Positions 1 through 64,000 of a DNA stretch of 64,000 nucleotides are shown here, piece after piece. The translations under genes were made by a program, and so were the position numbers. Under the pieces are notes generated by a model. The model did not search any database. It was not told the DNA's origin and saw only the letters and a program-made list of their open reading frames with translations. How positions within the stretch are numbered: position 1 is the stretch's first letter; each line of letters opens with the position of its first letter. This stretch comes from Candidatus Methanomethylophilaceae archaeon (GTDB lineage Archaea; Thermoplasmatota; Thermoplasmata; Methanomassiliicoccales; Methanomethylophilaceae): the NCBI GenBank assembly GCA_017524805.1, contig JAFXUX010000030.1, positions 1-64,000 of the forward strand, written 5' to 3'.

Positions 1-2
1 AC

Positions 3-551
3 CTGGGGTTCGAGTGGGAGGTCGCCTCCATAGCCTCCAAGGCCTTCATGGGGAATTGCAAACTGGAATCAGTCACCGCCTCCGCCGACGTCGGGTACAG
101 GTCCTTCTCCGGATGCTCCAGTCTCAGGTCCGTCGAGCTCGGGGGGGTCTCCTCAATCGGATCCTATGCGTTCAGCGGGTGCAAGGCCCTCGAAACAGTG
201 CATAATGACGGCACCCTCGAATCCATAGGCACGAGCGCGTTCAGCGGGTGCGCCTCCCTCTCCGACATAGACCTCAGAACAGTCAAATCCGTGGGGAAGC
301 ACGCCTTCTACTGCTGCGGGTCCCTTACAAGAGCTGACCTGAGCAGCGCCTATTCCATCGGCTACGGCGCGTTCAGCGGGACGGACCTGCAGGACATCAG
401 ATTTGGTGCACTCTCTTACGTCGACCCCAAGGCGTTCTTCAGATACGCCTTCTATGACGGCGACGGAAAGATCGGGGCCACCGCCGAGGACCTCAGCCTT
501 CGCCACTTCACCGGCGAGGGCAAGGTCCTGAGACTGCACTCCGAACAATGA
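3..551 (+). CDS. BspA-like leucine-rich repeat protein, C-terminal part (5' end outside window)
   Basis: The reading frame is open from the left edge of the window and the residues before the first ATG at 48 already fit the repeat (SIASKAFMGN), so the gene starts upstream. The protein is made of about 23-residue BspA/TpLRR (LRR_5) repeats of the form I-x-x-x-A-F-x-G-C-x-x-L, for example the copies ending in AFSGCKALE and AFSGCASLS. Such repeats occur in surface adhesins and other interaction proteins of host-associated microbes. The stop is TGA at 549-551, followed at once by a GC-rich hairpin. The N-terminus is missing, so a signal peptide or membrane anchor cannot be judged. Two further proteins of this family lie at the right end of the window. 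Confidence 0.85.
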   Translation: MGFEWEVASIASKAFMGNCKLESVTASADVGYRSFSGCSSLRSVELGGVSSIGSYAFSGCKALETVHNDGTLESIGTSAFSGCASLSDIDLRTVKSVGKHAFYCCGSLTRADLSSAYSIGYGAFSGTDLQDIRFGALSYVDPKAFFRYAFYDGDGKIGATAEDLSLRHFTGEGKVLRLHSEQ

Positions 552-552
552 A

Positions 553-571
553 CGGCCGGGGTCCCCGGCCG
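553..571 (+). terminator. GC-rich hairpin after the BspA-like gene
   Basis: GGCCGGGG and CCCCGGCC form a near-perfect stem directly after the stop codon. Only a short pyrimidine-rich tract follows, so termination is likely but the signal is not classical. The rest of 572-850 holds a second small hairpin (CCGCTGG-AAT-CCAGCGG, 678-694) and C-rich DNA; I see no gene in it. Confidence 0.5.
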
Positions 572-850
572 AACCTTTCCATCAGACGGCTTTGCCACGG
601 GCCGCCTTTCCCCGTTCCAATTCCCCTTCCCTTCGACCCAATTCTCTGCCCTTACCCAATCTGTTTCTGAGTAACCCCCGCTGGAATCCAGCGGTCCCTC
701 CCAACCCTTGGGTCCCAACTGGCTATTCGAATCATCCACCCTGGCTCGGACCTTATCAGACTGAGCCATACCCATAAAAGCAATCGGCGAATTGAATGCG
801 TTTCAGACGGGACAAAAACTTTTGAGGCGATGTGCCCGAACTGAGAGCCC

Positions 851-1639
851 TCAGCACGATCGCTCATGGGAGGCCATGTGCTCCATGAACTCCTTGGAAT
901 AAAGCGATGGCTTCACGATGTGGCCGGTGTTTGGGATCCTCAGAGTTATGCATCCCGGTATCCTGTCCGATATGAAATCGCCGAGCTTCGGCTCCACCAT
1001 TATGTCGCTGAGGCCGTGAACGGACAGCGTCGGTACGGATATCGTATGGAGCCTGTCCCGCGTGTCAAAGCCATCCAGAGCGTGCATCTGGTCTTTGAGG
1101 CCCTTGGGATCCAAACCTTTCAGCGATCTGAGCGTCTTCCCTTTAGATTCCAATCCAGAGAAGAAATCCTCGGTGAAGCAGAATGCGTTGGTCATCATGC
1201 TGATGTATTCGGGATCTCCGCCCCTCAGAGCGCAGTCCACTATGCCGTTCATGAAGTAGCTCGATCTCGCCGGCCTATATGGATAGGCAGAGACGAGAGT
1301 GAGAGTGATGAGGCGCTCCGGATGCTGGATGGCGAATTCCTGTGCTATATGCCCTCCGAGAGACCATCCGAGCATATGGGCGCGGTAGATGCGAAGATAA
1401 TCCATCAGCGCCAGAACGTCGTCCACGAAATCCTGGGGCTCTATGGTGTCTGAACCGTATTCGGTCGTCCCTGCGCCCCTGTTGTCGAAGACTACCACGC
1501 GATATTTGGGCGTGAGATCCGGGATTAGCTGCTTGAAGAAGCTGGTGTCCCCGGAAAAGCCTGTGATCAGCACTACCGGCGTCCCTTCTCCCTCTTCTTC
1601 GTAATGCATTCTGATTCCGTTTATCTCAGCGTATGGCAT
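851..1639 (-). CDS. alpha/beta hydrolase
   Basis: This 262-residue protein has the full alpha/beta-hydrolase layout. A strand and oxyanion segment (VVLITGFSGD) comes first, then the nucleophile elbow GWSLGG with the catalytic Ser near residue 93. An acid-bearing segment HGLSDIMVEP follows, and the catalytic His lies in NTGHIVKP near the C-terminus. The length is normal for small soluble esterases, C-C hydrolases or haloperoxidase-like enzymes. There is no signal peptide, so it should act in the cytoplasm. The substrate cannot be told from sequence. It is a single gene on the minus strand and starts at ATG 1637-1639. Confidence 0.85.
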   Translation of the reverse strand: MPYAEINGIRMHYEEEGEGTPVVLITGFSGDTSFFKQLIPDLTPKYRVVVFDNRGAGTTEYGSDTIEPQDFVDDVLALMDYLRIYRAHMLGWSLGGHIAQEFAIQHPERLITLTLVSAYPYRPARSSYFMNGIVDCALRGGDPEYISMMTNAFCFTEDFFSGLESKGKTLRSLKGLDPKGLKDQMHALDGFDTRDRLHTISVPTLSVHGLSDIMVEPKLGDFISDRIPGCITLRIPNTGHIVKPSLYSKEFMEHMASHERSC

Positions 1640-1766
1640 GTTGATTCGCTACGTCATCGGAATTCGGTACAAATACCCATGCACATAACCGCTTCAATTT
1701 CTTGTCTGGTAGTCGCCGAAACAATAGCAGACCTCGTTCCGAGCGCTCATTCCGGCCCTCTCCTGC

Positions 1767-1874
1767 CTGTTTTTTGGAAGGGACACGCAGATTGCCGGCC
1801 ATTATGGAATCTTCGGGGGCTTCCTCCTTGACCGCGGAGCCCGCGCCGATAATGTATCTGCCGCCTATGGCCAC
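1767..1874 (-). pseudogene. remnant of a hexapeptide-repeat acyltransferase (C-terminal piece)
   Basis: A short minus-strand stretch encodes AIGGRYIIGAGSAVKEEAP followed by DSIMAG and a short tail. This matches the C-terminal left-handed beta-helix end of hexapeptide acetyltransferases (typically IGDGCVIGAGSVV..DIP..SIVAGNPA). No start or N-terminal repeats precede it: an in-frame TGA lies about 10 codons upstream, just past the stop of the transglutaminase-like gene. The frame runs on without a stop to 1626, into the start of the hydrolase gene. I read it as a decayed gene end. The rest of the 1640-1899 gap shows nothing else I recognise. Confidence 0.55.
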
Positions 1875-1899
1875 CAGAAAAATGCGTCAACTTCGGACA

Positions 1900-3576
1900 T
1901 CAGCAAGGCATCTGGAAGATGTCCGGATAATCCATGGAAGAGAAGAACTCGCAGAGCACCGGATTCATGGCGACTTCTAATCCCCCGCCGGACGGGCGCA
2001 TAGCCCCTGCATATCCGCGGCGCTCTCTGGCCGCCTGGATCAGGGATTCTTCCCCGAAGAGAACATTCGCAACGAACTCTTTCTCTGGCCAGCCCCTGAC
2101 TTCTGAAAGGTCGGTCTCGGTGCAGACGGAATAGCCCCGATACGCGATAGCATTGTTCCTGCTGCCCCTGACGAAGACCCTGTAGCCGCGCAGAACGAAT
2201 TCTTTCCCTCCTGCGGGCACGACCTTGATGGACCGCGGGATAGCTATAATCAGCGTCCCGTCCTTCCTTCTGAAGGCGAACGTGAGGCTGCTGATTTTTG
2301 ACGTGTCCGAAGGGTATCTGCGGATATCCAGGCGGTTCTCCGGATCCCCTGTTTTGACTATTCTGTAGACTGCTCCAAGATCCACGTTGTAATGGCGCAG
2401 AGAATCGTCAACGTTGGCCGGGTCGAAGATTTCCAGGTTCAGCCTCTTATGCTCTGGATCGTAATCTTTGCTGTCGATCGCTGCCAGGAACGAGCTCAGA
2501 TTTGCCTTGGAATGGACCAGAACCGGCATAGCCCTCTCATCATCCGAATCTTGGTACAGGTATTGGATGTATTCGCTGCCGTTGATTTCTATGGTGCCTA
2601 TCTGCGCGTAATAAGCGGTCTTGCCCCCATATCTGACGCAATGGGACATCATATCTAACCAGCGGATCTTGAGGACGTGCTTCAGCGTATCCCTGTATAA
2701 GTCGCCGTCGAACATGAAGAATTCCGGGTTCTCCCGGTCTGGGAAAAGGCTCATCTCGAACCTGTGGTCCTTGTAAGCCAGGAATTCGTCGACATTCTCG
2801 TAGCCGTTGTAAAGACGGTCGAAATCGCCGTAGTATCTCAGCAAAGCGGCGCTTTGGGTAGGGTCCAGGACGAAATATTTCCCGTCGATCTTTATGATGC
2901 TGAAAGCGTGGTTATGCATGTTTATGTGGTTCTCTATCCCCTGCCTCAGAAGAAGCTCCCCGAGGATGAGGCAATAGCCGAGGCATATGGTGCTCCCGGT
3001 GAGAAGGCCGCGCATGCTGTTGTCGTCATAGCAGGTTTTCATGCATCCGTAAGGTGGCACGGAGATGTTGAGGCCGTCCCTGTACGAATCGTTGTACTGG
3101 ATCGTGGACGTTATGCGGCTGTGAAGATACGCGAATTTCTGGAAATTGTTCCAGCGGGGATTCATAGGCTTCTCTATGTCCGCGATCACCGCCAGAATGC
3201 GGACCAACTCATCCGATGCGTACATATGCGGGCCGAACAGAGTTTTCAGGGAACTGAGGGTGCAGCAATCGAAGCTGTCGGCGTTGTTTATGCGCAGACT
3301 GTTCCTGGCGATGTTCACGAAATGCTGGCGTATGAAATAGTCGGTGCCCTTGCTGAAACGATCCATCAGCCTCAGAAACTCGGCGCTCAGACCCAGCGTA
3401 GTCCTGAGACTTACATGGCGCGTTATGCCCGCCGCCGCAAGGAAGATCCCCTCCGCCTCCTCCTGAGAGAATATCCAGTTCGAGACGCGGGAATCCACCA
3501 GACGGAACAGGGCGGCGACATCCTTTTCCGCCCCGGGCATCCGGGCCGAGATCCTTTCGTATGCTTCCGCTCTCAT
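1900..3576 (-). CDS. transglutaminase-like protein (probably the C-terminal part of one gene with 3664-4077)
   Basis: The open frame from the first ATG gives 558 residues. A transglutaminase-like core is visible near residues 190-250: Cys in GSTICLGYCLILGELLL, His in NMHNHAFSIIKIDG and Asp in FVLDPTQ, in the Cys-His-Asp order of the papain-like fold. The rest matches nothing I can name. Reading upstream of the ATG, the same frame stays open for 29 more codons to a TAG at 3664-3666. Beyond that it joins the Sel1-repeat ORF 3664-4077. The joined frame (1900-4077) would be 725 residues: Sel1 repeats followed by the transglutaminase-like domain. There is no signal peptide. The C-terminus ends just before the acyltransferase remnant. 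Confidence 0.8.
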   Translation of the reverse strand: MRAEAYERISARMPGAEKDVAALFRLVDSRVSNWIFSQEEAEGIFLAAAGITRHVSLRTTLGLSAEFLRLMDRFSKGTDYFIRQHFVNIARNSLRINNADSFDCCTLSSLKTLFGPHMYASDELVRILAVIADIEKPMNPRWNNFQKFAYLHSRITSTIQYNDSYRDGLNISVPPYGCMKTCYDDNSMRGLLTGSTICLGYCLILGELLLRQGIENHINMHNHAFSIIKIDGKYFVLDPTQSAALLRYYGDFDRLYNGYENVDEFLAYKDHRFEMSLFPDRENPEFFMFDGDLYRDTLKHVLKIRWLDMMSHCVRYGGKTAYYAQIGTIEINGSEYIQYLYQDSDDERAMPVLVHSKANLSSFLAAIDSKDYDPEHKRLNLEIFDPANVDDSLRHYNVDLGAVYRIVKTGDPENRLDIRRYPSDTSKISSLTFAFRRKDGTLIIAIPRSIKVVPAGGKEFVLRGYRVFVRGSRNNAIAYRGYSVCTETDLSEVRGWPEKEFVANVLFGEESLIQAARERRGYAGAMRPSGGGLEVAMNPVLCEFFSSMDYPDIFQMPC

Positions 3577-3663
3577 TTCACGGTAGGGGCGGCCGCTCCA
3601 GCTTCCGGTCGGCTCATAAAACCATAGGTCGGCGAGCTCGCCGATAGCATGCTCATTCCCTTG

Positions 3664-3666
3664 CTA
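3664..3666 (-). other. in-frame TAG codon within a Sel1 repeat
   Basis: TAG interrupts an otherwise continuous 726-codon frame (1900-4077). The residues on both sides complete one Sel1 repeat. This is either a pyrrolysine codon or a nonsense mutation; see findings. Confidence 0.75.
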
Positions 3667-4077
3667 AGCTGCGATCTTGTACAGCCTGACGGCATCACTG
3701 CGAGGATTTGGCAGCCACTTCCCTTTCTCGAAAAGCTCCATCATTTTGGCCAGCGCATCCGGATCCCCTTTTTCGGCGGCCGTTCTGAACAGGCTGATGG
3801 CCTTGTCCATCGATCTGCCGACCCCGAAGCCGCTGGCATACATCTCTCCGAGAAGGAAACAGGAATGCGCATCCCCATCCTTCGCTTGACGCTCATAAAG
3901 CGCTGCCATTCTGACTGGCTGCGATTCGGATGCGTTTCCATCTTTATGGGAAACTTCCTTGGAATCAGATTGGGGATCAGTTCCTCCGGGCGGAAGGCTC
4001 TGCTCCGGAGATTCGGGTGCTGGCGGATCCGCCGGCGCGCTTTGCTTCCCCTTTCTGCGTAACCATCCGAACACCAT
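3664..4077 (-). CDS. Sel1-repeat protein, N-terminal part of a TAG-interrupted gene
   Basis: The ORF gives 137 residues. A charged, Pro/Ser-rich linker comes after an N-terminal MVFGWLRRKG. Sel1/TPR-like repeats follow: CFLLGEMYASGFGVGRSMDKA, then AISLFRTAAEKGDPDALA. The last repeat is cut by TAG in the middle of its usual helix turn: LYKIAA-TAG-QGNEHAIGELAD. Canonical Sel1 repeats read KAAEQGN at this place, and the reading frame continues past the TAG without another stop into the transglutaminase-like ORF. I therefore take this as the N-terminus of one longer protein, made by pyrrolysine insertion or else broken by a recent nonsense mutation. It is divergent from the NRPS gene, with 165 bp between the starts. 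Confidence 0.75.
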   Translation of the reverse strand: MVFGWLRRKGKQSAPADPPAPESPEQSLPPGGTDPQSDSKEVSHKDGNASESQPVRMAALYERQAKDGDAHSCFLLGEMYASGFGVGRSMDKAISLFRTAAEKGDPDALAKMMELFEKGKWLPNPRSDAVRLYKIAA

Positions 4078-4190
4078 CCCAACCGGACACGGTATCCGTC
4101 ATGGAGGATAAGCCTGTTGCCGCCGGATGCAAAACCAAATAATATTGCCGAACAAGTATTACTAATATAGCCAATTAATAAAAAAGCATT

Positions 4191-4214
4191 CGTCCACTAT
4201 ATTTATGATGGACG
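4191..4214 (+). promoter_or_regulatory. NRPS promoter: TATA box inside an inverted repeat
   Basis: CGTCCA (4191-4196) and TGGACG (4209-4214) are perfect inverted arms around the A/T core CTATATTTATGA, which looks like the TATA box of the NRPS gene about 35-45 bp before its ATG. A dyad that embraces the TATA box is where an archaeal repressor would compete with TBP. A GGGAG ribosome-binding site lies about 8 bases before the ATG at 4243. Confidence 0.5.
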
Positions 4215-4242
4215 CGATGCGAAACCATCAGGGAGTGCCGAA

Positions 4243-7200
4243 ATGCGCGATGTATTCGGGATGATTTTGGAGAGAATGGAATCTTCGCCAGATAAATTGG
4301 CGATATGGACTGCCGAGGGGACCTTCACATATGATGAGCTGCGCGAATACTCCTCTCGGGCAGCGGCATCTCTGAAAAGGGACGGCCTTCAGAAGGGCCA
4401 GGGAATAACCATAGAGCTTCCCCGCTGCAAAGAATATATCGGCTTCATGCTTGGGGCATGGATGCTGGGGGCGTTCTTCGTCCCCTCTGACAGCGCTTAT
4501 CCGGACGACAGGAAAGAATTCATCGCAAAAGACAGCGGAGCCATGATACGCGTGACCCCGGATTACGTTTCCGATCTTTCGGCGGCCCCCCTCGATCGCG
4601 ATCCAGTGATCCCTTCTATGGGCGACAGAGCTTTCATCATCTACACCTCCGGATCCACGGGCCGGCCAAAAGGCGTCATCCACTCCCATCTCTCCATTTC
4701 TTCGTACGTCGAAAGGATCGAAGACATGTTCAATGTCATGGATTCCGACAGGTTCGCGAACCCTGCGGCGTTCACCTTCATCGTCGGGACCGCGATCATC
4801 CTCCCGCTGCTTGCGCTCGGGTGCGAAGACTACATAGTTCCCGCCGACGTGCGCATGAATCTCAACAAACTATCGGATTTCACCTCCGAACACGGCATAA
4901 CCATGACATTCATGGCGCCGGCGATGCTCCCATACTTCCGCCAGAGGAAGAAGACGATCCGCTTGGTCATCATCGGCGGAGAGCGCGCGGTGAAGGCATG
5001 GTCTGATGATTTCGTCATTGTCAACGGATACGGGTCCTCGGAGACCTGCAGCATGGCAACCTGCTTCTTCCTCGACAGAGCTTACGACAATACCCCTCTG
5101 GGAAAACCTGCCAAAAACGTATGCGCCTACGTTCTGGACAAAGATGGAAAGGAAGCGGAGGAAGGGGAGATATGCTTCGCCGGACACTTCTCGGACGGAT
5201 ATCTCAACCTTCCCGAAGCCACCGCCAAGGCCTTCGTCCCCAACCCGTTCAAAAATCGCGATGGATTCGGCGTGATGATCCGCACTGGGGATATAGGACG
5301 CCGCCTGGAGGACGGGAATCTGCTGTTCCTCGAGCGCAACGATTGGATGGTGAACATCAACGGGCAGCGCGTGGAGCCCGGGGAGATATCCGGGGTCATG
5401 ATGGGTTTGCCAGGCATCATCCAAGCCGCCGTGAAGGACTTCGAAGGCGCGGACGGCCAGACCTTCCTCTGCACCTATTACGCCGCGGCCGCTGACATCC
5501 CGGTGGACGCCGTACGCGACTATCTCAGAAGCAAACTGCCGGGATATATGGTTCCTGCGTATCTCATCAGGATGGATAGGCTGCCCCTGAATGCCAGCGG
5601 GAAGATCGACAGGAAATCCCTTCCGAATCCGACCGAACCAGGGAGCGGCTCGGCAATAACCGCCGGGCCGACCGATTTCGAGGAGAATGCCGTCACCAAA
5701 GGAGTGAGGGAGATTCTGAAGTCGATAACCGGAAGGGATGACTTCCGCTACGATGAGAACCTCGCATACTGCGGCCTGAGCTCTCTCACGGCAATCAAAT
5801 TCACGTCGGAAGTGATGGGAAGGTTTGGCGTCGATTTGGATGTGATTTCGATGCTGGGAGGATGCTCCATCGCCTCGGTATCGGATGAGATAATCTCCAA
5901 GCTGGTGGAGAAATCCGCTTCGGCGCCCGCGGAGAGGAAAGAGCTCAGGGACATGTACCCTCTTACCGGCCCGCAGATGGGCGTATACCAGGCATGCTAC
6001 GCGGATCCGGATACGGTGATGTACAACCTTCCGATGCAGGCCAGAATCCCGAAGAGCCAGCTGTCCGGCCGGAGTATCGATGATATAATCAGGAAGGTAG
6101 TAGAAGCCCATCCGGGCCTAAAATGCACCATCGGCCACGACGGCAAAGGGGAGCCGTGCATGATCCCCCACCCGGACGCGGAAGTCAGGATAGAGCGCAT
6201 GGGAGGCTCGGAATCCGATCTGGAGGCATACCGCGGAACGTTCGTGAGGCCATTCGACCTGTCCGAGAGCCTGTACAGGATCGTGACCTTCGATATCGGC
6301 GATGATATCGCGCTGCTTATGGACTTCAGCCACATCATGTTCGACGGATCGTCCAGTCTGGTCCTGATGGACGACATAAAGGCCGCCATATCCGGGAGAG
6401 ATCCGATAGCCGAGACTTACACCATGTTCGACCTCTCGGACGAGGAATCGGAACGTGCTGGGTCGGGAGACTATAGTCGTTCTTTGAAGTACTATAGTGA
6501 ACTTCTGTCTGATGTGGACGGAACATCCCTGATACAGAGGGACGCCTACGGCGATACCAAGTCCAAAGGCCACCTGAGATCCAAGCTGAATCTGCGGCCG
6601 GAAAGCCTCAAGACGTTCGTAGAAGCGTCTGGATCCACGGAGAACGCATTCTTCCAGTCGGTGATGGGCTTCGCCCTGTCCAGATTCAACTGCACCGACG
6701 ATTCGTGCCACGCCACGGTGCACAACGGCAGAAAAGGAGGGAGAACCTCGCGCTTGGTGGGGATGCTTGTCAAGACGCTTCCGGTCGTAGCCAGATACGA
6801 TCTTGACGAAAGCCCGGGCGCGCTGGTAAAGCGCATGACAGACCAGCTGGCAGCCTCGATGCGGAACGACACCGTGCCTTTCTCGGAGATCAGCTCCCGC
6901 TTCGGCGTGACATCGGATGTGCTCTTCGCTTACCAGGGGATCCTGGATGATGAGGGCGTCCTCGACTCCCAGATGGAGATAAAGGATGTCAAAAACGCGC
7001 TGACCGTCCAGGTCTATCCCATGAAGGACGGCTTCCTCATTGATTTGGAGTATGACGCCTCGATGTATTCGAAAGGCATCATGGAAAGCTTCCTCGATGT
7101 CCTGCAGAGATGCTCGACGGATTTCATCGTATCGCCGACGCTGAGGGACGTCGCCATCGCCGGGGAAGATGACATCGCCCTGCTGAAGCGCGTGAACTCC

Positions 7201-10200
7201 ACAGATTCGGATTATGACAGAAATAAGACTATAGTGGATTTATTCAGAGAAAGGGCAAAAGAGCGTCCAGATCGCCCGGCTGTTGAGTTTAATAGTACTA
7301 TAGTCTCCTATTCGGAACTGGACAGGATATCGGACCACATCGCTTCGTTCATCGCGTCCAAAGGCATAGGCAAAGACCGGTTCGTCGCCATCCTGGTCCC
7401 GAGATCCGAATCCATGGTCATAGCGGCGATGGGCGTGGTGAAATCGGGCGCGGCATATCAGCCTCTGGATCCGACCTATCCGGAAGAGCGCCTCCTGTAC
7501 ATGATGGGAGACTCCGACGTCAAACTGCTGATCGCCGACCGCTCCTTGGCTGGCCTGGTCCGCGGATACGAATGCGACGTGCTGTACACAGACGAATTCG
7601 ATGAAAGATTCGGAGGCCAGGCGCCGGACGTCCGCTCCCTGTCTCCCTCCCCGAAAGACGCGTTCGTTATCCTGTACACATCCGGAACCACCGGCAAACC
7701 CAAAGGGTGCGTCCTGGAAAACGGGAACATAGCTGCCTTCGCGAACTGGTACGGCGATGAGATCGGCCTGGGCCCAGAATCCAAATACGCGACGTACGCC
7801 AGCTTCGGATTCTATGCGTGCATGATGGACACTATGGTGCCCCTCTCCCGCGGATCCTGCGTATGCGTCATCCCGAACGAGATCCGCAGCGACCTCGCCG
7901 CGATGGACTCCTTCTTCACGGAGAAAGGAATCACCCACAGCTTCATGACCACGCAGATGGGCAGGATGTTCATGGAGACCATCCAATGCAGATCTCTGAG
8001 CCACTTCTGCACGGGCGGAGAAGCTCTGGTGCCGCTGAACCCACCGGATTGGATTGAATTCCGCAATCTGTACGGCCCCACGGAGACCACAGTCAGCGTA
8101 ACATCATTCATCGTCAGAGACGACAGCCCTCTCTTGCCGATAGGGAAGCCGAACACAAACGTCAGGGTGTACGTCCTGGACAGCGACCGCAGGATAGTGC
8201 CGACTGGCGCGTGCGGGGAACTCTGCATAAGCGGGCCGCAGGTATTCAGAGGGTATCTCAACAACCCTGACAAAACCGCCTCCGTCCTCGTGGACAACCC
8301 GTATTCAGACGGGCCGGACCACCGGAAGCTTTACAGGACAGGAGACATCGTCCGTCTCCTTCCCGACGGCAACATAGATTACATAGGCCGGCGCGACGGA
8401 ATGGTGAAGGTCCGCGGATTCAGGATAGAGCTCACCGAAGTCGAAAGGGCAATCCGTGCCTTCCACGGCATCAAAGATGCGACGGTGCAGGCCTTCGACG
8501 CCCCGTCCGGCGGGAAGCAGATCGCGGCGTACGTCGTCTCCGACGAAAAGGTGGATATCAAAGAATTGGAGAGCTTCATCCTCAGCACCAAACCGCCGTA
8601 CATGGTCCCGGCGGTCACGATGCAGCTGGACAGCATCCCGCTCACGGTCAACAGCAAGGTCGACAGGAGGAAGCTCCCAGTCCCGGCGCTGGACTTCGGC
8701 AAGGCGACCCCGCCTCAGACGGAAACTCAGAAGCGCATATTCAAGATAGCAACGGAAGTGCTGGGCACGGATAAGTTCGGGATAGACACGGATCTGTTTC
8801 ATGCAGGGCTCACATCCATAGGCAGCATCCGCTTCAACGTCCTGCTCTCCGATGAGTTCGGCATTCCCTTCAAATCGAAGGACATCAAAGAGAACAGCAC
8901 CATCGAGAAACTTGAGAAACTGATAGAAAGCTCCGCCCCCGCCAAAACCTACGGGATCCAGGACGACTATCCCCTCACCAAATCGCAGGAAGGGATATTC
9001 GTAGAATGCATGGCCAGGCCGGAAAGCACCGTCTACAACATCCCGCTGCTGATCAGGTACGACGATTCGATCGATGAAGGAAAGCTGAAGGCGGCCATCG
9101 TCAAGGCGGTGAACGCCCACCCCTTCATGATGGCGACGATTTTCGCCGACCAATCCGGGGACATCCGCCTGCTCAGAAAAGGCCTGCCGACGTTCTCCGA
9201 GGAGGAGATAGAAGAGGTGACCGCAAAGTCCATCGACTCCCTGATGCCGACGCTGGCCCAGCCTTTCAGACTCATCGGCTCCAGGCTGTTCCGCATCAAG
9301 CTGATACACGCCGACAGGAACTACCTGTTCATCGAGATGCACCACATAATCAGCGACGGCACATCGATGAACATACTCACCGAAGACATCACCAAAGCCT
9401 ATTCCGGCGAAGAGCTGAGCGCAGAGAAGTTCAGCGGATTCGAGGCGTCGCTCAAAGAGGCCGAGGAGAGGACCGATGAGGCCCTGTCGAAGGCGAAGAA
9501 GTACTACGATGGCCTTCTGGCCGGATACGACAGAGACTCTCTCCCCAAAGGCGACAGATACCATCCCGATCCGAGTGCCCCCAGCGTTTTCGTGATGGAA
9601 AGCGAGCTCAACTCCGCGCCCAAACTGTCCGAGAGCTGCGAGAGAGCCGGGATCACAGTCAACAGCCTCATGCTCTCGGCTTTCGGATTCGTTCTGGCGA
9701 AATACAACGGCAACGAGCATTCGGTGTTCACGACGATATACAACGGGAGGAACGACTCCAGAACCATGGATTCCATCTCGATGTACGTGAAGACGCTCCC
9801 GGTGCTCTGCGACGTCTCGGATGAGTCGATGTCACCTCTACGCCTTTCAGAGAAGACCGGTGAGCAAATTCTGAGCAGCATGGCGAACGACATCTACTCA
9901 TTCGCTGAGATCAGCCGCGAGCTGGAAGTCAAGGCCGATGTGCTGTTCGTCTATCAGGGAGACGGCTTCGGATTCGACAGCTTCTGCGGGAAGCCTTCAG
10001 AGTCCGTCATGGTAAGCCTCTCCGGAGAGAAAGAACCCATGCTTTTCCAGGCCGTGATCCAGGGCGGCAGACTCGCGTACCAGGTGGAGTACGACAAAGA
10101 CAGGTTCACAGAGAAATTCATAGGTTCCTTCGCGAGAGCTTTCGATAAGGCTCTGTCCGAGTTCCTGGGATGCGCGACCCTCCGCGAGATCAGCCTTTCT

Positions 10201-13167
10201 GACGGGAGAACAGCGGAAGCCTTCAGGAAGCTGAACGACACCGATTCGCCTTACGACAGGTCGCTGACCGTCGTCGACATGTTCAGGAAGAATGCCAGGG
10301 AGCATCCCGACAGCCTGGCCGTGGTCCACCTCGGCGAGAGCATGACCTACGGGAAGCTGGACGAGGTCACCGACCACATCGCAGGATACGTCAATTCCAA
10401 GGGCATCGGCAGGGACGAGTACGTTGCTGTGCTGGTACCCAGATCGATCCACATGGTCGTCGCGGCTGAGGGGATAATAAAGGCCGGAGCGGCATATCAG
10501 CCCCTGGATCCGACCTATCCGGAGGAGCGTCTTCTCTTCATGATGAAGGACTCCGACGTCAGGCTGCTGATAGCCGACAGAAAGCTCCGCGATATGGTCC
10601 CAGGTTATGAAGGAGAAGTGCTGTACATCGACGAGATCCCGGGCCTCTGCGCAGGCGAGCGTCCGGACGTGTCCGCGCTGGCCCCATCCCCAGAGGACGC
10701 GATCATAATTCTGTATACCTCAGGCACCACCGGGACTCCGAAGGGCTGCGTTCTCGAGCACAGGAATCTCTCCAGCTTCCTCAACTGGATGATCCCTGAG
10801 GTAAAGCTGGAGAACGGATCGAGATACGCATCGTACGCCAGCTACGGATTCGACGCGTGCATGATGGACATCCACGCATCCCTGTCCAGCGGCGCCACCG
10901 TCCACATAATCCCCGACGAGATCCGCAAGGACCTGGCCGAGGTAGACAGATACTTCATCAGCAACGGGATAACGCACGGCTTCATGACCACGCAGATGGG
11001 CAGGATGTTCATGGAGACCACCCAATGCAGATCCCTGAAGGCATTCATGTCCGGAGGGGAGAGCCTCGTGCCGCTCAACCCGCCGAAATGGGTCGACTTC
11101 TACAACATCTACGGGCCGACGGAATGCACCGTGGACGTCACCACCTTCATTGTGAAGGACGACAGCCCGCTGCTGCCGATAGGAAAGCCGAACACCAATG
11201 TGAGGCTTTACGTCATCGACAAGAGCGACAGGATCGTTCCTGTGGGTTGCTGCGGAGAGCTTTGCATCAGCGGGCCCCAGGTGTTCAGGGAATACCTCAA
11301 CAACCCCGAGAAGACAGCGAAAACCGTCACCAGAAACCCGTTCTCCGACGAGCCCGGACACGAACGCCTCTACAGGACCGGAGACGTAGTACGCCTGCTG
11401 CCGGACGGCAACATAGACTACATCGGCCGCCGCGACGGAATGGTGAAAGTCCGCGGATTCAGGATAGAGCTAGGAGAAGTGGAAGGCATCGTCCGCAGCT
11501 ACGAAGGCATCAAGAACGCCACCGTGAAAGCGTTCGACGACCCCGCCGGAGGGAAGTCGATAACCGCGTACGTAGTCTCAGACAATCCTGTGGATTTCAA
11601 AGGCCTTGCAGATTTCATAAGAGCATCCAAGCCTCCGTACATGGTCCCGGCGCATTTCGTGCAGCTGGATTCAATACCCATGAACGCCAACGGGAAGGTC
11701 GACAGAAGGAAGCTCCCAGAGCCTTCGTCCGAACCCAGGAGAGCCGGGAAGGAGCCTTCTGATCCGATGGAAGCCAAGCTGTGCGAGATATATGCCAGCG
11801 TCCTCGGCCTGAAGAAAGTCTATGCGGACGACGACTTCTTCGAGATCGGCGGTACATCCATCTCCGCGTCCAAGCTGGTGCTGAGCTGCATGAACTCCGG
11901 GTTCCCGATAGTCTACAAGAACGTCTTCGACAACCCGTCGCCGGAATCTTTGGCCAAGTTCATCGGGACCTTGGGACAGACCGGCAAGGAGGAAACCAGA
12001 GCGGCGATCGACGAGAGCCCGCTGTCTTGGAACGTAACGGAGAACCTGGATTCCATAAGCTCCCACAGCCCGCGCAGGATCCTTCTGACCGGAGCCACCG
12101 GATACCTCGGTTCCCACGTCCTATGGGAGCTTCTGAGAAGGAACGCCAAGCATGTCTATTGCCTGGTCAGAAGCGGGAAGGGCCAGACTTCCGAGGAAAG
12201 ACTGAAAACCATGTATATGTACTACTTCGGCGGGATGGGCACCGAAGACTCCCTCAGAAACGTCACGGTCATCGACAGCGACATCACCGACCCGAATCTG
12301 ATGAGCAAACTTGAGGGATGCGAGTTCGACACCATCATCAACTGCGCCGCGGTGGTGAAGCACTTCGCCGCGGACGATTCGATAGACAAGGTGAACGTCG
12401 GCGGAGTGACGAATCTCATAGGCGTGGCGGAAAAGACCGGTTCCATCTTGGTTCAGATCTCCACCGAAAGCGTGGCCGGGGAATCCGTCAACGGAAGCAT
12501 ACCTCCCGAACGCAAGATCAGAGAGAATGAGCTGGACTTCGGACAGAACCTGGACAACAAATACGCCCGCTCCAAGTTCATGGCCGAGGAGGAGATCATC
12601 AAGGCCATCCCGAGCGGCCTGAAGGCGAAGATAATCCGCGTGGGTAACCTGATGAGCCGCGACAGCGACGGAGAGTTCCAGATCAACTTCGGCACCAACG
12701 CGTTCATGAAGCAGATGAAATCCTATGTGAAGCTGGGATTCTTCTCGGTCACCGACATGGACTCAGAGGTGGAGTTCTCCCCCATAGACATGGTCGCGAA
12801 GGCCGTCGTCATCCTCGCTGGCACCCCCGATAAGTTTACCACGTTCCACGTGAGCAACTGCCACAAAGTCCACATGGCAAACGTGCTCAAAGTCATGAGG
12901 GACAACGGGATGCCTGTCGAGGTCGTTTCGAAGAAGGAATTCGAGAGAAGGTTCCAGGAAGCGATGAAAGACGAATCCAATGTGGAGTACATCTCCGGAC
13001 TGATCAGCTATCTGGGCAACGCAGGGGAGTCGCGCAGGTTCGTGGCCGCGGACGATTCGTATACTGTGAAAGCGCTGTACAGGCTCGGGTTCTCGTGGCC
13101 GATCATATCCGACGGATACATCGACAAGGCGTTCAAAGCCCTCAAGTCCATGAGATTCTTCAGATGA
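4243..13167 (+). CDS. three-module non-ribosomal peptide synthetase with terminal reductase domain
   Basis: This 2974-residue NRPS reads A1-T1-C1-A2-T2-C2-A3-T3-R. A1 (about 1-475) has IIYTSGSTG near 132-140. T1 carries its phosphopantetheine Ser at 514. C1 (about 570-985) has SHIMFDG at 696-702, and A2 spans about 1000-1480. The T2 Ser is 1525. C2 (about 1575-1995) has HHIISDG at 1700-1706, and A3 spans about 2010-2490. The T3 Ser is 2539. R (about 2605-2970) has GATGYLG at 2617-2623 and an SDR-type YxxxK at 2774-2778. All A domains keep the NxxGKxDRK lysine. The layout predicts a chain of three building blocks released by NAD(P)H as an aldehyde or alcohol. No N-terminal C domain or thioesterase is present, so A1-T1 is the loading module. 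A1 and A2 lack the Asp that binds the alpha-amino group. The PPTase follows after 19 bp, probably in one operon. Confidence 0.96.
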   Translation: MRDVFGMILERMESSPDKLAIWTAEGTFTYDELREYSSRAAASLKRDGLQKGQGITIELPRCKEYIGFMLGAWMLGAFFVPSDSAYPDDRKEFIAKDSGAMIRVTPDYVSDLSAAPLDRDPVIPSMGDRAFIIYTSGSTGRPKGVIHSHLSISSYVERIEDMFNVMDSDRFANPAAFTFIVGTAIILPLLALGCEDYIVPADVRMNLNKLSDFTSEHGITMTFMAPAMLPYFRQRKKTIRLVIIGGERAVKAWSDDFVIVNGYGSSETCSMATCFFLDRAYDNTPLGKPAKNVCAYVLDKDGKEAEEGEICFAGHFSDGYLNLPEATAKAFVPNPFKNRDGFGVMIRTGDIGRRLEDGNLLFLERNDWMVNINGQRVEPGEISGVMMGLPGIIQAAVKDFEGADGQTFLCTYYAAAADIPVDAVRDYLRSKLPGYMVPAYLIRMDRLPLNASGKIDRKSLPNPTEPGSGSAITAGPTDFEENAVTKGVREILKSITGRDDFRYDENLAYCGLSSLTAIKFTSEVMGRFGVDLDVISMLGGCSIASVSDEIISKLVEKSASAPAERKELRDMYPLTGPQMGVYQACYADPDTVMYNLPMQARIPKSQLSGRSIDDIIRKVVEAHPGLKCTIGHDGKGEPCMIPHPDAEVRIERMGGSESDLEAYRGTFVRPFDLSESLYRIVTFDIGDDIALLMDFSHIMFDGSSSLVLMDDIKAAISGRDPIAETYTMFDLSDEESERAGSGDYSRSLKYYSELLSDVDGTSLIQRDAYGDTKSKGHLRSKLNLRPESLKTFVEASGSTENAFFQSVMGFALSRFNCTDDSCHATVHNGRKGGRTSRLVGMLVKTLPVVARYDLDESPGALVKRMTDQLAASMRNDTVPFSEISSRFGVTSDVLFAYQGILDDEGVLDSQMEIKDVKNALTVQVYPMKDGFLIDLEYDASMYSKGIMESFLDVLQRCSTDFIVSPTLRDVAIAGEDDIALLKRVNSTDSDYDRNKTIVDLFRERAKERPDRPAVEFNSTIVSYSELDRISDHIASFIASKGIGKDRFVAILVPRSESMVIAAMGVVKSGAAYQPLDPTYPEERLLYMMGDSDVKLLIADRSLAGLVRGYECDVLYTDEFDERFGGQAPDVRSLSPSPKDAFVILYTSGTTGKPKGCVLENGNIAAFANWYGDEIGLGPESKYATYASFGFYACMMDTMVPLSRGSCVCVIPNEIRSDLAAMDSFFTEKGITHSFMTTQMGRMFMETIQCRSLSHFCTGGEALVPLNPPDWIEFRNLYGPTETTVSVTSFIVRDDSPLLPIGKPNTNVRVYVLDSDRRIVPTGACGELCISGPQVFRGYLNNPDKTASVLVDNPYSDGPDHRKLYRTGDIVRLLPDGNIDYIGRRDGMVKVRGFRIELTEVERAIRAFHGIKDATVQAFDAPSGGKQIAAYVVSDEKVDIKELESFILSTKPPYMVPAVTMQLDSIPLTVNSKVDRRKLPVPALDFGKATPPQTETQKRIFKIATEVLGTDKFGIDTDLFHAGLTSIGSIRFNVLLSDEFGIPFKSKDIKENSTIEKLEKLIESSAPAKTYGIQDDYPLTKSQEGIFVECMARPESTVYNIPLLIRYDDSIDEGKLKAAIVKAVNAHPFMMATIFADQSGDIRLLRKGLPTFSEEEIEEVTAKSIDSLMPTLAQPFRLIGSRLFRIKLIHADRNYLFIEMHHIISDGTSMNILTEDITKAYSGEELSAEKFSGFEASLKEAEERTDEALSKAKKYYDGLLAGYDRDSLPKGDRYHPDPSAPSVFVMESELNSAPKLSESCERAGITVNSLMLSAFGFVLAKYNGNEHSVFTTIYNGRNDSRTMDSISMYVKTLPVLCDVSDESMSPLRLSEKTGEQILSSMANDIYSFAEISRELEVKADVLFVYQGDGFGFDSFCGKPSESVMVSLSGEKEPMLFQAVIQGGRLAYQVEYDKDRFTEKFIGSFARAFDKALSEFLGCATLREISLSDGRTAEAFRKLNDTDSPYDRSLTVVDMFRKNAREHPDSLAVVHLGESMTYGKLDEVTDHIAGYVNSKGIGRDEYVAVLVPRSIHMVVAAEGIIKAGAAYQPLDPTYPEERLLFMMKDSDVRLLIADRKLRDMVPGYEGEVLYIDEIPGLCAGERPDVSALAPSPEDAIIILYTSGTTGTPKGCVLEHRNLSSFLNWMIPEVKLENGSRYASYASYGFDACMMDIHASLSSGATVHIIPDEIRKDLAEVDRYFISNGITHGFMTTQMGRMFMETTQCRSLKAFMSGGESLVPLNPPKWVDFYNIYGPTECTVDVTTFIVKDDSPLLPIGKPNTNVRLYVIDKSDRIVPVGCCGELCISGPQVFREYLNNPEKTAKTVTRNPFSDEPGHERLYRTGDVVRLLPDGNIDYIGRRDGMVKVRGFRIELGEVEGIVRSYEGIKNATVKAFDDPAGGKSITAYVVSDNPVDFKGLADFIRASKPPYMVPAHFVQLDSIPMNANGKVDRRKLPEPSSEPRRAGKEPSDPMEAKLCEIYASVLGLKKVYADDDFFEIGGTSISASKLVLSCMNSGFPIVYKNVFDNPSPESLAKFIGTLGQTGKEETRAAIDESPLSWNVTENLDSISSHSPRRILLTGATGYLGSHVLWELLRRNAKHVYCLVRSGKGQTSEERLKTMYMYYFGGMGTEDSLRNVTVIDSDITDPNLMSKLEGCEFDTIINCAAVVKHFAADDSIDKVNVGGVTNLIGVAEKTGSILVQISTESVAGESVNGSIPPERKIRENELDFGQNLDNKYARSKFMAEEEIIKAIPSGLKAKIIRVGNLMSRDSDGEFQINFGTNAFMKQMKSYVKLGFFSVTDMDSEVEFSPIDMVAKAVVILAGTPDKFTTFHVSNCHKVHMANVLKVMRDNGMPVEVVSKKEFERRFQEAMKDESNVEYISGLISYLGNAGESRRFVAADDSYTVKALYRLGFSWPIISDGYIDKAFKALKSMRFFR

Positions 13168-13186
13168 AAGCGCAGAGGAGAGAGCC

Positions 13187-13858
13187 ATGAAGACAAGGAC
13201 ATACTACTCGGAAACAGGCCCCTTGGATGACCCGCGGCTTTACTCCGTCCTTTATGGCAGGATGCCTGATGAGCGCAAAAGGAAAGCGGACAGATTCCTG
13301 TTCCATAAGGACAGAAGCCTCTGCGTGGGGACCTGGGCGCTTCTGCGCAAGGCCCTGGAGGATCTCGGGGAAAACCCTGATGCCGTCGCTTTAGAATATG
13401 GAGCCAACGGCAAACCATTCCTGGAGGGATCGTGGGTGAAGTTCAACCTTTCCCACTCGGAGGAAAGGGTGATGTGCTCCGTCTCCGACACGGACGTCGG
13501 CTGCGACGTTGAGACGGTAAGATATGCCGGCCTGGACATGGCCCGCAGATTCTTCCACGGCTCGGAATACGATTCCATCGCCGCAGCGGAAGGTACGGAG
13601 GAGATGCCGATGCTGTTCTGCCGCTTCTGGACGCTCAAAGAAAGCTTCATGAAAGCCACGGGGCTGGGCATGTCGCTCCCCCTCGACTCGTTCCGCGTGA
13701 TCCTAGGCGATGACATACGCGCAGAGCAGAGCGTTGACGATAGAGAGTGGCTATTCAAAGAATACGATCCGCATGACGGATACCGCTGCGCCGCGTGCTC
13801 CTTCGGCGGGGGCTTCGAGCCTTCGATGAGACGCATAGAACTGACCGAACTGACGTGA
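13187..13858 (+). CDS. Sfp-type 4'-phosphopantetheinyl transferase
   Basis: This 223-residue protein transfers phosphopantetheine from CoA to carrier-protein serines. It has the Sfp motifs in order: NLSHSEERV near 87-95, the Mg-binding GCDVE with Asp107 and Glu109, and FWTLKESFMKATG with Lys151, Glu152 and Lys156. The length is typical of the Sfp class. It follows the NRPS by 19 bp with a GAGGAGAG ribosome-binding site, so it is almost certainly co-transcribed and serves the three T domains. Archaea do not otherwise need a dedicated carrier-protein PPTase in most lineages, so the gene probably arrived with the NRPS. Confidence 0.95.
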   Translation: MKTRTYYSETGPLDDPRLYSVLYGRMPDERKRKADRFLFHKDRSLCVGTWALLRKALEDLGENPDAVALEYGANGKPFLEGSWVKFNLSHSEERVMCSVSDTDVGCDVETVRYAGLDMARRFFHGSEYDSIAAAEGTEEMPMLFCRFWTLKESFMKATGLGMSLPLDSFRVILGDDIRAEQSVDDREWLFKEYDPHDGYRCAACSFGGGFEPSMRRIELTELT

Positions 13859-13915
13859 TACGGACTTGTTTTAACGGACGAACGACAAACAGATCAAAAC
13901 CTGAAGGATGAGACG

Positions 13916-15733
13916 ATGACCGAGACCGCCGAAAAGAAAGGCATAGCTGGATTCCTTGGCTGTCTATTCAAAAAACCCCCGTCCAATGATGTCTTAGATG
14001 AGATCTTAGCTCAGAGAGACAGCCGCGGAGACAGGATTCTGGAAATAATGATTGCCGCGGTTATCCTCATGAACATAGTATGGATCAACCTGGAAGATGA
14101 AATGCCGCACATGTATCCGATTAAAATGGATATTCTGTACGCTTCCATAGCCATTATGTTCATATGCGCGGTGGCGTGCATCCTAATCGGAAGCCGCTGG
14201 TGGACGAAATACCTTCTGATAGGCTCGATCGCCCTCAATTCGTTCATCATCGTTGGCGTAATAGACCATACCATGATGATCATGATGATCCTGCCGGTGG
14301 TATCCAGCTGCATCTACTATCGCAACAATCTGACCAAGGCAATGATCGTCTTATGCGCGTTGTTGATGCTCATCGGACTCTTCCTATACGGCAGCTCATC
14401 GCCCATAGCGTTCGGGTTATACTATGGCATGACAGAGCTCGACAGAATGGTGTCCATGATCACCACATTTTACATCGTAGATCTGCTCATCTATCTGCTC
14501 ATCTGCATCCCATGCTATTACGCGACTAAGAACGGGATTGACGATATCAGAAAGGAATACGATCTCAGAAGGGAGCAGATAGGGATGGAAAAAGAGATGT
14601 CCAACGCCAGAGGCATCCAGCAGGGGCTTCTCATTAAGGACTTCCCCTGCAAGCAATACTGCGACATCTCCTCGTTCATGTCCGCCTCCAAAGAGGTCGG
14701 CGGCGACTTCTACGACTGCTTCAGGATCGGGGACGACCGCCTCGCCATCGTCATGGCCGACGTATCCGGGAAAGGCCTGTCAGCCGCCCTGTTCATGGCC
14801 ACATCCATGACCCTCATAAGGTCCAACGTGCAGGCGGGAGGGGATCTGGAAAAGGCAATGGAGAAAGCTAACAGAGAATTGGCCGCGTCCAATCCCATGA
14901 AATATTTCGTCACGGTCTGGATCGGCATCATTGACCTCAGGCATGGGGGCCTTTCTTTCGTGAACGCCGGGCACAACCCCCCATTCATCCGCAAGGACGG
15001 GAAATATGAGATGCTGATTTCGAAGCCGGACTTCGTGTTCGGCAGAAAGAAAAGGATGACGTACAACAGGCACCACATAAATTTTGACGTGGGCGACGGC
15101 ATTTTCCTTTATACCGACGGAGTGACCGAGGCCGCAGGGCCGGACGGAAGCATGTTCGGTGTCGACCGCCTGAAGGAATCCCTTTCCTCGGTGGGAAACC
15201 TGTCCCCGGATTACGTCCTGTCCAAAATAAAATCGGATGTGGACAACTTCGTCAGAGACGCCGACCAAAGCGACGATATGACTATGATGCAGGTGGATTA
15301 CACCCACGCATACGATCTCAAGCCCGATGACGGCATAAAGGTCCGCGCGGACAGGGAAGGATACGCTCTGGTGATGGAACGCATCAAGCAGAGGATGACA
15401 GAAGGAGGCTGCCCGCCCAGGACCATCACGGAAATGGAGACGGCCTGCTCCGAGATCTACGCCAACATAGACATGTACGCATACGCGGACAAGGAAGAGA
15501 AAGGAGACGTCCTCGTCACAACCGACATCGTCAACGGAGCGGTACGCATAACGTTCAAAGATTGGGGGATCCCGTTCAATCCTATCGAACACGAAACCCC
15601 AGACCCCATAGCCAGCTTCAAAGAGCGCAAGCGCGGAGGGCTCGGCATAATGCTGGTAAAAAAGATATGCGATGACGTATCGTACGTCCGCGAAGGCAAC
15701 TGCAACATTTTGAAGCTGGAAAAAGAGATGTGA
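13916..15733 (+). CDS. membrane PP2C (SpoIIE/RsbU-type) phosphatase fused to an RsbW-like HATPase domain
   Basis: This 605-residue protein has about six membrane helices (roughly residues 40-210) and a short coiled linker. A PP2C-type phosphatase follows: GGDFYDCF near 262, MADVSGKGLSAALF near 280, NAGHNPPF, LYTDGVTEA and SDDMTMM near 453. A C-terminal HATPase of the anti-sigma-kinase type has an N box near 505 (ETACSEIYANID), a G1 box DWGIP near 548 and a G2 box RGGLGIML near 573. It thus joins the phosphatase and kinase halves of a partner-switching module in one membrane protein. The STAS gene follows after 4 bp and is the obvious substrate. The signal sensed by the membrane part is unknown. 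The gene starts 57 bp after the PPTase on the same strand, so control of, or co-expression with, the NRPS operon is possible. Confidence 0.92.
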   Translation: MTETAEKKGIAGFLGCLFKKPPSNDVLDEILAQRDSRGDRILEIMIAAVILMNIVWINLEDEMPHMYPIKMDILYASIAIMFICAVACILIGSRWWTKYLLIGSIALNSFIIVGVIDHTMMIMMILPVVSSCIYYRNNLTKAMIVLCALLMLIGLFLYGSSSPIAFGLYYGMTELDRMVSMITTFYIVDLLIYLLICIPCYYATKNGIDDIRKEYDLRREQIGMEKEMSNARGIQQGLLIKDFPCKQYCDISSFMSASKEVGGDFYDCFRIGDDRLAIVMADVSGKGLSAALFMATSMTLIRSNVQAGGDLEKAMEKANRELAASNPMKYFVTVWIGIIDLRHGGLSFVNAGHNPPFIRKDGKYEMLISKPDFVFGRKKRMTYNRHHINFDVGDGIFLYTDGVTEAAGPDGSMFGVDRLKESLSSVGNLSPDYVLSKIKSDVDNFVRDADQSDDMTMMQVDYTHAYDLKPDDGIKVRADREGYALVMERIKQRMTEGGCPPRTITEMETACSEIYANIDMYAYADKEEKGDVLVTTDIVNGAVRITFKDWGIPFNPIEHETPDPIASFKERKRGGLGIMLVKKICDDVSYVREGNCNILKLEKEM

Positions 15734-15737
15734 TACC

Positions 15738-16034
15738 ATGGAATTCGGAATAGAGAAGAAAGACGGCGTGACCACGATAGCCCCCAAAGGCAACGTCGAC
15801 TACGTGACGGCCCCGGAACTGGATGAGGTCGTGGAGAGGGAAGCCGCAACGGCCGCATCGCTGGTTTTCGACATGTCCGGCGTATCTTACATATCGTCAG
15901 CGGGACTCAGATCCCTTCTGAACGCGGACGAGCTCATGGAAGATAAGAACGGCATCAAGCTGATCAACGTGAACAAGGAAGTGAAAGCGGTCCTGGACAT
16001 GACCAACTTCTCGGGGTTGCTGAATATAGAGTGA
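15738..16034 (+). CDS. STAS-domain anti-anti-sigma-like protein
   Basis: This 98-residue single STAS domain is the size of SpoIIAA/RsbV. The phosphoacceptor loop is visible in VFDMSGVSYISSAGLRSLL, with Ser54 at the place of SpoIIAA Ser58. The start lies 4 bp after the phosphatase/kinase gene, so the two are translationally linked. In bacteria such proteins are phosphorylated by an RsbW kinase and dephosphorylated by an RsbU phosphatase to control a sigma factor. Archaea have no sigma factors, so the downstream target here must be something else. That target is not visible in the window. Confidence 0.93.
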   Translation: MEFGIEKKDGVTTIAPKGNVDYVTAPELDEVVEREAATAASLVFDMSGVSYISSAGLRSLLNADELMEDKNGIKLINVNKEVKAVLDMTNFSGLLNIE

Positions 16035-16117
16035 AAAACGCCACGCCACTGAGACTTGCAGACTGTGGAGGGGTTTGAAGGGCGGCCCGAAGATGAACCG
16101 CCCTGGATGCCGCGCTT

Positions 16118-16519
16118 TCAAGCGAGTTTCTTTCCGGCATTGGGGCTTGCGCTCTGGTCGTACACGGATTTGATGTCGAAGAGAAGGACGGATTTGATGG
16201 GAAGGTGAAGCATCTCCTGGATCTTGTTTGACATCATATCGTAGATCGGGCCGTTGAAAAGCTTGGCTTTGAGCTCGGTGTTGACGATGTAAGCTTCCAT
16301 CCTTTTTGCGACGGTAAAGGCCGCTTTGGGATTGCTTTCGATGTTCTTGACGAAAACGTCCATGAAAATCTGGACGGCAACCATGGTGCTGTCGTCGAAA
16401 ACGCCGATGGTTCCCGCAGGGATCGCATGGGGTTTCCCGTCCTTGCAGGCTGTCGCGATGATTTTGCATGCGTCTTTGTCGTTGAAAAGGGCTTTGACGT
16501 TCTCGGGTATTGATACCAT
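16118..16519 (-). CDS. pyridoxamine 5'-phosphate oxidase-like FMN-binding protein
   Basis: This 133-residue protein has the split-barrel pattern of the PNPOx-like family. The N-terminal strand ACKIIATACKDGKPHAIPAG is followed by a short loop, MVAVQIFMDVFVKNIESNPK, and AAFTVAKRMEAYIVN. The family binds FMN or F420 and includes uncharacterised small redox proteins in methanogens; the substrate is unknown. The gene stands alone on the minus strand, convergent with the STAS gene. Its promoter region contains a 7-3-7 palindrome over the TATA box and two near-identical 12-mers, suggesting tight regulation. Confidence 0.8.
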   Translation of the reverse strand: MVSIPENVKALFNDKDACKIIATACKDGKPHAIPAGTIGVFDDSTMVAVQIFMDVFVKNIESNPKAAFTVAKRMEAYIVNTELKAKLFNGPIYDMMSNKIQEMLHLPIKSVLLFDIKSVYDQSASPNAGKKLA

Positions 16520-16550
16520 TTTGATATCTCAGATTTTAATTTGTTCATAG

Positions 16551-16567
16551 ATATAAACATTTATATC
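16551..16567 (-). promoter_or_regulatory. palindrome over the TATA box of the PNPOx-like gene
   Basis: GATATAA-ACA-TTATATC is a perfect 7-3-7 inverted repeat 32-48 bp before the ATG at 16519, where the TATA box should be. It is flanked by direct repeats CATTTTGATATC (16518-16529) and CATTTTGATACC (16567-16578). This is a candidate operator; the regulator is unknown. Confidence 0.45.
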
Positions 16568-16594
16568 ATTTTGATACCGAGAATCCGCCGGTTC

Positions 16595-17455
16595 TCAGAG
16601 GGGTTTTATGTCCCAGAGCTTGAGACCATTCTTCTCCGCCCATCTGACCGTATCGCGGTACAGCCTCGTGTCGAAGAAATCCGAATCCGAGAAAGCCAGC
16701 CGAAGCGCGCCTCCCAAAGCCCCTTCGTTGAGATTCCTGGCGTTGAAAGAGCCGAAATTGGTGGTGAGCGCCAAAAGCAATATGGAAACGGTGTCATGGC
16801 CTCTGGCGGCATGCCAAGGATCCTCGAGCTCCGCCTCCTCTTTCTGCAGAAGTTCCATCAGCAGGCCGCTTGATGCCTTCGCAGAGCCGGAATTGGATAG
16901 AACCTCCTTGATGAGGTCCTTCTTGTCGAGGCGCAGGGACTTGCGGTCGATGAATTTCCCCGCATCCAGATCGCCGAAATTGAGGTCCAGGCTCTGGCGC
17001 ATGGAGATGTGCATGAGAAGCCCGATCGGGCTGCTGGAATTGACCAGAACATCTCTGACTGGACCGTATTTGGATGTGAACGCCTTCAATTTGTCGCGGT
17101 CAGCGTATTCGTCTAGCACGTCGTCCAAAGCGTTGCTCCTGATGCAGAGCATCTCCATGTCCCTGCAATCCGTGCGGAAAAGCGGAGGCGTCTCGCATTT
17201 GTGGTCCAGAAGATCCAGATCCGCGTCCACTATCCCGATGACCTCCTTGAGCCCTCTGTGCCCGGTAAGCTCCTTGACGGCCCTGCGGACGTTGTCCTTG
17301 GAATGGCACTGAACTATCCTGACGCCCTCGGCGATGAATTTTCCGTAGACGCGGTCGTCTGTGACGCCTTCTACCAGAACGAATGCGCCGCCCACAGCGG
17401 AGCGCATCATCATGACTTCGTTGCAGACGTCGCTGCTCCCCAGATTACTGCGCAT
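16595..17455 (-). CDS. DUF4435 TOPRIM-type protein (AriB-like), second gene of an ATPase pair
   Basis: This 286-residue protein carries a TOPRIM signature near the N-terminus. Glu29 lies in FVLVEGVTDDRVYGKF, and Asp77 and Asp79 in VIGIVDADLDLL, in the spacing of the E and DxD motifs that bind Mg2+ in OLD and topoisomerase nucleases. The family match is DUF4435. It starts inside the end of the upstream AAA ATPase gene (11-bp overlap), so the two are translated together. In PARIS, the anti-phage system AriA (AAA15 ATPase) + AriB (DUF4435), the ATPase holds the TOPRIM effector until phage proteins trigger it. The acidic residues are intact, so an active nuclease is plausible. The start could also be the Met cluster at residue 15. 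Confidence 0.75.
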   Translation of the reverse strand: MRSNLGSSDVCNEVMMMRSAVGGAFVLVEGVTDDRVYGKFIAEGVRIVQCHSKDNVRRAVKELTGHRGLKEVIGIVDADLDLLDHKCETPPLFRTDCRDMEMLCIRSNALDDVLDEYADRDKLKAFTSKYGPVRDVLVNSSSPIGLLMHISMRQSLDLNFGDLDAGKFIDRKSLRLDKKDLIKEVLSNSGSAKASSGLLMELLQKEEAELEDPWHAARGHDTVSILLLALTTNFGSFNARNLNEGALGGALRLAFSDSDFFDTRLYRDTVRWAEKNGLKLWDIKPL

Positions 17456-18485
17456 TTTCAGGCTTCATCTCCCTGGCATTGTCCCAAAGGTCGTGGATGA
17501 CCTGGGGAGAGTGCGTGGCGGCTATTATCTGGATGCCCCTCACCCTGCAGATGTCCGAGAATATGGCTCCGAGCTTCTGCTGCCACACTATGTGCAGCGA
17601 GATCTCCGGCTCATCGATTATGACCGCGGTCCCGGGTTCGGCGTGGAAGAGGATGATGTAGAGCATGATCATGATCTGCTTCTCGCCGGATGAGAGCCTG
17701 GAAAGCTGGAGGGCGCCCCCGCAATCCAATGTCACCGAGATCTTCCCGTTGTCGAGGATGTCGACGGTCTTGTTGATGAACAATTCGTTGATCAGATCCT
17801 TATAAATCACTATGGATTCGGCCAGGATGTAATTCTTTTCGACGTATTCGGAGATGGAATAAGCGAGATCCTCGTAATCCTTCCTGTAATTCATGAGCTC
17901 GTATCTGGACGGCGGGAACCTGTACCCAGCAGGGATATCGGGCTCGAACCCCGCATCGCTGATGAAATCCAATTTGGCCTTGAGGTCCTTGCACCAGAAT
18001 TCCAGCTCGCCGTCGGTCATCTCTTTGCGCTTGCCCTCGTATGGAACCAGCTCGGAATGCTCGCGAGAGTATCTGATGCGCTCATAGAGCTCTTGGGCGT
18101 AGGTCTCGAGGGCGGGAGCCAGATGGCCGTCTTTCTTCTTGATGACGAGCCTCTCGGGGGAGATGTATGTGACATCGCATATGTCGGCCATCTCTTCCGG
18201 GGTTATCTCCGTCTCCAGCTCATTCTTCTGCATCTGGATGAGCAATTCGCCGGAATTATTCTCGATTATCAGATTCGTCCCGTCGAAGAAGCCTATGTCC
18301 AGCCTTGTAAAGGGCGTTTCCGATAGATATCTCACGTCGCCCTTCATAGCGGCATATACCATGCGCATGACCGTGCTTTTTCCGAACCCGTTCTGGGCAT
18401 GGATGAAAGTGAGCCCGTCGCACAGATTCAGCGTATAATCGAACTGGTTGAACAGTCCGCTGATGTAGAGCGATTTGATGATCAT
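17445..18485 (-). CDS. AAA family ATPase (AriA-like), first gene of an ATPase/TOPRIM pair
   Basis: This is an SMC/ABC-like AAA ATPase of about 346 residues. Walker A is HAQNGFGKST (residues 29-38, Lys36). Signature-like LSSGEKQ, Walker B VIIDEPEISLH and switch ATHSPQ lie towards the C-terminus, all intact. The middle region is helical. A TTG start at 18500 is open in the same frame, but the ATG at 18485 has GGAG seven bases before it and begins at the usual MIIKSLYISG, so I choose it. It overlaps the DUF4435 gene and is divergent from the TPR gene by 90 bp. The pairing of an AAA15/AAA21-type ATPase with DUF4435 is the PARIS arrangement, although this ATPase is shorter than well-known AriA proteins. 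Confidence 0.85.
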   Translation of the reverse strand: MIIKSLYISGLFNQFDYTLNLCDGLTFIHAQNGFGKSTVMRMVYAAMKGDVRYLSETPFTRLDIGFFDGTNLIIENNSGELLIQMQKNELETEITPEEMADICDVTYISPERLVIKKKDGHLAPALETYAQELYERIRYSREHSELVPYEGKRKEMTDGELEFWCKDLKAKLDFISDAGFEPDIPAGYRFPPSRYELMNYRKDYEDLAYSISEYVEKNYILAESIVIYKDLINELFINKTVDILDNGKISVTLDCGGALQLSRLSSGEKQIMIMLYIILFHAEPGTAVIIDEPEISLHIVWQQKLGAIFSDICRVRGIQIIAATHSPQVIHDLWDNAREMKPENAQ

Positions 18486-18575
18486 ATGAACGCTCCGCAA
18501 TCGATTTGCAGTTATTTATTGGATGCTCCCGGCATTCTGGCGATAAAGTTATTTTCAGCTCGCCGATGCCGTGCC

Positions 18576-19409
18576 ATGGATATGGAAGCCGAATTCGCGG
18601 CCGTCCGCAAAGACATAGCAGAAGGACGGCTGTCGGAGGTCCCAGCGAAGATCAAAGCTATCGCCGAGAATGGCAGCGACCCTTTCACCGCCGTCAAATG
18701 CATCTCCCTGATGTCGGCGGTCGGAGACCGGTCCATAATGCCGGATCTCATCGCTATAGCTGAGAAGACCGCATCCGACGACGAAACCAAGCTCCAGATA
18801 GCGCTGACCCTGAGAAGCCTCGGATTCCCTTCGAACGCTTATGGGATGCTCAAAGGGATACCGAAGACCGACGAGACGCTTAGAGCATCTGCGGAATGCC
18901 TCTCCGACATGGAAGAGTACGAATCCGCTTTGGCCTGCCTTCAGTCCATATCCTCTCCGTCGCTGTCTGACAGGTGCCTTCTTGCAGGGACGTACAGCTC
19001 GCTTGGAGAGCATTCCGATGCCATTTCCGTGTCCTCGGAGCTGATCGCGGAAAACCCTGCCAATTACGAGGCCGGGGTGGCGTATGTATCGTCCCTGATC
19101 TCCGCCGGGAAGCAGAAGGAAGCGGTCAAATACGTCCGCGCCAACCTCAAAGAGAAGACCGCCGACTCCTACGCCCTCGCGGCTTATGCGATGTGGATTG
19201 TCGGCAACGCCAAATCGGCCGGAGCATATGCATCAAGGGCGGTCCAGATAGACCACGCCCATGTCGGCGCGATGGAGATACTGGGTCTCAGCCTGGCCGA
19301 GAAGGGCGAAATCGACAAAGCCCGCATCGTCGCCGGGGCGATAAACGAAGTCAGGCCCGGAGACAAGGCCGCGCTGAACATCATCTCCTATTGCGACCTC
19401 AGAAGCTGA
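18576..19409 (+). CDS. TPR-repeat protein
   Basis: The protein has 278 residues from ATG 18576 (MDMEAEFAAVRK). The frame is open further upstream, but only over the ATPase gene on the other strand, so the longer start is not credible. It is built of helical TPR/SEL-type repeats, for example AYGMLKGIPKTDETLRASAEC and YALAAYAMWIVGNAKSAGAYA, with the Ala/Gly/Leu spacing of helix-turn-helix repeats. No catalytic domain, signal peptide or membrane helix is seen. It would act as a cytoplasmic scaffold; its partner is unknown. It converges on trkH with only 3 bp between the stops. Confidence 0.8.
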   Translation: MDMEAEFAAVRKDIAEGRLSEVPAKIKAIAENGSDPFTAVKCISLMSAVGDRSIMPDLIAIAEKTASDDETKLQIALTLRSLGFPSNAYGMLKGIPKTDETLRASAECLSDMEEYESALACLQSISSPSLSDRCLLAGTYSSLGEHSDAISVSSELIAENPANYEAGVAYVSSLISAGKQKEAVKYVRANLKEKTADSYALAAYAMWIVGNAKSAGAYASRAVQIDHAHVGAMEILGLSLAEKGEIDKARIVAGAINEVRPGDKAALNIISYCDLRS

Positions 19410-19412
19410 CCG

Positions 19413-20948
19413 TCAGCTGGAATTCTTGGCGTTCTTCTTCCATCTGGTTTTCCTGGCATGATGGGTCCAAAGCTCCTTCCAGAACGATGGCGCGAAGAAC
19501 ACCAGAGCGGTCAGGATTTCGAGACGTCCTACCCACATCAGGAGCATCATGATGACCTTGGTGATCCCGCCGAGATCGCAGAAGCTTCCGTTGGGGCCGA
19601 AATAGCCGAAACCTGTCCCCAGATTCCCGACCATGGCGATGGAGATGTTTATGGAATCCAGAATATTGTATCCGGCCATCATGATGATAACAGAACCGGA
19701 TAGCATGGTGACCATGAACAGCGTCATTATCGAAAAAGCGGACAGAACCGCCGCATGGTCGATGATCTGATCGTCCACCCTCACATCCCTGATGGCGTTG
19801 GGATGCAGCGTCCTGCTGATGGTGACCTTCATGAACTGATAGATCACGTTCAGCCTTCCGATTTTTATCCCTCCGCTGGTGGAACCCGATGATGCGCCTA
19901 TGAATCCGACCACCAGCAATATGGTCACGCACTGCGCCGGGAACTGGGATGCGTCGCCGATCGTGACTCCCGTGCTGGTTCCCATGGACACCACCGAGAA
20001 CAGGGAGGTCTCGATCAGATCGATGAATTCCCTGTCTCCCCATTTGGACACGTCGGTGTTCATCAGCATCATGGCGAAGAATACGCCCGCAGCCAGCAGG
20101 AACCAGACGACGTTGAACTTGAATTCGGAGTTCTTTCTGTAGACGCCCCTCTGCCTGCGGACTATGGCGTTGTAGTGGAGGTAGAAATTCACGCCTCCCA
20201 GGAACATGAACAGGGCGGTGACCATCTTGACTGGCGGCGAATAGCTGGCGAGGCTGTCGACGGTGTTGAGGAATCCGCCCGTTGAGATGGTCGCGAATGT
20301 GAGGCACAAGGAATCGACCGGATTAACCCCGAGCGCGATTATGATCAGATAATTGGCTATCGTAAAAATAGAATAGACCAGAATGAAGGATACCGCGGCT
20401 TTCTGGAGCTTCAGCGTATAGTCGGTGGAGCCGGAGCCGGCGAGCTCGTTGATAAGCACCGCGCGACCGATGCCGACCATGGGCATCATGTACATGAACA
20501 CCAGGATGACGGTTATACCTCCGACCCACTGGGTAAAGGACCTCCAAACCATCAGCGACACCGGCATAGCGGTCGGATCGGGTATTATGGATGCGCCGGT
20601 GGTCGTGAAACCGCTTACCGATTCGAACATGGAATCGAGAAGAGGAAGACCGTACAGAGCATACGGGATCGTCCCGATAACGAAAAGCGTCAGCCAAGCC
20701 AGAGCTATCAGCAAAAGACCGTTTACCGGCTTGAAGCTCTCCGAATCCCTGAAAAGGACGAACTGCAGACCCCCCATCGTAATGAGGATGGGAACCGGAG
20801 TCAGGAATGGGGCGTAATCCTCGCCCAGAATAGCGGCCATGCCTGTCGGCAGCAACAGGCATATGCCAAGCAGGAGCTCTATCGAACCGAGATATTTGAC
20901 AGTGGTGCTGGACCATACCGCAAAGTCCCTGAAATCGATTCTCCGCAC
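19413..20948 (-). CDS. trkH: Trk/Ktr-type potassium transporter membrane subunit
   Basis: This polytopic membrane protein is of the TrkH/KtrB family. It has the repeated pore segments with their filter glycines: SGFTTTGASI, ATISTGGFLNT, VSMGTSTGVTIGD and MVGNLGTGFGYFGPNG. The longer frame opens at 21041, but that part overlaps trkA. A GTG at 20946-20948 lies 4 bp after the trkA stop and begins VRRIDFRDFAVW, which fits the family start, giving about 511 residues. It forms the K+ channel gated by the TrkA ring. trkA lies directly upstream in the same operon. Confidence 0.93.
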   Translation of the reverse strand: MRRIDFRDFAVWSSTTVKYLGSIELLLGICLLLPTGMAAILGEDYAPFLTPVPILITMGGLQFVLFRDSESFKPVNGLLLIALAWLTLFVIGTIPYALYGLPLLDSMFESVSGFTTTGASIIPDPTAMPVSLMVWRSFTQWVGGITVILVFMYMMPMVGIGRAVLINELAGSGSTDYTLKLQKAAVSFILVYSIFTIANYLIIIALGVNPVDSLCLTFATISTGGFLNTVDSLASYSPPVKMVTALFMFLGGVNFYLHYNAIVRRQRGVYRKNSEFKFNVVWFLLAAGVFFAMMLMNTDVSKWGDREFIDLIETSLFSVVSMGTSTGVTIGDASQFPAQCVTILLVVGFIGASSGSTSGGIKIGRLNVIYQFMKVTISRTLHPNAIRDVRVDDQIIDHAAVLSAFSIMTLFMVTMLSGSVIIMMAGYNILDSINISIAMVGNLGTGFGYFGPNGSFCDLGGITKVIMMLLMWVGRLEILTALVFFAPSFWKELWTHHARKTRWKKNAKNSS

Positions 20949-20952
20949 GGTT

Positions 20953-22308
20953 TCACAACTCAGGCAGGGATATTTTCCCGAATGTGTTCTTAAGCTCGGC
21001 TTCGTTGGTCGCGGTGGTGAAAACCACCATCTTGTCATCATCCAGCAGCATCGTGTCCAATTCCGGAAAGATTATCCCGCCGTTGCGATAGATCGCCACG
21101 ACTTTGGCGTTCCTGACTATCTGGATGTCCCCGAAGAACTTGTTGCGGAAATTGGGTGCTTTCATGACGTCGACGGTGAAGAACAGCTCGCTGTAGTTCC
21201 TCATCCTCATGAGAGCGACCTCGTCCGGCAGGATGCATTTGGTTATCTCGTTGGAGATTATCCTGTAGAATCCGGCGATGGTATCGAGGTTTGTATAGGC
21301 AAATATGTCCTTGTATTCGGGTTTGAAGTATCTTGTGATCACTTTCTCTGAATTGTACTTGGATGCCGACATGCTCATCAGGAGGTTGGTATCGTCGGAT
21401 CCGGACGTCACTATGAGGCAATCCGCCCTGAACAGGTCCTCGTTCCTCTGGACCCTGGGGTCTTTGAAGTCCTCCTTCAGAACCAAAGCCTCCGGAATCA
21501 GCTTGGTCAGCTCCCTGCACCTGTCAGGATCGTGTTCGACGATGGTGACCAGCCTTTTGATGTCGGACCTATGGATCAGCATTTTGGCCACGTTTACACC
21601 GACTATTGACCCCCCTAAGATGGCGAATTCAACCGCCTTATGCTTCACGCCGAGGAACGTGTTGAATTTCTCCAATCCTTTCTCGCTCCCGGCCACGCAG
21701 ATGCTGTCTCCGACGCGGATCTCCATCATATCCACGTCCAATTCCAGGTCCCCGCCGCGATAGATGCCGAAAATCACGCATTCCGGCGGGAGAGCCAATT
21801 CGAGAACCACTTTCCCGACGACGTTGCTGCCCAATTTCACCGAAAAAATGGCGGCTCCGATGCCGAGATGGTCCACGAAATCATAATCGGTGGCATTCTC
21901 CAGGACGGCCATCTTGTACATCTTCTCGGCTGTCCTCATCTCCGGCGACATTATCCTGTCGGCATCGATGGACCTGCCCCCCTCCATATCCAGAATATAA
22001 TCAGGATTGTTGATGGAAGCTATCGTAAGTATATCCTTGTCGAACCTTTTGGCGGCCGTGCATATGAAAAGATTCACGGCATCATCCTTGAGGGTGGATA
22101 CGATCGCCTCGGCCCTGTGCTTCTCTATGGCTTCCTTGAGTTTGCGAGGGTTGGAGCCATCCTCGTGGAGGACAGAAACGTTGAGATTGTTAGTCACAGC
22201 CTGGACTTTGGACGCATCGTTGTCGATCACAAGAACGTCATGGGTGCTCGCTATAGTTTCCGCTGAAACATACCCCACATCCCCTGCGCCGACGATGATG
22301 ACCCTCAT
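20953..22308 (-). CDS. trkA: Trk potassium uptake regulator with two RCK (TrkA-N/TrkA-C) units
   Basis: This 451-residue protein has two nucleotide-binding RCK halves. The first begins MRVIIVGAGDVGYVSAETIA with GxGxxG and an acidic strand end (VLVIDND). The second begins VEFAILGGSIVGVNVAKMLI with VTIVEHD. Each is followed by a TrkA-C region. Full-length tandem TrkA proteins form the cytoplasmic ring that gates TrkH in response to NAD(H) or ATP/ADP. The gene is first in a trkA-trkH operon. A 9-3-9 inverted repeat lies just upstream of its start. Confidence 0.94.
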   Translation of the reverse strand: MRVIIVGAGDVGYVSAETIASTHDVLVIDNDASKVQAVTNNLNVSVLHEDGSNPRKLKEAIEKHRAEAIVSTLKDDAVNLFICTAAKRFDKDILTIASINNPDYILDMEGGRSIDADRIMSPEMRTAEKMYKMAVLENATDYDFVDHLGIGAAIFSVKLGSNVVGKVVLELALPPECVIFGIYRGGDLELDVDMMEIRVGDSICVAGSEKGLEKFNTFLGVKHKAVEFAILGGSIVGVNVAKMLIHRSDIKRLVTIVEHDPDRCRELTKLIPEALVLKEDFKDPRVQRNEDLFRADCLIVTSGSDDTNLLMSMSASKYNSEKVITRYFKPEYKDIFAYTNLDTIAGFYRIISNEITKCILPDEVALMRMRNYSELFFTVDVMKAPNFRNKFFGDIQIVRNAKVVAIYRNGGIIFPELDTMLLDDDKMVVFTTATNEAELKNTFGKISLPEL

Positions 22309-22317
22309 GCGCCTCGA

Positions 22318-22338
22318 TTATAGCGATATTCGTTATAA
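22318..22338. promoter_or_regulatory. inverted repeat between trkA and hisD
   Basis: TTATAGCGA-TAT-TCGTTATAA is a 9-3-9 inverted repeat with one mismatch, 10-30 bp upstream of the trkA start and in the divergent gap to hisD. It may be an operator for trkA. No regulator can be named. Confidence 0.4.
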
Positions 22339-22413
22339 CGTTGTTCATGGATGAGACGTTCTCAATAGCACTTTGTACCTAAGGATTAAGTCCTTCCCAT
22401 CCATTAAGACGGC

Positions 22414-23709
22414 ATGAGCAACGAGAAAGCGAATCCCGCAGATAAACCGGCTAAATGGAAGGAAGTCGACGAGGATTTCTGGAAGACGAACCGCGAATCC
22501 AAAGTGGATCAGGTTGCCGATACCGTCCGCGGAATCATAGAGATGGTCCGCGAGAAGGGGGACGAGGCCCTCATCGAACTGGCCGAGAAATTCGACAAAG
22601 TCAGGCTGGAATCCGTGGAAGCCACCCGCGAAGACATCGAAGCCGCATACGACAAGGTCCCCCAGGACATCGTCGATGAGCTCGAGAACGCGGCCTACAA
22701 CATCCAGCGCTTCCACGAGATGCAGAAGCCGGCAGACATGTGGCTGAGAGAGGTTGAGCCGGGGATAACGCTCGGAGTCAAGACCACGCCCTTGGAGAGG
22801 GTCGGATGCTATGTCCCCGGTGGGCGCGCATCCTATCCGAGCACGGTTCTGATGACCGTGATCCCGGCGAAAGTGGCCGGAGTCGACGAGGTCATCTTCT
22901 GCACCCCACCCAATCCCAACCCGATAACTCTGGTGGCAGCCGACATCGCAGGCGCCGACGAGATCTATTTCTGCGGCGGGGCCCAGGCAATCGCAGCCAT
23001 GGCCCTCGGGACCGAGAGCATAGAGCCTGTCCAGAAGATCGTAGGGCCGGGAAACGTGTTCGTGACCAGCGCCAAAATGATGCTCAGGGACAAAGTCGAG
23101 ATCGACTTCCCCGCCGGGCCGAGCGAAGTCGCCGTGCTGGCCGATTCCTCCGCCGACCCTGAACTGGTTGCATCCGAGCTGGTCGCTCAGGCTGAGCACG
23201 ACCCTTCTTCCGCCTGCCTCCTGGTCACCACAGACAGATCGCTTCCGGATAAGGCCTGGAAATACATGGAGAAGATGATCATGGAGACCCCCAGAAGGGA
23301 GATCATCACCAAAGCCATGGGCAACTCCGGATACATCGTGTGCGACGAGCTGGACCTGGCGATAGAGGTCATGAACGGGATCGCCCCCGAGCACCTTTCC
23401 ATACAGGTCCGCGACCCCTTGGACGCCCTGAGCAAAGTGAGGAACGCCGGATCGATATTCGTCGGTCCGTACACCCCCGTCGCGGCCGGGGATTACGCGT
23501 CCGGAACCAACCACGTCCTGCCTACCGCCGGCCACGCCGCAGTGTCCTCCGGGCTCAACGTGGCGCATTTCATGAAGACTTCCACCGTCCAGTACCTCTC
23601 CAAGGAAGGCCTGGCCGCGATCGCCCAGACCATAGAGGCGATATCTACCGCCGAAGGCCTCCACGCCCACTGCGAATCCGTCAGGATAAGGAACAGAGAG
23701 GAAGATTGA
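22414..23709 (+). CDS. hisD: histidinol dehydrogenase
   Basis: This 431-residue protein is of normal HisD length. Family motifs are easy to see: [63 protein letters not shown], and [25 protein letters not shown] near the C-terminus with its conserved His. It catalyses the last two NAD+-dependent oxidations of histidine synthesis. No other his gene is nearby. It is instead the first gene of a tight operon with ppk (1 bp between stop and ATG) and ppx, an unusual grouping with no known functional reason. Confidence 0.96.
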
Positions 23710-23710
23710 G

Positions 23711-25789
23711 ATGTCCCGGAACCTGGATGAGCCTGGGCCGGACCTGTACGATGAGAAATACTACATCAACAGGGAGCTTTCCTGGCTGGAATTCAACAGG
23801 AGATGCCTCGAGCAGGCTGAGGACGCATCGAATCCGGTTCTTGAGAGGGTGAAATTCATAGCGATATGCTGCGGGAACATGGACGAGTTCTTCATGATCC
23901 GCGTCCCCGGCATCATATCCAAGACCCCCATACCCGGCCCGGACTACTTGGGCATCAACAGGAATCTCCTTCTGGAATCCATCTCCAAGACTGTGCAGGA
24001 GCTGGTGAACAGATATGCCAAATGCTGGGACGACATCAGGCAGGCGCTGGCCGACGCCGGCATTAGGATAGCCAAGGTGGATGATCTTGTCACCGATCAG
24101 ATGGCCTGGGTCTCCTGGTTCTATAGGGAGAGAATACACCCTCTGCTCACCCCGCTGGCCCTTGACGTGTCCCATCCGTTCCCTTTCATATCAAACAACT
24201 CGCTGAACATAGCCGTGAAGCTGTCCGACCCCAAAGGCCAGCACTATGCGAGAGTGAAAGTTCCCGTAGGCGTCCTGCCCAGATTCATAGAGGTCCCGTC
24301 CTCCAAAGGCACCACTCTTGTGATGCTGGAGGACATAATCGAGAGCCACATCTCTTCTCTGTTCCCGGACAGGGAGATCGAAGGGGCCTACACCTTCAGG
24401 GTCACCCGCAACGCCGATGTGAAAGTGACCATCGACGAGGCCTGCGATTTCATGACCTCGGTCGAAGACGCCATCGAAGACAGGGGAGTTGGTTTCCCGG
24501 TCAGGATGGTCGCCGAGAAGACGATGCCGGACGACATGGCCCGCCTTTTTGCGAAGAATCTCAAGCTCTCCGAGGTGCAAGTGCACAAATCGGAGTTCGT
24601 GATGCTGGTCGACCTCTGGGAGATTGCCGGGATGAACTACCCGAAGCTCAAAGACAAGACCTTCGAGCCCTACGTCCCGCCCGAGCTGGCTGAAGGAACC
24701 GACATCTTCGCCGCCATCAGGCAGAAGGATTGGATACTCTTCCATCCGTACGAATCCTTCGGGACCATCGTGCGCTTCGTGGCGCAGGCCGCCGAGGATC
24801 CCACCGTCCAGAGCATCAAAATTTGCCTTTACAGGATAGGGAAGGATCCGTCCCTCGTGCGTGCTCTTATAAGAGCGAGAGAGAACGGGAAGACCGTATC
24901 CGTTCTGATGGAGCTCCGCGCGAAATTCGACGAGACCAACAACATCCGCTGGGCCAAGGAGCTGGAGAAGATCGGAGTCCACGTGGTATTCGGGCCGCTG
25001 GACCTGAAAGTACATTCCAAGCTGCTGCAGGTGGTCCGCCTGGAAGGCAGCAGGCTGGTCAGATACACGCACATGAGCTCCGGGAATTACAACACCTCCA
25101 CGGCCAAGCAATACGGCGACATATCGTTCCTGACGGCCAACCAGGAGATCGGAGAGGACGTGGGCGAGCTGTTCAACGCTCTCACCGGGTTTTTCGGGCC
25201 GAGGATGTACAAGCATCTTCTGGTCGCCCCTCTGACGCTGAAGGATTCCCTCATCGCCAAGATCGACAGGGAGATATCCGTCCACAAGGAGAAGGGGAAC
25301 GGATACATCGCGATGAAGGCGAACGGGCTGATAGACTCTGACATCATAGCTTCGCTGTACAAGGCATCCATAGCCGGGGTAAAGATCGACCTGAACATCA
25401 GAGGCCTATGCTGCCTGAGACCGGGGATCCCGGGGATATCCGAGAACATCCGCGTGACGAGCATAGTCGACAGATTCCTCGAACATTCCAGGATCTATTA
25501 CTTCGAGAACGGCGGGGACCCGGAGATGTACATGGGATCCTCCGACATGATGCCCCGCAACCTTCTGGCCAGAGTGGAAGTGCTGTTCCCCGTGCTCGAC
25601 AAGGATATGCTGGCCATGATAAGGGACTGCATACTGAAGGTCCATCTCGCCGACAACGTGAAAGCAAAGAAGCTGCTGTCTGATGGGAGCTACGTCCCCG
25701 TGGGACGCGAAGAGGGCGAGAAGAAGTTGAGATCCCAGGAATGGTTCATCAAACACAGAGGATCGTGGCATGGATCCGCAGAGCGATGA
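23711..25789 (+). CDS. ppk: polyphosphate kinase 1
   Basis: The 692-residue length is normal for PPK1. The N-terminal domain starts YINRELSWLEFNRR. The catalytic C-terminal halves include LYRIGKDPSLVRALIRA, KVHSKLLQVV (with one of the conserved His residues), MSSGNYN and NLLARVEVLFPV. The enzyme makes polyphosphate from ATP reversibly and autophosphorylates on His. The gene is tightly packed between hisD and ppx and overlaps ppx by 20 bp, so synthesis and breakdown of polyphosphate are coupled at the translational level. Confidence 0.96.
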   Translation: MSRNLDEPGPDLYDEKYYINRELSWLEFNRRCLEQAEDASNPVLERVKFIAICCGNMDEFFMIRVPGIISKTPIPGPDYLGINRNLLLESISKTVQELVNRYAKCWDDIRQALADAGIRIAKVDDLVTDQMAWVSWFYRERIHPLLTPLALDVSHPFPFISNNSLNIAVKLSDPKGQHYARVKVPVGVLPRFIEVPSSKGTTLVMLEDIIESHISSLFPDREIEGAYTFRVTRNADVKVTIDEACDFMTSVEDAIEDRGVGFPVRMVAEKTMPDDMARLFAKNLKLSEVQVHKSEFVMLVDLWEIAGMNYPKLKDKTFEPYVPPELAEGTDIFAAIRQKDWILFHPYESFGTIVRFVAQAAEDPTVQSIKICLYRIGKDPSLVRALIRARENGKTVSVLMELRAKFDETNNIRWAKELEKIGVHVVFGPLDLKVHSKLLQVVRLEGSRLVRYTHMSSGNYNTSTAKQYGDISFLTANQEIGEDVGELFNALTGFFGPRMYKHLLVAPLTLKDSLIAKIDREISVHKEKGNGYIAMKANGLIDSDIIASLYKASIAGVKIDLNIRGLCCLRPGIPGISENIRVTSIVDRFLEHSRIYYFENGGDPEMYMGSSDMMPRNLLARVEVLFPVLDKDMLAMIRDCILKVHLADNVKAKKLLSDGSYVPVGREEGEKKLRSQEWFIKHRGSWHGSAER

Positions 25790-27299
25790 GACGGTCGGGT
25801 TCATAGACATAGGCACGAATTCCATCCACCTCTCGGTGGTCAGGTACTTCGGCGGGACCTCTGGGAAAGCGGTGTTCCAGGACAAGGAGATGATCCGCCT
25901 GGGGAAAGGGCTGTACTCGGATGGCCTCATCGGAAGGGACACCATCCGTAGGGCGGCCCTGATAGCGTCCAGGTTCTCAAGAGTCTCTAAAGGGATGGGC
26001 GCTGACGAGGTCATTGCCGTCGCCACCTGCGCCGCCCGCGAAGCCCCGGACGGAGGGGAACTGGCCAAGGCGATATCCCCTTACGCGGACGTCAGGATCA
26101 TCCCCGGCGCCGAGGAGGCCAGGCTTATTTCCCTTGGGATATTCGGCTCGGACGGCCCCGAAGAAAGGTCTCTGGCCATCGACATAGGCGGCGGAAGCAC
26201 CGAGGTCATCATAGCCGAGAAGGGCAGGAACCTCTTCATCGACAGCCTGAGCGTCGGGGCGGTCCGCTTCGCTTACGGGCTGGGCATAGACGTTTCCGGC
26301 ACGGTCCAGGCCGAGGATTACGACCAGCTTCTCAGGGAGGTCGACGTCAGATCCTACCACGCTTTGGGCATGGTGAGGGAGACAGGCTATTCCAAAGCTT
26401 ACGGGTCATCCGGCACGATGATCGCTCTGGCGGCCATGTGCGCCGCGAGAAGGGGCGACGGCGACGCCTCATACATGACCTACGAAGAACTCCGCGACCT
26501 GATGAGATATCTCTGCAAGATGGACGCCGCAAGAAGGGAGAACGTTCGCGGACTGGCCAAAGCCAGGGCGGACATAATAATCGGCGGCGGAGCCATCGCC
26601 GAGGAGCTCATGTTCCTTTTCGGGATCGAAAGGATAGAGATCACCCCCATGGGGCTGAGGGAGGGATTGCAGGCCGACTACCACCTGTCCAGAGGCGGTA
26701 TGCTGTCGGACGTGCGCAAAGCTTCCGTATCCACACTGGCCCGCAGATGCGGATGCGATCTCAAGCATGCGTCGGCCGTCCAGAACTATTCCGTCCAGAT
26801 CTTCGACGGCGCTGCTGCCATAGGTCTGCACGCGATGCAGCGCGACATGAGGGATATGCTGTCCTGCGCCGCGTTCCTGCACGATATTGGGGAGATAGTG
26901 AACTACAACGACCACCACATCCTCTCCCAGATGATGATCGAGAATTCTGATATGGTGGGGTTCGACACCGCCGAACTCAGGGACATGGGCCTGATGGCCA
27001 GATTCCACCACAAAAAATTCCCCGGCCCGAAAGACAGGAATCTCAGAGGACTGTCGCCAAAGGAATCCTTGGAGATCCGGCAGTGCTCCCTGTTCCTGCG
27101 TATGGGCGACATTTTGGACCGTCACCGGACATCGTCCATCGAAGGGATAACCCTGGAGAACGCGGGAGGGACGGCGATGCTGAGATTCACATGCTCAGAA
27201 GACCCTTCCATGGAGATTTGGCGCATGGAGAAAATAAAAGGAGATTTCGAGAGGCTTTTCGGTTTGGAACTGGTCTTGGTGCCGGATTATGATCCCTAA
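25770..27299 (+). CDS. ppx: exopolyphosphatase (Ppx/GppA) with C-terminal HD domain
   Basis: This 509-residue protein has the ASKHA fold motifs of Ppx/GppA. The phosphate-1 loop is GFIDIGTNSIHLSVVR, then AIDIGGGSTEVI and AYGSSGTMIA. An HD-type helical domain follows near residue 370 (CAAFLHDIGEIVNYNDHH). It removes terminal phosphates from polyphosphate and may also hydrolyse pppGpp. It overlaps the end of ppk by 20 bp. The stop is TAA at 27297-27299. Confidence 0.95.
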   Translation: MDPQSDETVGFIDIGTNSIHLSVVRYFGGTSGKAVFQDKEMIRLGKGLYSDGLIGRDTIRRAALIASRFSRVSKGMGADEVIAVATCAAREAPDGGELAKAISPYADVRIIPGAEEARLISLGIFGSDGPEERSLAIDIGGGSTEVIIAEKGRNLFIDSLSVGAVRFAYGLGIDVSGTVQAEDYDQLLREVDVRSYHALGMVRETGYSKAYGSSGTMIALAAMCAARRGDGDASYMTYEELRDLMRYLCKMDAARRENVRGLAKARADIIIGGGAIAEELMFLFGIERIEITPMGLREGLQADYHLSRGGMLSDVRKASVSTLARRCGCDLKHASAVQNYSVQIFDGAAAIGLHAMQRDMRDMLSCAAFLHDIGEIVNYNDHHILSQMMIENSDMVGFDTAELRDMGLMARFHHKKFPGPKDRNLRGLSPKESLEIRQCSLFLRMGDILDRHRTSSIEGITLENAGGTAMLRFTCSEDPSMEIWRMEKIKGDFERLFGLELVLVPDYDP

Positions 27300-27358
27300 A
27301 CGACGATTAACGGCGCCATCATCGAGATGAAAGCCTTCAAAACCGAAGAAATCATCCC

Positions 27359-27370
27359 AAATTATATAAT
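27359..27370 (+). promoter_or_regulatory. TATA box with no protein gene downstream
   Basis: AAATTATATAAT is a strong archaeal TATA box on the plus strand in the gap after ppx. The next protein gene downstream lies on the other strand, so this promoter points at the structured element starting about 27 bp further on. Confidence 0.55.
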
Positions 27371-27389
27371 CCGCAAATTCTTAGAGAAG

Positions 27390-27495
27390 TAAAGCAGGAG
27401 ACATCCCCTTGCAGGGCTTTTGCCCAAATGTCGCCTGCTTCATTCTCATTTTAGTCATTGATATGGGATTCTATCCCACGCAACGATATCAATCG
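27390..27495 (+). ncRNA. candidate structured small RNA
   Basis: About 27 bp after the TATA box, AAGCAGGAGACAT (27392-27404) pairs with ATGTCGCCTGCTT (27428-27440). The 13-bp stem has one mismatch and encloses a GGGC-TTTT-GCCC hairpin. A second nested structure follows: ATTGATAT (27457-27464) with ATATCAAT (27486-27493), around GGGAT-TCT-ATCCC. No ORF fits. It matches no RNA family I know. An alternative is that the second stem is the terminator of the minus-strand gene, whose stop codon it overlaps. Confidence 0.45.
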
Positions 27496-27860
27496 GTGTG
27501 TTCGTCGGACCCGACATCTTCGAACTTATTCTTCTTGGGCCTGCGCCTGGGGTCACGATCGCCCGCGACGTCGTCGAATCTGCTGTGCCTGCGGCCGATT
27601 CCGCCCTCAGACCCATCTTCGCCTTCTATTCCCCATTCCGGGGGCTTCGGCCTGTCGCTTCCCTTGAAATCTTCAGTGCCGGAACTTTCCTTTCCGTTCC
27701 ACTCCGGGGGCCTGGGCCTGTCGCCGTGGGGTCCGCCTGGACCATGACCTCTCCTGTGTTTTTTCTGAAGCTCTTCATCTGTCTCGGAAGTGGATTCTTC
27801 TTCCTCTTCCTCTTCATCTTTTTTGCCGCCTAACAGATTCTTTAAGGAGTCGAGTAACAT
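27489..27860 (-). CDS. small acidic/basic low-complexity protein, function unknown
   Basis: The product has about 123 residues from ATG 27860 (MLLDSLKNLLGGKKDEEEE); the frame is open 14 codons further upstream. After a short amphipathic N-terminus comes a run of Glu, then a Pro/Gly/Arg/Lys-rich tail with two PRPPEW/PKPPEW-type repeats (RPRPPEWNG and RPKPPEWGI). It looks intrinsically disordered. There are no membrane helices or known motifs. It is probably a real gene because the repeat and strongly biased composition are coherent, but no function can be given. AT-rich DNA (27903-28087) lies upstream, with no other feature visible. Confidence 0.6.
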   Translation of the reverse strand: MLLDSLKNLLGGKKDEEEEEEESTSETDEELQKKHRRGHGPGGPHGDRPRPPEWNGKESSGTEDFKGSDRPKPPEWGIEGEDGSEGGIGRRHSRFDDVAGDRDPRRRPKKNKFEDVGSDEHTD

Positions 27861-28087
27861 AACTTCACGACCGCCCAACGGGCATCCCAAAATGGGTTCC
27901 ATAGTTTTTCAATATATGTATAAAGTTTACTGAAAAACCAATATATTAGGATTAAAATTATTCTTTTTTATGATATTATAACAAAATAATTACATGTCGC
28001 AGAGCCGATATTGCGAATCGTCCGGAATCTCGGTTCTATCGGAATGCCCTAGCATGTTTACATAATGGAAAGGATATCAGTGGCCTG

Positions 28088-29452
28088 ATGGCCTCCGATG
28101 GGCTTTTCCAAGCTGCATTCGATGCGGACGAATCCACTGTCAAAAGCGGTTTGTGCGTGATTTGCAAGGGTTCGCGCAACCTATGCGGAAAATCTCAATG
28201 CCCATTGATGGCGAAGTTCTACGCAGGCCAGAAGAGTTTCCCTGTGGTGAATTCCAAGGACATAGCCGGATGCAGCCCGCCGTCGGTGTTCGTAGGCAGA
28301 TTCGGATATCCAAAAGTTGACATAGGCCCGCTGCTCCCGCAGGAGTTCGGCGACACATCGCTGCTGGACCTCCCTGAAAGATGGGTAGGAAGAACCCAAG
28401 GCGCGATAGTCGACATGAGACTGAGATTGGTCCGCGGTAAGCACAGGATAGACGCCAGAGATTTTGCCAAGGCCGGAAGGATCGTCGACGACGTCCAAGA
28501 GCTGGCCATGATGGAAAGACCGGTAGACGTCGAGACGAGCTTCGCCTCCAAACCCAAGGGAGCGGCCGCGCTGGACGACGCGGTTCAGCCTTTCGGACCT
28601 TCCGCCCGCATGGAAACCCTTAGCGTAGGGAATGGGAGGTTCGAAAGGAGCCTGGAGCGCAGCTTCTACGACACGGATCTGAAAGCTTCCGATGCCGTGG
28701 TGGCTTCATACCGCGCCGGGACCCGCGTCACAGAGATAGAGAAGGCATTCTCGGTCGGAACCATGGGAGTCGGCAAAAACCGGCGCTTCGTCCCCACGAG
28801 ATGGAGCATAACCGCAGTGGACGACATGATCTCCAAAGACATCGTTAACCGCATAAAATACAACGAGACGATCGACAAGTACAGGGTCTATTTCTGGGAC
28901 CAGCTGGACAACAGGTGGGCGATCATAATGATCCCGAGCTCATGGCGCTTCGAGATGATCGAGGCGTGGTACCCCCAGTCCAGTTGGAACCAGGTCAGCT
29001 CCAAGATCAATTTCGAGGTCGACGGGGAGCATTTCGACGGCAAGAAAAAATATGCCCTCATGGGCGGCAGCTATTACGCGGCCAGATTGGCGGTCGCCGA
29101 GGCGCTGGAGAAGGAGAGGCGCAGCGCAGGGGTGATTGTCATGAGGGAGATCCACCCGGGGTACAACATCCCGCTGGGCGTGTGGAATATCAGGGAGAAT
29201 TGCAGGGCGGCGTTGCTGTACGACCCCGTAGAATCTGATACTCTGGAGGGGCTCTGGCCTCATATCGACGGCTATATGGGACTGAAGCGCGACGAATGGA
29301 AGAAGCGCTCGGACATGCTCAGGGAATGGAAGGTCCAGAGGAGATTGGATGAGTTCTATCGATGCCACCCTCTTGGATTTCGACCCCAGCAAAGGCGAAT
29401 GGGAGGGCGAATACAGGATTTCCGAATGCAAAAGGGCGCTCCACCCTACTGA
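28088..29452 (+). CDS. Nre family DNA repair protein
   Basis: This 454-residue protein has the Nre N-terminus with a zinc-type cluster CVICKGSRNLCGKSQCP. Family blocks follow: SPPSVFVGRFGYPKVDIGPL, LDLPERWVG, and YNIPLGVWNIRENCRAAL. Nre proteins (NreA/NreB) are archaea-specific and work with PCNA in DNA-damage repair. The usual C-terminal PCNA-binding peptide is not obvious here; the last 35 residues overlap the next gene in another frame. That gene, a radical SAM protein of the SPL type, starts 104 bp before this stop. Confidence 0.88.
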   Translation: MASDGLFQAAFDADESTVKSGLCVICKGSRNLCGKSQCPLMAKFYAGQKSFPVVNSKDIAGCSPPSVFVGRFGYPKVDIGPLLPQEFGDTSLLDLPERWVGRTQGAIVDMRLRLVRGKHRIDARDFAKAGRIVDDVQELAMMERPVDVETSFASKPKGAAALDDAVQPFGPSARMETLSVGNGRFERSLERSFYDTDLKASDAVVASYRAGTRVTEIEKAFSVGTMGVGKNRRFVPTRWSITAVDDMISKDIVNRIKYNETIDKYRVYFWDQLDNRWAIIMIPSSWRFEMIEAWYPQSSWNQVSSKINFEVDGEHFDGKKKYALMGGSYYAARLAVAEALEKERRSAGVIVMREIHPGYNIPLGVWNIRENCRAALLYDPVESDTLEGLWPHIDGYMGLKRDEWKKRSDMLREWKVQRRLDEFYRCHPLGFRPQQRRMGGRIQDFRMQKGAPPY

Positions 29453-30140
29453 TATGCCGATGATTTACGATTACGGCCTGGACCCATACGGCGGATGCGA
29501 ACACGGATGCGTCTATTGCCGCAGCTACAGAAACTCGGATCAATCGCAGCGGAGGGTCGTAAGGGTGCGCCCCAACATCCCTGAGAGACTGTCTAAAGAG
29601 CTCCCGGCCGTCCGCGGCGCCAGAATCTGCATAGGCCAGTCGTCAGACGGATACCAATATGCTGAGCGCAGATTCCTGATGACCCGCAGATGTCTGGAGG
29701 TGCTCCGGACCAGCAGCAACCCCGTATGCGTGATGACCAAATCCGATCTGGTCGCCAGAGATTCGGATATCCTGAGGGAGACCGATACCGAAGTGATCAT
29801 GACGATAACATCCCTTGGCAGAAAGGAATCGCTGATGGCGGAACCCGGAGCCCCGCTTCCGGATGCCAGGCTGAAAGCGATGCGCGAACTCGCAAGGGAT
29901 GGTGTGAGAACATCGGCGATGGTGATGCCAGCGACGGCGATGCTGTCAGGCAAGGAAAAAGAGCTTGCGGAGGAACTGTCATCCTCAGAAACGGAGAAGG
30001 TTTACCTGGGCGGTCTGCAGGCGCGCCAAATCGATGTGGAGCCGTTCGGAAAGAGGGGCGCGATCGATTCCCCGCAGACGCTCGAGAAAATCGCGGATGA
30101 ATGCTCGTCTAGAGGGCTTCGCGTTATCCGCATTGCATGA
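29349..30140 (+). CDS. SPL-like radical SAM protein
   Basis: This 263-residue protein has the radical SAM cluster motif CEHGCVYC (CX3CX2C) inside DYGLDPYGGCEHGCVYCRSY, matching the spore-photoproduct-lyase-like group (NPYxGCxHGCxYC). The residues before it (ISECKRALHP) also fit that family. The start at ATG 29349, with GAGGAG six bases upstream, is therefore preferred over the ATG at 29454. This means a 104-bp out-of-frame overlap with Nre. Members of this group are uncharacterised and not proven to repair DNA. Coupling to Nre suggests a role in DNA damage, which is inference. Confidence 0.85.
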   Translation: MSSIDATLLDFDPSKGEWEGEYRISECKRALHPTDMPMIYDYGLDPYGGCEHGCVYCRSYRNSDQSQRRVVRVRPNIPERLSKELPAVRGARICIGQSSDGYQYAERRFLMTRRCLEVLRTSSNPVCVMTKSDLVARDSDILRETDTEVIMTITSLGRKESLMAEPGAPLPDARLKAMRELARDGVRTSAMVMPATAMLSGKEKELAEELSSSETEKVYLGGLQARQIDVEPFGKRGAIDSPQTLEKIADECSSRGLRVIRIA

Positions 30141-30219
30141 TGATTGGATGATAGCCTCAGAGCTGCTGATAGTAGTACTATAGTCTGTTAATCGAACACG
30201 GGTATCAAGAGCAAATTCA

Positions 30220-31323
30220 TCATCTTCTCAGAAGCTGCTCCGAAGAGCTGATCCTTGGAAGCCCGCCCAATTTCCAGCCGAAGTACGCTTTCTGTAAATC
30301 GGCATCTTTGCGGATTCCTCCGATATCGGTTACTCTCGTCAAGCGTGAGGATCCGCCGGAACCACGGTCCAAAACGTAGATCTGATCGCGTCTGAGCAGA
30401 TTCTTCAGATCCATCGCGGAGGTATCATACATAGAAACGATAAGCTGAGCCGAATTGGGATTGCGTTCGGAAGAGAATTGCTCGACTATCCAGCGGATCA
30501 CTCTCGGATGAAGGCCCCACATATTTTTTATCACTACAGTCTTTCCAAGTTGCAGAGCTTCGCAGACTGCCGGAATGATGCCGAGAATGGCCTTTGCGCT
30601 ATCCGACTCGATTTCCCAAGGGATGGAAAATGTCTTTCCCCCGCATTCGTGAGTGACAACACCGTCAGAAAAACCTACGATACCAGTGTCACAGATGCGA
30701 AGAGCACGTAAGACTATAGTATATAATTCTGAGTCAGAAACCAAATCGCACGGAGAACTATCATCGCAAAAACTTATCTTGGCAATCTCCGCCATTGTCT
30801 CGGAGCAAGCTGGATCCCCCAATTCAGCGGCCACTGGCAGATAGGCAAAGGAACTTTCTACCGATGGGGTGCCGTGGCCCTTTACCGCTCCCTTCCCGAA
30901 TCTGAATTCGTTCCCCGAGCGCACGAACACCATGGAACGGCGGCCGGTCGCAAACTGGTAAAGAGATTCCGATTCTATACCGCGGTCGGAAACCTCCACT
31001 GAATAGTAGTACGGGAAATAGCGGCCCGCTACCATGACGCTGAATTCCGAGGGTCCGCCTGAGCCCAGAACACAAGGGTTTGCAAAGGATGCGGGCGAAA
31101 CGTTCCCGCCCAAAATCATTTTTATAGCGCGGAGCCCGTCCAACAGCGTGGCTCTTCCGGACCCGTTGGGCCCATATACAAAGGCTGAGCCCAAAACCCC
31201 TTGCTCAGATGCCTCCGAATCCAGCGCATTCTCCGGATGCTCATCTGACGTGCTAGGAACCAAAGACATCGTAGCGACGTCTTTGAAAGGCCCGAAATTG
31301 CGTACGGAGAATTCTAGGAGCAT
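30220..31323 (-). CDS. AAA15-family (RloA/AbiL-type) ATPase-like protein with degraded catalytic motifs
   Basis: This protein of about 367 residues begins MLLEFSVRNFGPFKDVATMSL, the typical start of the COG1106/AAA15 family. The fold is clear but the active site is not. Walker A reads GPNGSGRAT (Lys to Arg, Ser to Ala). Walker B reads TVVIKNMWGLHP where the family has a VIDEI..SLHP pattern. The switch His before DT is Tyr (VSMYDT). It should bind ATP poorly if at all. The frame is also open to ATG 31392. No RloB-like partner is adjacent; the neighbours are a convergent radical SAM gene and the TAG-split membrane gene. In the 30141-30219 gap, and once inside the gene, the octamer ACTATAGT occurs. 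Confidence 0.75.
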   Translation of the reverse strand: MLLEFSVRNFGPFKDVATMSLVPSTSDEHPENALDSEASEQGVLGSAFVYGPNGSGRATLLDGLRAIKMILGGNVSPASFANPCVLGSGGPSEFSVMVAGRYFPYYYSVEVSDRGIESESLYQFATGRRSMVFVRSGNEFRFGKGAVKGHGTPSVESSFAYLPVAAELGDPACSETMAEIAKISFCDDSSPCDLVSDSELYTIVLRALRICDTGIVGFSDGVVTHECGGKTFSIPWEIESDSAKAILGIIPAVCEALQLGKTVVIKNMWGLHPRVIRWIVEQFSSERNPNSAQLIVSMYDTSAMDLKNLLRRDQIYVLDRGSGGSSRLTRVTDIGGIRKDADLQKAYFGWKLGGLPRISSSEQLLRR

Positions 31324-31524
31324 CGCTGGGAGATATCCGCGGTAGATTATTTCATTTTCTTGCGTAGGTGTAGATGAGACGCTCCGAGGCATTTCGCCCC
31401 AGAACGGAAAGCAGGGCCGAAGCCCGGTTTCAATGGTTCGCTACTAAGGCCCCGTTCGCATACGAGAACGAGAGACCTCTCAGCGAAGTTCATTCTATGG
31501 AAAGCGCCGAATCCCTATTGCTGT

Positions 31525-31926
31525 TCAGTCCGGCTCTTGCCTCTTCCCTAACTTCTTTTTCAGCCACCGGCCAAAATTGCGGGCATCGAACTCCACTCCG
31601 AAAATCTTCGGATTCGACATGTCCTCTTGGATGCCGTCGAAAATCTTCAGCTTGATTCTGCGCCCTCCGACGCCGTAGAATATGACTGCCTCCTCGGACA
31701 GCGATGCGCAGCGCGTCTCCATCGACAGCAAAGGATCTTTGTTGCCGCTATCATCCCGGACTATGTCGATGACCGATCTGCCATCGATGTAAGACGCGAT
31801 GATCGGCCTGTTTCCGTGGGAGTGGCTCCTCAGAACGGCCTCTTCCGTGGCGCCCTCTTTCCCTATCGCGGATGCCAGCCTCTCAGCGTCTTCCCTGATC
31901 AGATACGCGTCCGTCGCATCGCGCAT
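31525..31926 (-). CDS. hypothetical soluble domain, probably the C-terminal part of a TAG-interrupted membrane protein
   Basis: The ORF gives 133 residues from ATG 31926, with no family I recognise. The frame is open 20 codons upstream of that ATG, reading LGAFLIWESLDDSIEAISKR, directly after the TAG that ends the upstream membrane ORF. Joined, 31525-32508 would be a 327-residue protein: membrane helices, a short coiled segment, then this beta-rich domain. The upstream neighbour (32505-33554, 349 residues) has the same layout and size, so I think the two ORFs are one gene. Confidence 0.6.
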   Translation of the reverse strand: MRDATDAYLIREDAERLASAIGKEGATEEAVLRSHSHGNRPIIASYIDGRSVIDIVRDDSGNKDPLLSMETRCASLSEEAVIFYGVGGRRIKLKIFDGIQEDMSNPKIFGVEFDARNFGRWLKKKLGKRQEPD

Positions 31927-31986
31927 CCTCTTCGAGATTGCTTCGATGGAATCGTCGAGGCTTTCCCAGATAAGGAATGCCCCGAG

Positions 31987-31989
31987 CTA
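31987..31989 (-). other. in-frame TAG between a membrane domain and a soluble domain
   Basis: TAG separates two ORFs in the same frame (codon 174 of 328). No other stop lies between them and the linking codons look like coding sequence. See findings. Confidence 0.65.
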
Positions 31990-32508
31990 GCGGTCCAATG
32001 AAACAACCAGGAACGCCGACACCTGAGCGATCAGAATGAAATAAATCCAAAAGCTCTTCGCCCAGAGGACGATATCCTCTATCGTCACCAGATTCGTCAC
32101 CAAATATATCAGAGCGGCGCCGAGCACTACGGCAGAAAGGCACCGGATTCTGATGATGTTGTAATTCACCCCGGCGAAAAGCCCGAAACCGAAGAAGATG
32201 ACCGCGCCACCCGCCATGAACATGCCCAGATAAAACACGAACACCCTGTCGTTTTCGGACATCAGGCCGACGGCCGCGTTCAAGACGATATAGGCGCCCA
32301 TAAACATGGATGCTATGGCCAAGGAATCTTTGAGGCTGCTTCTGGAAGTGCGGGCGACCAAAAATGAGCCGACAATAAGCAGAACCATGCAGCCGATTCC
32401 CAAGGGAGTCCATGCATCCTCATTTTTGTTGCCCAGCCATAACAGCAATGCCGTAAGGGACATGGTCACGGCAAGAAACATTCCTTTGTGCCAGCACGTC
32501 AGCTTCAA
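31987..32508 (-). CDS. membrane protein of unknown function, N-terminal part of a TAG-interrupted gene
   Basis: The ORF gives 173 residues with about six hydrophobic helices (for example MFLAVTMSLTALLLWLG, GCMVLLIVGSFLVA and FWIYFILIAQVSAFLVV). It starts at TTG 32506-32508 in a TTGA overlap with the stop of the upstream membrane gene, behind a GGGGG ribosome-binding site. The ORF ends in TAG right after the last helix (SLDR). The frame then runs on into ORF 31525-31926. No family is recognised. Confidence 0.65.
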   Translation of the reverse strand: MKLTCWHKGMFLAVTMSLTALLLWLGNKNEDAWTPLGIGCMVLLIVGSFLVARTSRSSLKDSLAIASMFMGAYIVLNAAVGLMSENDRVFVFYLGMFMAGGAVIFFGFGLFAGVNYNIIRIRCLSAVVLGAALIYLVTNLVTIEDIVLWAKSFWIYFILIAQVSAFLVVSLDR

Positions 32509-33554
32509 TCTAAAACCCCCGCCATGGAGATTTCATCCTCCGATTCGCCCCTTATCCTGAATCTGGATACCCTTCCGCTGCCGAATCTCACAGCAAGCTC
32601 CCCATCCTGGAATTTTGCGTCTTCCACGATGAAAACAGTGGGATCGAGGGCCGAATCATCTTCAGAGCGGTCCACGGTCATGTAGACGCGGCCGTCGTCC
32701 CATCTCTCGAGATTGTAAGTCATCCAGACCAGCCCGTCATGAGCCTTGACTCTGATTCTGGAGGTCACAGGGCCTGCCGCATGGAGATCGCCCGGGATTT
32801 CGCCGCTGACGAAACCGACGAACCTATCGATCGCCCCTTTGCGCATGGAGAGATCCAATCCGACGCTGTTGTCAACCCTCAGGGTGGTGAGAGTATTTTC
32901 CAGCTTCTCCAGATTGGTGGATCTCCTCACAGGCTCCGACCATACCAGGCCTAAATAGATCAGATACATGAACAGAGTCGCCATCAGATTGCTGGTCTCG
33001 GCCAAAAAGGACATGGTGTCCTCCGTAGACCTGAGTCTCATGATGATCTCTCCCATTATTACGGCGGAGAACAGAAAAGTCGATATTATGATGTATGTGA
33101 CAGAGCGAGAATTGCGCTTGATGTATCTGTAACCCGAATACATCATGTTCAGCGCCAGAATCGTGAGTACTATGCCGCCATAGAACATAGCCAAAGAGAA
33201 AATGCTCTCTCCGCTTTCGCTCAGTATCATCGTTCCGTATTTCAGAAACCTGGAAAACCCTATTGAAATGGCGAACATGCCCACGGCGAAGAAGACGCTG
33301 CGATGCCGGTCCAAAAGGATCAGCAGCGCGCAAACGAAAGGAACCCCATAATAAATCGCGCAGCCGAAGATGCCATAAAATTTAATATTATGGTAAATCT
33401 CTGCCACGACATACAGGATCATGGCTATGGCCATCAGTATGGTGACGATTCTGAAAAGCGCGTCCCCCACCTCAACGGCCTTCGCCTTTGCGCCCTCCCT
33501 GTCCATAAGACCGCATACCGCATAATGATAAATAAACCGACGCTCGCGCACCAT
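32505..33554 (-). CDS. membrane protein of unknown function with cytoplasmic C-terminal domain
   Basis: This 349-residue protein has about six or seven membrane helices in the first 210 residues (for example FRIVTILMAIAMILYVVAEIY and SLAMFYGGIVLTILALNMMYSG). A coiled linker LEKLENTLTTLRVDN and a soluble beta-rich domain of about 120 residues follow. A second start is possible at Met17 (33506). It shares its layout with the TAG-interrupted gene directly downstream, with which it overlaps by a few bases, so the two may be distant duplicates or partners. It is divergent from the thermosome gene. I recognise no family. Confidence 0.75.
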   Translation of the reverse strand: MVRERRFIYHYAVCGLMDREGAKAKAVEVGDALFRIVTILMAIAMILYVVAEIYHNIKFYGIFGCAIYYGVPFVCALLILLDRHRSVFFAVGMFAISIGFSRFLKYGTMILSESGESIFSLAMFYGGIVLTILALNMMYSGYRYIKRNSRSVTYIIISTFLFSAVIMGEIIMRLRSTEDTMSFLAETSNLMATLFMYLIYLGLVWSEPVRRSTNLEKLENTLTTLRVDNSVGLDLSMRKGAIDRFVGFVSGEIPGDLHAAGPVTSRIRVKAHDGLVWMTYNLERWDDGRVYMTVDRSEDDSALDPTVFIVEDAKFQDGELAVRFGSGRVSRFRIRGESEDEISMAGVLD

Positions 33555-33571
33555 CGTTCAATCCTAATAAC

Positions 33572-33607
33572 CTCAAATTTGTGAGAATTTGAGAATAGTT
33601 TATATAG
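33572..33607 (+). promoter_or_regulatory. thermosome promoter with upstream inverted repeat
   Basis: CTCAAATT (33572-33579) and AATTTGAG (33586-33593) form a perfect 8-bp inverted repeat with a 6-bp spacer. It is followed directly by the TATA box AGTTTATATAG (33597-33607), about 40 bp before the thermosome ATG. The dyad sits where an archaeal heat-shock regulator or an activator would bind, and also lies just upstream of the divergent membrane gene. Confidence 0.55.
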
Positions 33608-33643
33608 AAGGAATATTGTATCCGCCTCCATAGGTGCATTCAA

Positions 33644-35284
33644 ATGTACGGAAACGGAAACCAGCCCGTCATCGTCCTCAAAGAGGGGACCGAGAGGAGC
33701 AAGGACAAAGAAGCCCAGTTCAACAACATCTCCGCCGCCAAAGCCGTCGCCGACGCCGTCAGGTCGACCCTCGGCCCCAAAGGGATGGACAAGATGCTGG
33801 TCAACACCATCGGAGACGTCGTCATCACCAACGACGGAGTCACCATCCTGAAGGAGATCGATGTCCAGCACCCCGCCGCCAAGATGGTCGTCGAGGTCGC
33901 CAAGACCCAGGACACCGAGTGCGGAGACGGGACCACAACCTCCGTCATACTCGCCGGAGAGCTCCTCAAACAGTCCGAAGAGCTCATCGACGCCAACGTC
34001 CACCCCACCGTCATCACCAACGGGTACAAGATGGCCTCAGAGAAAGCCGTCGAGATCCTCAACGAAATCTCCGTCCCCGCCAACGACAACAAAATCCTCT
34101 GCCGCGTCGCCAAGACCGCCCTGACCGGAAAATCCGTCGGCGAAGAGGAGAATGCTCTGGCCTGCATCGTCGTCAAAGCCTGCAAAGCCGTCGCCGAGAA
34201 CGGAAAGGTCGACGTCAAAAACATCCGCATCCAGAAGAAGATCGGAGGCGTCATCGCCGACACCAAATTGGTCGAGGGAGTCATCATCGACAAAGAGAAA
34301 GTCCACTCCAGGATGCCTTCCCACGTCGAGAACGCCAAAATCGCCCTTTTCTCCTGCCCTCTTGAGGTCAAGAAGACAGAGTTCGACGCTCAGATCCAGA
34401 TCACCGACCCCAACTCCATGAGATCCTTCATGGACGAGGAAGAGAACAGCATGAGGGAAATGGTGAACAAAATCAAGGCAGTCGGAGCCAACGTCGTCTT
34501 CTGCCAGAAGGGTGTGGATGAGCTCGTCCAGCACTACCTCGCCAAGAACGGGATCCTCGGATACAGGAGGCTCAAGCAGAGTGACCTCGAGGCCATCGCC
34601 AAGGCCACCGGAGCCAACATCGTCGGAAACGTCATGGAGATCACCCCCGAAGATCTGGGAACCGCCGGCGCAGTCGACGAGAAGCAGATCGGAGAGGAGG
34701 GAATGGCTTTCATCTCCGAATGCAAGAACCCCAAGGCCATCACCATCTTCGCCCGCGGCGGAACCGAGCACGTGCTCGAGGAAGTCGAGAGGGCCCTGAA
34801 CGATGCCATCCGCGTCGTCGGTGTCGCCATCGAAGACGGCAAAGTCGTCGCCGGAGCCGGAGCCCCCGAGAGCGAACTCGAGCTCAGGCTTCTGGATTAC
34901 GCCTCGTCCGTCGGCGGAAGGGAGCAGCTGGCCATCGAGAAATTCGCCAAGGCCATGGAGATCATCCCCTGGACCCTCGCCGAGAACGCCGGTATCGATC
35001 CCATCGACGCCATCATAAAGCTGAAGAACGCCCACCAGAAGAAGGATTCCAACTCCGCTTACTACGGCATCGACCTCGATGAGGCTGAGGCCGTCAACAT
35101 GCTCGCCAAGAACGTCGTCGAGCCCCTCAGAGTGAAGGTCCAGGCCATCAACTCCGCCGAGGAAGTCGCCAACATGATCCTCAGGATCGATGACGTCATC
35201 GCCGCGAGGAGATCCGCGCCTCCGGCGGGCGGCCCCGGAGCCGGAATGCCTCCAGGCGGAATGGGCGGAATGCCCGGCATGTGA
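33644..35284 (+). CDS. thermosome (group II chaperonin) subunit
   Basis: This 546-residue group II chaperonin shows all family blocks: [44 protein letters not shown], and the C-terminal ATP-site region. It ends in the flexible Gly/Met tail rich in GGM. It assembles into an eight- or nine-membered double ring that folds proteins with a built-in lid. Codon use is strongly biased to C-ending codons, as expected for a highly expressed gene. A TATA box and dyad lie upstream and a GC hairpin plus T-rich tract lies downstream, so it is transcribed alone. Confidence 0.98.
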
Positions 35285-35293
35285 TTCCAGAAT

Positions 35294-35324
35294 GAGGGGG
35301 CTAACCCCCTCCCTTTTCATTTTC
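35294..35324 (+). terminator. thermosome terminator
   Basis: GAGGGGG-CTAA-CCCCCTC forms a 7-bp GC stem (35294-35311) followed by CCTTTTCATTTT. A nearly identical hairpin ends the symporter gene at 40134-40155. Confidence 0.7.
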
Positions 35325-35326
35325 AC

Positions 35327-36172
35327 TTATGAGTCGGTCGGATTGGCTTCATCCGACCTGAATGATACGAGTTCCACGGACGTATCGACGATCTCGGAGA
35401 TTTCCTCCGGGGTCTTCCCGATGGCGAACAGATGGTCGACTATGCGGGACAACTCCATCCTCGACCCTTTCCTCTCGTATATTTTGCAGAACGTCATGGC
35501 GATATCCTCGTCTTCGCACAGCTCCTCGAAGATCGCTCTGACCTGCAGCGTCGAGGAGGCAACGATCGACCCTATCTCCCCGCAGCGCTTCTCGCATTCG
35601 TCCAGAACACGGTCCAGCGCAGTTTTTGCGTCGGCTTCCCCTTCCTCCGGTATCAGGGAATCGATTATGCCGCAGATGTCGGCATATCCGCCGACGATGC
35701 CGCCTTCCATTACTGGGATCCTCTCCAGATCGGAATCGCCTCTCATATCTCCGGAGATCTTCGTGAGCTTGTAGATGGCCCTGTCATCGCCGCTGACGAT
35801 CGCCGAGAAAGACATCCATTCGCGGATGCCCAAGTATTTGATGTGTTCCCTGCGGATGCCCAGATCAGACATGAAGCACTGAGCCGTCTCGGCCACGAAG
35901 AAAAGAGACCCCAGTTTGAACGATGCGGCATCCAGTTTTTTGGACTCGGAGAACAATACAAGCTTGTCTGCGACGAAGAAACCCAGTTCGTTCGTGAATC
36001 CTTTTCCGAGGACGCGCTTCAGCCTGCAGACGCAGATGTCCTCAGCGGTCGCATCCGTGTCTTCCGGATTGAGCTCCTTGTAAAGCCTGAACACGTTTTC
36101 CCTGTCCCTGAAGAAGCTTTTGAAGATGGCGTCCCTGATATTGCGTTTTATCATGTTGTTGTTCGGTTGCAT
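35327..36172 (-). CDS. Rpn/PDDEXK_2-like putative nuclease with altered active site
   Basis: The product has 281 residues from ATG 36172, chosen for the GGAGG ten bases upstream; the frame is open to 36220. The N-terminus (IRDAIFKSFFRDRENVFRLYKELNPEDT) and GFTNELGFFVADKLVLFSESKK match the pattern of the Rpn/PD-(D/E)XK transposase-like family common in gut microbes (NDLGFxVxDKLIILxEAQST). The usual Asp after Asn is Glu here and the later E-x-Q is Ser-Glu-Ser. The nuclease site may therefore be weakened. The C-terminal half is helical. It converges on the thermosome gene. Confidence 0.65.
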   Translation of the reverse strand: MQPNNNMIKRNIRDAIFKSFFRDRENVFRLYKELNPEDTDATAEDICVCRLKRVLGKGFTNELGFFVADKLVLFSESKKLDAASFKLGSLFFVAETAQCFMSDLGIRREHIKYLGIREWMSFSAIVSGDDRAIYKLTKISGDMRGDSDLERIPVMEGGIVGGYADICGIIDSLIPEEGEADAKTALDRVLDECEKRCGEIGSIVASSTLQVRAIFEELCEDEDIAMTFCKIYERKGSRMELSRIVDHLFAIGKTPEEISEIVDTSVELVSFRSDEANPTDS

Positions 36173-36298
36173 CGTAGAACCTCCGTTCTCATCGGGTGAG
36201 CCGGGCGCGGAATATATCAAACCGAACGCGTGCGCTCACGCAACATCATAGAAAGCCCGGTCTGCGGCTCATATCTGCTAGACCACCGCAAGAAGACA

Positions 36299-36325
36299 AT
36301 CGGCAGCCGAAAAATGGCTGTCGGA
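36299..36325 (-). terminator. hairpin downstream of taw1
   Basis: CGGCAGCC (36301-36308) and GGCTGTCG (36316-36323) pair with one G-T step around an A-rich loop, about 25 bp after the taw1 stop. This is a likely 3'-end structure. The remainder of 36173-36300 shows nothing I recognise beyond the GGAGG ribosome-binding site region of the Rpn-like gene. Confidence 0.45.
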
Positions 36326-36348
36326 CGGAATGGATTTCCTAATCGGGC

Positions 36349-37299
36349 TTAAGACTCGGTTGGCCAGCCATAGATCTTTCTGACGTCGGTCTCCTCGCCG
36401 GAATGCCCCAGAAGGACAACGCGGCTGTCGGAGCGCTCCTTGATGATTTCCATCCCGATTTTAGCGCCCAGATCGGCCGAGAATTCCTTGATCTCCGAGA
36501 AAGACGGCATGCAGGCCATCGTGAGCCTGTTTCTGGACCCCCCGACGAATACGTAGCCCTTGGGCTCCACGAGATTGGGGTCCGCGATGCGGTCGAGGCG
36601 GGCGTAATCGTCGATCCAGCCCATATTCTCGCCCTTCACCAAAGTGTGCCTGATGACCGTCCTGGTATCCAGCGACGGAAGCAATTCCAACGTCCTCATC
36701 AGCTTGTCCCACCCGCCGCTCGCCTTGGGCCTGCAGACTTTCTTATAGATCTCCTCGTTGGGAGCCGCCACCGTGACGTACGTCTGCATAGGCAGGGTAT
36801 CCAACGCCTCCAGCCTGTCCGGATAGGTCCCGTTGGTTACCATGAATGTGGTCATTTTCCGCCTGTGGCATTCGGCTATGAACTCGGAAAGATACGGGTA
36901 TGTGATTGGCTCCCCTGCCAGCGAGATGGCCACCTGGTTGGGGCTGCGGGCCTCCTCGAACATCTTGGGATCGCATCTGGGGTCCCCTTTGAACCCCCAG
37001 ATGAGCTTCCTCTGGTGCTCTATGAGCGCGTCCAGCATCTCTTTCGGCTCCGCCCAATCCTTGACCTCGAAGTCGTGCTCCTGGATCCTCCAGCAGAACG
37101 TGCACATATGGCTGCACTCGTTGATCGCCGGTGTCATCTGGAGGCAGCGATGGCTTTGAATGCCGTAGAAATCCTGCTTGTAGCAGTGCCTCTCGTGGAG
37201 CATGCTCTCTTTCATCCAATGGCAGAGCTTCACCGCGGCGTGGTCTTTGTAAAGGCGGTATTGCTGCTTTATGAGAAGGTCCCTGTACGCTTCGTCCAT
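36349..37299 (-). CDS. taw1: TYW1/Taw1 4-demethylwyosine synthase (radical SAM)
   Basis: This 316-residue protein lacks a flavodoxin domain, as archaeal Taw1 does. The radical SAM cluster is in CSHMCTFCWRIQEHDFEV (CX3CX2C). The flanking motif HRCLQMTPA carries the extra Cys typical of the family, and VAISLAGEPITYPYLSEFI is the GEP motif. It condenses pyruvate carbon with N1-methylguanosine-37 of tRNA-Phe to make the tricyclic wyosine base. It lies 9 bp after rfcL on the same strand, so it is probably in its operon. Confidence 0.95.
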   Translation of the reverse strand: MDEAYRDLLIKQQYRLYKDHAAVKLCHWMKESMLHERHCYKQDFYGIQSHRCLQMTPAINECSHMCTFCWRIQEHDFEVKDWAEPKEMLDALIEHQRKLIWGFKGDPRCDPKMFEEARSPNQVAISLAGEPITYPYLSEFIAECHRRKMTTFMVTNGTYPDRLEALDTLPMQTYVTVAAPNEEIYKKVCRPKASGGWDKLMRTLELLPSLDTRTVIRHTLVKGENMGWIDDYARLDRIADPNLVEPKGYVFVGGSRNRLTMACMPSFSEIKEFSADLGAKIGMEIIKERSDSRVVLLGHSGEETDVRKIYGWPTES

Positions 37300-37308
37300 T
37301 TTGATGCC

Positions 37309-38805
37309 TCAGAAATCGAAGATTGAGCGCTGGCTCTTTTTGGGCGGGTCGGCCTCCGGTTCGGGCTTCTTCTTCGCTGCCTTAGGGGAAAGATCCACAG
37401 CCGGAGCAGGCGGCTTCGTCTCAGCGGGAGGCGCGACGAACGCAGGTTGTTTGGGGGTCTCGGATGGTTTCGCCATCTGCGACGATATCCTCCTTGACTC
37501 GGCCCTCTCCGCGACCTCCTTGAACATGCTTTTTATGGCCGAGGAATCCGCCTTCGCATCCATCAGGAAAGCCATCTCCTCTGGTTCCAGCCCCAAAGCC
37601 TCAGCCAGCGGGACTCTGATCTCTGGGTCGTTCGCCATGATCGCCTTGATGTATGGGAGCATATCCGACGCGGCGCGCTTCGTGGAGGTATGGTAAGTCA
37701 CCGCAATCTTTTGGACTACGGCCTTCTTCATCGCACGGACGGACTTGGACTTCGACATCTTGGAGAGATACATCGGGAAGCGTATCCTTTCCCTGGAGCC
37801 TCTGTCCGTCATCCTGGCGTTGGCTACCCCCATGCTCATCATATCCCCGGCATAGGACCAGAAGCGGTAGTATTGGCGCCTTACGACCCTGGAAAGATAC
37901 AGGTCTGCGCGTGTCAGAGCCTCATATCCGCGGACGAGATCGCCGGTATCGGGATACTCGAAAGGTAGATTCTCATCGACCCAGATCTCCACGTCTTTAG
38001 GCTCGGCATCGACATCCAGCATGACTCTGCGGGCAGCTCCTGGATCGTTCCTGCGGAATATGGCTGTCATTAGGTCGTACATATCCTTGCGGGAGTCGCG
38101 CTGGGAAAGGCCCAACGACATCTCCTCTGTCACGGTATCCGCGCCCAACGCAAGGGACTGCAGGTTTCTGATCGCCGCGCGCATGTCACCTGAGGCGTTG
38201 GCCACGATATTCTCCATTGCGGCCGGCTCCACCTTGATGCCTTCGGCTTCCGCAATTTTTCCGAGAGCCTTCGCCATGGACGAAGCTGTAGATCTCTTGA
38301 ACGTAATCTGAAGCGTCCCGTTCTTGATTGCGCTGCTCTTTCTGCTGAGCTCGTAGAAATCGTTGACGATGAGGATGACCGGCTGCTTGGTCGACTTGAT
38401 GAGATCGTTGACTGAAGACAAAGCCCCCCTATCAGAGTTCCCGAAGAAATTGTCGGCTTCGTCCAATATTATGAGCTTCCTTTTGCCCTCGGAAACTGGC
38501 ATATAGCTGCCGTCCTCGCCGAAGGTGTTGAATTGGGAGCCGCGCAGAGCTATCTGCTCTATGTCTTTCCCGGTGCGCTGGTCGGAGGCGTTCATCTCCA
38601 CGACATCCCAGCCCATCTCCTCCGCGAGAGCCAAAGCCGAGGTGGTCTTCCCTATCCCCGGCGATCCCATCAGGACTACCGCACGGAATTTGGGAATGCC
38701 TGTTTCCCACTGCTTCGCCCATTGCCTCAGAGAATTGACCGCAGAGGGATTTCCGATCACTCCGTCGAGAGTGTGAGGGCGGTATTTCTCGGTCCAATCG
38801 CTCAT
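37309..38805 (-). CDS. rfcL: replication factor C large subunit
   Basis: This 498-residue AAA+ clamp loader subunit begins DWTEKYRPHTLDGVIGN. Walker A is MGSPGIGKTTSALALAEE and Walker B LIILDEADNFFG; the usual sensor region follows. A long Pro/Lys-rich tail ends in QRSIFDF, a clear PCNA-interacting (PIP) peptide at the very C-terminus. It loads PCNA together with RfcS. The ATG lies inside a much longer out-of-frame ORF from the upstream zinc-ribbon gene; see that entry. Confidence 0.97.
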   Translation of the reverse strand: MSDWTEKYRPHTLDGVIGNPSAVNSLRQWAKQWETGIPKFRAVVLMGSPGIGKTTSALALAEEMGWDVVEMNASDQRTGKDIEQIALRGSQFNTFGEDGSYMPVSEGKRKLIILDEADNFFGNSDRGALSSVNDLIKSTKQPVILIVNDFYELSRKSSAIKNGTLQITFKRSTASSMAKALGKIAEAEGIKVEPAAMENIVANASGDMRAAIRNLQSLALGADTVTEEMSLGLSQRDSRKDMYDLMTAIFRRNDPGAARRVMLDVDAEPKDVEIWVDENLPFEYPDTGDLVRGYEALTRADLYLSRVVRRQYYRFWSYAGDMMSMGVANARMTDRGSRERIRFPMYLSKMSKSKSVRAMKKAVVQKIAVTYHTSTKRAASDMLPYIKAIMANDPEIRVPLAEALGLEPEEMAFLMDAKADSSAIKSMFKEVAERAESRRISSQMAKPSETPKQPAFVAPPAETKPPAPAVDLSPKAAKKKPEPEADPPKKSQRSIFDF

Positions 38806-39268
38806 TTGTAAGGCCCCTCATGATGACGATCCTGAATATGTCGACCGCCTGATAGATGTAAAGGCCGACGTTCAGCAGGACCATAATAAGGCTGTTCCCC
38901 GCCGAGAGGATGATGTACCAATATATGGCGGTCATCGACAGGAACATTCCTCCCCTTATCCATTCCTTCATGATGAGATGTCCCAGCCCCAGTATCGGAA
39001 TGAAACCGGCGATGAGCGCGGTGAACATAGCGATGGCCCCATACTTTCCGAATCCGATTCTGATCGGGGCGGCCGTAGGAAGCTTGGCGCCGCATTTGCC
39101 GCAGTAAAGCTCTCCGATCCCGGTCTCCGCGCCGCAGCTGGGGCAAAAGCTGGCCTGACCGCCGTCGTCATTGATGGGATACGCCTTCGATTTCAGGCAT
39201 CCGCACTTGTAGCAGAAATCAGAATCGCCTGGTATCTCGCTTCCGCATTCAGAGCATATGTATCTCAT
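38432..39268 (-). CDS. double zinc-ribbon membrane protein (frame probably ends at 38802 but for a 1-base indel)
   Basis: The first about 155 residues are sensible. Two zinc ribbons (CSECGSEIP..FCYKCGC and CPSCGAETG..YCGKCGA) are followed by membrane helices (AMFTALIAGFIPILGLG, SLIMVLLNVGLYIYQAVDIF). From residue 155 the ORF runs 374 bp through rfcL in another frame, and that tail looks like shadow sequence. One extra G in the GGGG run at about 38814-38817 would instead give RGPYK and a TGA that overlaps the rfcL ATG as ATGA. The true coding end is probably 38802. The start has an ATGA overlap with the read-through end of the ABC gene. The family resembles zinc-ribbon membrane proteins of unknown role. 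Confidence 0.6.
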   Translation of the reverse strand: MRYICSECGSEIPGDSDFCYKCGCLKSKAYPINDDGGQASFCPSCGAETGIGELYCGKCGAKLPTAAPIRIGFGKYGAIAMFTALIAGFIPILGLGHLIMKEWIRGGMFLSMTAIYWYIILSAGNSLIMVLLNVGLYIYQAVDIFRIVIMRGLTNERLDREIPPSHSRRSDRKSLCGQFSEAMGEAVGNRHSQIPCGSPDGIAGDREDHLGFGSRGGDGLGCRGDERLRPAHRERHRADSSARLPIQHLRRGRQLYASFRGQKEAHNIGRSRQFLREL

Positions 39269-39348
39269 TCGGTTCCTCCGGCCAATCTCATCGAGTACAA
39301 TCCGTCATGGAAACCAACCTTTATATTGTCTCCATATAGCTCGGAGAT

Positions 39349-39351
39349 CTA
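39349..39351 (-). other. in-frame TAG before a family-typical ABC C-terminus
   Basis: TAG at codon 239, followed by 27 in-frame codons that fit the ABC-ATPase C-terminus and end in ATGA overlap with the next gene. See findings. Confidence 0.75.
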
Positions 39352-40065
39352 AGCGTCGGTGAGGAGATCTTCTTTCCTTCCGTCGCAGAAGACCTCGCCG
39401 TCTTTGATCATTATGATGCGGCCCATGGATTCTGGGATGTCGGTAAGGTCATGGGTGATCATCGCTATGCTAACCCCTCTGGCCATGAGGATGTCGAACA
39501 TCGCGCGGAACTTCGATTTCATCACGATGTCAAGGCCGGTCATGGGCTCATCCAGCACAAGAAGGTCTGGCGAAGTGGCCATTGCCCTGGCGATCAGGAC
39601 GCGCCTCATCTCTCCCAAAGACAGGTTCTCGATTGCCCTGTCCAGAACGTCCTCCACGCCCATCATCACCGCCGCCGACCTGGCAGCCGAAGCCATCTCC
39701 GGGGTGACCTGCATGTTGCGGAAGATATCCATGCTGCTGAAGAACCCTGAGCAGATGACCTCGAACGAAGTTGTGTCCGGACGGAATCTGTTCTGAAGAT
39801 CCATTGACACCACGCCCATCTTGCCGCGTATATCGAAGATATTCCAGCGGTCCCTGCCGAATATCCTTATTCTGCCTGGTTTGTCCTCGTCATAGTACGG
39901 GAGTATGTCCCCGCGGAGAAGCTTGATCAATGTCGTCTTTCCGGAACCGTTGGGGCCGATGACCGCGACATTCTCGCCTTTGCGGATGGTCATGGTCACG
40001 TTTTTGAGTATGTACTTGCCGTCCCTTCTCACGGAAACGTTCTCAAGCTCCAGCGCGGATTCCAT
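39349..40065 (-). CDS. ABC-type ATPase; frame continues past TAG to 39265
   Basis: This 238-residue ATPase has Walker A GPNGSGKTTL, signature LSLGEMRR, Walker B LLVLDEPMTGLD and switch MITHDLTDIP. There is no permease gene next to it, so it may be a stand-alone ModF/YlmA-like protein. The ORF stops at TAG (39349-39351) in the middle of the usual C-terminus. Past the TAG the frame reads ISELYGDNIKVGFHDGLYSM and ends seven codons later at TGA 39265-39267. That TGA forms a 4-bp ATGA overlap with the zinc-ribbon gene. The tail has the form L..LYG..I.V...G.Y typical of this family, so the real protein probably has 266 residues with TAG read as an amino acid. Confidence 0.9.
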   Translation of the reverse strand: MESALELENVSVRRDGKYILKNVTMTIRKGENVAVIGPNGSGKTTLIKLLRGDILPYYDEDKPGRIRIFGRDRWNIFDIRGKMGVVSMDLQNRFRPDTTSFEVICSGFFSSMDIFRNMQVTPEMASAARSAAVMMGVEDVLDRAIENLSLGEMRRVLIARAMATSPDLLVLDEPMTGLDIVMKSKFRAMFDILMARGVSIAMITHDLTDIPESMGRIIMIKDGEVFCDGRKEDLLTDA

Positions 40066-40133
40066 GGATGCCCATCGCCAAGCCGTACTTAGTTTGTTCC
40101 TTTTGGGATGGGAAAGCCTATGGGAAAACCGAA

Positions 40134-40155
40134 AATGAAGGGGGCGCTAACCCCC
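40134..40155 (-). terminator. terminator of the symporter gene
   Basis: On the minus strand GGGGG-TTAGCG-CCCCC is followed by TTCATTTT, just after the symporter stop. It has the same form as the thermosome terminator. Confidence 0.6.
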
Positions 40156-40163
40156 GTTTTGGC

Positions 40164-41795
40164 TCAGGTTGATAGCCGCTCTTTCTTCGTCATCATAACC
40201 ATGATGGCCATGGTCAGAATCGACACCGGCAGAGCGATCACCAGCGGATCGACGTAAGCGATCATATTGTCGGGCATGAGCACCGCCTGCCCGGTGAGCA
40301 TCTTGCAGATCGGAAGGAATATGCTCATTCCGCTGTTCACGAAGAGCGCGAGGAACACATAGCTGACCGTGCCGACGGTGATGCTGGCCAATGCGGCCTT
40401 CTTGCTGGGATTCTTGGAGTATACCGCGTGGAAATAAGCCGGAAGCAGCGCCGCGGCCGTCATCCCCATGAAGAGGGAGGTTGCCTTGGCAATGATGTCC
40501 TTGGGCATCACGTAGCAATACACGACGACGATGACCATCATGACGGCGATGACTATGCGGCTGATGCGCACAGAGGATTCGTGGGTCTCCTTGCCCTGCC
40601 TCTTCGACCTTATGATTTCGTACAGATCGTACCCTCCGGCGGCACCGATGGTGTGCATCAGGGCGCTGATGGTGGATATCGAAGCGCAAATCAGGGACAG
40701 GAGGAACAGGGAGACGAAGATGTCGCCGTAGGTGGTTCCTGAGAATATCTCGAGGATGTACTGCGGGATGATGAAATCCGTCCCCAATCCGAGCCCGCTG
40801 ATGTATTGGAACGAAGTGAGCCCGTATTGGTCGTCGAAATATCCGTTGCTGAGGGATCCGACGGTGTATGCGGAACCGACGATCACGAACATGAAGATGG
40901 ATCCGATGATCAGTGATTTGTTCAGGTCTCTGTCGCTCTTGGCGGACATGAACCTGACCACGAGCTGGGGCTGGGTGAGCGCACCTATGCCGACTCCCAT
41001 CAGGAACGAGGTGACCACAGTGAGCCACTCTTTGGATCCGAACTCTGCGCTGGACGTCCATCCGCGGAACCCATCCAGCACGCCCAGATTGGTCTCGCCT
41101 ATCTTCTCGTCCCAAAGGTTGGTGAGCTGCTCCGAGCCTGCTCCGAAGCCTCCGAAGTAAACGATGGTGACGACGAATATCGCGACCATTCCTACGAACA
41201 TGATCGCGGCCTGGAACGCGTCGTTGTACATGACGGCGATTATCCCTCCGTAGACGACATAGACGGCCACGATGAGCGAGAGAGCAAGCAGAATGTAGTT
41301 GTAATAATCGGTGAGGCCGGTGATGACCGCCAGGGAATTGACCCCGCCCTTGAGGACCGCGGCGGTGTAAATGGGCATCATCACGAAGATGACGATCGCG
41401 GTGAAAGCGCGGATCCCTTTGGAATCGTAGGCTTTCCCGAGAAGGTCCGCGAAGGTGGACGCCCCAAGCTTCTTGCCCAGGCGCCTGGTCCTCCTTCCGA
41501 ACACGAGGAACGCCACGATCAGACCGACGGCCAGATTCAGGAAGCAGAGCCACATCAGAGTCATTCCGTGGACCGCGGACTGGCCGCCGAATCCGATGAC
41601 CGCGGATGCGCTGAGGAAAGTTGCTCCGTAGGAAAGCGCTATGACGATCGGCCCGGTCTTCCCCCTTCCCAGAAGGAACTCGTTCTGATCGTTCTTTGTA
41701 TTCTTATAGCCGTACCAGCCCAGAAGGACGGTTATGATGACGAAAACGACCGTCATCGCTCCGAAGAGAGTCAGATTGACGCCTTCAACTGCCAT
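40164..41795 (-). CDS. sodium:solute symporter (SSS family)
   Basis: This membrane protein has about 543 residues and 12-13 helices of the SSS/PutP-PanF family. Motifs include SYGATFLSASAVIGFGGQSAV, SALMHTIGAAGGYDLYE and the C-terminal helices. It takes up an organic solute with Na+; which solute cannot be told. ATG 41804 is open, but ATG 41795 (MAVEGVNLTLFG) has GGAGG at the right distance and is preferred. A 44-residue accessory protein gene lies directly upstream and overlaps it. A clear terminator follows. Confidence 0.92.
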   Translation of the reverse strand: MAVEGVNLTLFGAMTVVFVIITVLLGWYGYKNTKNDQNEFLLGRGKTGPIVIALSYGATFLSASAVIGFGGQSAVHGMTLMWLCFLNLAVGLIVAFLVFGRRTRRLGKKLGASTFADLLGKAYDSKGIRAFTAIVIFVMMPIYTAAVLKGGVNSLAVITGLTDYYNYILLALSLIVAVYVVYGGIIAVMYNDAFQAAIMFVGMVAIFVVTIVYFGGFGAGSEQLTNLWDEKIGETNLGVLDGFRGWTSSAEFGSKEWLTVVTSFLMGVGIGALTQPQLVVRFMSAKSDRDLNKSLIIGSIFMFVIVGSAYTVGSLSNGYFDDQYGLTSFQYISGLGLGTDFIIPQYILEIFSGTTYGDIFVSLFLLSLICASISTISALMHTIGAAGGYDLYEIIRSKRQGKETHESSVRISRIVIAVMMVIVVVYCYVMPKDIIAKATSLFMGMTAAALLPAYFHAVYSKNPSKKAALASITVGTVSYVFLALFVNSGMSIFLPICKMLTGQAVLMPDNMIAYVDPLVIALPVSILTMAIMVMMTKKERLST

Positions 41796-41919
41796 CCTCT
41801 TCATCCTCCTCCGCGGATCCGCCTTTCATATAGCCGTATATGCAGCAAAATACGACGCACGCAAAGCAGCCGATATAGGCCATCCAGATCCATGGGTCGG
41901 GTATTCCTAACAGAGTCAT
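41785..41919 (-). CDS. symporter small accessory protein
   Basis: The 44-residue product begins MTLLGIPDPWIWMAYIGC, followed by a single membrane helix ending in ...YGYMKGG and an acidic tail EEDEEDG. The DPWIW start before one helix is the pattern of the small accessory proteins encoded beside SSS symporters in methanogens. Its stop overlaps the symporter start region, so the two are co-translated. It probably helps the transporter fold or assemble, which is inferred from its constant pairing. Confidence 0.85.
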   Translation of the reverse strand: MTLLGIPDPWIWMAYIGCFACVVFCCIYGYMKGGSAEEDEEDGS

Positions 41920-42028
41920 TTGATTCACCGTGTTGCGTGCTAACAATTGTCACGCTTAACAGCCAATAGGCGATTCCATATATAATAGTTGCAGAAAAGG
42001 CGATAAGAAGTTTGGGAGGGGAGACCCC

Positions 42029-43129
42029 TCAGATCTCCCTTCCGATGGCTTCGCAGAACTTCCTGTAATTGCCCGGGTTCCTCTCGAAATACTCGCGGGA
42101 ACCGGCGAGGCTGTCGGATATGCCTTTCGCCACGGCATGCTTGAGGTCGTTGGGGTGGAGGCCGTTCTGGTAGGCCTTCTCGAGCTCCTCGTAGCTGGCG
42201 ACCTCGAAGGATCCGCCGTATTTCTCCGGCCTCTCGATCCTGAGCTTGGCGCCGTTCGAGAAGAGGAGCAGCCTGGCGATCTCCAAGACCGGGTTGCCGG
42301 TGGTGGCTTCTCCGCCTTCCTCGGTCTTGTCCACCTTGATGACGGAATTGTCGTATTCTCCCGGCATCGGGCAGAAGGCTCCGCGGAGCTTCTTCTCTAT
42401 GTCCTCTGGCTTATCGTGGATGAGAATTCCGGAATCCGGCTTGGATTTGGACATCTTTGATGCGGCCGGATCCATGCGGTTCATCGCTTTGAGTCCGGGG
42501 ACAAGCGGGGTGTGTATAGCAACAGGAGCTTTCCATCCGCATTTCTTGGCGACGTCGCGGGCGAGCATATGCGCCCTCCTCTGATCCAATCCGCCGTATC
42601 CGATGTCTATGTCCATCTTGAAAATGTCGGCTGGCTGCATGAGAGGATAGAGCATCATGGAGGTCTTGACCTCGTCGTTGTCCGCTTTGCGTCCCATGAT
42701 GGTCATGGCGCGCTTGACTCTGGCGATGGAAGTCTCGCTGCCGATTTTGATGACGGTCGCCCAGTAATCGTTGTCGAGAATCTCGGATGCCATGACGAAG
42801 TTTACTTTATCCCTGGGGATGCCGAGGGATTCGAAGCTGTCCTTCATGTATTCGGCGCAGAGCTGGATGGTTTCGAGCGAGCCTCCGAGCTTCCCGTTGA
42901 TCTGGGCGTGCCAATCGGCGAAGAAGATTATGACCTCCAATCCCGCCTCGATATAATCCCTGATTTTATTGGCTACGAGCATCCACCCGAAGTGGCAGAG
43001 GCCGGATGGTTCGAACCCGATGTACAGCCTTGGGTGCTCCTTCTCGGCGAGCAGCTTTTTCAGGGACTCCTCGTCGACGACTTCGAGCGTGTTCCTCGTG
43101 ATGAGGTTGAATCTTTCTTCGATGTCCAT
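42029..43129 (-). CDS. tyrS: tyrosyl-tRNA synthetase
   Basis: The product has 366 residues from ATG 43129 (MDIEERFNLITRNTLEVV); a longer frame from 43192 has no family support. This class I synthetase has the HIGH-type motif SGLCHFGWM, the binding pocket region LYPLMQPADIFKMDIDIGYGGLDQR and the KMSKS motif SKMSKSKPDSG. Archaeal-type TyrRS lacks the bacterial S4 tail, and so does this protein. It is divergent from a winged-helix gene by 91 bp. Confidence 0.95.
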   Translation of the reverse strand: MDIEERFNLITRNTLEVVDEESLKKLLAEKEHPRLYIGFEPSGLCHFGWMLVANKIRDYIEAGLEVIIFFADWHAQINGKLGGSLETIQLCAEYMKDSFESLGIPRDKVNFVMASEILDNDYWATVIKIGSETSIARVKRAMTIMGRKADNDEVKTSMMLYPLMQPADIFKMDIDIGYGGLDQRRAHMLARDVAKKCGWKAPVAIHTPLVPGLKAMNRMDPAASKMSKSKPDSGILIHDKPEDIEKKLRGAFCPMPGEYDNSVIKVDKTEEGGEATTGNPVLEIARLLLFSNGAKLRIERPEKYGGSFEVASYEELEKAYQNGLHPNDLKHAVAKGISDSLAGSREYFERNPGNYRKFCEAIGREI

Positions 43130-43220
43130 GCCCACACGCATGCGGAAACGGTATAAAAACTGCCCGAAATCGCTGGCAAATTTCTTATTCAACGCTGGCG
43201 TTTACCCTTCGGGGGATAAT

Positions 43221-43535
43221 ATGGCCGTCGGCAAGGCGACTCTCCAAGTCAACGAGGAAATGGATAAGCTCTTCCGCATGCTCAGCATGATCCGCATGAT
43301 AGAGGCGAACCAGCCGATAGGGATCATCAAACTGTCGGAGGCGCTGGATCAGCCCCGCCATAAAGTGAGATATCTCCTGCGCCTTCTGGAAAAGGACGGT
43401 GTCATCGCCCCTTCCTCCAACGGATGCGTCCTCAAGCCCGGATACGAGGAATATGTCAGAGACCAGCTGTCCGAATTGGGCAAGCTCAGAGACAGGATCG
43501 ACGAGATCGAAGCGGCTTTTGACGACAATCTCTGA
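43221..43535 (+). CDS. winged-helix DNA-binding protein
   Basis: The product has 104 residues from ATG 43221, with GGGGG nine bases upstream; the frame is open far upstream over tyrS but that part is not credible. A winged-helix pattern is visible: EEMDKLFRMLSMIRMIEANQ, IGIIKLSEALDQPRHKVRYLLRLLEKDGVI and the wing, then a C-terminal coiled coil ELGKLRDRIDEIEAAF that may dimerise it. It is a small archaeal regulator of unknown target, convergent with the methyltransferase gene. Confidence 0.8.
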   Translation: MAVGKATLQVNEEMDKLFRMLSMIRMIEANQPIGIIKLSEALDQPRHKVRYLLRLLEKDGVIAPSSNGCVLKPGYEEYVRDQLSELGKLRDRIDEIEAAFDDNL

Positions 43536-43574
43536 ATCTTCTGCGCTTCTGCTGGATGGGCTAGCCGGACCCTC

Positions 43575-45020
43575 TCATCCTTTGCATGCTCTGATTGCGA
43601 ATCCCTTGGATGATATTCTATCCGCGCTCGGGGGCAGGGTCGGATCCTTGAACGGCTTCGCGGATGCCGGCATGCCCAAACGAGCAAGAACCTCCAGATC
43701 CCATTGCGGTCTCATCTCCTCGGTCAGAGGGAGGCGGGACATGATATCCTCCGTGATGGAAGTGCCTCCGAAACCAAGATCGCGGCGGACGTACATGGGC
43801 ATATCTTCGGCGGATATCCCGCTCAGCTCTTTCTTCCATTGGCCGTCTGTGACTAGAAGAACCCCGCCTTTCCTCAGCACGCGGCAGGCTTCCCTATAAG
43901 CTCCCTCTGGATTGTGCAGACACCAAACGGCATTGCGCATGACGACGGCGTCGAATGTCCCGCTATCGAAGGGCAGATCGGCAGCATCGCCGACTTGCAT
44001 GATCCCTTCCGGCGAATTGAGCCGGGCCAATTCTATGGCAAGCCTGTTCGAATCGATGCCGATCGCTTCATACCCTGCTCTGCGAAGGGCCTCAGTAACA
44101 GCGCCTCCTCCGCATCCGACATCAAGGACCTTAGACCCTTCCGGCAGCCCCAGGGAGCGGACATATGCTTCGGCAGACCCGTTTTCCAGCGCCATCGCCG
44201 AATGCGCGCTCATGCATCCTGAAATCCCGCCCCAATACTCGTCCAAGAATACTCTGTCATACTCTTCTGGCGATGGTTTGCGGGCTGAGACCGAGAAATA
44301 TTCCATCAGCTGGTATGTGCTCTTGGAATTCGGCTTTTTAAGGGAGGGGATCTCATCGTTTGCTGCAATGTCGACGAAACGCAGCTTCTTGAGGACGTTG
44401 GCATCCCATTTCGGGCGGTCGGTGCCGGCCATGGGGCGGGTCTCCCAGTATTCGGCTCTGATGTGGAAATCATCGCGGTCATCATCGTGGAGCCTGCCAT
44501 CCAATATGTCCTGGCGCATAAGACGGAGGTAATCCAACCCAATAGATTCGTCGAACTGGTTGCGATAGTAGTTCGCGTCTACAACCAGGATAACGCCGTT
44601 CGGAGCGAGAACTCTGCGCCACTCTCTGTAACAGACTTCCAAATCCGGAAGCGTCCAAGTGACGTTGCGATTGACTATCAGATCGAAGGTATCGTCAGGG
44701 AAATCCAGATCATCCGCGCTCATCAGACGGAACTCCGCCTTGACGCCCTGCTGCCTGGCGTTGTCCCTGGCAGCTTCGACCATCGCTTCCGTCGCATCTA
44801 TCCCGATGCAATCATGGCCGGCCCTGTTCAGAATGACCGTGAAAAATCCTGGGCCGGTTCCGATGTCCAAAACCTTGAGGCGATCTTTTTTGGGGGCGAA
44901 AGAAAGCAGGTATCCCAGCCACATCTCTTCCTCCTCATTCTGAAATGAATCTTGGATGTGTTTCTTATATCCCTTCGCGGAACGGGTCCAGTAGTCTATC
45001 GTGATCTCCTCGGCGTCCAT
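43575..45020 (-). CDS. tandem class I SAM-dependent methyltransferase
   Basis: This 481-residue protein contains two complete Rossmann methyltransferase domains. The first has VLDIGTGPGFFTVILNRAGH with the acidic GIDAT end of strand 2. The second has VLDVGCGGGAVTEALRRAGY with GIDSN. Both have their own motif IV and post-motif regions (DLIVNRNVTWTLPD and DAVVMRNAVWCLHN), so this is an internal duplication. Substrate is unknown; small-molecule methyltransferases of the UbiE/COQ5 type are the nearest look-alikes. It is divergent from the metal/cofactor uptake operon across 249 bp of AT-rich DNA. Confidence 0.85.
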   Translation of the reverse strand: MDAEEITIDYWTRSAKGYKKHIQDSFQNEEEEMWLGYLLSFAPKKDRLKVLDIGTGPGFFTVILNRAGHDCIGIDATEAMVEAARDNARQQGVKAEFRLMSADDLDFPDDTFDLIVNRNVTWTLPDLEVCYREWRRVLAPNGVILVVDANYYRNQFDESIGLDYLRLMRQDILDGRLHDDDRDDFHIRAEYWETRPMAGTDRPKWDANVLKKLRFVDIAANDEIPSLKKPNSKSTYQLMEYFSVSARKPSPEEYDRVFLDEYWGGISGCMSAHSAMALENGSAEAYVRSLGLPEGSKVLDVGCGGGAVTEALRRAGYEAIGIDSNRLAIELARLNSPEGIMQVGDAADLPFDSGTFDAVVMRNAVWCLHNPEGAYREACRVLRKGGVLLVTDGQWKKELSGISAEDMPMYVRRDLGFGGTSITEDIMSRLPLTEEMRPQWDLEVLARLGMPASAKPFKDPTLPPSADRISSKGFAIRACKG

Positions 45021-45126
45021 GCTTGCACCTGATAATAGGATTACTATGACAACTAAAATAAAATGCTGTTGACAACACTAAAATAACAATTAAATGAAAA
45101 AAGCATACGCTACATATCAAATTTAG

Positions 45127-45143
45127 AATTACTTATAGTAATT
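45127..45143. promoter_or_regulatory. palindrome in the uptake-operon upstream region
   Basis: AATTACT-TAT-AGTAATT is a perfect 7-3-7 inverted repeat in the 249-bp AT-rich gap between the methyltransferase and the binding-protein gene. It may be an operator or activator site for either gene. Confidence 0.4.
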
Positions 45144-45244
45144 TAAAAGATATTATCAATTGAATACATCTAAATAATTTGATATTTATATTTTTCTTAG
45201 TACTATTGTAAGGAGAAGTATTTATAAAATCAAATAGTTAAGAT

Positions 45245-45263
45245 ACTGGATAGTATATCCAGT
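45245..45263 (+). promoter_or_regulatory. palindrome at the start of the uptake operon
   Basis: ACTGGATA-GTA-TATCCAGT is a perfect 8-3-8 inverted repeat ending six bases before the ATG of the binding-protein gene. A TATA-like TATTTATAAAA lies about 20 bp upstream, so the dyad covers the expected transcription start. It could be a metal-repressor operator or, in RNA, a hairpin over the ribosome-binding region. Confidence 0.55.
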
Positions 45264-45269
45264 GATATC

Positions 45270-46727
45270 ATGAACGGTAAAACGATAGCTATTATCTGCG
45301 CGATCGTAGTGATCGTCGTAGCAATAGCTGCCGCAGCTTTGCTCCTGAATGGAGACTCAAAAAGCGGTGGCGGAGACAAATACACTGTGGGAGAGGACGT
45401 AAAAGCCGATCCCCTTTATGAGAAATTTGATGTTGAAAACGTAGAGAACCTCGTTTTCGGCAATGCTAACAACGATGGCTACCTTAACAACGAAGATCTG
45501 ACCCTCCTCAAACAGTTTGTCGCTGGAACCAAAACTTGGAGCATCGATGCTAACCCGCTCGCCGATACCAACGCAGATGGAAAGGTGACGCAAGAAGATG
45601 TGGATATGCTCCAGAGAATGCTCAACGCCACTTCCAGCACCGAGCAATTCGAAGTTAAATACCTCAACTATTACAAGCGCGTTGCGACATCTCTCTTCCC
45701 CCTGAGAGGCAACATTACTGTCCAGTACAACACTGGATACGATGTTGCGGTTGTCCTCGGCGTTCTTGACGATGTCGTCGGAACTGGACATGGCGGAGAG
45801 AACCACATAAAAGGACTCAGCGAGACCCTTTATCCCGGCCTCAAGAGTCACCTCACCTACATCGACAACGATGCCGGAGACTTCGACGCAGAGAAAATCC
45901 TCGCTACCAAGACCAAGATTGTTCTCGGTGACCCCTATGGAACCACAGACGAATTCGCCAGCGAGATGAAGAAGCTGGACTCAACCTGTACTGTTCTTAA
46001 CTTGCCTCTAAACAGATACCTGAACGGCGTCGACTACACACAGACAATCATTACAATGGGAGTCCTCATGGGGCTTCAGGCTAACACAGCAAAATACGTC
46101 GAATATATCAAAGACATCAACACCTCCATTGATAATGCCATAAAGAATGCTCACGCGTCCTCTAAAACGTATGTCATCTCTTTCCAGCCCTCATCCGCCA
46201 CAAACATCGATCTGGACTGTGTGAACACGATGGCAATGCAGTACAACGACGTCATGAACATGGAAAAGCTCCCCGTTACCTACGCGCTTCCCCCTGTGAC
46301 CAGGTACTACGGCGGAATGTACACCGGACTTGAAGCGGAATATCTCGCTACCAAGAACCCTGAATTCGTCATTTTGGAGCACTATGGCATCGCAGGAAGC
46401 GACACGAGCCTCGAAGATTTCAAGAAAAAAGTCTCGCCTGTAGTCGACTATTTCAGCGTCACCAACGCTTACATGAACGACAAGATTATCGTCATGCCGT
46501 TCGAGCTTATAGGCGGCATTCACGGGCTTGCAACCATATGCTACATCGGATACCTCATGTGGGGCGACGATTACTTCCCCGAAGAGGATGCGATGAACAA
46601 GGTGAACTACTACTTCCAGAACTTCACCAACATGGGCAAAGACATCGACATGTCTGCCGACTACCACTACCTCCCGATAAAGTGCGGTGAGAACCAGAAG
46701 CTCAACGACTACACTCCCGGCGCTTGA
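45270..46727 (+). CDS. ABC substrate-binding lipoprotein-like protein with dockerin-like EF-hand pair (BtuF/FepB type)
   Basis: This 485-residue protein has an N-terminal membrane anchor (IAIICAIVVIVVAIAAAALLL) and a Gly/Ser linker. Two dockerin-type calcium loops follow: N65-N67-D69..D76 in FGNANNDGYLNNEDLTLLKQ and D99-N101-D103..D110 in DTNADGKVTQEDVDMLQRML. Then comes a helical-backbone binding-protein domain of the FepB/BtuF type (VAVVLGVLDDVVGTG ... VILEHYGIAG). It would capture a metal complex or corrinoid outside the membrane. It starts the operon with a FecCD permease and an ATPase. A dockerin module in a binding protein is unusual. Confidence 0.9.
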   Translation: MNGKTIAIICAIVVIVVAIAAAALLLNGDSKSGGGDKYTVGEDVKADPLYEKFDVENVENLVFGNANNDGYLNNEDLTLLKQFVAGTKTWSIDANPLADTNADGKVTQEDVDMLQRMLNATSSTEQFEVKYLNYYKRVATSLFPLRGNITVQYNTGYDVAVVLGVLDDVVGTGHGGENHIKGLSETLYPGLKSHLTYIDNDAGDFDAEKILATKTKIVLGDPYGTTDEFASEMKKLDSTCTVLNLPLNRYLNGVDYTQTIITMGVLMGLQANTAKYVEYIKDINTSIDNAIKNAHASSKTYVISFQPSSATNIDLDCVNTMAMQYNDVMNMEKLPVTYALPPVTRYYGGMYTGLEAEYLATKNPEFVILEHYGIAGSDTSLEDFKKKVSPVVDYFSVTNAYMNDKIIVMPFELIGGIHGLATICYIGYLMWGDDYFPEEDAMNKVNYYFQNFTNMGKDIDMSADYHYLPIKCGENQKLNDYTPGA

Positions 46728-46735
46728 GATCAATT

Positions 46736-46758
46736 GATGGCCCCTTCGGGGTGCCATC
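46736..46758 (+). promoter_or_regulatory. intercistronic stem-loop after the binding-protein gene
   Basis: GATGGC (46736-46741) pairs with GCCATC (46753-46758), enclosing a CCC-TTC-GGG hairpin, and is followed by CCCCTTCTTTC. It sits between the binding protein and permease genes, where a partial terminator or RNA-stabilising element would allow more binding protein than permease. Confidence 0.5.
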
Positions 46759-46782
46759 CCCTTCTTTCAAAGTGGTGCTGAA

Positions 46783-47940
46783 ATGACATATTATGAGGAT
46801 ACCACGAAGGACCCGATGCTCAGCTCTAAAGTGATAGATCTGGTTGACACATGGGACGAAGGTATCGAAAGCACGGATGCTCAATTCAAGAGCACGCTGA
46901 AGCAATATAACAAGCTGATAAAATACAAGTATCTGTTCATCGCCATCTGTGTCGCGATCATTTTCATAGTCGCGGGTTATTCCATTTCTCTTGGCGCATA
47001 CGACATCTCTTTCTGGGACACATACGATTACCTTTGGAGACACATCACGGGTTCGATAGGCGATTCCGCTGAGGACATGGCGAAAGACCGCATAATATGG
47101 GACTACAGGCTCCCGCGCATAATATTCGCTATAGCAGGCGGTGCGGCGCTTGCAGTTGTCGGTGCCGTGATGCAGAGCATTCTGAAGAATCCTTTGGCGG
47201 ATTCTTATACAACCGGAGTCTCCTCTGGGGCTGGCTTTGGAGCTGCCTTCGCCATCTCCTTAGGCCTCACGATGGGAAACTCCTGGATCCTCATAATTTT
47301 CGCGTTCTGCTTCGCGCTTATCCCCACTATGGTGATCATAGCGGTCTCGAGGCTTTCCAATGCGGCTCCGACCACCATGATAATGGCCGGGATAGGCATC
47401 ATGTACGTGTTCAACGCTGCGACTTCCGTCCTCATGCTTTGGTCGGATCCCAACGCGATGAAAGATATCTACGCCTGGCAGATAGGATCTCTCAGCAACA
47501 AAGGGGTCACGATAGACAACGTCCCATTGGTGCTGATCTGCAGCATAGTAGGCGTGTTCATCCTTTGGCTGAGCTCCGGAAAGATAAACGTTCTTGCTAC
47601 AGGCGACGAAAGCTCCAAAGCCCTTGGGATAGACGCTGACAAGCTCAGGATAATCCTTCTGCTGATCTCAGGCGTCCTCGCCTCTGCCATCGTCAGTTTC
47701 GTCGGATTGGTGGGATTCGTTGGGCTGGTGACGCCGCACATATGCCGCATATTCATCGGAGCGGACAACAAATACCTCATCCCAGCCTCCGCCATATCCG
47801 GAGGGATGATAATGCTGTGCGCGGATCAGATAGGAAGAAGCTTGATATCGACCCCGTTGCCGGTCGGTGTTGTCATGGCATTCATCGGCGGACCTGTGTT
47901 CCTCTGGCTCATACTCAGAAGAAGCGAGAAGGTGTGGTGA
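46783..47940 (+). CDS. FecCD/BtuC-type ABC transporter permease
   Basis: This 385-residue membrane protein of the FecCD family has about ten helices. The N-terminal soluble stretch of about 50 residues is longer than usual. Family blocks are LPRIIFAIAGGAALAVVGAV, SSGAGFGAAFAISLG, GFVGLVTPHICRIFIGADNK and the C-terminal PLPVGVVMAFIGGPVFLWLI. It carries iron-siderophore, heme or cobalamin-type substrates. It is the middle gene of the operon; the ATPase follows after 2 bp. Confidence 0.94.
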   Translation: MTYYEDTTKDPMLSSKVIDLVDTWDEGIESTDAQFKSTLKQYNKLIKYKYLFIAICVAIIFIVAGYSISLGAYDISFWDTYDYLWRHITGSIGDSAEDMAKDRIIWDYRLPRIIFAIAGGAALAVVGAVMQSILKNPLADSYTTGVSSGAGFGAAFAISLGLTMGNSWILIIFAFCFALIPTMVIIAVSRLSNAAPTTMIMAGIGIMYVFNAATSVLMLWSDPNAMKDIYAWQIGSLSNKGVTIDNVPLVLICSIVGVFILWLSSGKINVLATGDESSKALGIDADKLRIILLLISGVLASAIVSFVGLVGFVGLVTPHICRIFIGADNKYLIPASAISGGMIMLCADQIGRSLISTPLPVGVVMAFIGGPVFLWLILRRSEKVW

Positions 47941-47942
47941 GA

Positions 47943-48776
47943 ATGACCAAAATAGAGCTCAAAGACGTATCGTTCGGATACAGCAATGATAAGATCGTTC
48001 TCAGAGATGTGAATCTTCTTCTGGAGGAGCCGGGACTTTACTGCATAGTCGGGCCTAACGGAGTTGGGAAGTCCACCATAGTCAAATGTCTCAACAAGAT
48101 CAATATCCCGCAGAAAGGAAAGATCTTCGTAGACGACGTGGACATATCCACGATGCATTTCAAAGAACTGGCCAAGAAAATCGGCTACGTTCCCGTCTTC
48201 TCTCAGGACGCATTCTCGATGAGCGTAGTAGATACGATAATGGTCGGGAGATACAACCATAACAAAGACTGCACCAGAGAAGAGAACCTCAAGAAAGTCT
48301 ACGAAGCCATGAAGCTCCTGCATGTCGAAGGCTTGGCATACAAGAAATTCAACCAGATCTCCGCGGGGCAGCACCAAAAAGTTGCCATCGCCAGAGGAAT
48401 CGTCCAAGAGACCCCGGTCCTTATTCTTGACGAGCCGACAGCCAACTTGGACGTCAAATATCAGGTCTATGTGATGGAGATGCTCAGAGCCATCGCAGAG
48501 AAACGTGATATGATTGTGCTCACCATCAGCCACGATCTGAACATAACCGCAAAGTATGCGCATAAAGTGATAATGCTGGCCAGACCGGGAGTCATCCATG
48601 CAGTAGGGTCCCCAGAGGAAGTCCTCACAGCGGAGAACATAACCGAGGTCTATGGCGTCAACTGCCGCGTAATCGAAGACGATACAGACACGCCCAATGA
48701 CAATATCCCCACTTCCAAGATCAAAGTCCCTCACATAATACTGGGAGAGGCATTGATCGTCGATGGCGAGGAATGA
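47943..48776 (+). CDS. FepC/BtuD-type ABC transporter ATP-binding protein
   Basis: The product has 277 residues from ATG 47943; earlier in-frame ATGs lie within the permease gene. Walker A is VGPNGVGKSTIVKCL, the signature region ISAGQHQKVAIARGI, Walker B VLILDEPTANLD and switch TISHDLN. It drives the uptake system formed with the permease and the dockerin-bearing binding protein. The end of the gene is followed by the SRP RNA on the same strand. Confidence 0.95.
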   Translation: MTKIELKDVSFGYSNDKIVLRDVNLLLEEPGLYCIVGPNGVGKSTIVKCLNKINIPQKGKIFVDDVDISTMHFKELAKKIGYVPVFSQDAFSMSVVDTIMVGRYNHNKDCTREENLKKVYEAMKLLHVEGLAYKKFNQISAGQHQKVAIARGIVQETPVLILDEPTANLDVKYQVYVMEMLRAIAEKRDMIVLTISHDLNITAKYAHKVIMLARPGVIHAVGSPEEVLTAENITEVYGVNCRVIEDDTDTPNDNIPTSKIKVPHIILGEALIVDGEE

Positions 48777-48874
48777 AACCATTCGCACGGACTGGTTCCG
48801 TGCATTTTCCTTATCCTCCGCATATAGAAACAAAAAGAAAGCTATTTTAAACAGACTGCTATACGGTATTGTCT

Positions 48875-49176
48875 GGCTTGGCCGGGGCGCTTGGCGTGCC
48901 CTACACCCGAAATCGTCAATACGCGGGGGCGACAGCAGGGGACGGCCCCGCTGAACCATCAAGCCCATCGAGTGACAATGATATCTTGTCCTGTAGAGTC
49001 GGAGTAAGCGTGGAAGACGGTCGGAGGGTCGTTGTTCGCGCCTTATCGGGGGAACCGGGTCAGGTCCTGACGGGAGCAGCCTTACCTTGAGCGGCTGACG
49101 TTTACGGGAAAGCAGGGTTGAGAAGCGGAATGGCAAACTTGGTGCGGGATGAGGAGTCAACCTCTGTGGCCAGGCT
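48875..49176 (+). ncRNA. 7S signal recognition particle RNA
   Basis: About 300 nt with the SRP S-domain signature GGGTCAGGTCC and ACGGGAGCAGCC near 49057-49081 (helix 8, SRP54-binding). The ends pair as helix 1: GGCTTGGCC at 48875-48883 with GGCCAGGC at 49168-49175. This is the full-length archaeal form with Alu and S domains. A TATA-like TTTTAAA lies about 27 bp upstream. The exact ends are estimated from the terminal stem. Confidence 0.92.
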
Positions 49177-49183
49177 CTCTATT

Positions 49184-49687
49184 TCATTCTAAGCGCTTAA
49201 GAGCCTCGGCGGCGATTTTCAGACCCTGATCGGCCGCTTTGGAGTACCAAAAGATCGCATCCCCATCGACCGTACCGTTCTCGCATAGCTCGGCGTAACT
49301 TAGCTGCGCTTGGGCGTGCCCGTTCTCCGCGGCCTTAAGATACATTGCGGCGGCCTTCGCCATAGACTGCGGAACACCGTACCCATTCTCGTACATCTGC
49401 CCCAAAGCGTATTGGGCCTCCGGATGTCCTTGATCGGCGGCCTTGGAATACCAATAGACTGCTTTCTCATAGCTCCTGCCGGCCATCGGAGACTTATAAT
49501 AGCAATATCCCAGCATGTATTGCGCTTCTATGTGGCCGGCCATCGCGGCTTCCTCGAATCTCTCCGCCGCAGCCTTGAATGATTCGGAATCGTCCTCTCC
49601 CTCGATCAAAGTCATCCCGGCTTTGAAAGCCTTATCAGCTTTGGCTTCCGATAAGGGAGCGTCGCTTCTGCCGCCGAAAAGCCTCAT
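49184..49687 (-). CDS. Sel1-repeat protein
   Basis: The product has 167 residues from ATG 49687, whose ATGA overlaps the stop of the upstream AIR-synthase-like gene; the longer start at 49711 is less likely. It contains about four Sel1 repeats, for example AQYMLGYCYYKSPMAGRSYEK, AQYALGQMYENGYGVPQSMAK and AQLSYAELCENG. No signal peptide is seen, so it is a cytoplasmic interaction protein of unknown partner. It begins MRLFGGRSD, similar in style to the N-terminus of the Sel1 protein near 4.0 kb (MVFGWLRRKG). Confidence 0.85.
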   Translation of the reverse strand: MRLFGGRSDAPLSEAKADKAFKAGMTLIEGEDDSESFKAAAERFEEAAMAGHIEAQYMLGYCYYKSPMAGRSYEKAVYWYSKAADQGHPEAQYALGQMYENGYGVPQSMAKAAAMYLKAAENGHAQAQLSYAELCENGTVDGDAIFWYSKAADQGLKIAAEALKRLE

Positions 49688-50667
49688 TCCAAAGGCCTCC
49701 CGACAACGCATCCGGTGATGATATCCTCGCGGAAATCGAATACCACTGCGGTCTCATCCCCGTCGGTTATGCGCAGAACGCGAGAAGCATCGACTTTGCC
49801 GACGATGGCGCCTTCGCATCCGCATCCTGCGAAAATGGAAATTATCTCCGCAGAGTTTTCGTGGGGGCAGGCGAACACGAAACCGCATCCTTGGTAGGTG
49901 AAAGCCCATCTGATGGGATCGACGCCTTCTGGGATCGGTATGCTGCGGATATCGACCGTTCCGCCTCTGGCCGAAGACTCCAGCATCATGCCCAACGTGC
50001 CGATGTGCCCGGGGTTGCTCATGTCCTTGCATGCGTGGGCCAGATGCCTCTCGCCAACGATGGCCACGGCTTCCATCTGCGCCCTCACGATCTCATCGGT
50101 TTTGTCCATGGTGGTGACGTATGCGTACGGGATGTTGTCCGGATACCATCCGACGGTGTCTATTACGAACACGATGTCGTCGCCCGCCACTGCCGTGCTG
50201 CTGAGCAGGATGGCATCCTTGCGGACTATCCCGACGATGGACATGTCGATGGCGTCGTAATCGCAGTCGGGATGCGTGTGGCCTCCGACCACCGGCACCG
50301 CGAATTTCCTTATCCCTTCCTGGATCCCGCGGATGATGCCAGACGAATCCCCTCCTCCGCCGAGGGACATGACATCGACCATACCCAACGGCCTTCCGCC
50401 CATGGCCGCTATGTCGTTGACGTTGACGAGGACGGAGAAATAGCCGGCCATATACGGATCGGATTCCATAAGGGACTGCATGATCCCGTCGGCCGCGAAA
50501 AGGATGTATTGGTCGCCGACATCCAGCGCCGCGGCATCCTCGCCTTCCGCCGCGAATACGTGAGGGAATCCGGCGGTGGGAAGGAGATCCACTACGTCGC
50601 GTATCTTCCTCTTCCTCGTGACGCCTGGGAAAGATCTTATCGCATCGGCCATTTCTTTGACGGACAT
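49684..50667 (-). CDS. AIR synthase-related protein, methanogenesis marker 2 type
   Basis: This 327-residue protein of the PurM/SelD/ThiL/HypE superfamily has a Gly-rich N-terminal part with conserved acidic ATP-binding residues (EDAAALDVGDQY, NVNDIAAMGGRPLGMVD) and VVGGHTHPD. The fit is to the methanogen-specific AIR-synthase-like marker (marker 2) rather than to PurM, judged by its N-terminus and length; this is from memory of the family. The substrate is unknown. It sits in a tight cluster after corA, whose stop codon is followed directly by its ATG, and before the Sel1 gene. Confidence 0.75.
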   Translation of the reverse strand: MSVKEMADAIRSFPGVTRKRKIRDVVDLLPTAGFPHVFAAEGEDAAALDVGDQYILFAADGIMQSLMESDPYMAGYFSVLVNVNDIAAMGGRPLGMVDVMSLGGGGDSSGIIRGIQEGIRKFAVPVVGGHTHPDCDYDAIDMSIVGIVRKDAILLSSTAVAGDDIVFVIDTVGWYPDNIPYAYVTTMDKTDEIVRAQMEAVAIVGERHLAHACKDMSNPGHIGTLGMMLESSARGGTVDIRSIPIPEGVDPIRWAFTYQGCGFVFACPHENSAEIISIFAGCGCEGAIVGKVDASRVLRITDGDETAVVFDFREDIITGCVVGRPLE

Positions 50668-51645
50668 TCATAACCACCCTGAGCGAGATCGCACTTTCTT
50701 CTTTTTCCAAAGGTTTCCTGTGCGCAGGAACACCGCCGCGATAAGGCACCCGATTATCATGACCACCACGATCAGCTTCCACATGTCGTAGTAATCGGCC
50801 AATGGAAGCCTGACGTTCATGCCGAAGAAGCTGGCTATGATCGTCGGTATCGACATTATGAGAGTGATGATCGTGAGGGACTTCATGACGGTGGACAGGG
50901 AATTGTTCATGTCCGCCTCCACCAGCTGGCGGGTACCTTTGACGATCTGGCTGTAGGTGTCGGTCATCTCCAGAGCCTGGTTCATCTCGATTATCACGTC
51001 GTCCAGCAGGTCCTTGTCCTCCTCGCTGGAGACGAAACGTGATTGTCTTGCCAGCCTTCCGACGACGGTCGAATTGACCGACAGAGACGTCTTGAAGTAT
51101 ACCAGGTTGGATTCCAGCTCGTGCAGCTCGAAAAGATCGTCCCTCTCGGTTTTGACGCGGATCGACCTTTCCATCGCGAGCCTTCTGGACTCGATGTACT
51201 TGAGATCGGTCTGATAGTCCTGCGCAATCTTGTAAAGCATCTGCAGGACGAAGCGGGGCCTGTTCGCTATGTTGACCGGCCCGTGGACGCTGACCTTATT
51301 CTTGATGAGGCCGCCCATCCCCAGCGTCTCCACCAGGGATACGGTGACGATGGCGGTATCTGTGATCGCTATGGCCAGGGGGAACGTGGTGTATTCCAAT
51401 TTGTCGTTCCTCCATTCCTGCGCGGGGACGTCTATGACTATGAGGGTGTAGTCTATGTCGACCTCAGCCCTCGACCCTTCCTCGTCGTCGAGAGCCGCCG
51501 TGAGAACCTCCACATCTATGCCCAGAGCGTTCTGGATTTTAGCAATCTCTTCCTTTGAAGGATTGGTCATCTTTATCCATACATCCTCGCCGATATCGCT
51601 CACCTCCACCGGCCCCATATCTCCCATGGCATAGATGCTAAGCAT
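50668..51645 (-). CDS. corA: CorA-type divalent cation channel
   Basis: This 325-residue protein is of normal CorA length. It has a cytoplasmic N-terminal domain, a long helix, then two C-terminal membrane helices with the pore motif GMN in IASFFGMNVRLPLADYYDMW. It mediates Mg2+ (or Co2+/Ni2+) entry. It lies in the same transcription direction as the AIR-synthase-like gene downstream and the M50 protease upstream. Confidence 0.95.
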   Translation of the reverse strand: MLSIYAMGDMGPVEVSDIGEDVWIKMTNPSKEEIAKIQNALGIDVEVLTAALDDEEGSRAEVDIDYTLIVIDVPAQEWRNDKLEYTTFPLAIAITDTAIVTVSLVETLGMGGLIKNKVSVHGPVNIANRPRFVLQMLYKIAQDYQTDLKYIESRRLAMERSIRVKTERDDLFELHELESNLVYFKTSLSVNSTVVGRLARQSRFVSSEEDKDLLDDVIIEMNQALEMTDTYSQIVKGTRQLVEADMNNSLSTVMKSLTIITLIMSIPTIIASFFGMNVRLPLADYYDMWKLIVVVMIIGCLIAAVFLRTGNLWKKKKVRSRSGWL

Positions 51646-51660
51646 TTCCTCCCTCCTTGA

Positions 51661-53253
51661 TCAGATGATGAGCGAGATTATCAGCAACAAGAACATCAGC
51701 AGCACGACGTTGGATACCGCGGATGCAATGTTCCCTCCGGTTTTGCTCCTTTTCTCTTCGTCCCTCACTCCGAGCTTCTCAAGCAGCCAGTCAATCCCGC
51801 CGGCAAATATGAATCCTCCGTCGAACGGATACGCGGGAAGGGCGTTGGAGATGGCCAAAAGGATGTCTATCCAAAACAACCAATAGAGAAGCGACAGAAT
51901 AACCCATCCCACATCGCCCATCGGCATATCATACCACCATCTCATGCTGTCGTTGATGGGGGTCATTCCATCCATAGGGCCGGATAGATAGCTGAAAAAC
52001 GATTTCACATAGGATATGGCGCTTCCATCAGCAGCCGCGAACGGGTTGGAAGCGATGCTTTTGATATTGTCCGGAGTCGTCAGAGTGAATCCGCCCATGG
52101 TCACGGAGACCCCAAGGAACCCATTTCCGGAGGAATCCGAAAGCGCGACTTTATCATGGTAGACGATCTCCGGGGAATCGCCGACCGAAACGGTGGCGAT
52201 GGTTGCCATGTCCCCTGGCGAAGTGGTCTTCATGAATTCGGAGAACTCTTGCGAAGATCCTATCAGCGTCTCTGAGCCGTTGATCGTAATGGAATAGATG
52301 AAATTGCCGTACTGAAGGCCCGCTTTCTCCGCCGGACTGTTTTGGACCACGGTTTTAATGTACGCGCCCATTTGGACGGGGACCTGGGAATCCCTCTCGT
52401 CCCCTTCCATTATGTAGCGCAGATAATACCGATGGGTCGGATCGAATTTGTAAGCGCTATCTTCGAATCCGAACGATACCACGTTGTTCAGAGTCGTCGA
52501 GGTTATCGGAAGCGTCACATCGGATCCGTCTTCCCTCGCGCCGACTATCAGCGCGGAAAGGGGAACGCCCGAATCCAAGGCAGGGGAATCCTTGTCCATA
52601 CTGTAGACTCCGGCCTCGTCTCCGTAAGGGGATGCGATAGCGCCGCAGGAGAGGATGACCGCTACGACCGAGATTATCGCGACCACAGTGTTGACGGTTA
52701 TCCCTGCGGCGTAGATATCCATCTTAGGCCTGCGGGGAGCGGATTCCACCTGCTTCTCGTTGGGTTCCACGAACGCCCCGAGGGGTACCACGCCATAGAG
52801 CAGACCTGTCGAATCCACGTCTATCCCGTTGGAACGGGACTGTATCCCATGGGCCATCTCGTGCACGACGACCGCGACGACCAAAGCCGCTATCCCATAG
52901 CTCAATGGAAGTATGGGGTTGAAGCCGGGAATCGCCAAAGCGTATTCGATCCCTATGCCCTTGGTCCCGATGCTGGAGGGCAGCGCAAGCATCGCCACGA
53001 TCAGCATGTACATGATGAGGAAAAGCAGGACTGCCGACGTAAGCTTCGAGAAGAATCCGAACGCCCTCCAAAACCTGTGATAGCGTCCGATGCGGCCCAT
53101 CCATTCTATGCCCATGTGGGTCTTTATCATGAGCGCTGGGCCGTACTTCTGCAGATGGTACTTCTCTGCTTTCTCCTTATGAGTAAGAACCCACAGATAG
53201 ATGGGCACATAAATTATGAGAAGAACCAGAAGTACCGCATAAGCCGTGCTCAT
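51661..53253 (-). CDS. M50 family membrane metalloprotease (site-2 protease type) with PDZ domain
   Basis: This 530-residue protein has about six membrane helices. The zinc motif is HEMAHG in VAVVVHEMAHGIQS. A PDZ-like insert lies around residues 300-400 (SPAEKAGLQYGNFIYSI), and the second catalytic motif is ALPAYPFDGG near the C-terminus. It cleaves membrane proteins inside the bilayer, as S2P/RseP enzymes do; the substrate is unknown. It starts a run of minus-strand genes ending with the Sel1 gene. Confidence 0.93.
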   Translation of the reverse strand: MSTAYAVLLVLLIIYVPIYLWVLTHKEKAEKYHLQKYGPALMIKTHMGIEWMGRIGRYHRFWRAFGFFSKLTSAVLLFLIMYMLIVAMLALPSSIGTKGIGIEYALAIPGFNPILPLSYGIAALVVAVVVHEMAHGIQSRSNGIDVDSTGLLYGVVPLGAFVEPNEKQVESAPRRPKMDIYAAGITVNTVVAIISVVAVILSCGAIASPYGDEAGVYSMDKDSPALDSGVPLSALIVGAREDGSDVTLPITSTTLNNVVSFGFEDSAYKFDPTHRYYLRYIMEGDERDSQVPVQMGAYIKTVVQNSPAEKAGLQYGNFIYSITINGSETLIGSSQEFSEFMKTTSPGDMATIATVSVGDSPEIVYHDKVALSDSSGNGFLGVSVTMGGFTLTTPDNIKSIASNPFAAADGSAISYVKSFFSYLSGPMDGMTPINDSMRWWYDMPMGDVGWVILSLLYWLFWIDILLAISNALPAYPFDGGFIFAGGIDWLLEKLGVRDEEKRSKTGGNIASAVSNVVLLMFLLLIISLII

Positions 53254-53288
53254 CTTCTGCCGTTATATCTTCTTGATATAAAGGCATG

Positions 53289-53954
53289 TCATCGATAGAC
53301 CAGTTCGATCCCAGAAGGATTCATGCCTTCTATTATCCTCTTGGCCCAGGCCAGTTTTTTGGCTTTGGTCTCGGGATCGGAACCTTCTTTGGGCATCGGA
53401 TGGGAATAATCGAATCCGGGAAGGAAAATTCTCCTGCATCCGAAATGCCTTGCCAAGCAGACCGCGCGGTCCCCGTCAGTGAACCCGCCGTAATCGTAGG
53501 CTATCAGCGTAGGTACGGACTGGGTGGTCAGGACTACCGGCCCTTTGAACAGCCCGGCGTATTTCGCTGCCAGCTCCCGGTTGTCGCCGTGCGCATGCAG
53601 GAACGTCACCGCGCCGCGGGAGCTCACCTCCAACTGCGCCGATATGTCGCCGTCCATGTCCGTGACTACGATGTCAGGTGTTATCCCCATGGCCAGCAGA
53701 CGCCCGACAGACGAACCGGAAGCTATTAGAGTCCCTTTAGTCCCCAGCCTTTCCACGTCTCTCTCCAGCCCCGGGGAATTCCCGAACACGGTGCATTCGG
53801 CTCCGATGAGCTCCCCCGCCTCTTCACCAGAAATCAGATCGCAATTCAGAGTCGCCATCTCAAGCACGCGGACGCTTCCCTCGTCGTCTGCGCGAGAATA
53901 ACCCATGTCGCCGAGGATCTCCTCGTAAACAGGCTCCCATTCAGAGAATAGCAT
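53289..53954 (-). CDS. mptE: 6-hydroxymethylpterin pyrophosphokinase
   Basis: The product has 221 residues from ATG 53954, preceded by GGGAGAG; the ATG at 53969 lies inside the DUF373 gene. The DUF115 family motifs are visible: VFGNSPGLERDVERL, GTLIASGSSVGRLLAMGITPDIVVTDMDG and VTFLHAHGDN. MptE activates 6-hydroxymethyl-dihydropterin for tetrahydromethanopterin or folate synthesis in archaea. It starts within the end of the DUF373 gene. Confidence 0.9.
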   Translation of the reverse strand: MLFSEWEPVYEEILGDMGYSRADDEGSVRVLEMATLNCDLISGEEAGELIGAECTVFGNSPGLERDVERLGTKGTLIASGSSVGRLLAMGITPDIVVTDMDGDISAQLEVSSRGAVTFLHAHGDNRELAAKYAGLFKGPVVLTTQSVPTLIAYDYGGFTDGDRAVCLARHFGCRRIFLPGFDYSHPMPKEGSDPETKAKKLAWAKRIIEGMNPSGIELVYR

Positions 53955-55113
53955 CGGAATCTCTCCCAACCTTCTTGGAGCCTGAGATCTTCCTTCTGCT
54001 CTTTCTCTTCTCCTTCCTGCGCTTCTTGACCGTGCGGTTGGTGATTCCGCTGGAGACCAGCCATATAGCCACGCCCAGAACCGCCTCTATCATTCCCAAG
54101 GCGATGGTGTCCTGGAAACTGATGTATGTCAGAGCGATGTCGAACATGCCCGTGACGAGGAAGCAGCATGCCGCGAGCGTAACGCAATACATCACGTTGA
54201 GAGTGTTGAATCTTTTGGATTCCTGGTAATCCACCACTATTTTACCTGTGAAGTAAAGCATGAGGGCGATGCCGATCGGCCAAGCCATGGATTGGAGGAA
54301 GAACGCCAAACTCGCAGTCAAGTTGGGGAAATAAAGCGAGGTCGTGTCAAGATAGGCCCATATGGCCGACATGATAATGGTGAAAGCCGAAAGTATCAGG
54401 AAAATCAGCTGGGTAGATTGCTTGAATACGTTGTCGTAGATGTATGTCTTGAATTTGGACGCTTTGTTCCAGACGTCATACCCATAAAGCAAGAGGACCA
54501 GACCTATGCTGAAGACGCAGAGGCTCCCGGACATCTTCAGCAGATACGAAGCATCCCCGTCCCCCAGATACATAAGCAGATTGGGTATGATGAAGAACAA
54601 AGAGATCAACATCACCAGCATGCCTATGGGCGCGATGAAGCGCTTCCTTTTGCCTGGGTCGGCCAGCATCCTTGATATTATGTAGAAGGAGCCTTCGATG
54701 CCCGGAACCTGCCTGATATAGACTTTGCGGACGGAATCGACGCGTGCTCTGGACGATATTATAGGGTAGACATACTCGTCTTCGGCGCCGTCGCCGACCA
54801 GAACGATCCCGTCGGGGTTGACACGCTCCAGAATCGATTCGAATTCCTTCACGAGGCGCTCGTCAGATCTGTGGCCGACTGTCTCGTCCCCGCATATGAG
54901 CGCGACTTCTGCGTCGCCGCCATCGTCGCGGATTTCCAGGCATACCTTTATCGCGGCATAGAGGGCGTTGGTGTCTGAATCTTCTGGGTCCGCGATACCC
55001 AATGCGGCGGCGGCTTCTTTGCACCTGTTGATGCCGACTACGGGCGTTTGGACCTTCCCCTTTCCGCCGAAGTCGTTGTCCCTGTCCACCGCAAGAACCA
55101 GAACCTTCCTCAT
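53941..55113 (-). CDS. DUF373 family membrane protein
   Basis: This 390-residue archaeal protein begins MRKVLVLAVDRDNDFGGKGK, the hallmark of DUF373. The soluble N-terminal half includes VALICGDETVGHRSDERLV and EFESILERVNPDGIVLVGDGAEDE. It is followed by about seven membrane helices and a basic C-terminal tail (KKRRKEKRKSRRK). The function is unknown; the family is found only in archaea. mptE overlaps its stop codon by 14 bp, so the two genes are linked. Confidence 0.9.
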   Translation of the reverse strand: MRKVLVLAVDRDNDFGGKGKVQTPVVGINRCKEAAAALGIADPEDSDTNALYAAIKVCLEIRDDGGDAEVALICGDETVGHRSDERLVKEFESILERVNPDGIVLVGDGAEDEYVYPIISSRARVDSVRKVYIRQVPGIEGSFYIISRMLADPGKRKRFIAPIGMLVMLISLFFIIPNLLMYLGDGDASYLLKMSGSLCVFSIGLVLLLYGYDVWNKASKFKTYIYDNVFKQSTQLIFLILSAFTIIMSAIWAYLDTTSLYFPNLTASLAFFLQSMAWPIGIALMLYFTGKIVVDYQESKRFNTLNVMYCVTLAACCFLVTGMFDIALTYISFQDTIALGMIEAVLGVAIWLVSSGITNRTVKKRRKEKRKSRRKISGSKKVGRDSDAIL

Positions 55114-55208
55114 AACAACGCGAATGTGGTTTGGATTATTATTGATAGCGATGGATGCTATCGAACCGGGCGGTAAGAGTTATTAAGGGAACCCAATGAT
55201 TAGGCCCC

Positions 55209-55850
55209 ATGCGTATCAGATGGCACGGGCATGCCTGCTTTGAGTTGGGGGATGCCGAGCGTACGATAATCATAGACCCGCACGATGGGCGTTCCCTTGG
55301 CATAAAGCCTCCGGCGGCATCCGCCGATGTAGTTCTGATGACGCACGACCATTACGATCATAGGGCAGCCTGGATAATCGGCGGGAAACATACCGATATA
55401 ATGGCCAAAGAAGGCATTTTTGAAGCCAGAGGCATGGAATTTGAGGGCCTGAAGACCTACCACGACACCTCTCAGGGCAGCGAAAGAGGCATCAACATGA
55501 TGTATCTGTTCGAGATGGAAGGCCTCAGAATCTGCCATTGCGGCGATCTGGGCTGCATCCCGGACGACAGCGTCTTATCCAAGATCAAAGGCGCCGACAT
55601 ATTGATGGTTCCGACCGGCGAGGTCTTCACGATGGTCCTGCCTGAGGTCCGCAGATTCATAGAGATCGTGAACCCCAACATAATAATCCCCATGCATTAC
55701 AGGGTCGGAGGGCTGACGCTGCCGATCACTCCGCTTGACGATTTCTTGGAGATGATGCCCGAGGATTACGTCGACTATGTCGGCAACGAGATAGACGTCG
55801 CCTCCGACGACCTGACTGAAATGAAGGAATGCTGGGTCTTCGACCGCTGA
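55209..55850 (+). CDS. UPF0173 metal-dependent hydrolase (metallo-beta-lactamase fold)
   Basis: This 213-residue protein begins MRIRWHGHACFEL and has the metal-binding THDHYDH motif, followed by ICHCGDLG and the C-terminal IIIPMHYRVGG His. These are the zinc ligands of the UlaG/UPF0173 branch. The substrate is unknown. The gene is divergent from the DUF373 gene and convergent with aIF6. Confidence 0.92.
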   Translation: MRIRWHGHACFELGDAERTIIIDPHDGRSLGIKPPAASADVVLMTHDHYDHRAAWIIGGKHTDIMAKEGIFEARGMEFEGLKTYHDTSQGSERGINMMYLFEMEGLRICHCGDLGCIPDDSVLSKIKGADILMVPTGEVFTMVLPEVRRFIEIVNPNIIIPMHYRVGGLTLPITPLDDFLEMMPEDYVDYVGNEIDVASDDLTEMKECWVFDR

Positions 55851-55884
55851 AAAAAGAAAAGGATGGGCCCTTCCGAGCCGATCC

Positions 55885-56544
55885 TCAGTACAGGACGAGC
55901 CCGTCCTCGATTTTCCCCAGCTCGATAGGCGTGGAGTCATCGCCGACGACGGCGCCGTTGGAATTGGCGACAAGCCCGGCCCCGACCATCCGCGAGCCGC
56001 GGTTAACCGAAGCTCTGAGAGGTTCCACCTTCAGGACGTCGGCTATGAGAGCCAGATCGTCGTCGGAAGCGTCGGCGTGGCAGACGCATCCCTTGTTGGT
56101 GGCGACGCATACGGATCCCACCGTGTCGCATCCCGCGATGGCGGACCTGACGCATTCGACCCCGAGGAAATCTTCCAGCGACCTTACGGTTTCGTCGGAA
56201 TATCCGGGATGCACGATTGCCCCTTTGTCGTTGACGAGTATGTTGTTTCCCGCGGCGTTGAGGGCTTCTGACAGCTTCATGCAGGGAATCTGCGAAACCA
56301 TCCTGCTGAACTCATCCTCTTCTACGAGCCCGGTGACCACCGCCCCGTTGGAATTCATTGCGACCAGAGAGCCGACGACGTACGAACCCGAGACCGTCAA
56401 AGTCACGGTGCGCACGCCGAGGGCCTCTTCGATGTCCCTCAAGAATTCGGGCGACGAATTCTCGGCGACGAAAGAGAGGCTCTCGTTGGCCGACGCGAAC
56501 ACGCCTATGTTGGGATTGCCGCCGCAGCGCGAGAGCCTCATCAT
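55885..56544 (-). CDS. translation initiation factor aIF6
   Basis: The product has 219 residues from ATG 56544, five bases after the eL31 stop. The pseudo-fivefold repeat of eIF6 is evident, with blocks such as GVFASANESLSFV, GSLVAMNSNGAVV, NNILVNDKGAIVHP, GSVCVATNKGCVCH and GAGLVANSNGAVVG. It binds the large subunit and blocks premature joining to 30S. It is the last gene of the conserved eS19-PDCD5-eL39-eL31-aIF6 operon. The family length is matched. Confidence 0.97.
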   Translation of the reverse strand: MMRLSRCGGNPNIGVFASANESLSFVAENSSPEFLRDIEEALGVRTVTLTVSGSYVVGSLVAMNSNGAVVTGLVEEDEFSRMVSQIPCMKLSEALNAAGNNILVNDKGAIVHPGYSDETVRSLEDFLGVECVRSAIAGCDTVGSVCVATNKGCVCHADASDDDLALIADVLKVEPLRASVNRGSRMVGAGLVANSNGAVVGDDSTPIELGKIEDGLVLY

Positions 56545-56549
56545 ATAGA

Positions 56550-56813
56550 TCACTCGGTAAGGGAAACTTCGACAAGTCCGTCGTCGTATTTGACGGCCTT
56601 GACGGTGATCTTGGAAGGGGGGTTGCGAATTCCGTTCTCCCAAAGCTTCTCGTTGACGCTGGCGTCGATCCAAACTTTGTCTTCGCCGGTCTTCATGTGC
56701 CTGGCGATGAAAGTCCTGACCTCTTTGACGGCGCGGTTGGTCCTGCGGGTGCGGGGAGCCATCTTGGCCTTCCTCAGAGGGACGACGATCTTCCTCTCGA
56801 TCTCATCTGCCAT
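56550..56813 (-). CDS. 50S ribosomal protein L31e
   Basis: The product has 87 residues from ATG 56813 (MADEIERKIVVPLRKAK); a GTG three codons earlier overlaps eL39 and is not needed. The family pattern KIVVPLRKA..APRTRRTNRAVKEVRTFIARHMK and VWIDASVNEKLWENG is clear. It lines the peptide exit tunnel. Confidence 0.97.
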   Translation of the reverse strand: MADEIERKIVVPLRKAKMAPRTRRTNRAVKEVRTFIARHMKTGEDKVWIDASVNEKLWENGIRNPPSKITVKAVKYDDGLVEVSLTE

Positions 56814-56818
56814 TGGAA

Positions 56819-56974
56819 TCACTCCTTAAGTTTGCTCATGCGCCACGACCTTCTCTTGGGGTGGCGGAGGAACTGCCTGTTCGTTCTCATCATGACCCAA
56901 GCGGGAACGCGGCGGTTCTGCTTGATCTTCTTGTTAAGCCTTGTCTTCATCGCGGGGGGCTTTGTGCTTGACAT
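56819..56974 (-). CDS. 50S ribosomal protein L39e
   Basis: This 51-residue very basic protein begins [20 protein letters not shown] and continues [14 protein letters not shown], the standard L39e sequence. It lies between PDCD5 (2 bp) and eL31 in the operon. It sits in the exit tunnel wall. Confidence 0.96.
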
Positions 56975-56976
56975 GA

Positions 56977-57306
56977 TTATCTCCTCTCTATGGTGATCTC
57001 CCTCTTCTGGGGAATGATCTGCGCAAGGATGTTCTTCAGCATGGCGTCGTCTATGACACCCCTGAGTCTTCCGCTCTGTGCGAGCTGGATAAGCTGCATC
57101 TCAACCGACTCTGCCAACTGGGGGTTGGCAAGCCTGATGTTCGCGAGCCTGTCTCTGGCTTCGGGGGACAAAATCTGCCTCAATACAGATTGCCTCTGCG
57201 TCTCGGCTCTTTTGGCCTGCTCCTCTTGGGCGGCCTGACTCTGGGCCTGCTGCTGCAGTTCCATGAGCCTTTTCTGTCTGAGCGCTGCCAATTCAGGGTC
57301 ATCCAT
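56977..57306 (-). CDS. PDCD5-like DNA-binding protein
   Basis: This 109-residue protein has a Gln/Ala/Lys-rich N-terminal helix ([20 protein letters not shown]). The PDCD5 core follows: [28 protein letters not shown] and [15 protein letters not shown]. Archaeal homologues bind nucleic acid or chaperonin-related partners; the role is not settled. It is placed in its usual operon position after eS19. Confidence 0.95.
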
Positions 57307-57319
57307 GCCGATACCTCCC

Positions 57320-57748
57320 TCAGGCTGTCATCTCGTCGTAAACCTCTTTCGCGGCATTGTCCAGTAAGGACTGCCCGGAGGGGCTGATTGAGCGACCTTC
57401 CTTCTCTTTCGAAACGAGGAATCCCGCCGCCTCGAGCTGCTGCATGCATTTTCTGGCGATGTTGCGGCTTCCTTTGACGGCCTTGTTGGGCATAGAACCT
57501 TTGTCGGCGTATCCGCCGTATTCGGCCGCGAGCTTGGAGGATCCCATCGGACCTTTCACATAGAGTTTCCTCAGGATAGATGCGGCCCTAGTGTACCACC
57601 AGTCGTCCTGGGACGGGGCTCTCTCAGTGTGCCTGCCAGTCTTAGCGAACTCTGCCCACTCAGGGGGAACGATGTTGGAGTTCTCCTTGAGCTTCTGGGC
57701 CGTCCTGAGTATGAGCTGTTCGGCAGGAACATCGTAGACGGTTACCAT
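57320..57748 (-). CDS. 30S ribosomal protein S19e
   Basis: The product has 142 residues from ATG 57748 (MVTVYDVPAEQLILRTAQKL). The S19e pattern is clear: PPEWAEFAKTGRHTERAP, DDWWYTRAASILRKLYVKGPMG and SPSGQSLLDNAAKEV. It is the first gene of the operon. A TATA box sits in the AT-rich upstream region, about 55 bp before the ATG. Confidence 0.97.
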   Translation of the reverse strand: MVTVYDVPAEQLILRTAQKLKENSNIVPPEWAEFAKTGRHTERAPSQDDWWYTRAASILRKLYVKGPMGSSKLAAEYGGYADKGSMPNKAVKGSRNIARKCMQQLEAAGFLVSKEKEGRSISPSGQSLLDNAAKEVYDEMTA

Positions 57749-57796
57749 TTTAATACCTCTGATTGCCGTGTGGGGCAATATCAAGGGTGTATTCTG

Positions 57797-57812
57797 GAAT
57801 TGATATATAAGC
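57797..57812 (-). promoter_or_regulatory. TATA box of the eS19 operon
   Basis: CTTATATATCAATT on the minus strand, 50-65 bp before the eS19 ATG, in the gap 57749-58022. The rest of that gap shows no gene; a plausible promoter for the zinc-ribbon gene lies on the plus strand but I cannot fix its position. Confidence 0.5.
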
Positions 57813-58022
57813 GTTGCTAGAAATAGCATATTACTGATAATCCTGCTCCGCACGTTCGGCACCAGCCCCCGTACGGCCTGGAGATGCAACACCCCCCACG
57901 GCAAAGAATGAACAACCGTCATCCTTTGATATCCGTGCTTCTGACAATCTATTGCCTATATTTAATGGGTTCTCTTAGGTCAGTTGACAATAGATAAATA
58001 TCGTATAGATTTTGGAGGGATT

Positions 58023-58541
58023 ATGGCTATCGACAACTCATTCTGCACGCATTGCGGGGCTGTGATACCGGAAGGGTCCAAGTTCTGCCCCGATTGCGGG
58101 ACGTCGATCGACGGGTCTGAGAATCCTTACGCGCATGAAAGCCATCAAAGCACCCCTGGCGGGCTCGACAGCACGCGCATCCTTATTCTCATATACGGAG
58201 TCATCGCGACCATATTCGGGCTGCTGGCCGTTTTGGGGTCGATGATGCTGACTTCCGAGATGTGGGAGCAGGCGATGGAAATGTACGGCACGACATTCGA
58301 CATGGATCTGGATGCTCTGAAGATGTCTGCGCTCATAGAGGGCATCATAATCATCGCCAGCGGCATCTGCGCCATCCTGTCATCCTATTGCATCAAGAAC
58401 GGGAATGTCTATCCTGCCGCGATGATCCTTTGCCTTATCGCTTCGGCGCTTTCTCTGGTGCTTTTCCCCTTGGGATTAATCACATTGGCAGTGGGATTGT
58501 ACATGACATACCGCATCTACTCCTTCAGAGGGGCTTATTGA
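58023..58541 (+). CDS. zinc-ribbon membrane protein
   Basis: The product has 172 residues from ATG 58023, with GGAGG six bases upstream. The N-terminal zinc ribbon is FCTHCGAVIPEGSKFCPDCG. After a Ser/His-rich linker come three or four membrane helices (LILIYGVIATIFGLLAVLGSMM, ALIEGIIIIASGICAILSSYC and a Gly/Leu-rich C-terminal pair). This type is common in Thermoplasmatota and gut archaea; its role is unknown. Confidence 0.88.
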   Translation: MAIDNSFCTHCGAVIPEGSKFCPDCGTSIDGSENPYAHESHQSTPGGLDSTRILILIYGVIATIFGLLAVLGSMMLTSEMWEQAMEMYGTTFDMDLDALKMSALIEGIIIIASGICAILSSYCIKNGNVYPAAMILCLIASALSLVLFPLGLITLAVGLYMTYRIYSFRGAY

Positions 58542-58601
58542 GGGCGTTCCCGCTGCGGACCCCTCATAATCTCTTTTATCTAGATTGACATCGCCTTCTC
58601 C

Positions 58602-59156
58602 GTGAGATACATCGTTGCCGTCAGCGGCGCATCCGGATCGCTCTACGCCCTCCGCCTCATGGAAACTCTGGACGGAGAGAAAGATCTCATCGTTTCTGAG
58701 ACGGCCAAAGCGATTTTCCCCGCCGAAACCGGGATGGAAGCGTCGATTCTGAGCGGGCATGCCGCCAACACATATTCAGACGGCGATCTGTTCGCTCCAC
58801 CGGCTTCAGGAAGCTGCCGCTACGACGCCATGATCGTCGCTCCGTGCAGCGAATCGACGGTAGCCAAAATTGCGAACGGGATAGCTGACACCCTCATCAC
58901 CAGAGCGGCTTCGGTATCCATCAAAGAGGGCAGAAAACTGATTCTTATGGTCAGAGAATCTCCAAAAAGCGCCATAATGCTGGAGAATGAGCTGAAATTG
59001 GCCAGGCTGGGAGTGGTCATAATGGATGCGAACCCGGGATTCTATCCGAAACCGGAGACCGTTTCCGATATAGTGGACATAGTGGTCGGCAGATGCCTCG
59101 ACCAAATTGGCGCAGAGCATAATCTGTATAGAAGATGGGATAAAATTATAAAATAA
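58602..59156 (+). CDS. UbiX-like flavin prenyltransferase
   Basis: The product has 184 residues from GTG 58602 (MRYIVAVSGASGSLYALRLM). It has the GxSGAS-type flavin site, VSETAKAI, the motif PCSESTVAKIANGIADTLITRAASV and the C-terminal AMILENELK-like helix. UbiX makes prenylated FMN for UbiD-type decarboxylases. No UbiD gene is in the window. The promoter is probably in the 60 bp upstream. Confidence 0.9.
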   Translation: MRYIVAVSGASGSLYALRLMETLDGEKDLIVSETAKAIFPAETGMEASILSGHAANTYSDGDLFAPPASGSCRYDAMIVAPCSESTVAKIANGIADTLITRAASVSIKEGRKLILMVRESPKSAIMLENELKLARLGVVIMDANPGFYPKPETVSDIVDIVVGRCLDQIGAEHNLYRRWDKIIK

Positions 59157-59217
59157 ATGATATTTTTATCCTCCAATTATTTTAGATTGTTTTATATCCT
59201 CATATGAGAATCGAAAA

Positions 59218-59601
59218 ATGATTCCCATGGGAAAATTCGTCATCAAGAAATCCAAAAACGATGGGTTCGTGTTCAACCTGGTCGCCGGGAACGGGCAGGT
59301 CATCTGCACGTCGCAGGTATATGCATCGATCCCGTCCGCGAAGAAAGGGATCGAATCTATCAGAAAAAACTTAGGCTCTGAGATAGAGGACCAAACTTCC
59401 AAAGGTTTTGAGGCTAAGAAATATCCGAAATGGGAAATTTATGCCGACAAAGCGGGAGAGTTCAGATTCAGGCTCTGCGCCAAGAATGGGCAGCCCATAC
59501 TCGCCAGCCAAGGGTACAAAGCCCTTGCCAGCGCCAAGAACGGCATAGAATCCATCCGCAGAAACGCTCCGGACGCGGAAATAGTCGAGAACCTCGGATG
59601 A
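59218..59601 (+). CDS. YegP-like protein, tandem DUF1508
   Basis: The product has 127 residues (124 from the second ATG at 59227). Two DUF1508 units are visible: FVIKKSKNDGFVFNLVAGNGQ..ASIPSAKKGIESIRKN and WEIYADKAGEFRFRLCAKNGQ..ALASAKNGIESIRRN. The family has unknown function. A TATA-like TTTATATC lies about 20-25 bp before the first ATG, consistent with a leaderless or short-leader message. Confidence 0.88.
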   Translation: MIPMGKFVIKKSKNDGFVFNLVAGNGQVICTSQVYASIPSAKKGIESIRKNLGSEIEDQTSKGFEAKKYPKWEIYADKAGEFRFRLCAKNGQPILASQGYKALASAKNGIESIRRNAPDAEIVENLG

Positions 59602-59747
59602 TCGCTTGGGGCAGGACCCCGCAAACCGCTTATCAATTCTTTCGTCCAAAGAGATGGTAAACCAATCTCGATGATATTCTACGATGAAAAATGGCTGTAA
59701 TTTGAGATACTTTTAATTCCGAGTCGGGAATTGCCGTCAGGTTTGAA

Positions 59748-61085
59748 ATGGCAAGCATCTCCCAGCGCTTGGAATCCCTTCCAATGACCCGCACGTCATG
59801 GATCATCCTGCTGATCATAGGCATCGGATGGATGTTCGACGCGATGGACCAGGGCATGGTAAGCGGCGTTTTGACCGCCATAGGCAATGATTGGGGCCTC
59901 TCAGCCTACGAAAAAAGCTGGCTCATGAGCTCGGGGACATTCGGAATGATTCTGGGCGCCGCCCTCTCAGGCAACATCGCAGACAGATGGGGCAGACGCA
60001 AAGTCATCACTATCACCCTTCTCCTTTATTCGATAGGAAGCGCTCTGTGCGGCCTCTGCACCGAGTACTGGATGCTGATCGTATGCCGCTTCATAACGGG
60101 ATTCGGCCTGGGCGGAGAGCTCCCGACCGCTTCGGCTTACATAACGGAGATGTCCCCCGCCCGCTGCCGCGGAAGGAACGTCGTATTGCTGGAGAGCTTC
60201 TGGGCATGGGGATGGATCGCAGCCAATCTGGTCGCTTTCCTTGTCATCCCGCCGTATGGATGGCGCATAGCATTCTTCGTCGGAGCTCTGCCCGCTCTGT
60301 TCGCGGCCGTGCTGAGATACGCTGTTCCAGAATCCCCCAGATATCTGGAGATCAAAGGGCGCCATTCCGAAGCCAACGATATAGTCGCCAAACTCGAGAA
60401 GGAGGCTGGCGTGAAAACTGTGGACGCGGGCCCCGAAGATCTCGCGGAGAAAAAGATGGGATGGGCGGATTCCTTCAGACTGCTCTGGAGCCGCGGGAAT
60501 CTCCGCAGCACCGCCGTCCTCTGGGTTATCTGGTTCGGGATCAACTTCGGCTATTACGGATTCGTCCTTTGGACGCCTTCCCTGCTGGTCGAAAGGGGCT
60601 TCGACATGGTCAGAAGCCTGGGATTCACCCTTATCATGTGCATCGCACAGCTTCCGGGCTATTTCAGCGCTGCATACCTCGTGGAACGCGTCGGACGCAA
60701 GCCCATCATGATCGTGTATTTCCTGGGTACGGCTCTGGCGTCATGGCTGTTCGGGCACGCCGGATCGGAAGATGCCGTCCTAGCCTCAGGCTGCCTGCTG
60801 TATTTCTTCGCCCTCGGGGCGTGGGGATGCGTATACTCGTACACGCCGGAGGTCTATCCCACCGACGTCCGCGCATCAGGATCCGGATGGGCATCTGCTT
60901 TCGGCCGCGTCGGTGCGTTCATTGCACCGTTCATAGTTCCGGCGCTGTATGGGCTGTACGATAAGGACGTCGGTTTCATGATGGTATTCGCGGTCCTCAC
61001 CGCATGCTTCATCGCCGTAGCCGTCGTCGTCGCCATATTCGGCAGAGAAACGAAGAATTCGGACCTCGCAGACATTTCCGGATGA
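59748..61085 (+). CDS. MFS transporter (sugar/aromatic-acid family)
   Basis: This 445-residue protein has 12 membrane helices. MFS signature blocks are present: GNIADRWGRRKVITITLL between helices 2 and 3, the ITGFGLGGELPTASAYITEM region, and ERVGRKPIMIVYFLG in the second half. It belongs to the sugar porter/AAHS-like group by these motifs, but the substrate cannot be assigned. It is a single gene on the plus strand with a terminator hairpin downstream. Confidence 0.92.
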   Translation: MASISQRLESLPMTRTSWIILLIIGIGWMFDAMDQGMVSGVLTAIGNDWGLSAYEKSWLMSSGTFGMILGAALSGNIADRWGRRKVITITLLLYSIGSALCGLCTEYWMLIVCRFITGFGLGGELPTASAYITEMSPARCRGRNVVLLESFWAWGWIAANLVAFLVIPPYGWRIAFFVGALPALFAAVLRYAVPESPRYLEIKGRHSEANDIVAKLEKEAGVKTVDAGPEDLAEKKMGWADSFRLLWSRGNLRSTAVLWVIWFGINFGYYGFVLWTPSLLVERGFDMVRSLGFTLIMCIAQLPGYFSAAYLVERVGRKPIMIVYFLGTALASWLFGHAGSEDAVLASGCLLYFFALGAWGCVYSYTPEVYPTDVRASGSGWASAFGRVGAFIAPFIVPALYGLYDKDVGFMMVFAVLTACFIAVAVVVAIFGRETKNSDLADISG

Positions 61086-61093
61086 TTTTTCCC

Positions 61094-61122
61094 GCCCCCG
61101 ATGGAGGGGGCAACCATTTTTT
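61094..61122 (+). terminator. terminator of the MFS gene
   Basis: GCCCCC-GATGGA-GGGGGC forms a 6-bp GC stem (61094-61111) followed by a T tract at 61116-61122. Confidence 0.7.
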
Positions 61123-61188
61123 ATATCGCAATTTTTAAAGCGTAATGGGCTTACGGTCTTCAAAGCCTGTTCGGAGCCCAGAGTTCGC

Positions 61189-62373
61189 ATGCTATTCGAC
61201 AGACATTCAGCCAAAAGATTCGAAGATCTCGTTCTTGAGAGCGGTTCTGACCCCGAGATGAGCAATGCCGCCGAGATCGGAAAGGTCATATACCAGCTGA
61301 TCGAGGGCGAAGAGAAAGTGCGGATAGCGAAATACATCGGGGGCAAATCCTCGTGCGCCATACCAGACAGCATCTCCGTGGCGAAAAAACGGTATACGAT
61401 AACCGAAATAGGCCAAAAAGCGTTTTCTGGATGCGCTTCCCTTTGCTCCATCGAGCTTCCCGATTCTATCGAGACCATTGAGAACCTCGCTTTCGAGGGA
61501 TGCACCGGCCTCAAAGAGATTGAGATCCCGAAAGGAATCAGAAACATACGCGGCGAAGCTTTCCGCGGCTGCTCCGGACTTGAAAAGGTCCGCATGAAGA
61601 ACAGCCCCGAAGTAATTGGCAGATATGCTTTCGAAGGATGCACCAAACTGAAGGAGTTCGCCGTCGAAAAAGGGAAAGGAAGATACGAATCCGATTCCTC
61701 AGGAATGCTTTATGACTCCGACATGGAGCGCCTTTTCCGCGTGCCTTACGCCATGGAAGGCGGCGTGAACGTGCCTCCCGGGGTCAAAGAGATTGCCGGA
61801 GGAGCTTTTTCTGGGTGCAGAAATGTCACCGGGATCAAAATACCGGATAGCGTCAGGAGAATAGGGGACAGGGCGTTCACCGGATGCGGAAGGCTGGCTC
61901 TCCTCTACGTCGATCCGCGCAACGAACATTATCGCTCCGATCTCCAAGGGATTCTGTACGATTCTAAGGTAACAGAGGTCTTCAAAGCGCCCAACAGCAT
62001 CGTCGGCGCGTTGGAGATCCCCGATACTGTCAAAACGATACACATGAACGCTTTTGAGGGATGCTCCAAACTCATCTCGGTCTCCATCCCCTGCTCGACG
62101 TCGTCCATCGAAGATTCGGCGTTCGAAGGGTGCTCTGGAATAAGAGTGGTATCGTTCGGGAACGGCGTCAAATCCATAGGGGACAACGCTTTCAGAGGAT
62201 GCTCGTCCATCACGACCGTGGAATTGCCGGAGACCGTAGAAGAGATAGGCCAAGGGGCTTTCTCAGGATGCTCGCGCCTATCCGCGGTGTCCATGCCTTT
62301 CGGCGTAGACGTCGGCAAAGAGGCGTTTCCCACGAATGTGGAGATGACTCTCGAACGATCGCTGCTTCCATAA
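61189..62373 (+). CDS. BspA-like leucine-rich repeat protein
   Basis: This 394-residue protein has an N-terminal segment of about 60 residues without a signal peptide (MLFDRHSAKRFEDLVLESGS). About 12 BspA/LRR_5 repeats follow, with A-F-x-G-C/AFEGC-L patterns, for example KAFSGCASLCSIELPDS and NAFEGCSKLISVSIPCS. There is no hydrophobic anchor at either end, so it may be cytoplasmic. A TATA-like TTTTTAAA lies upstream. A second BspA-like gene follows after 48 bp, in the same orientation. Confidence 0.9.
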   Translation: MLFDRHSAKRFEDLVLESGSDPEMSNAAEIGKVIYQLIEGEEKVRIAKYIGGKSSCAIPDSISVAKKRYTITEIGQKAFSGCASLCSIELPDSIETIENLAFEGCTGLKEIEIPKGIRNIRGEAFRGCSGLEKVRMKNSPEVIGRYAFEGCTKLKEFAVEKGKGRYESDSSGMLYDSDMERLFRVPYAMEGGVNVPPGVKEIAGGAFSGCRNVTGIKIPDSVRRIGDRAFTGCGRLALLYVDPRNEHYRSDLQGILYDSKVTEVFKAPNSIVGALEIPDTVKTIHMNAFEGCSKLISVSIPCSTSSIEDSAFEGCSGIRVVSFGNGVKSIGDNAFRGCSSITTVELPETVEEIGQGAFSGCSRLSAVSMPFGVDVGKEAFPTNVEMTLERSLLP

Positions 62374-62421
62374 ACTTCTCGGAAGAGAAAGAACCTAAAA
62401 TGTGATGGCGTTCACTGCGGC

Positions 62422-63849
62422 ATGGACAGAAAGAAACTTTTCAGAAGCATTGAGGGCGCCGTGAGGAGCCTCGATGGCCTTCCCGAAGCCATGGAAAAAG
62501 CCGGGTTCAATGGAAAGGACATCAAATTGGTGGGATACATGGTGTCTGGGGCCCGCGATGAATTGGCCGAAGCCATCGGCGCCGAAGATTCTGCCGTCTC
62601 GGAGGTGGCCATCTCCAGGATATCCGACGAGCTGTCGCTTGAGAAGGGAGTTGTGAGGTCCCTGGTCAGAGACATGAGGGAGGCCATCCACGGCCCGAAA
62701 AAGAAACCGGAGAAAACGCAGGATGATTCGGCCCTGACGATCAAGAACGCAGGGAACAACGCTTACATCGGAGGCGCCGGGTTTGTTTTCAGGCCGATGC
62801 CTTCCGTAAGAAACGCATATTTTCTGGCAAAATACGTCGGAGAGGAGACGGAAATCCGCGTTCCGGAAAAGGTCCGCATGGGCAGAGTCGAAGGAACGGT
62901 CACCGGCATAGGCGAGAACGCATTCAGAAGGACGGCTGGAGTATCGATCATCCTCCCGAAAACCATATCCAGCATAGGAGCCAACGCTTTTGAGGGATGC
63001 GAAAGGCTCAGATCAGTCAGCATACCGCCTGAGATTGATTACATCGGAGCGGGAGCCTTCAGGGATTGCCCGCAGCTCGAATCGATAGAACTCGGGAAGG
63101 GATGCGCCAAATTCAGATCGAACCCCGACGGCATCATCTACAGCGCCGATGGGAAATCCCTTCTCCATGTCCCGGGCGCGATCTCTGGACACGTGGACAT
63201 CGATTCCGGAACGGAAAAGATAGCTGACAGCGCCTTCTGGGGATGCGGAAAAATCGAGTCAGTATCCATCCCGGATGGAGTGACATCGATAGGAACCTCG
63301 GCATTCACCGAATGCTCCGGACTCAAAACAATCGAACTCCCCGCATCGCTGGAATCCATGGGGGAATATGCTTTCGGGCAGTGCGATTCTCTCGGTTCCA
63401 TAACGGTTGCGGCAGGGAGCGCCCATTTCTCTTCCGAAGGAGGCGTGCTGTACAGCAAAGACGGGAAGACGCTGATAAGGTTCCCGGGCGGCATCTCCGG
63501 GAGCTTCGAAGTTCCGAATGGAGTCGAAATCATAGGCAAAGCCGCGTTCTCCGATTGCGAAGGGATAAAATCGGTGTCCATGGGATCGGTGATCGAGATC
63601 GGAGATGACGCATTCAGAGGATGCTCCGAGCTCGGATCAGCCGAATTAGGGCAAAATCTAGTTTCTTTGGGAAAATATTCGTTCATGGGATGCGCGTCTC
63701 TGAGATCGATCTTCCTGCCCGACAGCGTCAGAAAGATAGGCACATGGGTCTTCGGAGAATGCTCGTCGCTGACGGAAGCAAGCATCCCGGACGGCCTTGA
63801 AACCAACATGACGTCTTTCCCTGAGACGACCAGAGTGACCAAGAGATGA
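62422..63849 (+). CDS. BspA-like leucine-rich repeat protein with helical N-terminal domain
   Basis: This 475-residue protein has about 95 helical N-terminal residues (MDRKKLFRSIEGAVRSLDGL, then SRISDELSLEKGVVRSLVRDM). A short basic linker GPKKKPEKTQ leads into BspA/LRR_5 repeats such as NAFEGCERLRSVSIPPE and YSFMGCASLRSIFLPDS. No signal peptide or anchor is seen. Together with 61189-62373 it forms a pair that may be co-transcribed. Confidence 0.9.
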   Translation: MDRKKLFRSIEGAVRSLDGLPEAMEKAGFNGKDIKLVGYMVSGARDELAEAIGAEDSAVSEVAISRISDELSLEKGVVRSLVRDMREAIHGPKKKPEKTQDDSALTIKNAGNNAYIGGAGFVFRPMPSVRNAYFLAKYVGEETEIRVPEKVRMGRVEGTVTGIGENAFRRTAGVSIILPKTISSIGANAFEGCERLRSVSIPPEIDYIGAGAFRDCPQLESIELGKGCAKFRSNPDGIIYSADGKSLLHVPGAISGHVDIDSGTEKIADSAFWGCGKIESVSIPDGVTSIGTSAFTECSGLKTIELPASLESMGEYAFGQCDSLGSITVAAGSAHFSSEGGVLYSKDGKTLIRFPGGISGSFEVPNGVEIIGKAAFSDCEGIKSVSMGSVIEIGDDAFRGCSELGSAELGQNLVSLGKYSFMGCASLRSIFLPDSVRKIGTWVFGECSSLTEASIPDGLETNMTSFPETTRVTKR

Positions 63850-63953
63850 GGTCACGGAGACTCCGTTCCGAAAGCCCGAACAGTATTAAAAATGGCAAAA
63901 GCGATGCCCCGCCATCAGCCTCATCGGAGGCGTCGAAATAGGAGAAGATTCTG

Positions 63954-64000
63954 ATGGACAGCAATAAGCGCCCCGAATCCATGGAACGCATAACCTCTCC
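63954..64000 (+). CDS. start of a further gene, cut by the window edge
   Basis: An ATG at 63954 with GGAGAAG eight bases upstream opens a frame reading MDSNKRPESMERITS to the end of the window. Too short to name. The preceding gap (63850-63953) contains no other feature. Confidence 0.45.
   Translation, partial: MDSNKRPESMERITS

Follow-up and report, generated by a model that had tools for sequence, protein, structure and literature searches.

In some archaea, TAG is reportedly a general sense codon for pyrrolysine, as a 2025 paper in Science on an archaeal 'Pyl code' is said to propose. In the methylamine methyltransferases, pyrrolysine occupies the active site (PMC9842639). Beyond these enzymes, 16 non-methyltransferase Pyl proteins have been predicted in Ca. 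Methanomethylophilus alvus, one of them being a Sel-1 domain protein of 389 aa (AGI86303.1); TAG makes up 1.6% of the stops in this organism, where the in-frame TAG was proposed as a stable mutation (Borrel et al., 2014, PMC4153887). Amber stops are likewise described as little used in the order as a whole (Borrel et al., 2014, Archaea, PMC3941956). Judging by titles and the beginnings of abstracts, only Borrel et al. proved relevant in the open-access library searched for pyrrolysine together with Sel1, or with citrate synthase and TAG. As such Pyl proteins, including a Sel-1 one, were already predicted in 2014, the gene described below adds to a known type.

The window, i.e. the whole stretch of DNA analysed, covers 64,000 nucleotides of a Candidatus Methanomethylophilaceae archaeon, a methanogen from a rumen-type lineage, whose genome (G000) is a draft of 1.95 Mb in 47 contigs. 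On the minus strand, a frame of 725 codons plus stop runs from an ATG at 4077-4075 to a TGA at 1902-1900, and translation table 11 splits it into products of 137 aa (3664-4077) and 558 aa (1900-3576). The sole stop inside it is a TAG at 3666-3664, codon 138. The earlier note, which regarded both ORFs as one gene split by this codon, gave the position and the flanking peptide (LYKIAA-TAG-QGNEHAIG) correctly, and its statement that the 726-codon frame holds no other stop is borne out; it named neither the strand nor pyrrolysine, nor the context of the whole genome. The features of the locus are as follows.

1900-4077, minus strand: joined gene, 725 codons plus stop, with the TAG taken as a residue
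3667-4077, minus strand: upstream part, 137 codons, with a disordered-looking N-terminus and Sel1 repeats
3763-3870, minus strand: Sel1 repeat (PF08238), residues 70-105, 35.5 bits against a cut-off of 30.7
3664-3666, minus strand: in-frame TAG, codon 138, proposed pyrrolysine
3577-3663, minus strand: 29 codons from the TAG to ATG 3576, aligned with the G069 homologue and holding the last predicted solenoid helix (residues 142-153)
1900-3576, minus strand: 558-aa ORF after the TAG, starting at ATG 3576 in the table 11 listing
2857-3006, minus strand: transglutaminase-like stretch (PF04473, DUF553), residues 358-407, 21.6 bits against 20.5

Across an AT-rich gap from the joined gene lies a divergent neighbour (4243-13167, plus strand) encoding a non-ribosomal peptide synthetase-like protein of 2974 aa, with three AMP-binding and two condensation domains and a reductase-type end.

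Very probably, the two ORFs constitute one gene for a 725-residue Sel1/transglutaminase-like protein, in which the TAG at codon 138 is read as pyrrolysine. PylRS would charge tRNA-Pyl(CUA) with pyrrolysine, this tRNA would read the TAG and translation would continue to the TGA at 1900, the predicted product carrying a TPR-like Sel1 solenoid at its N-terminus and, after it, a transglutaminase-like domain that has a Cys-His-Asp set. The proposal of the earlier note is supported by a continuous homologue, by the presence of the pyrrolysine set and by the occurrence of TAG in conserved genes.

Regarding the homologue, a tblastn search covering 102 genomes from the family yielded a single full-length match besides the window itself, in a genome of the same genus (G069), where residues 68-716 align in one piece across the TAG with 44% identity and without any stop inside; the other family matches listed reach the Sel1 part only (residues below about 195). 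As the alignment places Arg (AGG, in AARQGD) opposite the window TAG, the gene of G069 is a single one with a sense codon at this site (1/1), which is the outcome that the earlier note had named as favourable; it neither stops at the TAG nor begins at the equivalent of ATG 3576, either of which had been given as a ground for rejection. Among the genomes searched, the association of Sel1 with a transglutaminase-like domain was found only in these two genes. The downstream part alone, compared with 389 genomes of the phylum, matched its own genome and none of the 388 others, a sample from which G069 was presumably absent, and scanning the joined protein against genome_contigs gave 24 pattern matches, none of which was confirmed as a relative. 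The G069 frame taken as the gene is itself interrupted by a TAG, at codon 26 (DARA-TAG-RSLGFKHQTGNGVERS); in the 56-aa fragment around it, the Sel1 match lies after the TAG only (residues 28-54, 22.7 bits, under the cut-off), so that the N-terminus of this homologue is uncertain.

The coding score of the 558-codon part (203 bits, i.e. 0.364 per codon, for a median of 0.398 in called genes), together with the one-piece match in G069, indicates that the joined frame is more than a product of chance. The score is weak in the 137-codon part (0.089 per codon) and nil (0.0 bits) over the 29 codons that lead from the TAG to ATG 3576. The latter void would suit a true stop separating two genes, a 137-aa Sel1 protein and a transglutaminase-like protein translated from ATG 3576 by reinitiation or from its own start, but this arrangement is unlikely given that the G069 homologue keeps a single frame through the site and that conserved genes elsewhere in the genome contain TAGs that are read through. 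Besides, no Shine-Dalgarno-like motif was found 4-14 bases before ATG 3576, nor before ATG 4077, a test that does not discriminate as the motif is present in just 80/257 genes. Less likely still is a recent pseudogene, that is a nonsense mutation in a formerly intact gene without useful read-through: while the sense codon of G069 is a single base change away (AGG to TAG), no second stop or frameshift occurs over 725 codons, codon usage is normal in the 558-codon part and, as TAG is decoded in the citrate synthase and the riboflavin synthase of this genome, the gene would remain active after a change of this kind.

At the protein level, the Sel1 repeat at residues 70-105 is the only one above the Pfam cut-off in the joined protein, and the DUF553 match, narrowly above its own, covers model positions 57-114 of 140, none being reported for G069. 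Cys365, His390 and Asp405 are shared without change by the protein and its G069 homologue and would correspond to the Cys, His and Asp of the transglutaminase superfamily triad. From its domains, the protein is likely to combine a Sel1 binding scaffold with a transglutaminase-like hydrolase or transferase. As to the claim that the TAG falls inside a Sel1 repeat, a profile built from the window and G069 proteins matches solved Sel1 proteins across the TAG column, e.g. 6ok3 over columns 29-185 with the TAG at column 175 by our own count, but the Pfam Sel1 model recognises nothing in a fragment that surrounds the TAG and corresponds to the last, degenerate repeat. That the site is often Glu was checked weakly, Glu being found at 3/8 repeat sites (from three genes; a stricter pattern leaves two sites), against Arg in G069. 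The single-sequence AlphaFold model, poor as a whole (mean pLDDT of 39.2), is informative only between about residues 51 and 150, with block means of 74-90 over residues 51-120 and 59-73 over residues 121-150. Its helices span residues 53-66, 70-82, 90-102, 106-117, 125-138 and 142-153; given the last two, the TAG closes one helix and the partner helix comes next. In this model, the 137-aa product would be devoid of the last solenoid helix, which also weighs against two separate genes. Since the site is variable, lies between two repeat helices and is occupied by Arg in G069, codon 138 probably tolerates pyrrolysine as a surface residue similar to lysine, and catalysis would not require it.

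Sel1 repeats are strongly expanded in this genome, with 130 matches, and such expansions have been reported for gut members of the order (PMC7883539). Another protein, combining Sel1 and DUF6270 (L044:11506-13722, minus strand), has a TAG at codon 487 in an apparent Sel1 repeat (ARYGLC-TAG-IKGIGI), although Pfam gave no match on the fragment around it.

The machinery for pyrrolysine decoding is present in the genome. PylS (TIGR02367) scores 252.9 bits against a cut-off of 178.15 (G000:C25:7387-8031), directly downstream of a tRNA-Pyl with anticodon CTA predicted by ARAGORN (L067:7127-7197), and each of the two MtmB matches has one in-frame TAG. Within the genus, PylS exceeds the cut-off in 27/31 genomes, and none does so in G062 (82% complete). 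Near mtmB, the Rfam PYLIS_1 hit (L067:4831-4933) has a score of 21, far under the gathering score of 70. We infer from this machinery that the inserted residue would be pyrrolysine; the efficiency of read-through and the role of the protein are inferences as well. As the residue cannot be read from the sequence alone, another suppressor tRNA inserting an ordinary amino acid at a sense TAG may be envisaged, but this has a negligible probability when tRNA-Pyl (CTA) and PylS are both present and no other CTA tRNA was seen in the tRNA scan of the window and L067. The release factor aRF1 (L070) carries the usual NIKS and YxCxxxF motifs and so looks canonical, which is a point in favour of two genes. 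A degree of termination at TAG is thus likely, and at codon 138 it may also give rise to the 137-aa product.

The reading of codon 138 as pyrrolysine can be set against the fate of TAG in the rest of the genome, sampled over 464 kb (400 kb of stretches plus the window). A simple method based on codon usage called 384 genes, of which 14 end with TAG, 45 with TAA and 325 with TGA. A coding signal in the 20 codons after the stop occurs for 7/22 TAG vs. 17/325 TAA or TGA (Fisher p=0.00026), a result that depends on the length considered, namely 8/22 vs. 21/325 for 15 codons (p=0.00013), 4/22 vs. 16/325 for 30 codons (p=0.03) and 5/22 vs. 19/325 for 40 codons (p=0.012). With an ATG within 10 codons at 13 of the 17 signal-positive TAA/TGA sites, against 2/7 for TAG, the former are mostly starts of the next gene. 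The window TAG lies outside the seven signal-positive TAG sites, as the 29 codons that follow it score 0.0 bits. At some sites TAG may nevertheless act as a stop, since the extensions of 5/14 TAG-ended genes score below 0.

Ten TAG-joined proteins, hand-picked as coding-looking from 30 TAG sites (29 besides that of the window gene), were scanned for conserved families, and in five of them a match over the cut-off crosses the TAG. Apart from a SAM methyltransferase (TAG at residue 93, PF13649 match 56-121) and a DUF7064 protein (TAG at residue 269, match 167-283), these comprise the first three features below, which are followed by two further candidates from the window.

L061:13319-14722, minus strand: citrate synthase, TAG at codon 76, NF010635 match 24-467 (693 bits) crossing the TAG
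L061:6553-7086, plus strand: archaeal riboflavin synthase, TAG at codon 72, TIGR01506 match 26-175 (236 bits) crossing the TAG
L054:2488-3693, plus strand: IS66-type transposase-like protein, TAG at codon 172, DUF6444 (PF20042) match 116-197 crossing the TAG
39268-40065 of the window, minus strand: ABC transporter ATPase, second in-window case, TAG at 39349-39351 (codon 239) with 27 further codons
31528-32508 of the window, minus strand: membrane-type protein, third in-window candidate, TAG at 31987-31989 (codon 174)

In the ABC ATPase, the NF010068 match (2-253) crosses the TAG but stays under its cut-off, and the membrane-type protein has 153 coding-like codons after the TAG and no family match. 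For the remaining four of the ten (the Sel1/DUF6270 protein, a MarR protein and two family-less proteins), no match was shown to cross the TAG, and an eleventh TAG-joined protein (L057:432-818) matched no family. The transposase-like gene is apparently part of a mobile element living with TAG decoding, or else a decayed copy. As a control, none of 16 proteins joined across TGA or TAA had a Pfam match over the cut-off across the stop (0/16), the set being 16 of the 17 filter-passing sites after omission of one crossing a stretch border. The choice differed somewhat between both sets: the filter had retained seven TAG sites, and these supply six of the ten proteins, three of which show a match above its cut-off that crosses the TAG. 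Overall, this genome seldom uses TAG as a stop, and the TAG of the window gene would be one among many that are read through.

In 253 kb of G069, a coding signal likewise follows TAG more often than other stops (7/23 vs. 11/160, p=0.0025), and the citrate synthase TAG is the same as in the window's genome. Besides, two pairs of similar genes on its minus strand (L077, about 10705 and 13052; L080, about 1937 and 9408) share a TAG at the matching place, which seems to predate or to survive the duplication.

Citrate synthase is probably a better test case than the window gene for pyrrolysine in a core enzyme. Among 102 genomes of the family, 46 gave a match and the loci of 30 were aligned. TAG occupies one and the same alignment column in 5/30 genomes (G000, G061, G069, G057 and G062; relatives at L084, L085, L086 and L092), the other residues there being I (6), E (5), R (4), K (4), V (3), T (2) and N (1); GAG, AGG and AAG are each one step from TAG. 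A second column has a TAG common to G054 and G055, and a third one in G063, so that TAG is found inside citrate synthase in 8/30 genomes vs. 0/30 for TAA or TGA. Ahead of the aligned start region, G065 has two TGA and G057 an additional TAG. Among the unaligned matches, with stops counted irrespective of their place, G014 and G023 have one TAG each, G018 and G020 one TAA each, a copy in G017 one TGA and the second copy in G063 one TAG. As the genome is a metagenome-derived draft of 47 contigs, the window TAG might also stem from faulty sequencing or assembly, but this is most improbable when the codon that recurs in frame in unrelated genes is TAG, not TAA or TGA, and when that of citrate synthase lies at an identical position in 5/30 separate genomes.

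Beyond the decoding of codon 138, we lean slightly towards a broader view, in which TAG would be mainly a sense codon in the genus, with pyrrolysine in housekeeping enzymes and in expanded Sel1 families, perhaps several dozen genes, and a dependence on pyrrolysine reaching far beyond the use of methylamines. Should pyrrolysine be inserted as proposed, these methanogens rely on the pyrrolysine pathway for core enzymes. In practice, real proteins are hidden when gene callers using table 11 cut such genes in two, as for the window gene, citrate synthase and riboflavin synthase. More generally, the subject bears on the conversion of a stop codon into a sense codon.

Compared with known systems, the window gene resembles the Pyl proteins of Ca. 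M. alvus, a member of the same family, where in-frame TAGs in ordinary genes also came to light by joining TAG-split CDSs (PMC4153887). Unlike AGI86303.1, the window protein is 725 aa long and joined to a transglutaminase-like domain, and the table of that paper mentions neither citrate synthase nor riboflavin synthase, both with a TAG in the present genome. The methylamine methyltransferases MtmB, MtbB and MttB are comparable in that this genome also reads through an in-frame TAG in one of them (MtmB), whereas the site in the window protein is variable and located in a repeat instead of being an active-site pyrrolysine. The protein is akin to Sel1 repeat proteins by its one repeat over the Pfam cut-off but differs from them by the fusion to a transglutaminase-like domain. 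Reading TAG as pyrrolysine has been described before for this archaeal family, and in the present genome it seems to extend into everyday enzymes such as citrate synthase.

Follow-up and report, generated by a model that had tools for sequence, protein, structure and literature searches.

A portable four-gene NRPS cassette of bacterial ancestry in a Methanomethylophilaceae archaeon, with a predicted non-amino starter, aldehyde release and a probable partner switch

Results

An intact three-module NRPS with a terminal reductase

Analysis of a 64,000-nucleotide stretch of a Methanomethylophilaceae genome (hereafter the window) identified an NRPS encoded at the head of a mobile gene block. The reading that we favor, with some reservation, is that of a portable four-gene cassette of bacterial ancestry that makes an N-acyl or α-ketoacyl dipeptide aldehyde under partner-switch control. 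The 1.95 Mb genome is 98% complete and archaeal; Nre, thermosome and RFC-like AAA marker genes lie in the window and the relatives are Methanomethylophilaceae MAGs and genomes, in agreement with the archaeal host given in a preliminary description of this DNA. That description had taken the NRPS and its PPTase as the unit; both were confirmed, but the unit continues to position 16034 with two more genes.

The NRPS gene (4243..13167, + strand) is a single unbroken ORF of 2974 aa with the domain order A-T-C-A-T-C-A-T-R, in which Pfam recognized three AMP-binding, two Condensation, three PP-binding and one NAD_binding_4 domains (E values of 1e-201 to 1e-24). Ten-residue adenylation domain codes were mapped via alignment to LgrA. 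All on the + strand, the domains are the starter adenylation domain A1 (4243..5652, code IVAFIGGSMK), the T1 carrier (5674..5928, Ser514), C1 (5938..7182, Pfam match and motif SHIMFDG, with the first histidine changed and the catalytic second histidine retained), A2 (7195..8697, code YAMFCGLVSK), T2 (8710..8940, Ser1525), C2 (8950..10212, motif HHIISDG), A3 (10225..11736, code DAMFMGIVDK), T3 (11740..11976, Ser2539), and the thioester reductase domain R (11977..13164). The R domain, recognized by Pfam and by its motifs, has 6vtj/6vtz as its best solved relative and retains GATGYLG (the GxxGxxG cofactor motif), S/T and YxxxK. As proposed earlier, these motifs predict reductive release of an aldehyde or alcohol.

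With A, T and C domains in module order, intact motifs, carrier serines and a PPTase, the enzyme has the makeup of a modular NRPS, and the complete three-module architecture first noted from the sequence was borne out. S514, S1525 and S2539 are kept in all complete archaeal relatives. General decay of the cluster, which had been named as a check, can be rejected, as close orthologs are intact, their carrier serines are conserved and the NRPS is under purifying selection (dN/dS of about 0.12 versus close orthologs). Comparison of the A2 and A3 codes with known specificities gave no confident amino acid match; A3 is the putative selector of the residue destined to become the aldehyde. Upstream of the gene, a TATA-like element, TATATTTA, lies between the two arms (CGTCCA/TGGACG) of a 6-bp inverted repeat at 4190-4215, about 30-50 nt from the NRPS start, and is a possible promoter with operator.

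The starter domain lacks the amine-binding aspartate and the YGP proline

The first unit of the chain is probably an acid other than an amino acid, because the amine-binding aspartate and the proline of the YGP(TE) motif are lost in every A1 relative. The 13 A1 relatives that cover the site, archaeal and bacterial, all have Ile or Val in place of Asp235 (I180 in the window), and the proline is replaced by Ser, Leu or Met in 14/14 (S265 in the window). Among the non-A1 domains compared, both residues are kept except in the window A2 and in one gapped row. In L014, a bacterial type-I enzyme, the first A domain is of another kind; it keeps the aspartate and lies outside the A1 clade.

The alignment puts the A1 YGP-proline position exactly at LgrA P483. 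In StsA, a keto-acid adenylation domain, the aspartate is changed to Ile and the YGP proline to Met; reversion of this Met to Pro kills activity, and LgrA P483M gains keto-acid activity, according to a 2024 review (PMC11253843). Both α-keto-acid hallmarks, an aliphatic residue at 235 and a non-proline at the position of LgrA P483, are present in A1. From this signature, A1 probably loads an acid without an α-amine, most likely a keto acid or a simple branched acid. Depsipeptide keto-acid modules usually include a KR domain (cf. PMC10949194), which is absent from module 1, where T1 directly follows A1; because of this absence, A1 is not classed here as an α-keto-acid member and is said only to work like one.

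The lack of a KR domain would make a keto-acid starter unusual. A second point against it is McyG, which activates Phe despite Val at 235 (PMC11253843), so that loss of the aspartate alone is no proof of a non-amino substrate. On this precedent, A1 might accept a hydrophobic amino acid without Asp235 and the product would be a conventional tripeptide aldehyde, as the preliminary description implied in taking three modules as three amino acids. The AlphaFold model of A1 (pLDDT 82.6), whose nearest solved fold is the LgrA initiation module, lends this alternative some support, since the modeled fold lies nearest the LgrA and GrsA amino acid domains. However, the two losses, of Asp235 and of the YGP proline, coincide; they affect all A1 domains of the clade and no others, whereas A2 and A3 retain both residues (window A2 Tyr excepted), and we consider a tripeptide product unlikely.

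A non-amino starter would leave no free N-terminal amine and hence no pyrazinone cyclization, which speaks against the pyrazinone product suggested earlier. An aureusimine/phevalin-type pyrazinone synthetase, like gut bacterial ones, would share release by an R domain, and AusA is the top NCBIfam model with 1573 bits; yet this score is below the AusA cut-off of 2500, and the enzyme has three modules, not two. A pyrazinone synthetase is accordingly a very improbable assignment. For the favored capped dipeptide, the A1 code varies among close orthologs and the A3 code is nearly fixed (DAMFMGIVNK), a pattern that would fit a cap that varies and an aldehyde residue that stays the same.

A single-genome change in A2

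Position 235 differs among the three adenylation domains of the window, being Asp in A3, Ile clade-wide in A1, and Tyr in A2 in one genome. This tyrosine (Y1191, codon TAT at 7813-7815) occurs in the window only, all A2 orthologs having Asp (code DAMF[S/F]G[L/I]VSK). Position 331 of A3 is Asp in the window versus Asn in orthologs. Judged from its position, Tyr235 may cripple or redirect module 2, and the assembly line would then be impaired, with the Asp-to-Tyr change at aa 1191 blocking amino acid loading, unless the base is an assembly error. The uniqueness of the tyrosine to the host genome among all A2/A3-type domains compared favors such a reading, but dN/dS within A2 is 0.10-0.12, showing no relaxation, and neither the frame nor any other motif is disrupted, so that we regard impairment as rather unlikely. 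Given this dN/dS, Tyr1191 would be one of three things: a recent change, a shift in specificity or a sequence error.

Four genes and a candidate partner switch

A gap of 19 bp separates the NRPS from an Sfp-type 4'-phosphopantetheinyl transferase (13187..13858, + strand; ACPS match, 6e-17). As the only PF01648 match in the genome, it fits the dedicated Sfp PPTase reported previously. The third gene encodes a SpoIIE (PP2C) phosphatase fused to an RsbW/SpoIIAB-like kinase domain (13916..15733, + strand), with a hydrophobic, probably membrane, N-terminal part, and the fourth a 98-aa STAS anti-sigma-factor-antagonist-like protein of RsbV type (15738..16034, + strand). In searches of the genome, PPTase, SpoIIE and STAS gave a single match each and carrier domains gave three, all of them within the cassette.

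The order NRPS, PPTase, SpoIIE-kinase, STAS recurs in L003, L004 and L073; in L005 no PPTase adjoins the NRPS, and in the horse-gut L008 and the C-A-T-C-A-T-R cassettes L074 and L075 the order is NRPS, SpoIIE-kinase, STAS, PPTase. The RsbU/V/W components, namely a PP2C phosphatase, a kinase domain and a STAS protein, are all present, and the fusion and STAS protein probably constitute a complete RsbU/RsbW/RsbV-type partner switch controlling production. Against this reading stands the archaeal host, which would have no sigma factor to regulate; to our knowledge, archaea lack sigma factors.

Across the family, SpoIIE is enriched with NRPS (15/17 versus 16/85 genomes, p = 8e-8). At genus level, SpoIIE also occurs in 14 of the 18 NRPS-less genomes (Fisher p = 0.37), and its presence was rejected as an NRPS marker; since the association is absent within the genus, only adjacency is used here as evidence. 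The genus-level distribution would suit SpoIIE-kinase-STAS genes that are passengers without a tie to peptide production. We consider this improbable, because the set adjoins the NRPS in both archaeal architectures, all four genes travel as a single block, and phosphatase, kinase and STAS genes lie near several bacterial NRPSs, where a kinase domain is also fused to a MATE exporter.

This combination of a MATE exporter and an RsbW-like kinase domain in one protein was found upstream of bacterial NRPSs at L009:4351-6099, L014:3162-4823, L017:2895-4673 and L021:445-2217; the fusion is unusual and ties export to the partner switch. The archaeal cassettes examined contain no exporter, and the window holds none of the genome's nine or so MATE genes.

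The cassette moves as a block

On the evidence of sharp alignment ends in unrelated flanks and of a site that is without it in a close relative, the four-gene cassette moves as a block. An alignment of the window with L004 spans 11,879 bp (4253 to 16035) at 76% nucleotide identity and breaks off at the cassette borders. None of the four relatives has related flanks, apart from a single short match upstream that L003 shares with L073. In the close relative G061, the segment 1684..16097 is missing at the syntenic site and replaced by 1.1 kb of unrelated DNA; the abhydrolase gene (here up to 1683) and the PNPOx-like gene (here from 16098) are separated there by 1.1 kb that contains an unrelated ORF. 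G061 carries its own cassette on another contig, so that the site is not always occupied and, within the genus, a copy has been relocated or exchanged. The difference at the G061 site could reflect either insertion here or loss there.

The missing segment comprises the cassette and an ORF at 1900-3576 (- strand) for a 558-aa transglutaminase-like protein (weak DUF553), which was not found beside other cassettes. Cassette GC3 is 0.72-0.76 versus 0.72-0.83 for housekeeping genes; GC content was therefore discarded as a sign of recent transfer, since composition is ameliorated and, by this measure, transfer into the lineage is not recent. No convincing terminal repeats were found at the cassette ends. 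In L075, a type II NRPS cassette has a resolvase/recombinase gene (L075:798-2093) some 3.5 kb away.

Beyond the cassette, the window holds a PARIS-like pair at 16595-18500 (- strand), in which a DUF4435 protein resembles AriB (4e-17) and an AAA protein AriA (9e-25); as the pair occupies the same locus in NRPS-less relatives, it is a genus resident and not part of the cassette. An archaeal Dockerin type I domain protein adjoins a FecCD-type ABC importer (45270-48776), and BspA-type leucine-rich repeat proteins were noted at 48-551 (one, by eye) and 61189-63849 (two, by Pfam).

Distribution and bacterial ancestry

A Condensation domain scored over the cut-off in 18 of 102 Methanomethylophilaceae genomes, and methanogen NRPSs have been published, which qualifies the earlier remark that NRPSs are rare in archaea. 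Close A1 relatives (55-76% identity) were found in 8/147 genomes of the order, host genome included, all eight from two genera of Methanomethylophilaceae; the close relatives found are MAGs from ruminant fore-stomachs. An A1 search for bacterial relatives within one order (394 genomes) matched only the starting genome. Further giant NRPSs (frames of 5225-5768 aa, with weak C-domain matches) were seen in G054, G055 and G068, and are akin in size to the ISO4-G1 enzyme discussed below.

The cassette is of bacterial ancestry, as the donor proposed earlier would require. In the R-domain tree, sequences of the two archaeal architectures group together (100/99) within a background of gut Bacillota. 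The A1 domains form one clade (SH-aLRT 100). A second clade (99) unites A2, A3 and C-starter-type A domains from archaea, which is what duplication of modules 2 and 3 in this lineage would be expected to produce. A C-A-T-C-A-T architecture is found in the sister cassettes L074-L078 and not in the window NRPS.

A shared origin with Methanobrevibacter NRPSs was also considered and gains no support from the R tree, in which 6vtj, presumably the M. ruminantium reductase, lies far off and apart from the Methanomethylophilaceae clade, though on a very long branch. This placement suggests that Methanobrevibacter and Methanomethylophilaceae NRPSs were acquired separately.

Discussion

In the proposed pathway, the PPTase would prime the three carrier domains, and A1 would put an acid without an α-amine, most likely a small branched α-keto acid or similar, on T1. 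C1 would couple this acid to the amino acid on T2 and C2 would then attach the amino acid on T3, after which the R domain would free the chain by NAD(P)H reduction to give an N-acyl (or α-ketoacyl) dipeptide aldehyde, possibly further reduced to the alcohol. The chemistry of such capped aldehydes would fit inhibition of serine and cysteine proteases, and the partner switch would probably govern production. We also put forward, as a doubtful though not negligible possibility, a mobile archaeal line that combines an unreduced α-keto-acid-capped dipeptide aldehyde, a switch rewired to an archaeal target, and a starter exchangeable with the C-starter among sister cassettes.

Methane mitigation targets the methylotrophic methanogens of rumen and gut, whose secondary metabolism is little known. 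An intact, mobile, aldehyde-releasing synthetase in an order other than that of Methanobrevibacter suggests protease-inhibitor-like signals or weapons. The A1 signature marks a testable starter-loading subfamily common to archaea and gut Clostridia. For the partner switch, the question is what it would control in cells that lack sigma factors.

Gut methanogens are already known to carry NRPSs, including Methanobrevibacter and one Methanomassiliicoccales isolate. A 2021 rumen survey recorded NRPS clusters in Methanobrevibacter only (PMC8241843), and NRPSs go unmentioned in papers describing the ISO4-H5 genome and 243 Methanomassiliicoccales genomes. In literature searched mostly outside subscription journals, we found no description of an R-terminated NRPS in Methanomethylophilaceae or of the A1 signature.

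The M. ruminantium M1 clusters mru0068 and mru0351, reported in 2010 (PMC2812497), likewise represent gut methanogen NRPSs of bacterial origin. Genes for PPTase, serine phosphatase, kinase and anti-sigma antagonist accompany them, close by or grouped in another cluster; Leahy et al. proposed sensing and regulation for the phosphatases and antagonists beside the NRPS (PMC2812497). For mru0068, the Fig. S8 legend gives a thioester reductase domain and the text a thioesterase (PMC2812497). The top PDB match of the cassette R domain is 6vtj, but mru0068 opens with a C domain (C-A-T-C-A-T), and the M. ruminantium cluster includes a MatE exporter that the cassette lacks. ISO4-G1, of the same methanogen order, has a pyrrolysine-containing NRPS, AUP07_0971, described in 2016 (PMC4824259); this multi-module protein of 5216 aa with a pyrrolysine codon is a different enzyme, and its genome (G050) has no SpoIIE match and no close A1 relative.

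AusA (NF047350), the highest-scoring NCBIfam model, is similarly an R-terminated NRPS with a partner PPTase, but has two modules (A-T-C-A-T-R), an amino acid starter and a pyrazinone product. Closer in architecture are NRPSs of rumen and gut Lachnospiraceae, Clostridia and Acholeplasmatales (L009, L017, L010, L007), which show A-T-C-A-T-C-A-T-R wholly or in part, with an A1-clade starter and an R domain, and several have PPTase, SpoIIE and STAS genes near. They differ in sharing 33-42% identity and in their A3 codes, and L009 and L017, like L014 and L021, have the upstream kinase-MATE fusion that the cassette is without. StsA-type α-keto-acid domains resemble A1 in the aliphatic residue at 235 and the non-proline in YGP (PMC11253843), whereas their modules carry a ketoreductase and A1 belongs to a starter A-T unit. 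Finally, Rv1364c (3ke6) also joins a phosphatase to a kinase domain; compared with it and with RsbU/RsbV/RsbW, the cassette stands apart in its archaeal host without a sigma factor, its separate STAS gene and the hydrophobic N-terminus of its fusion protein.
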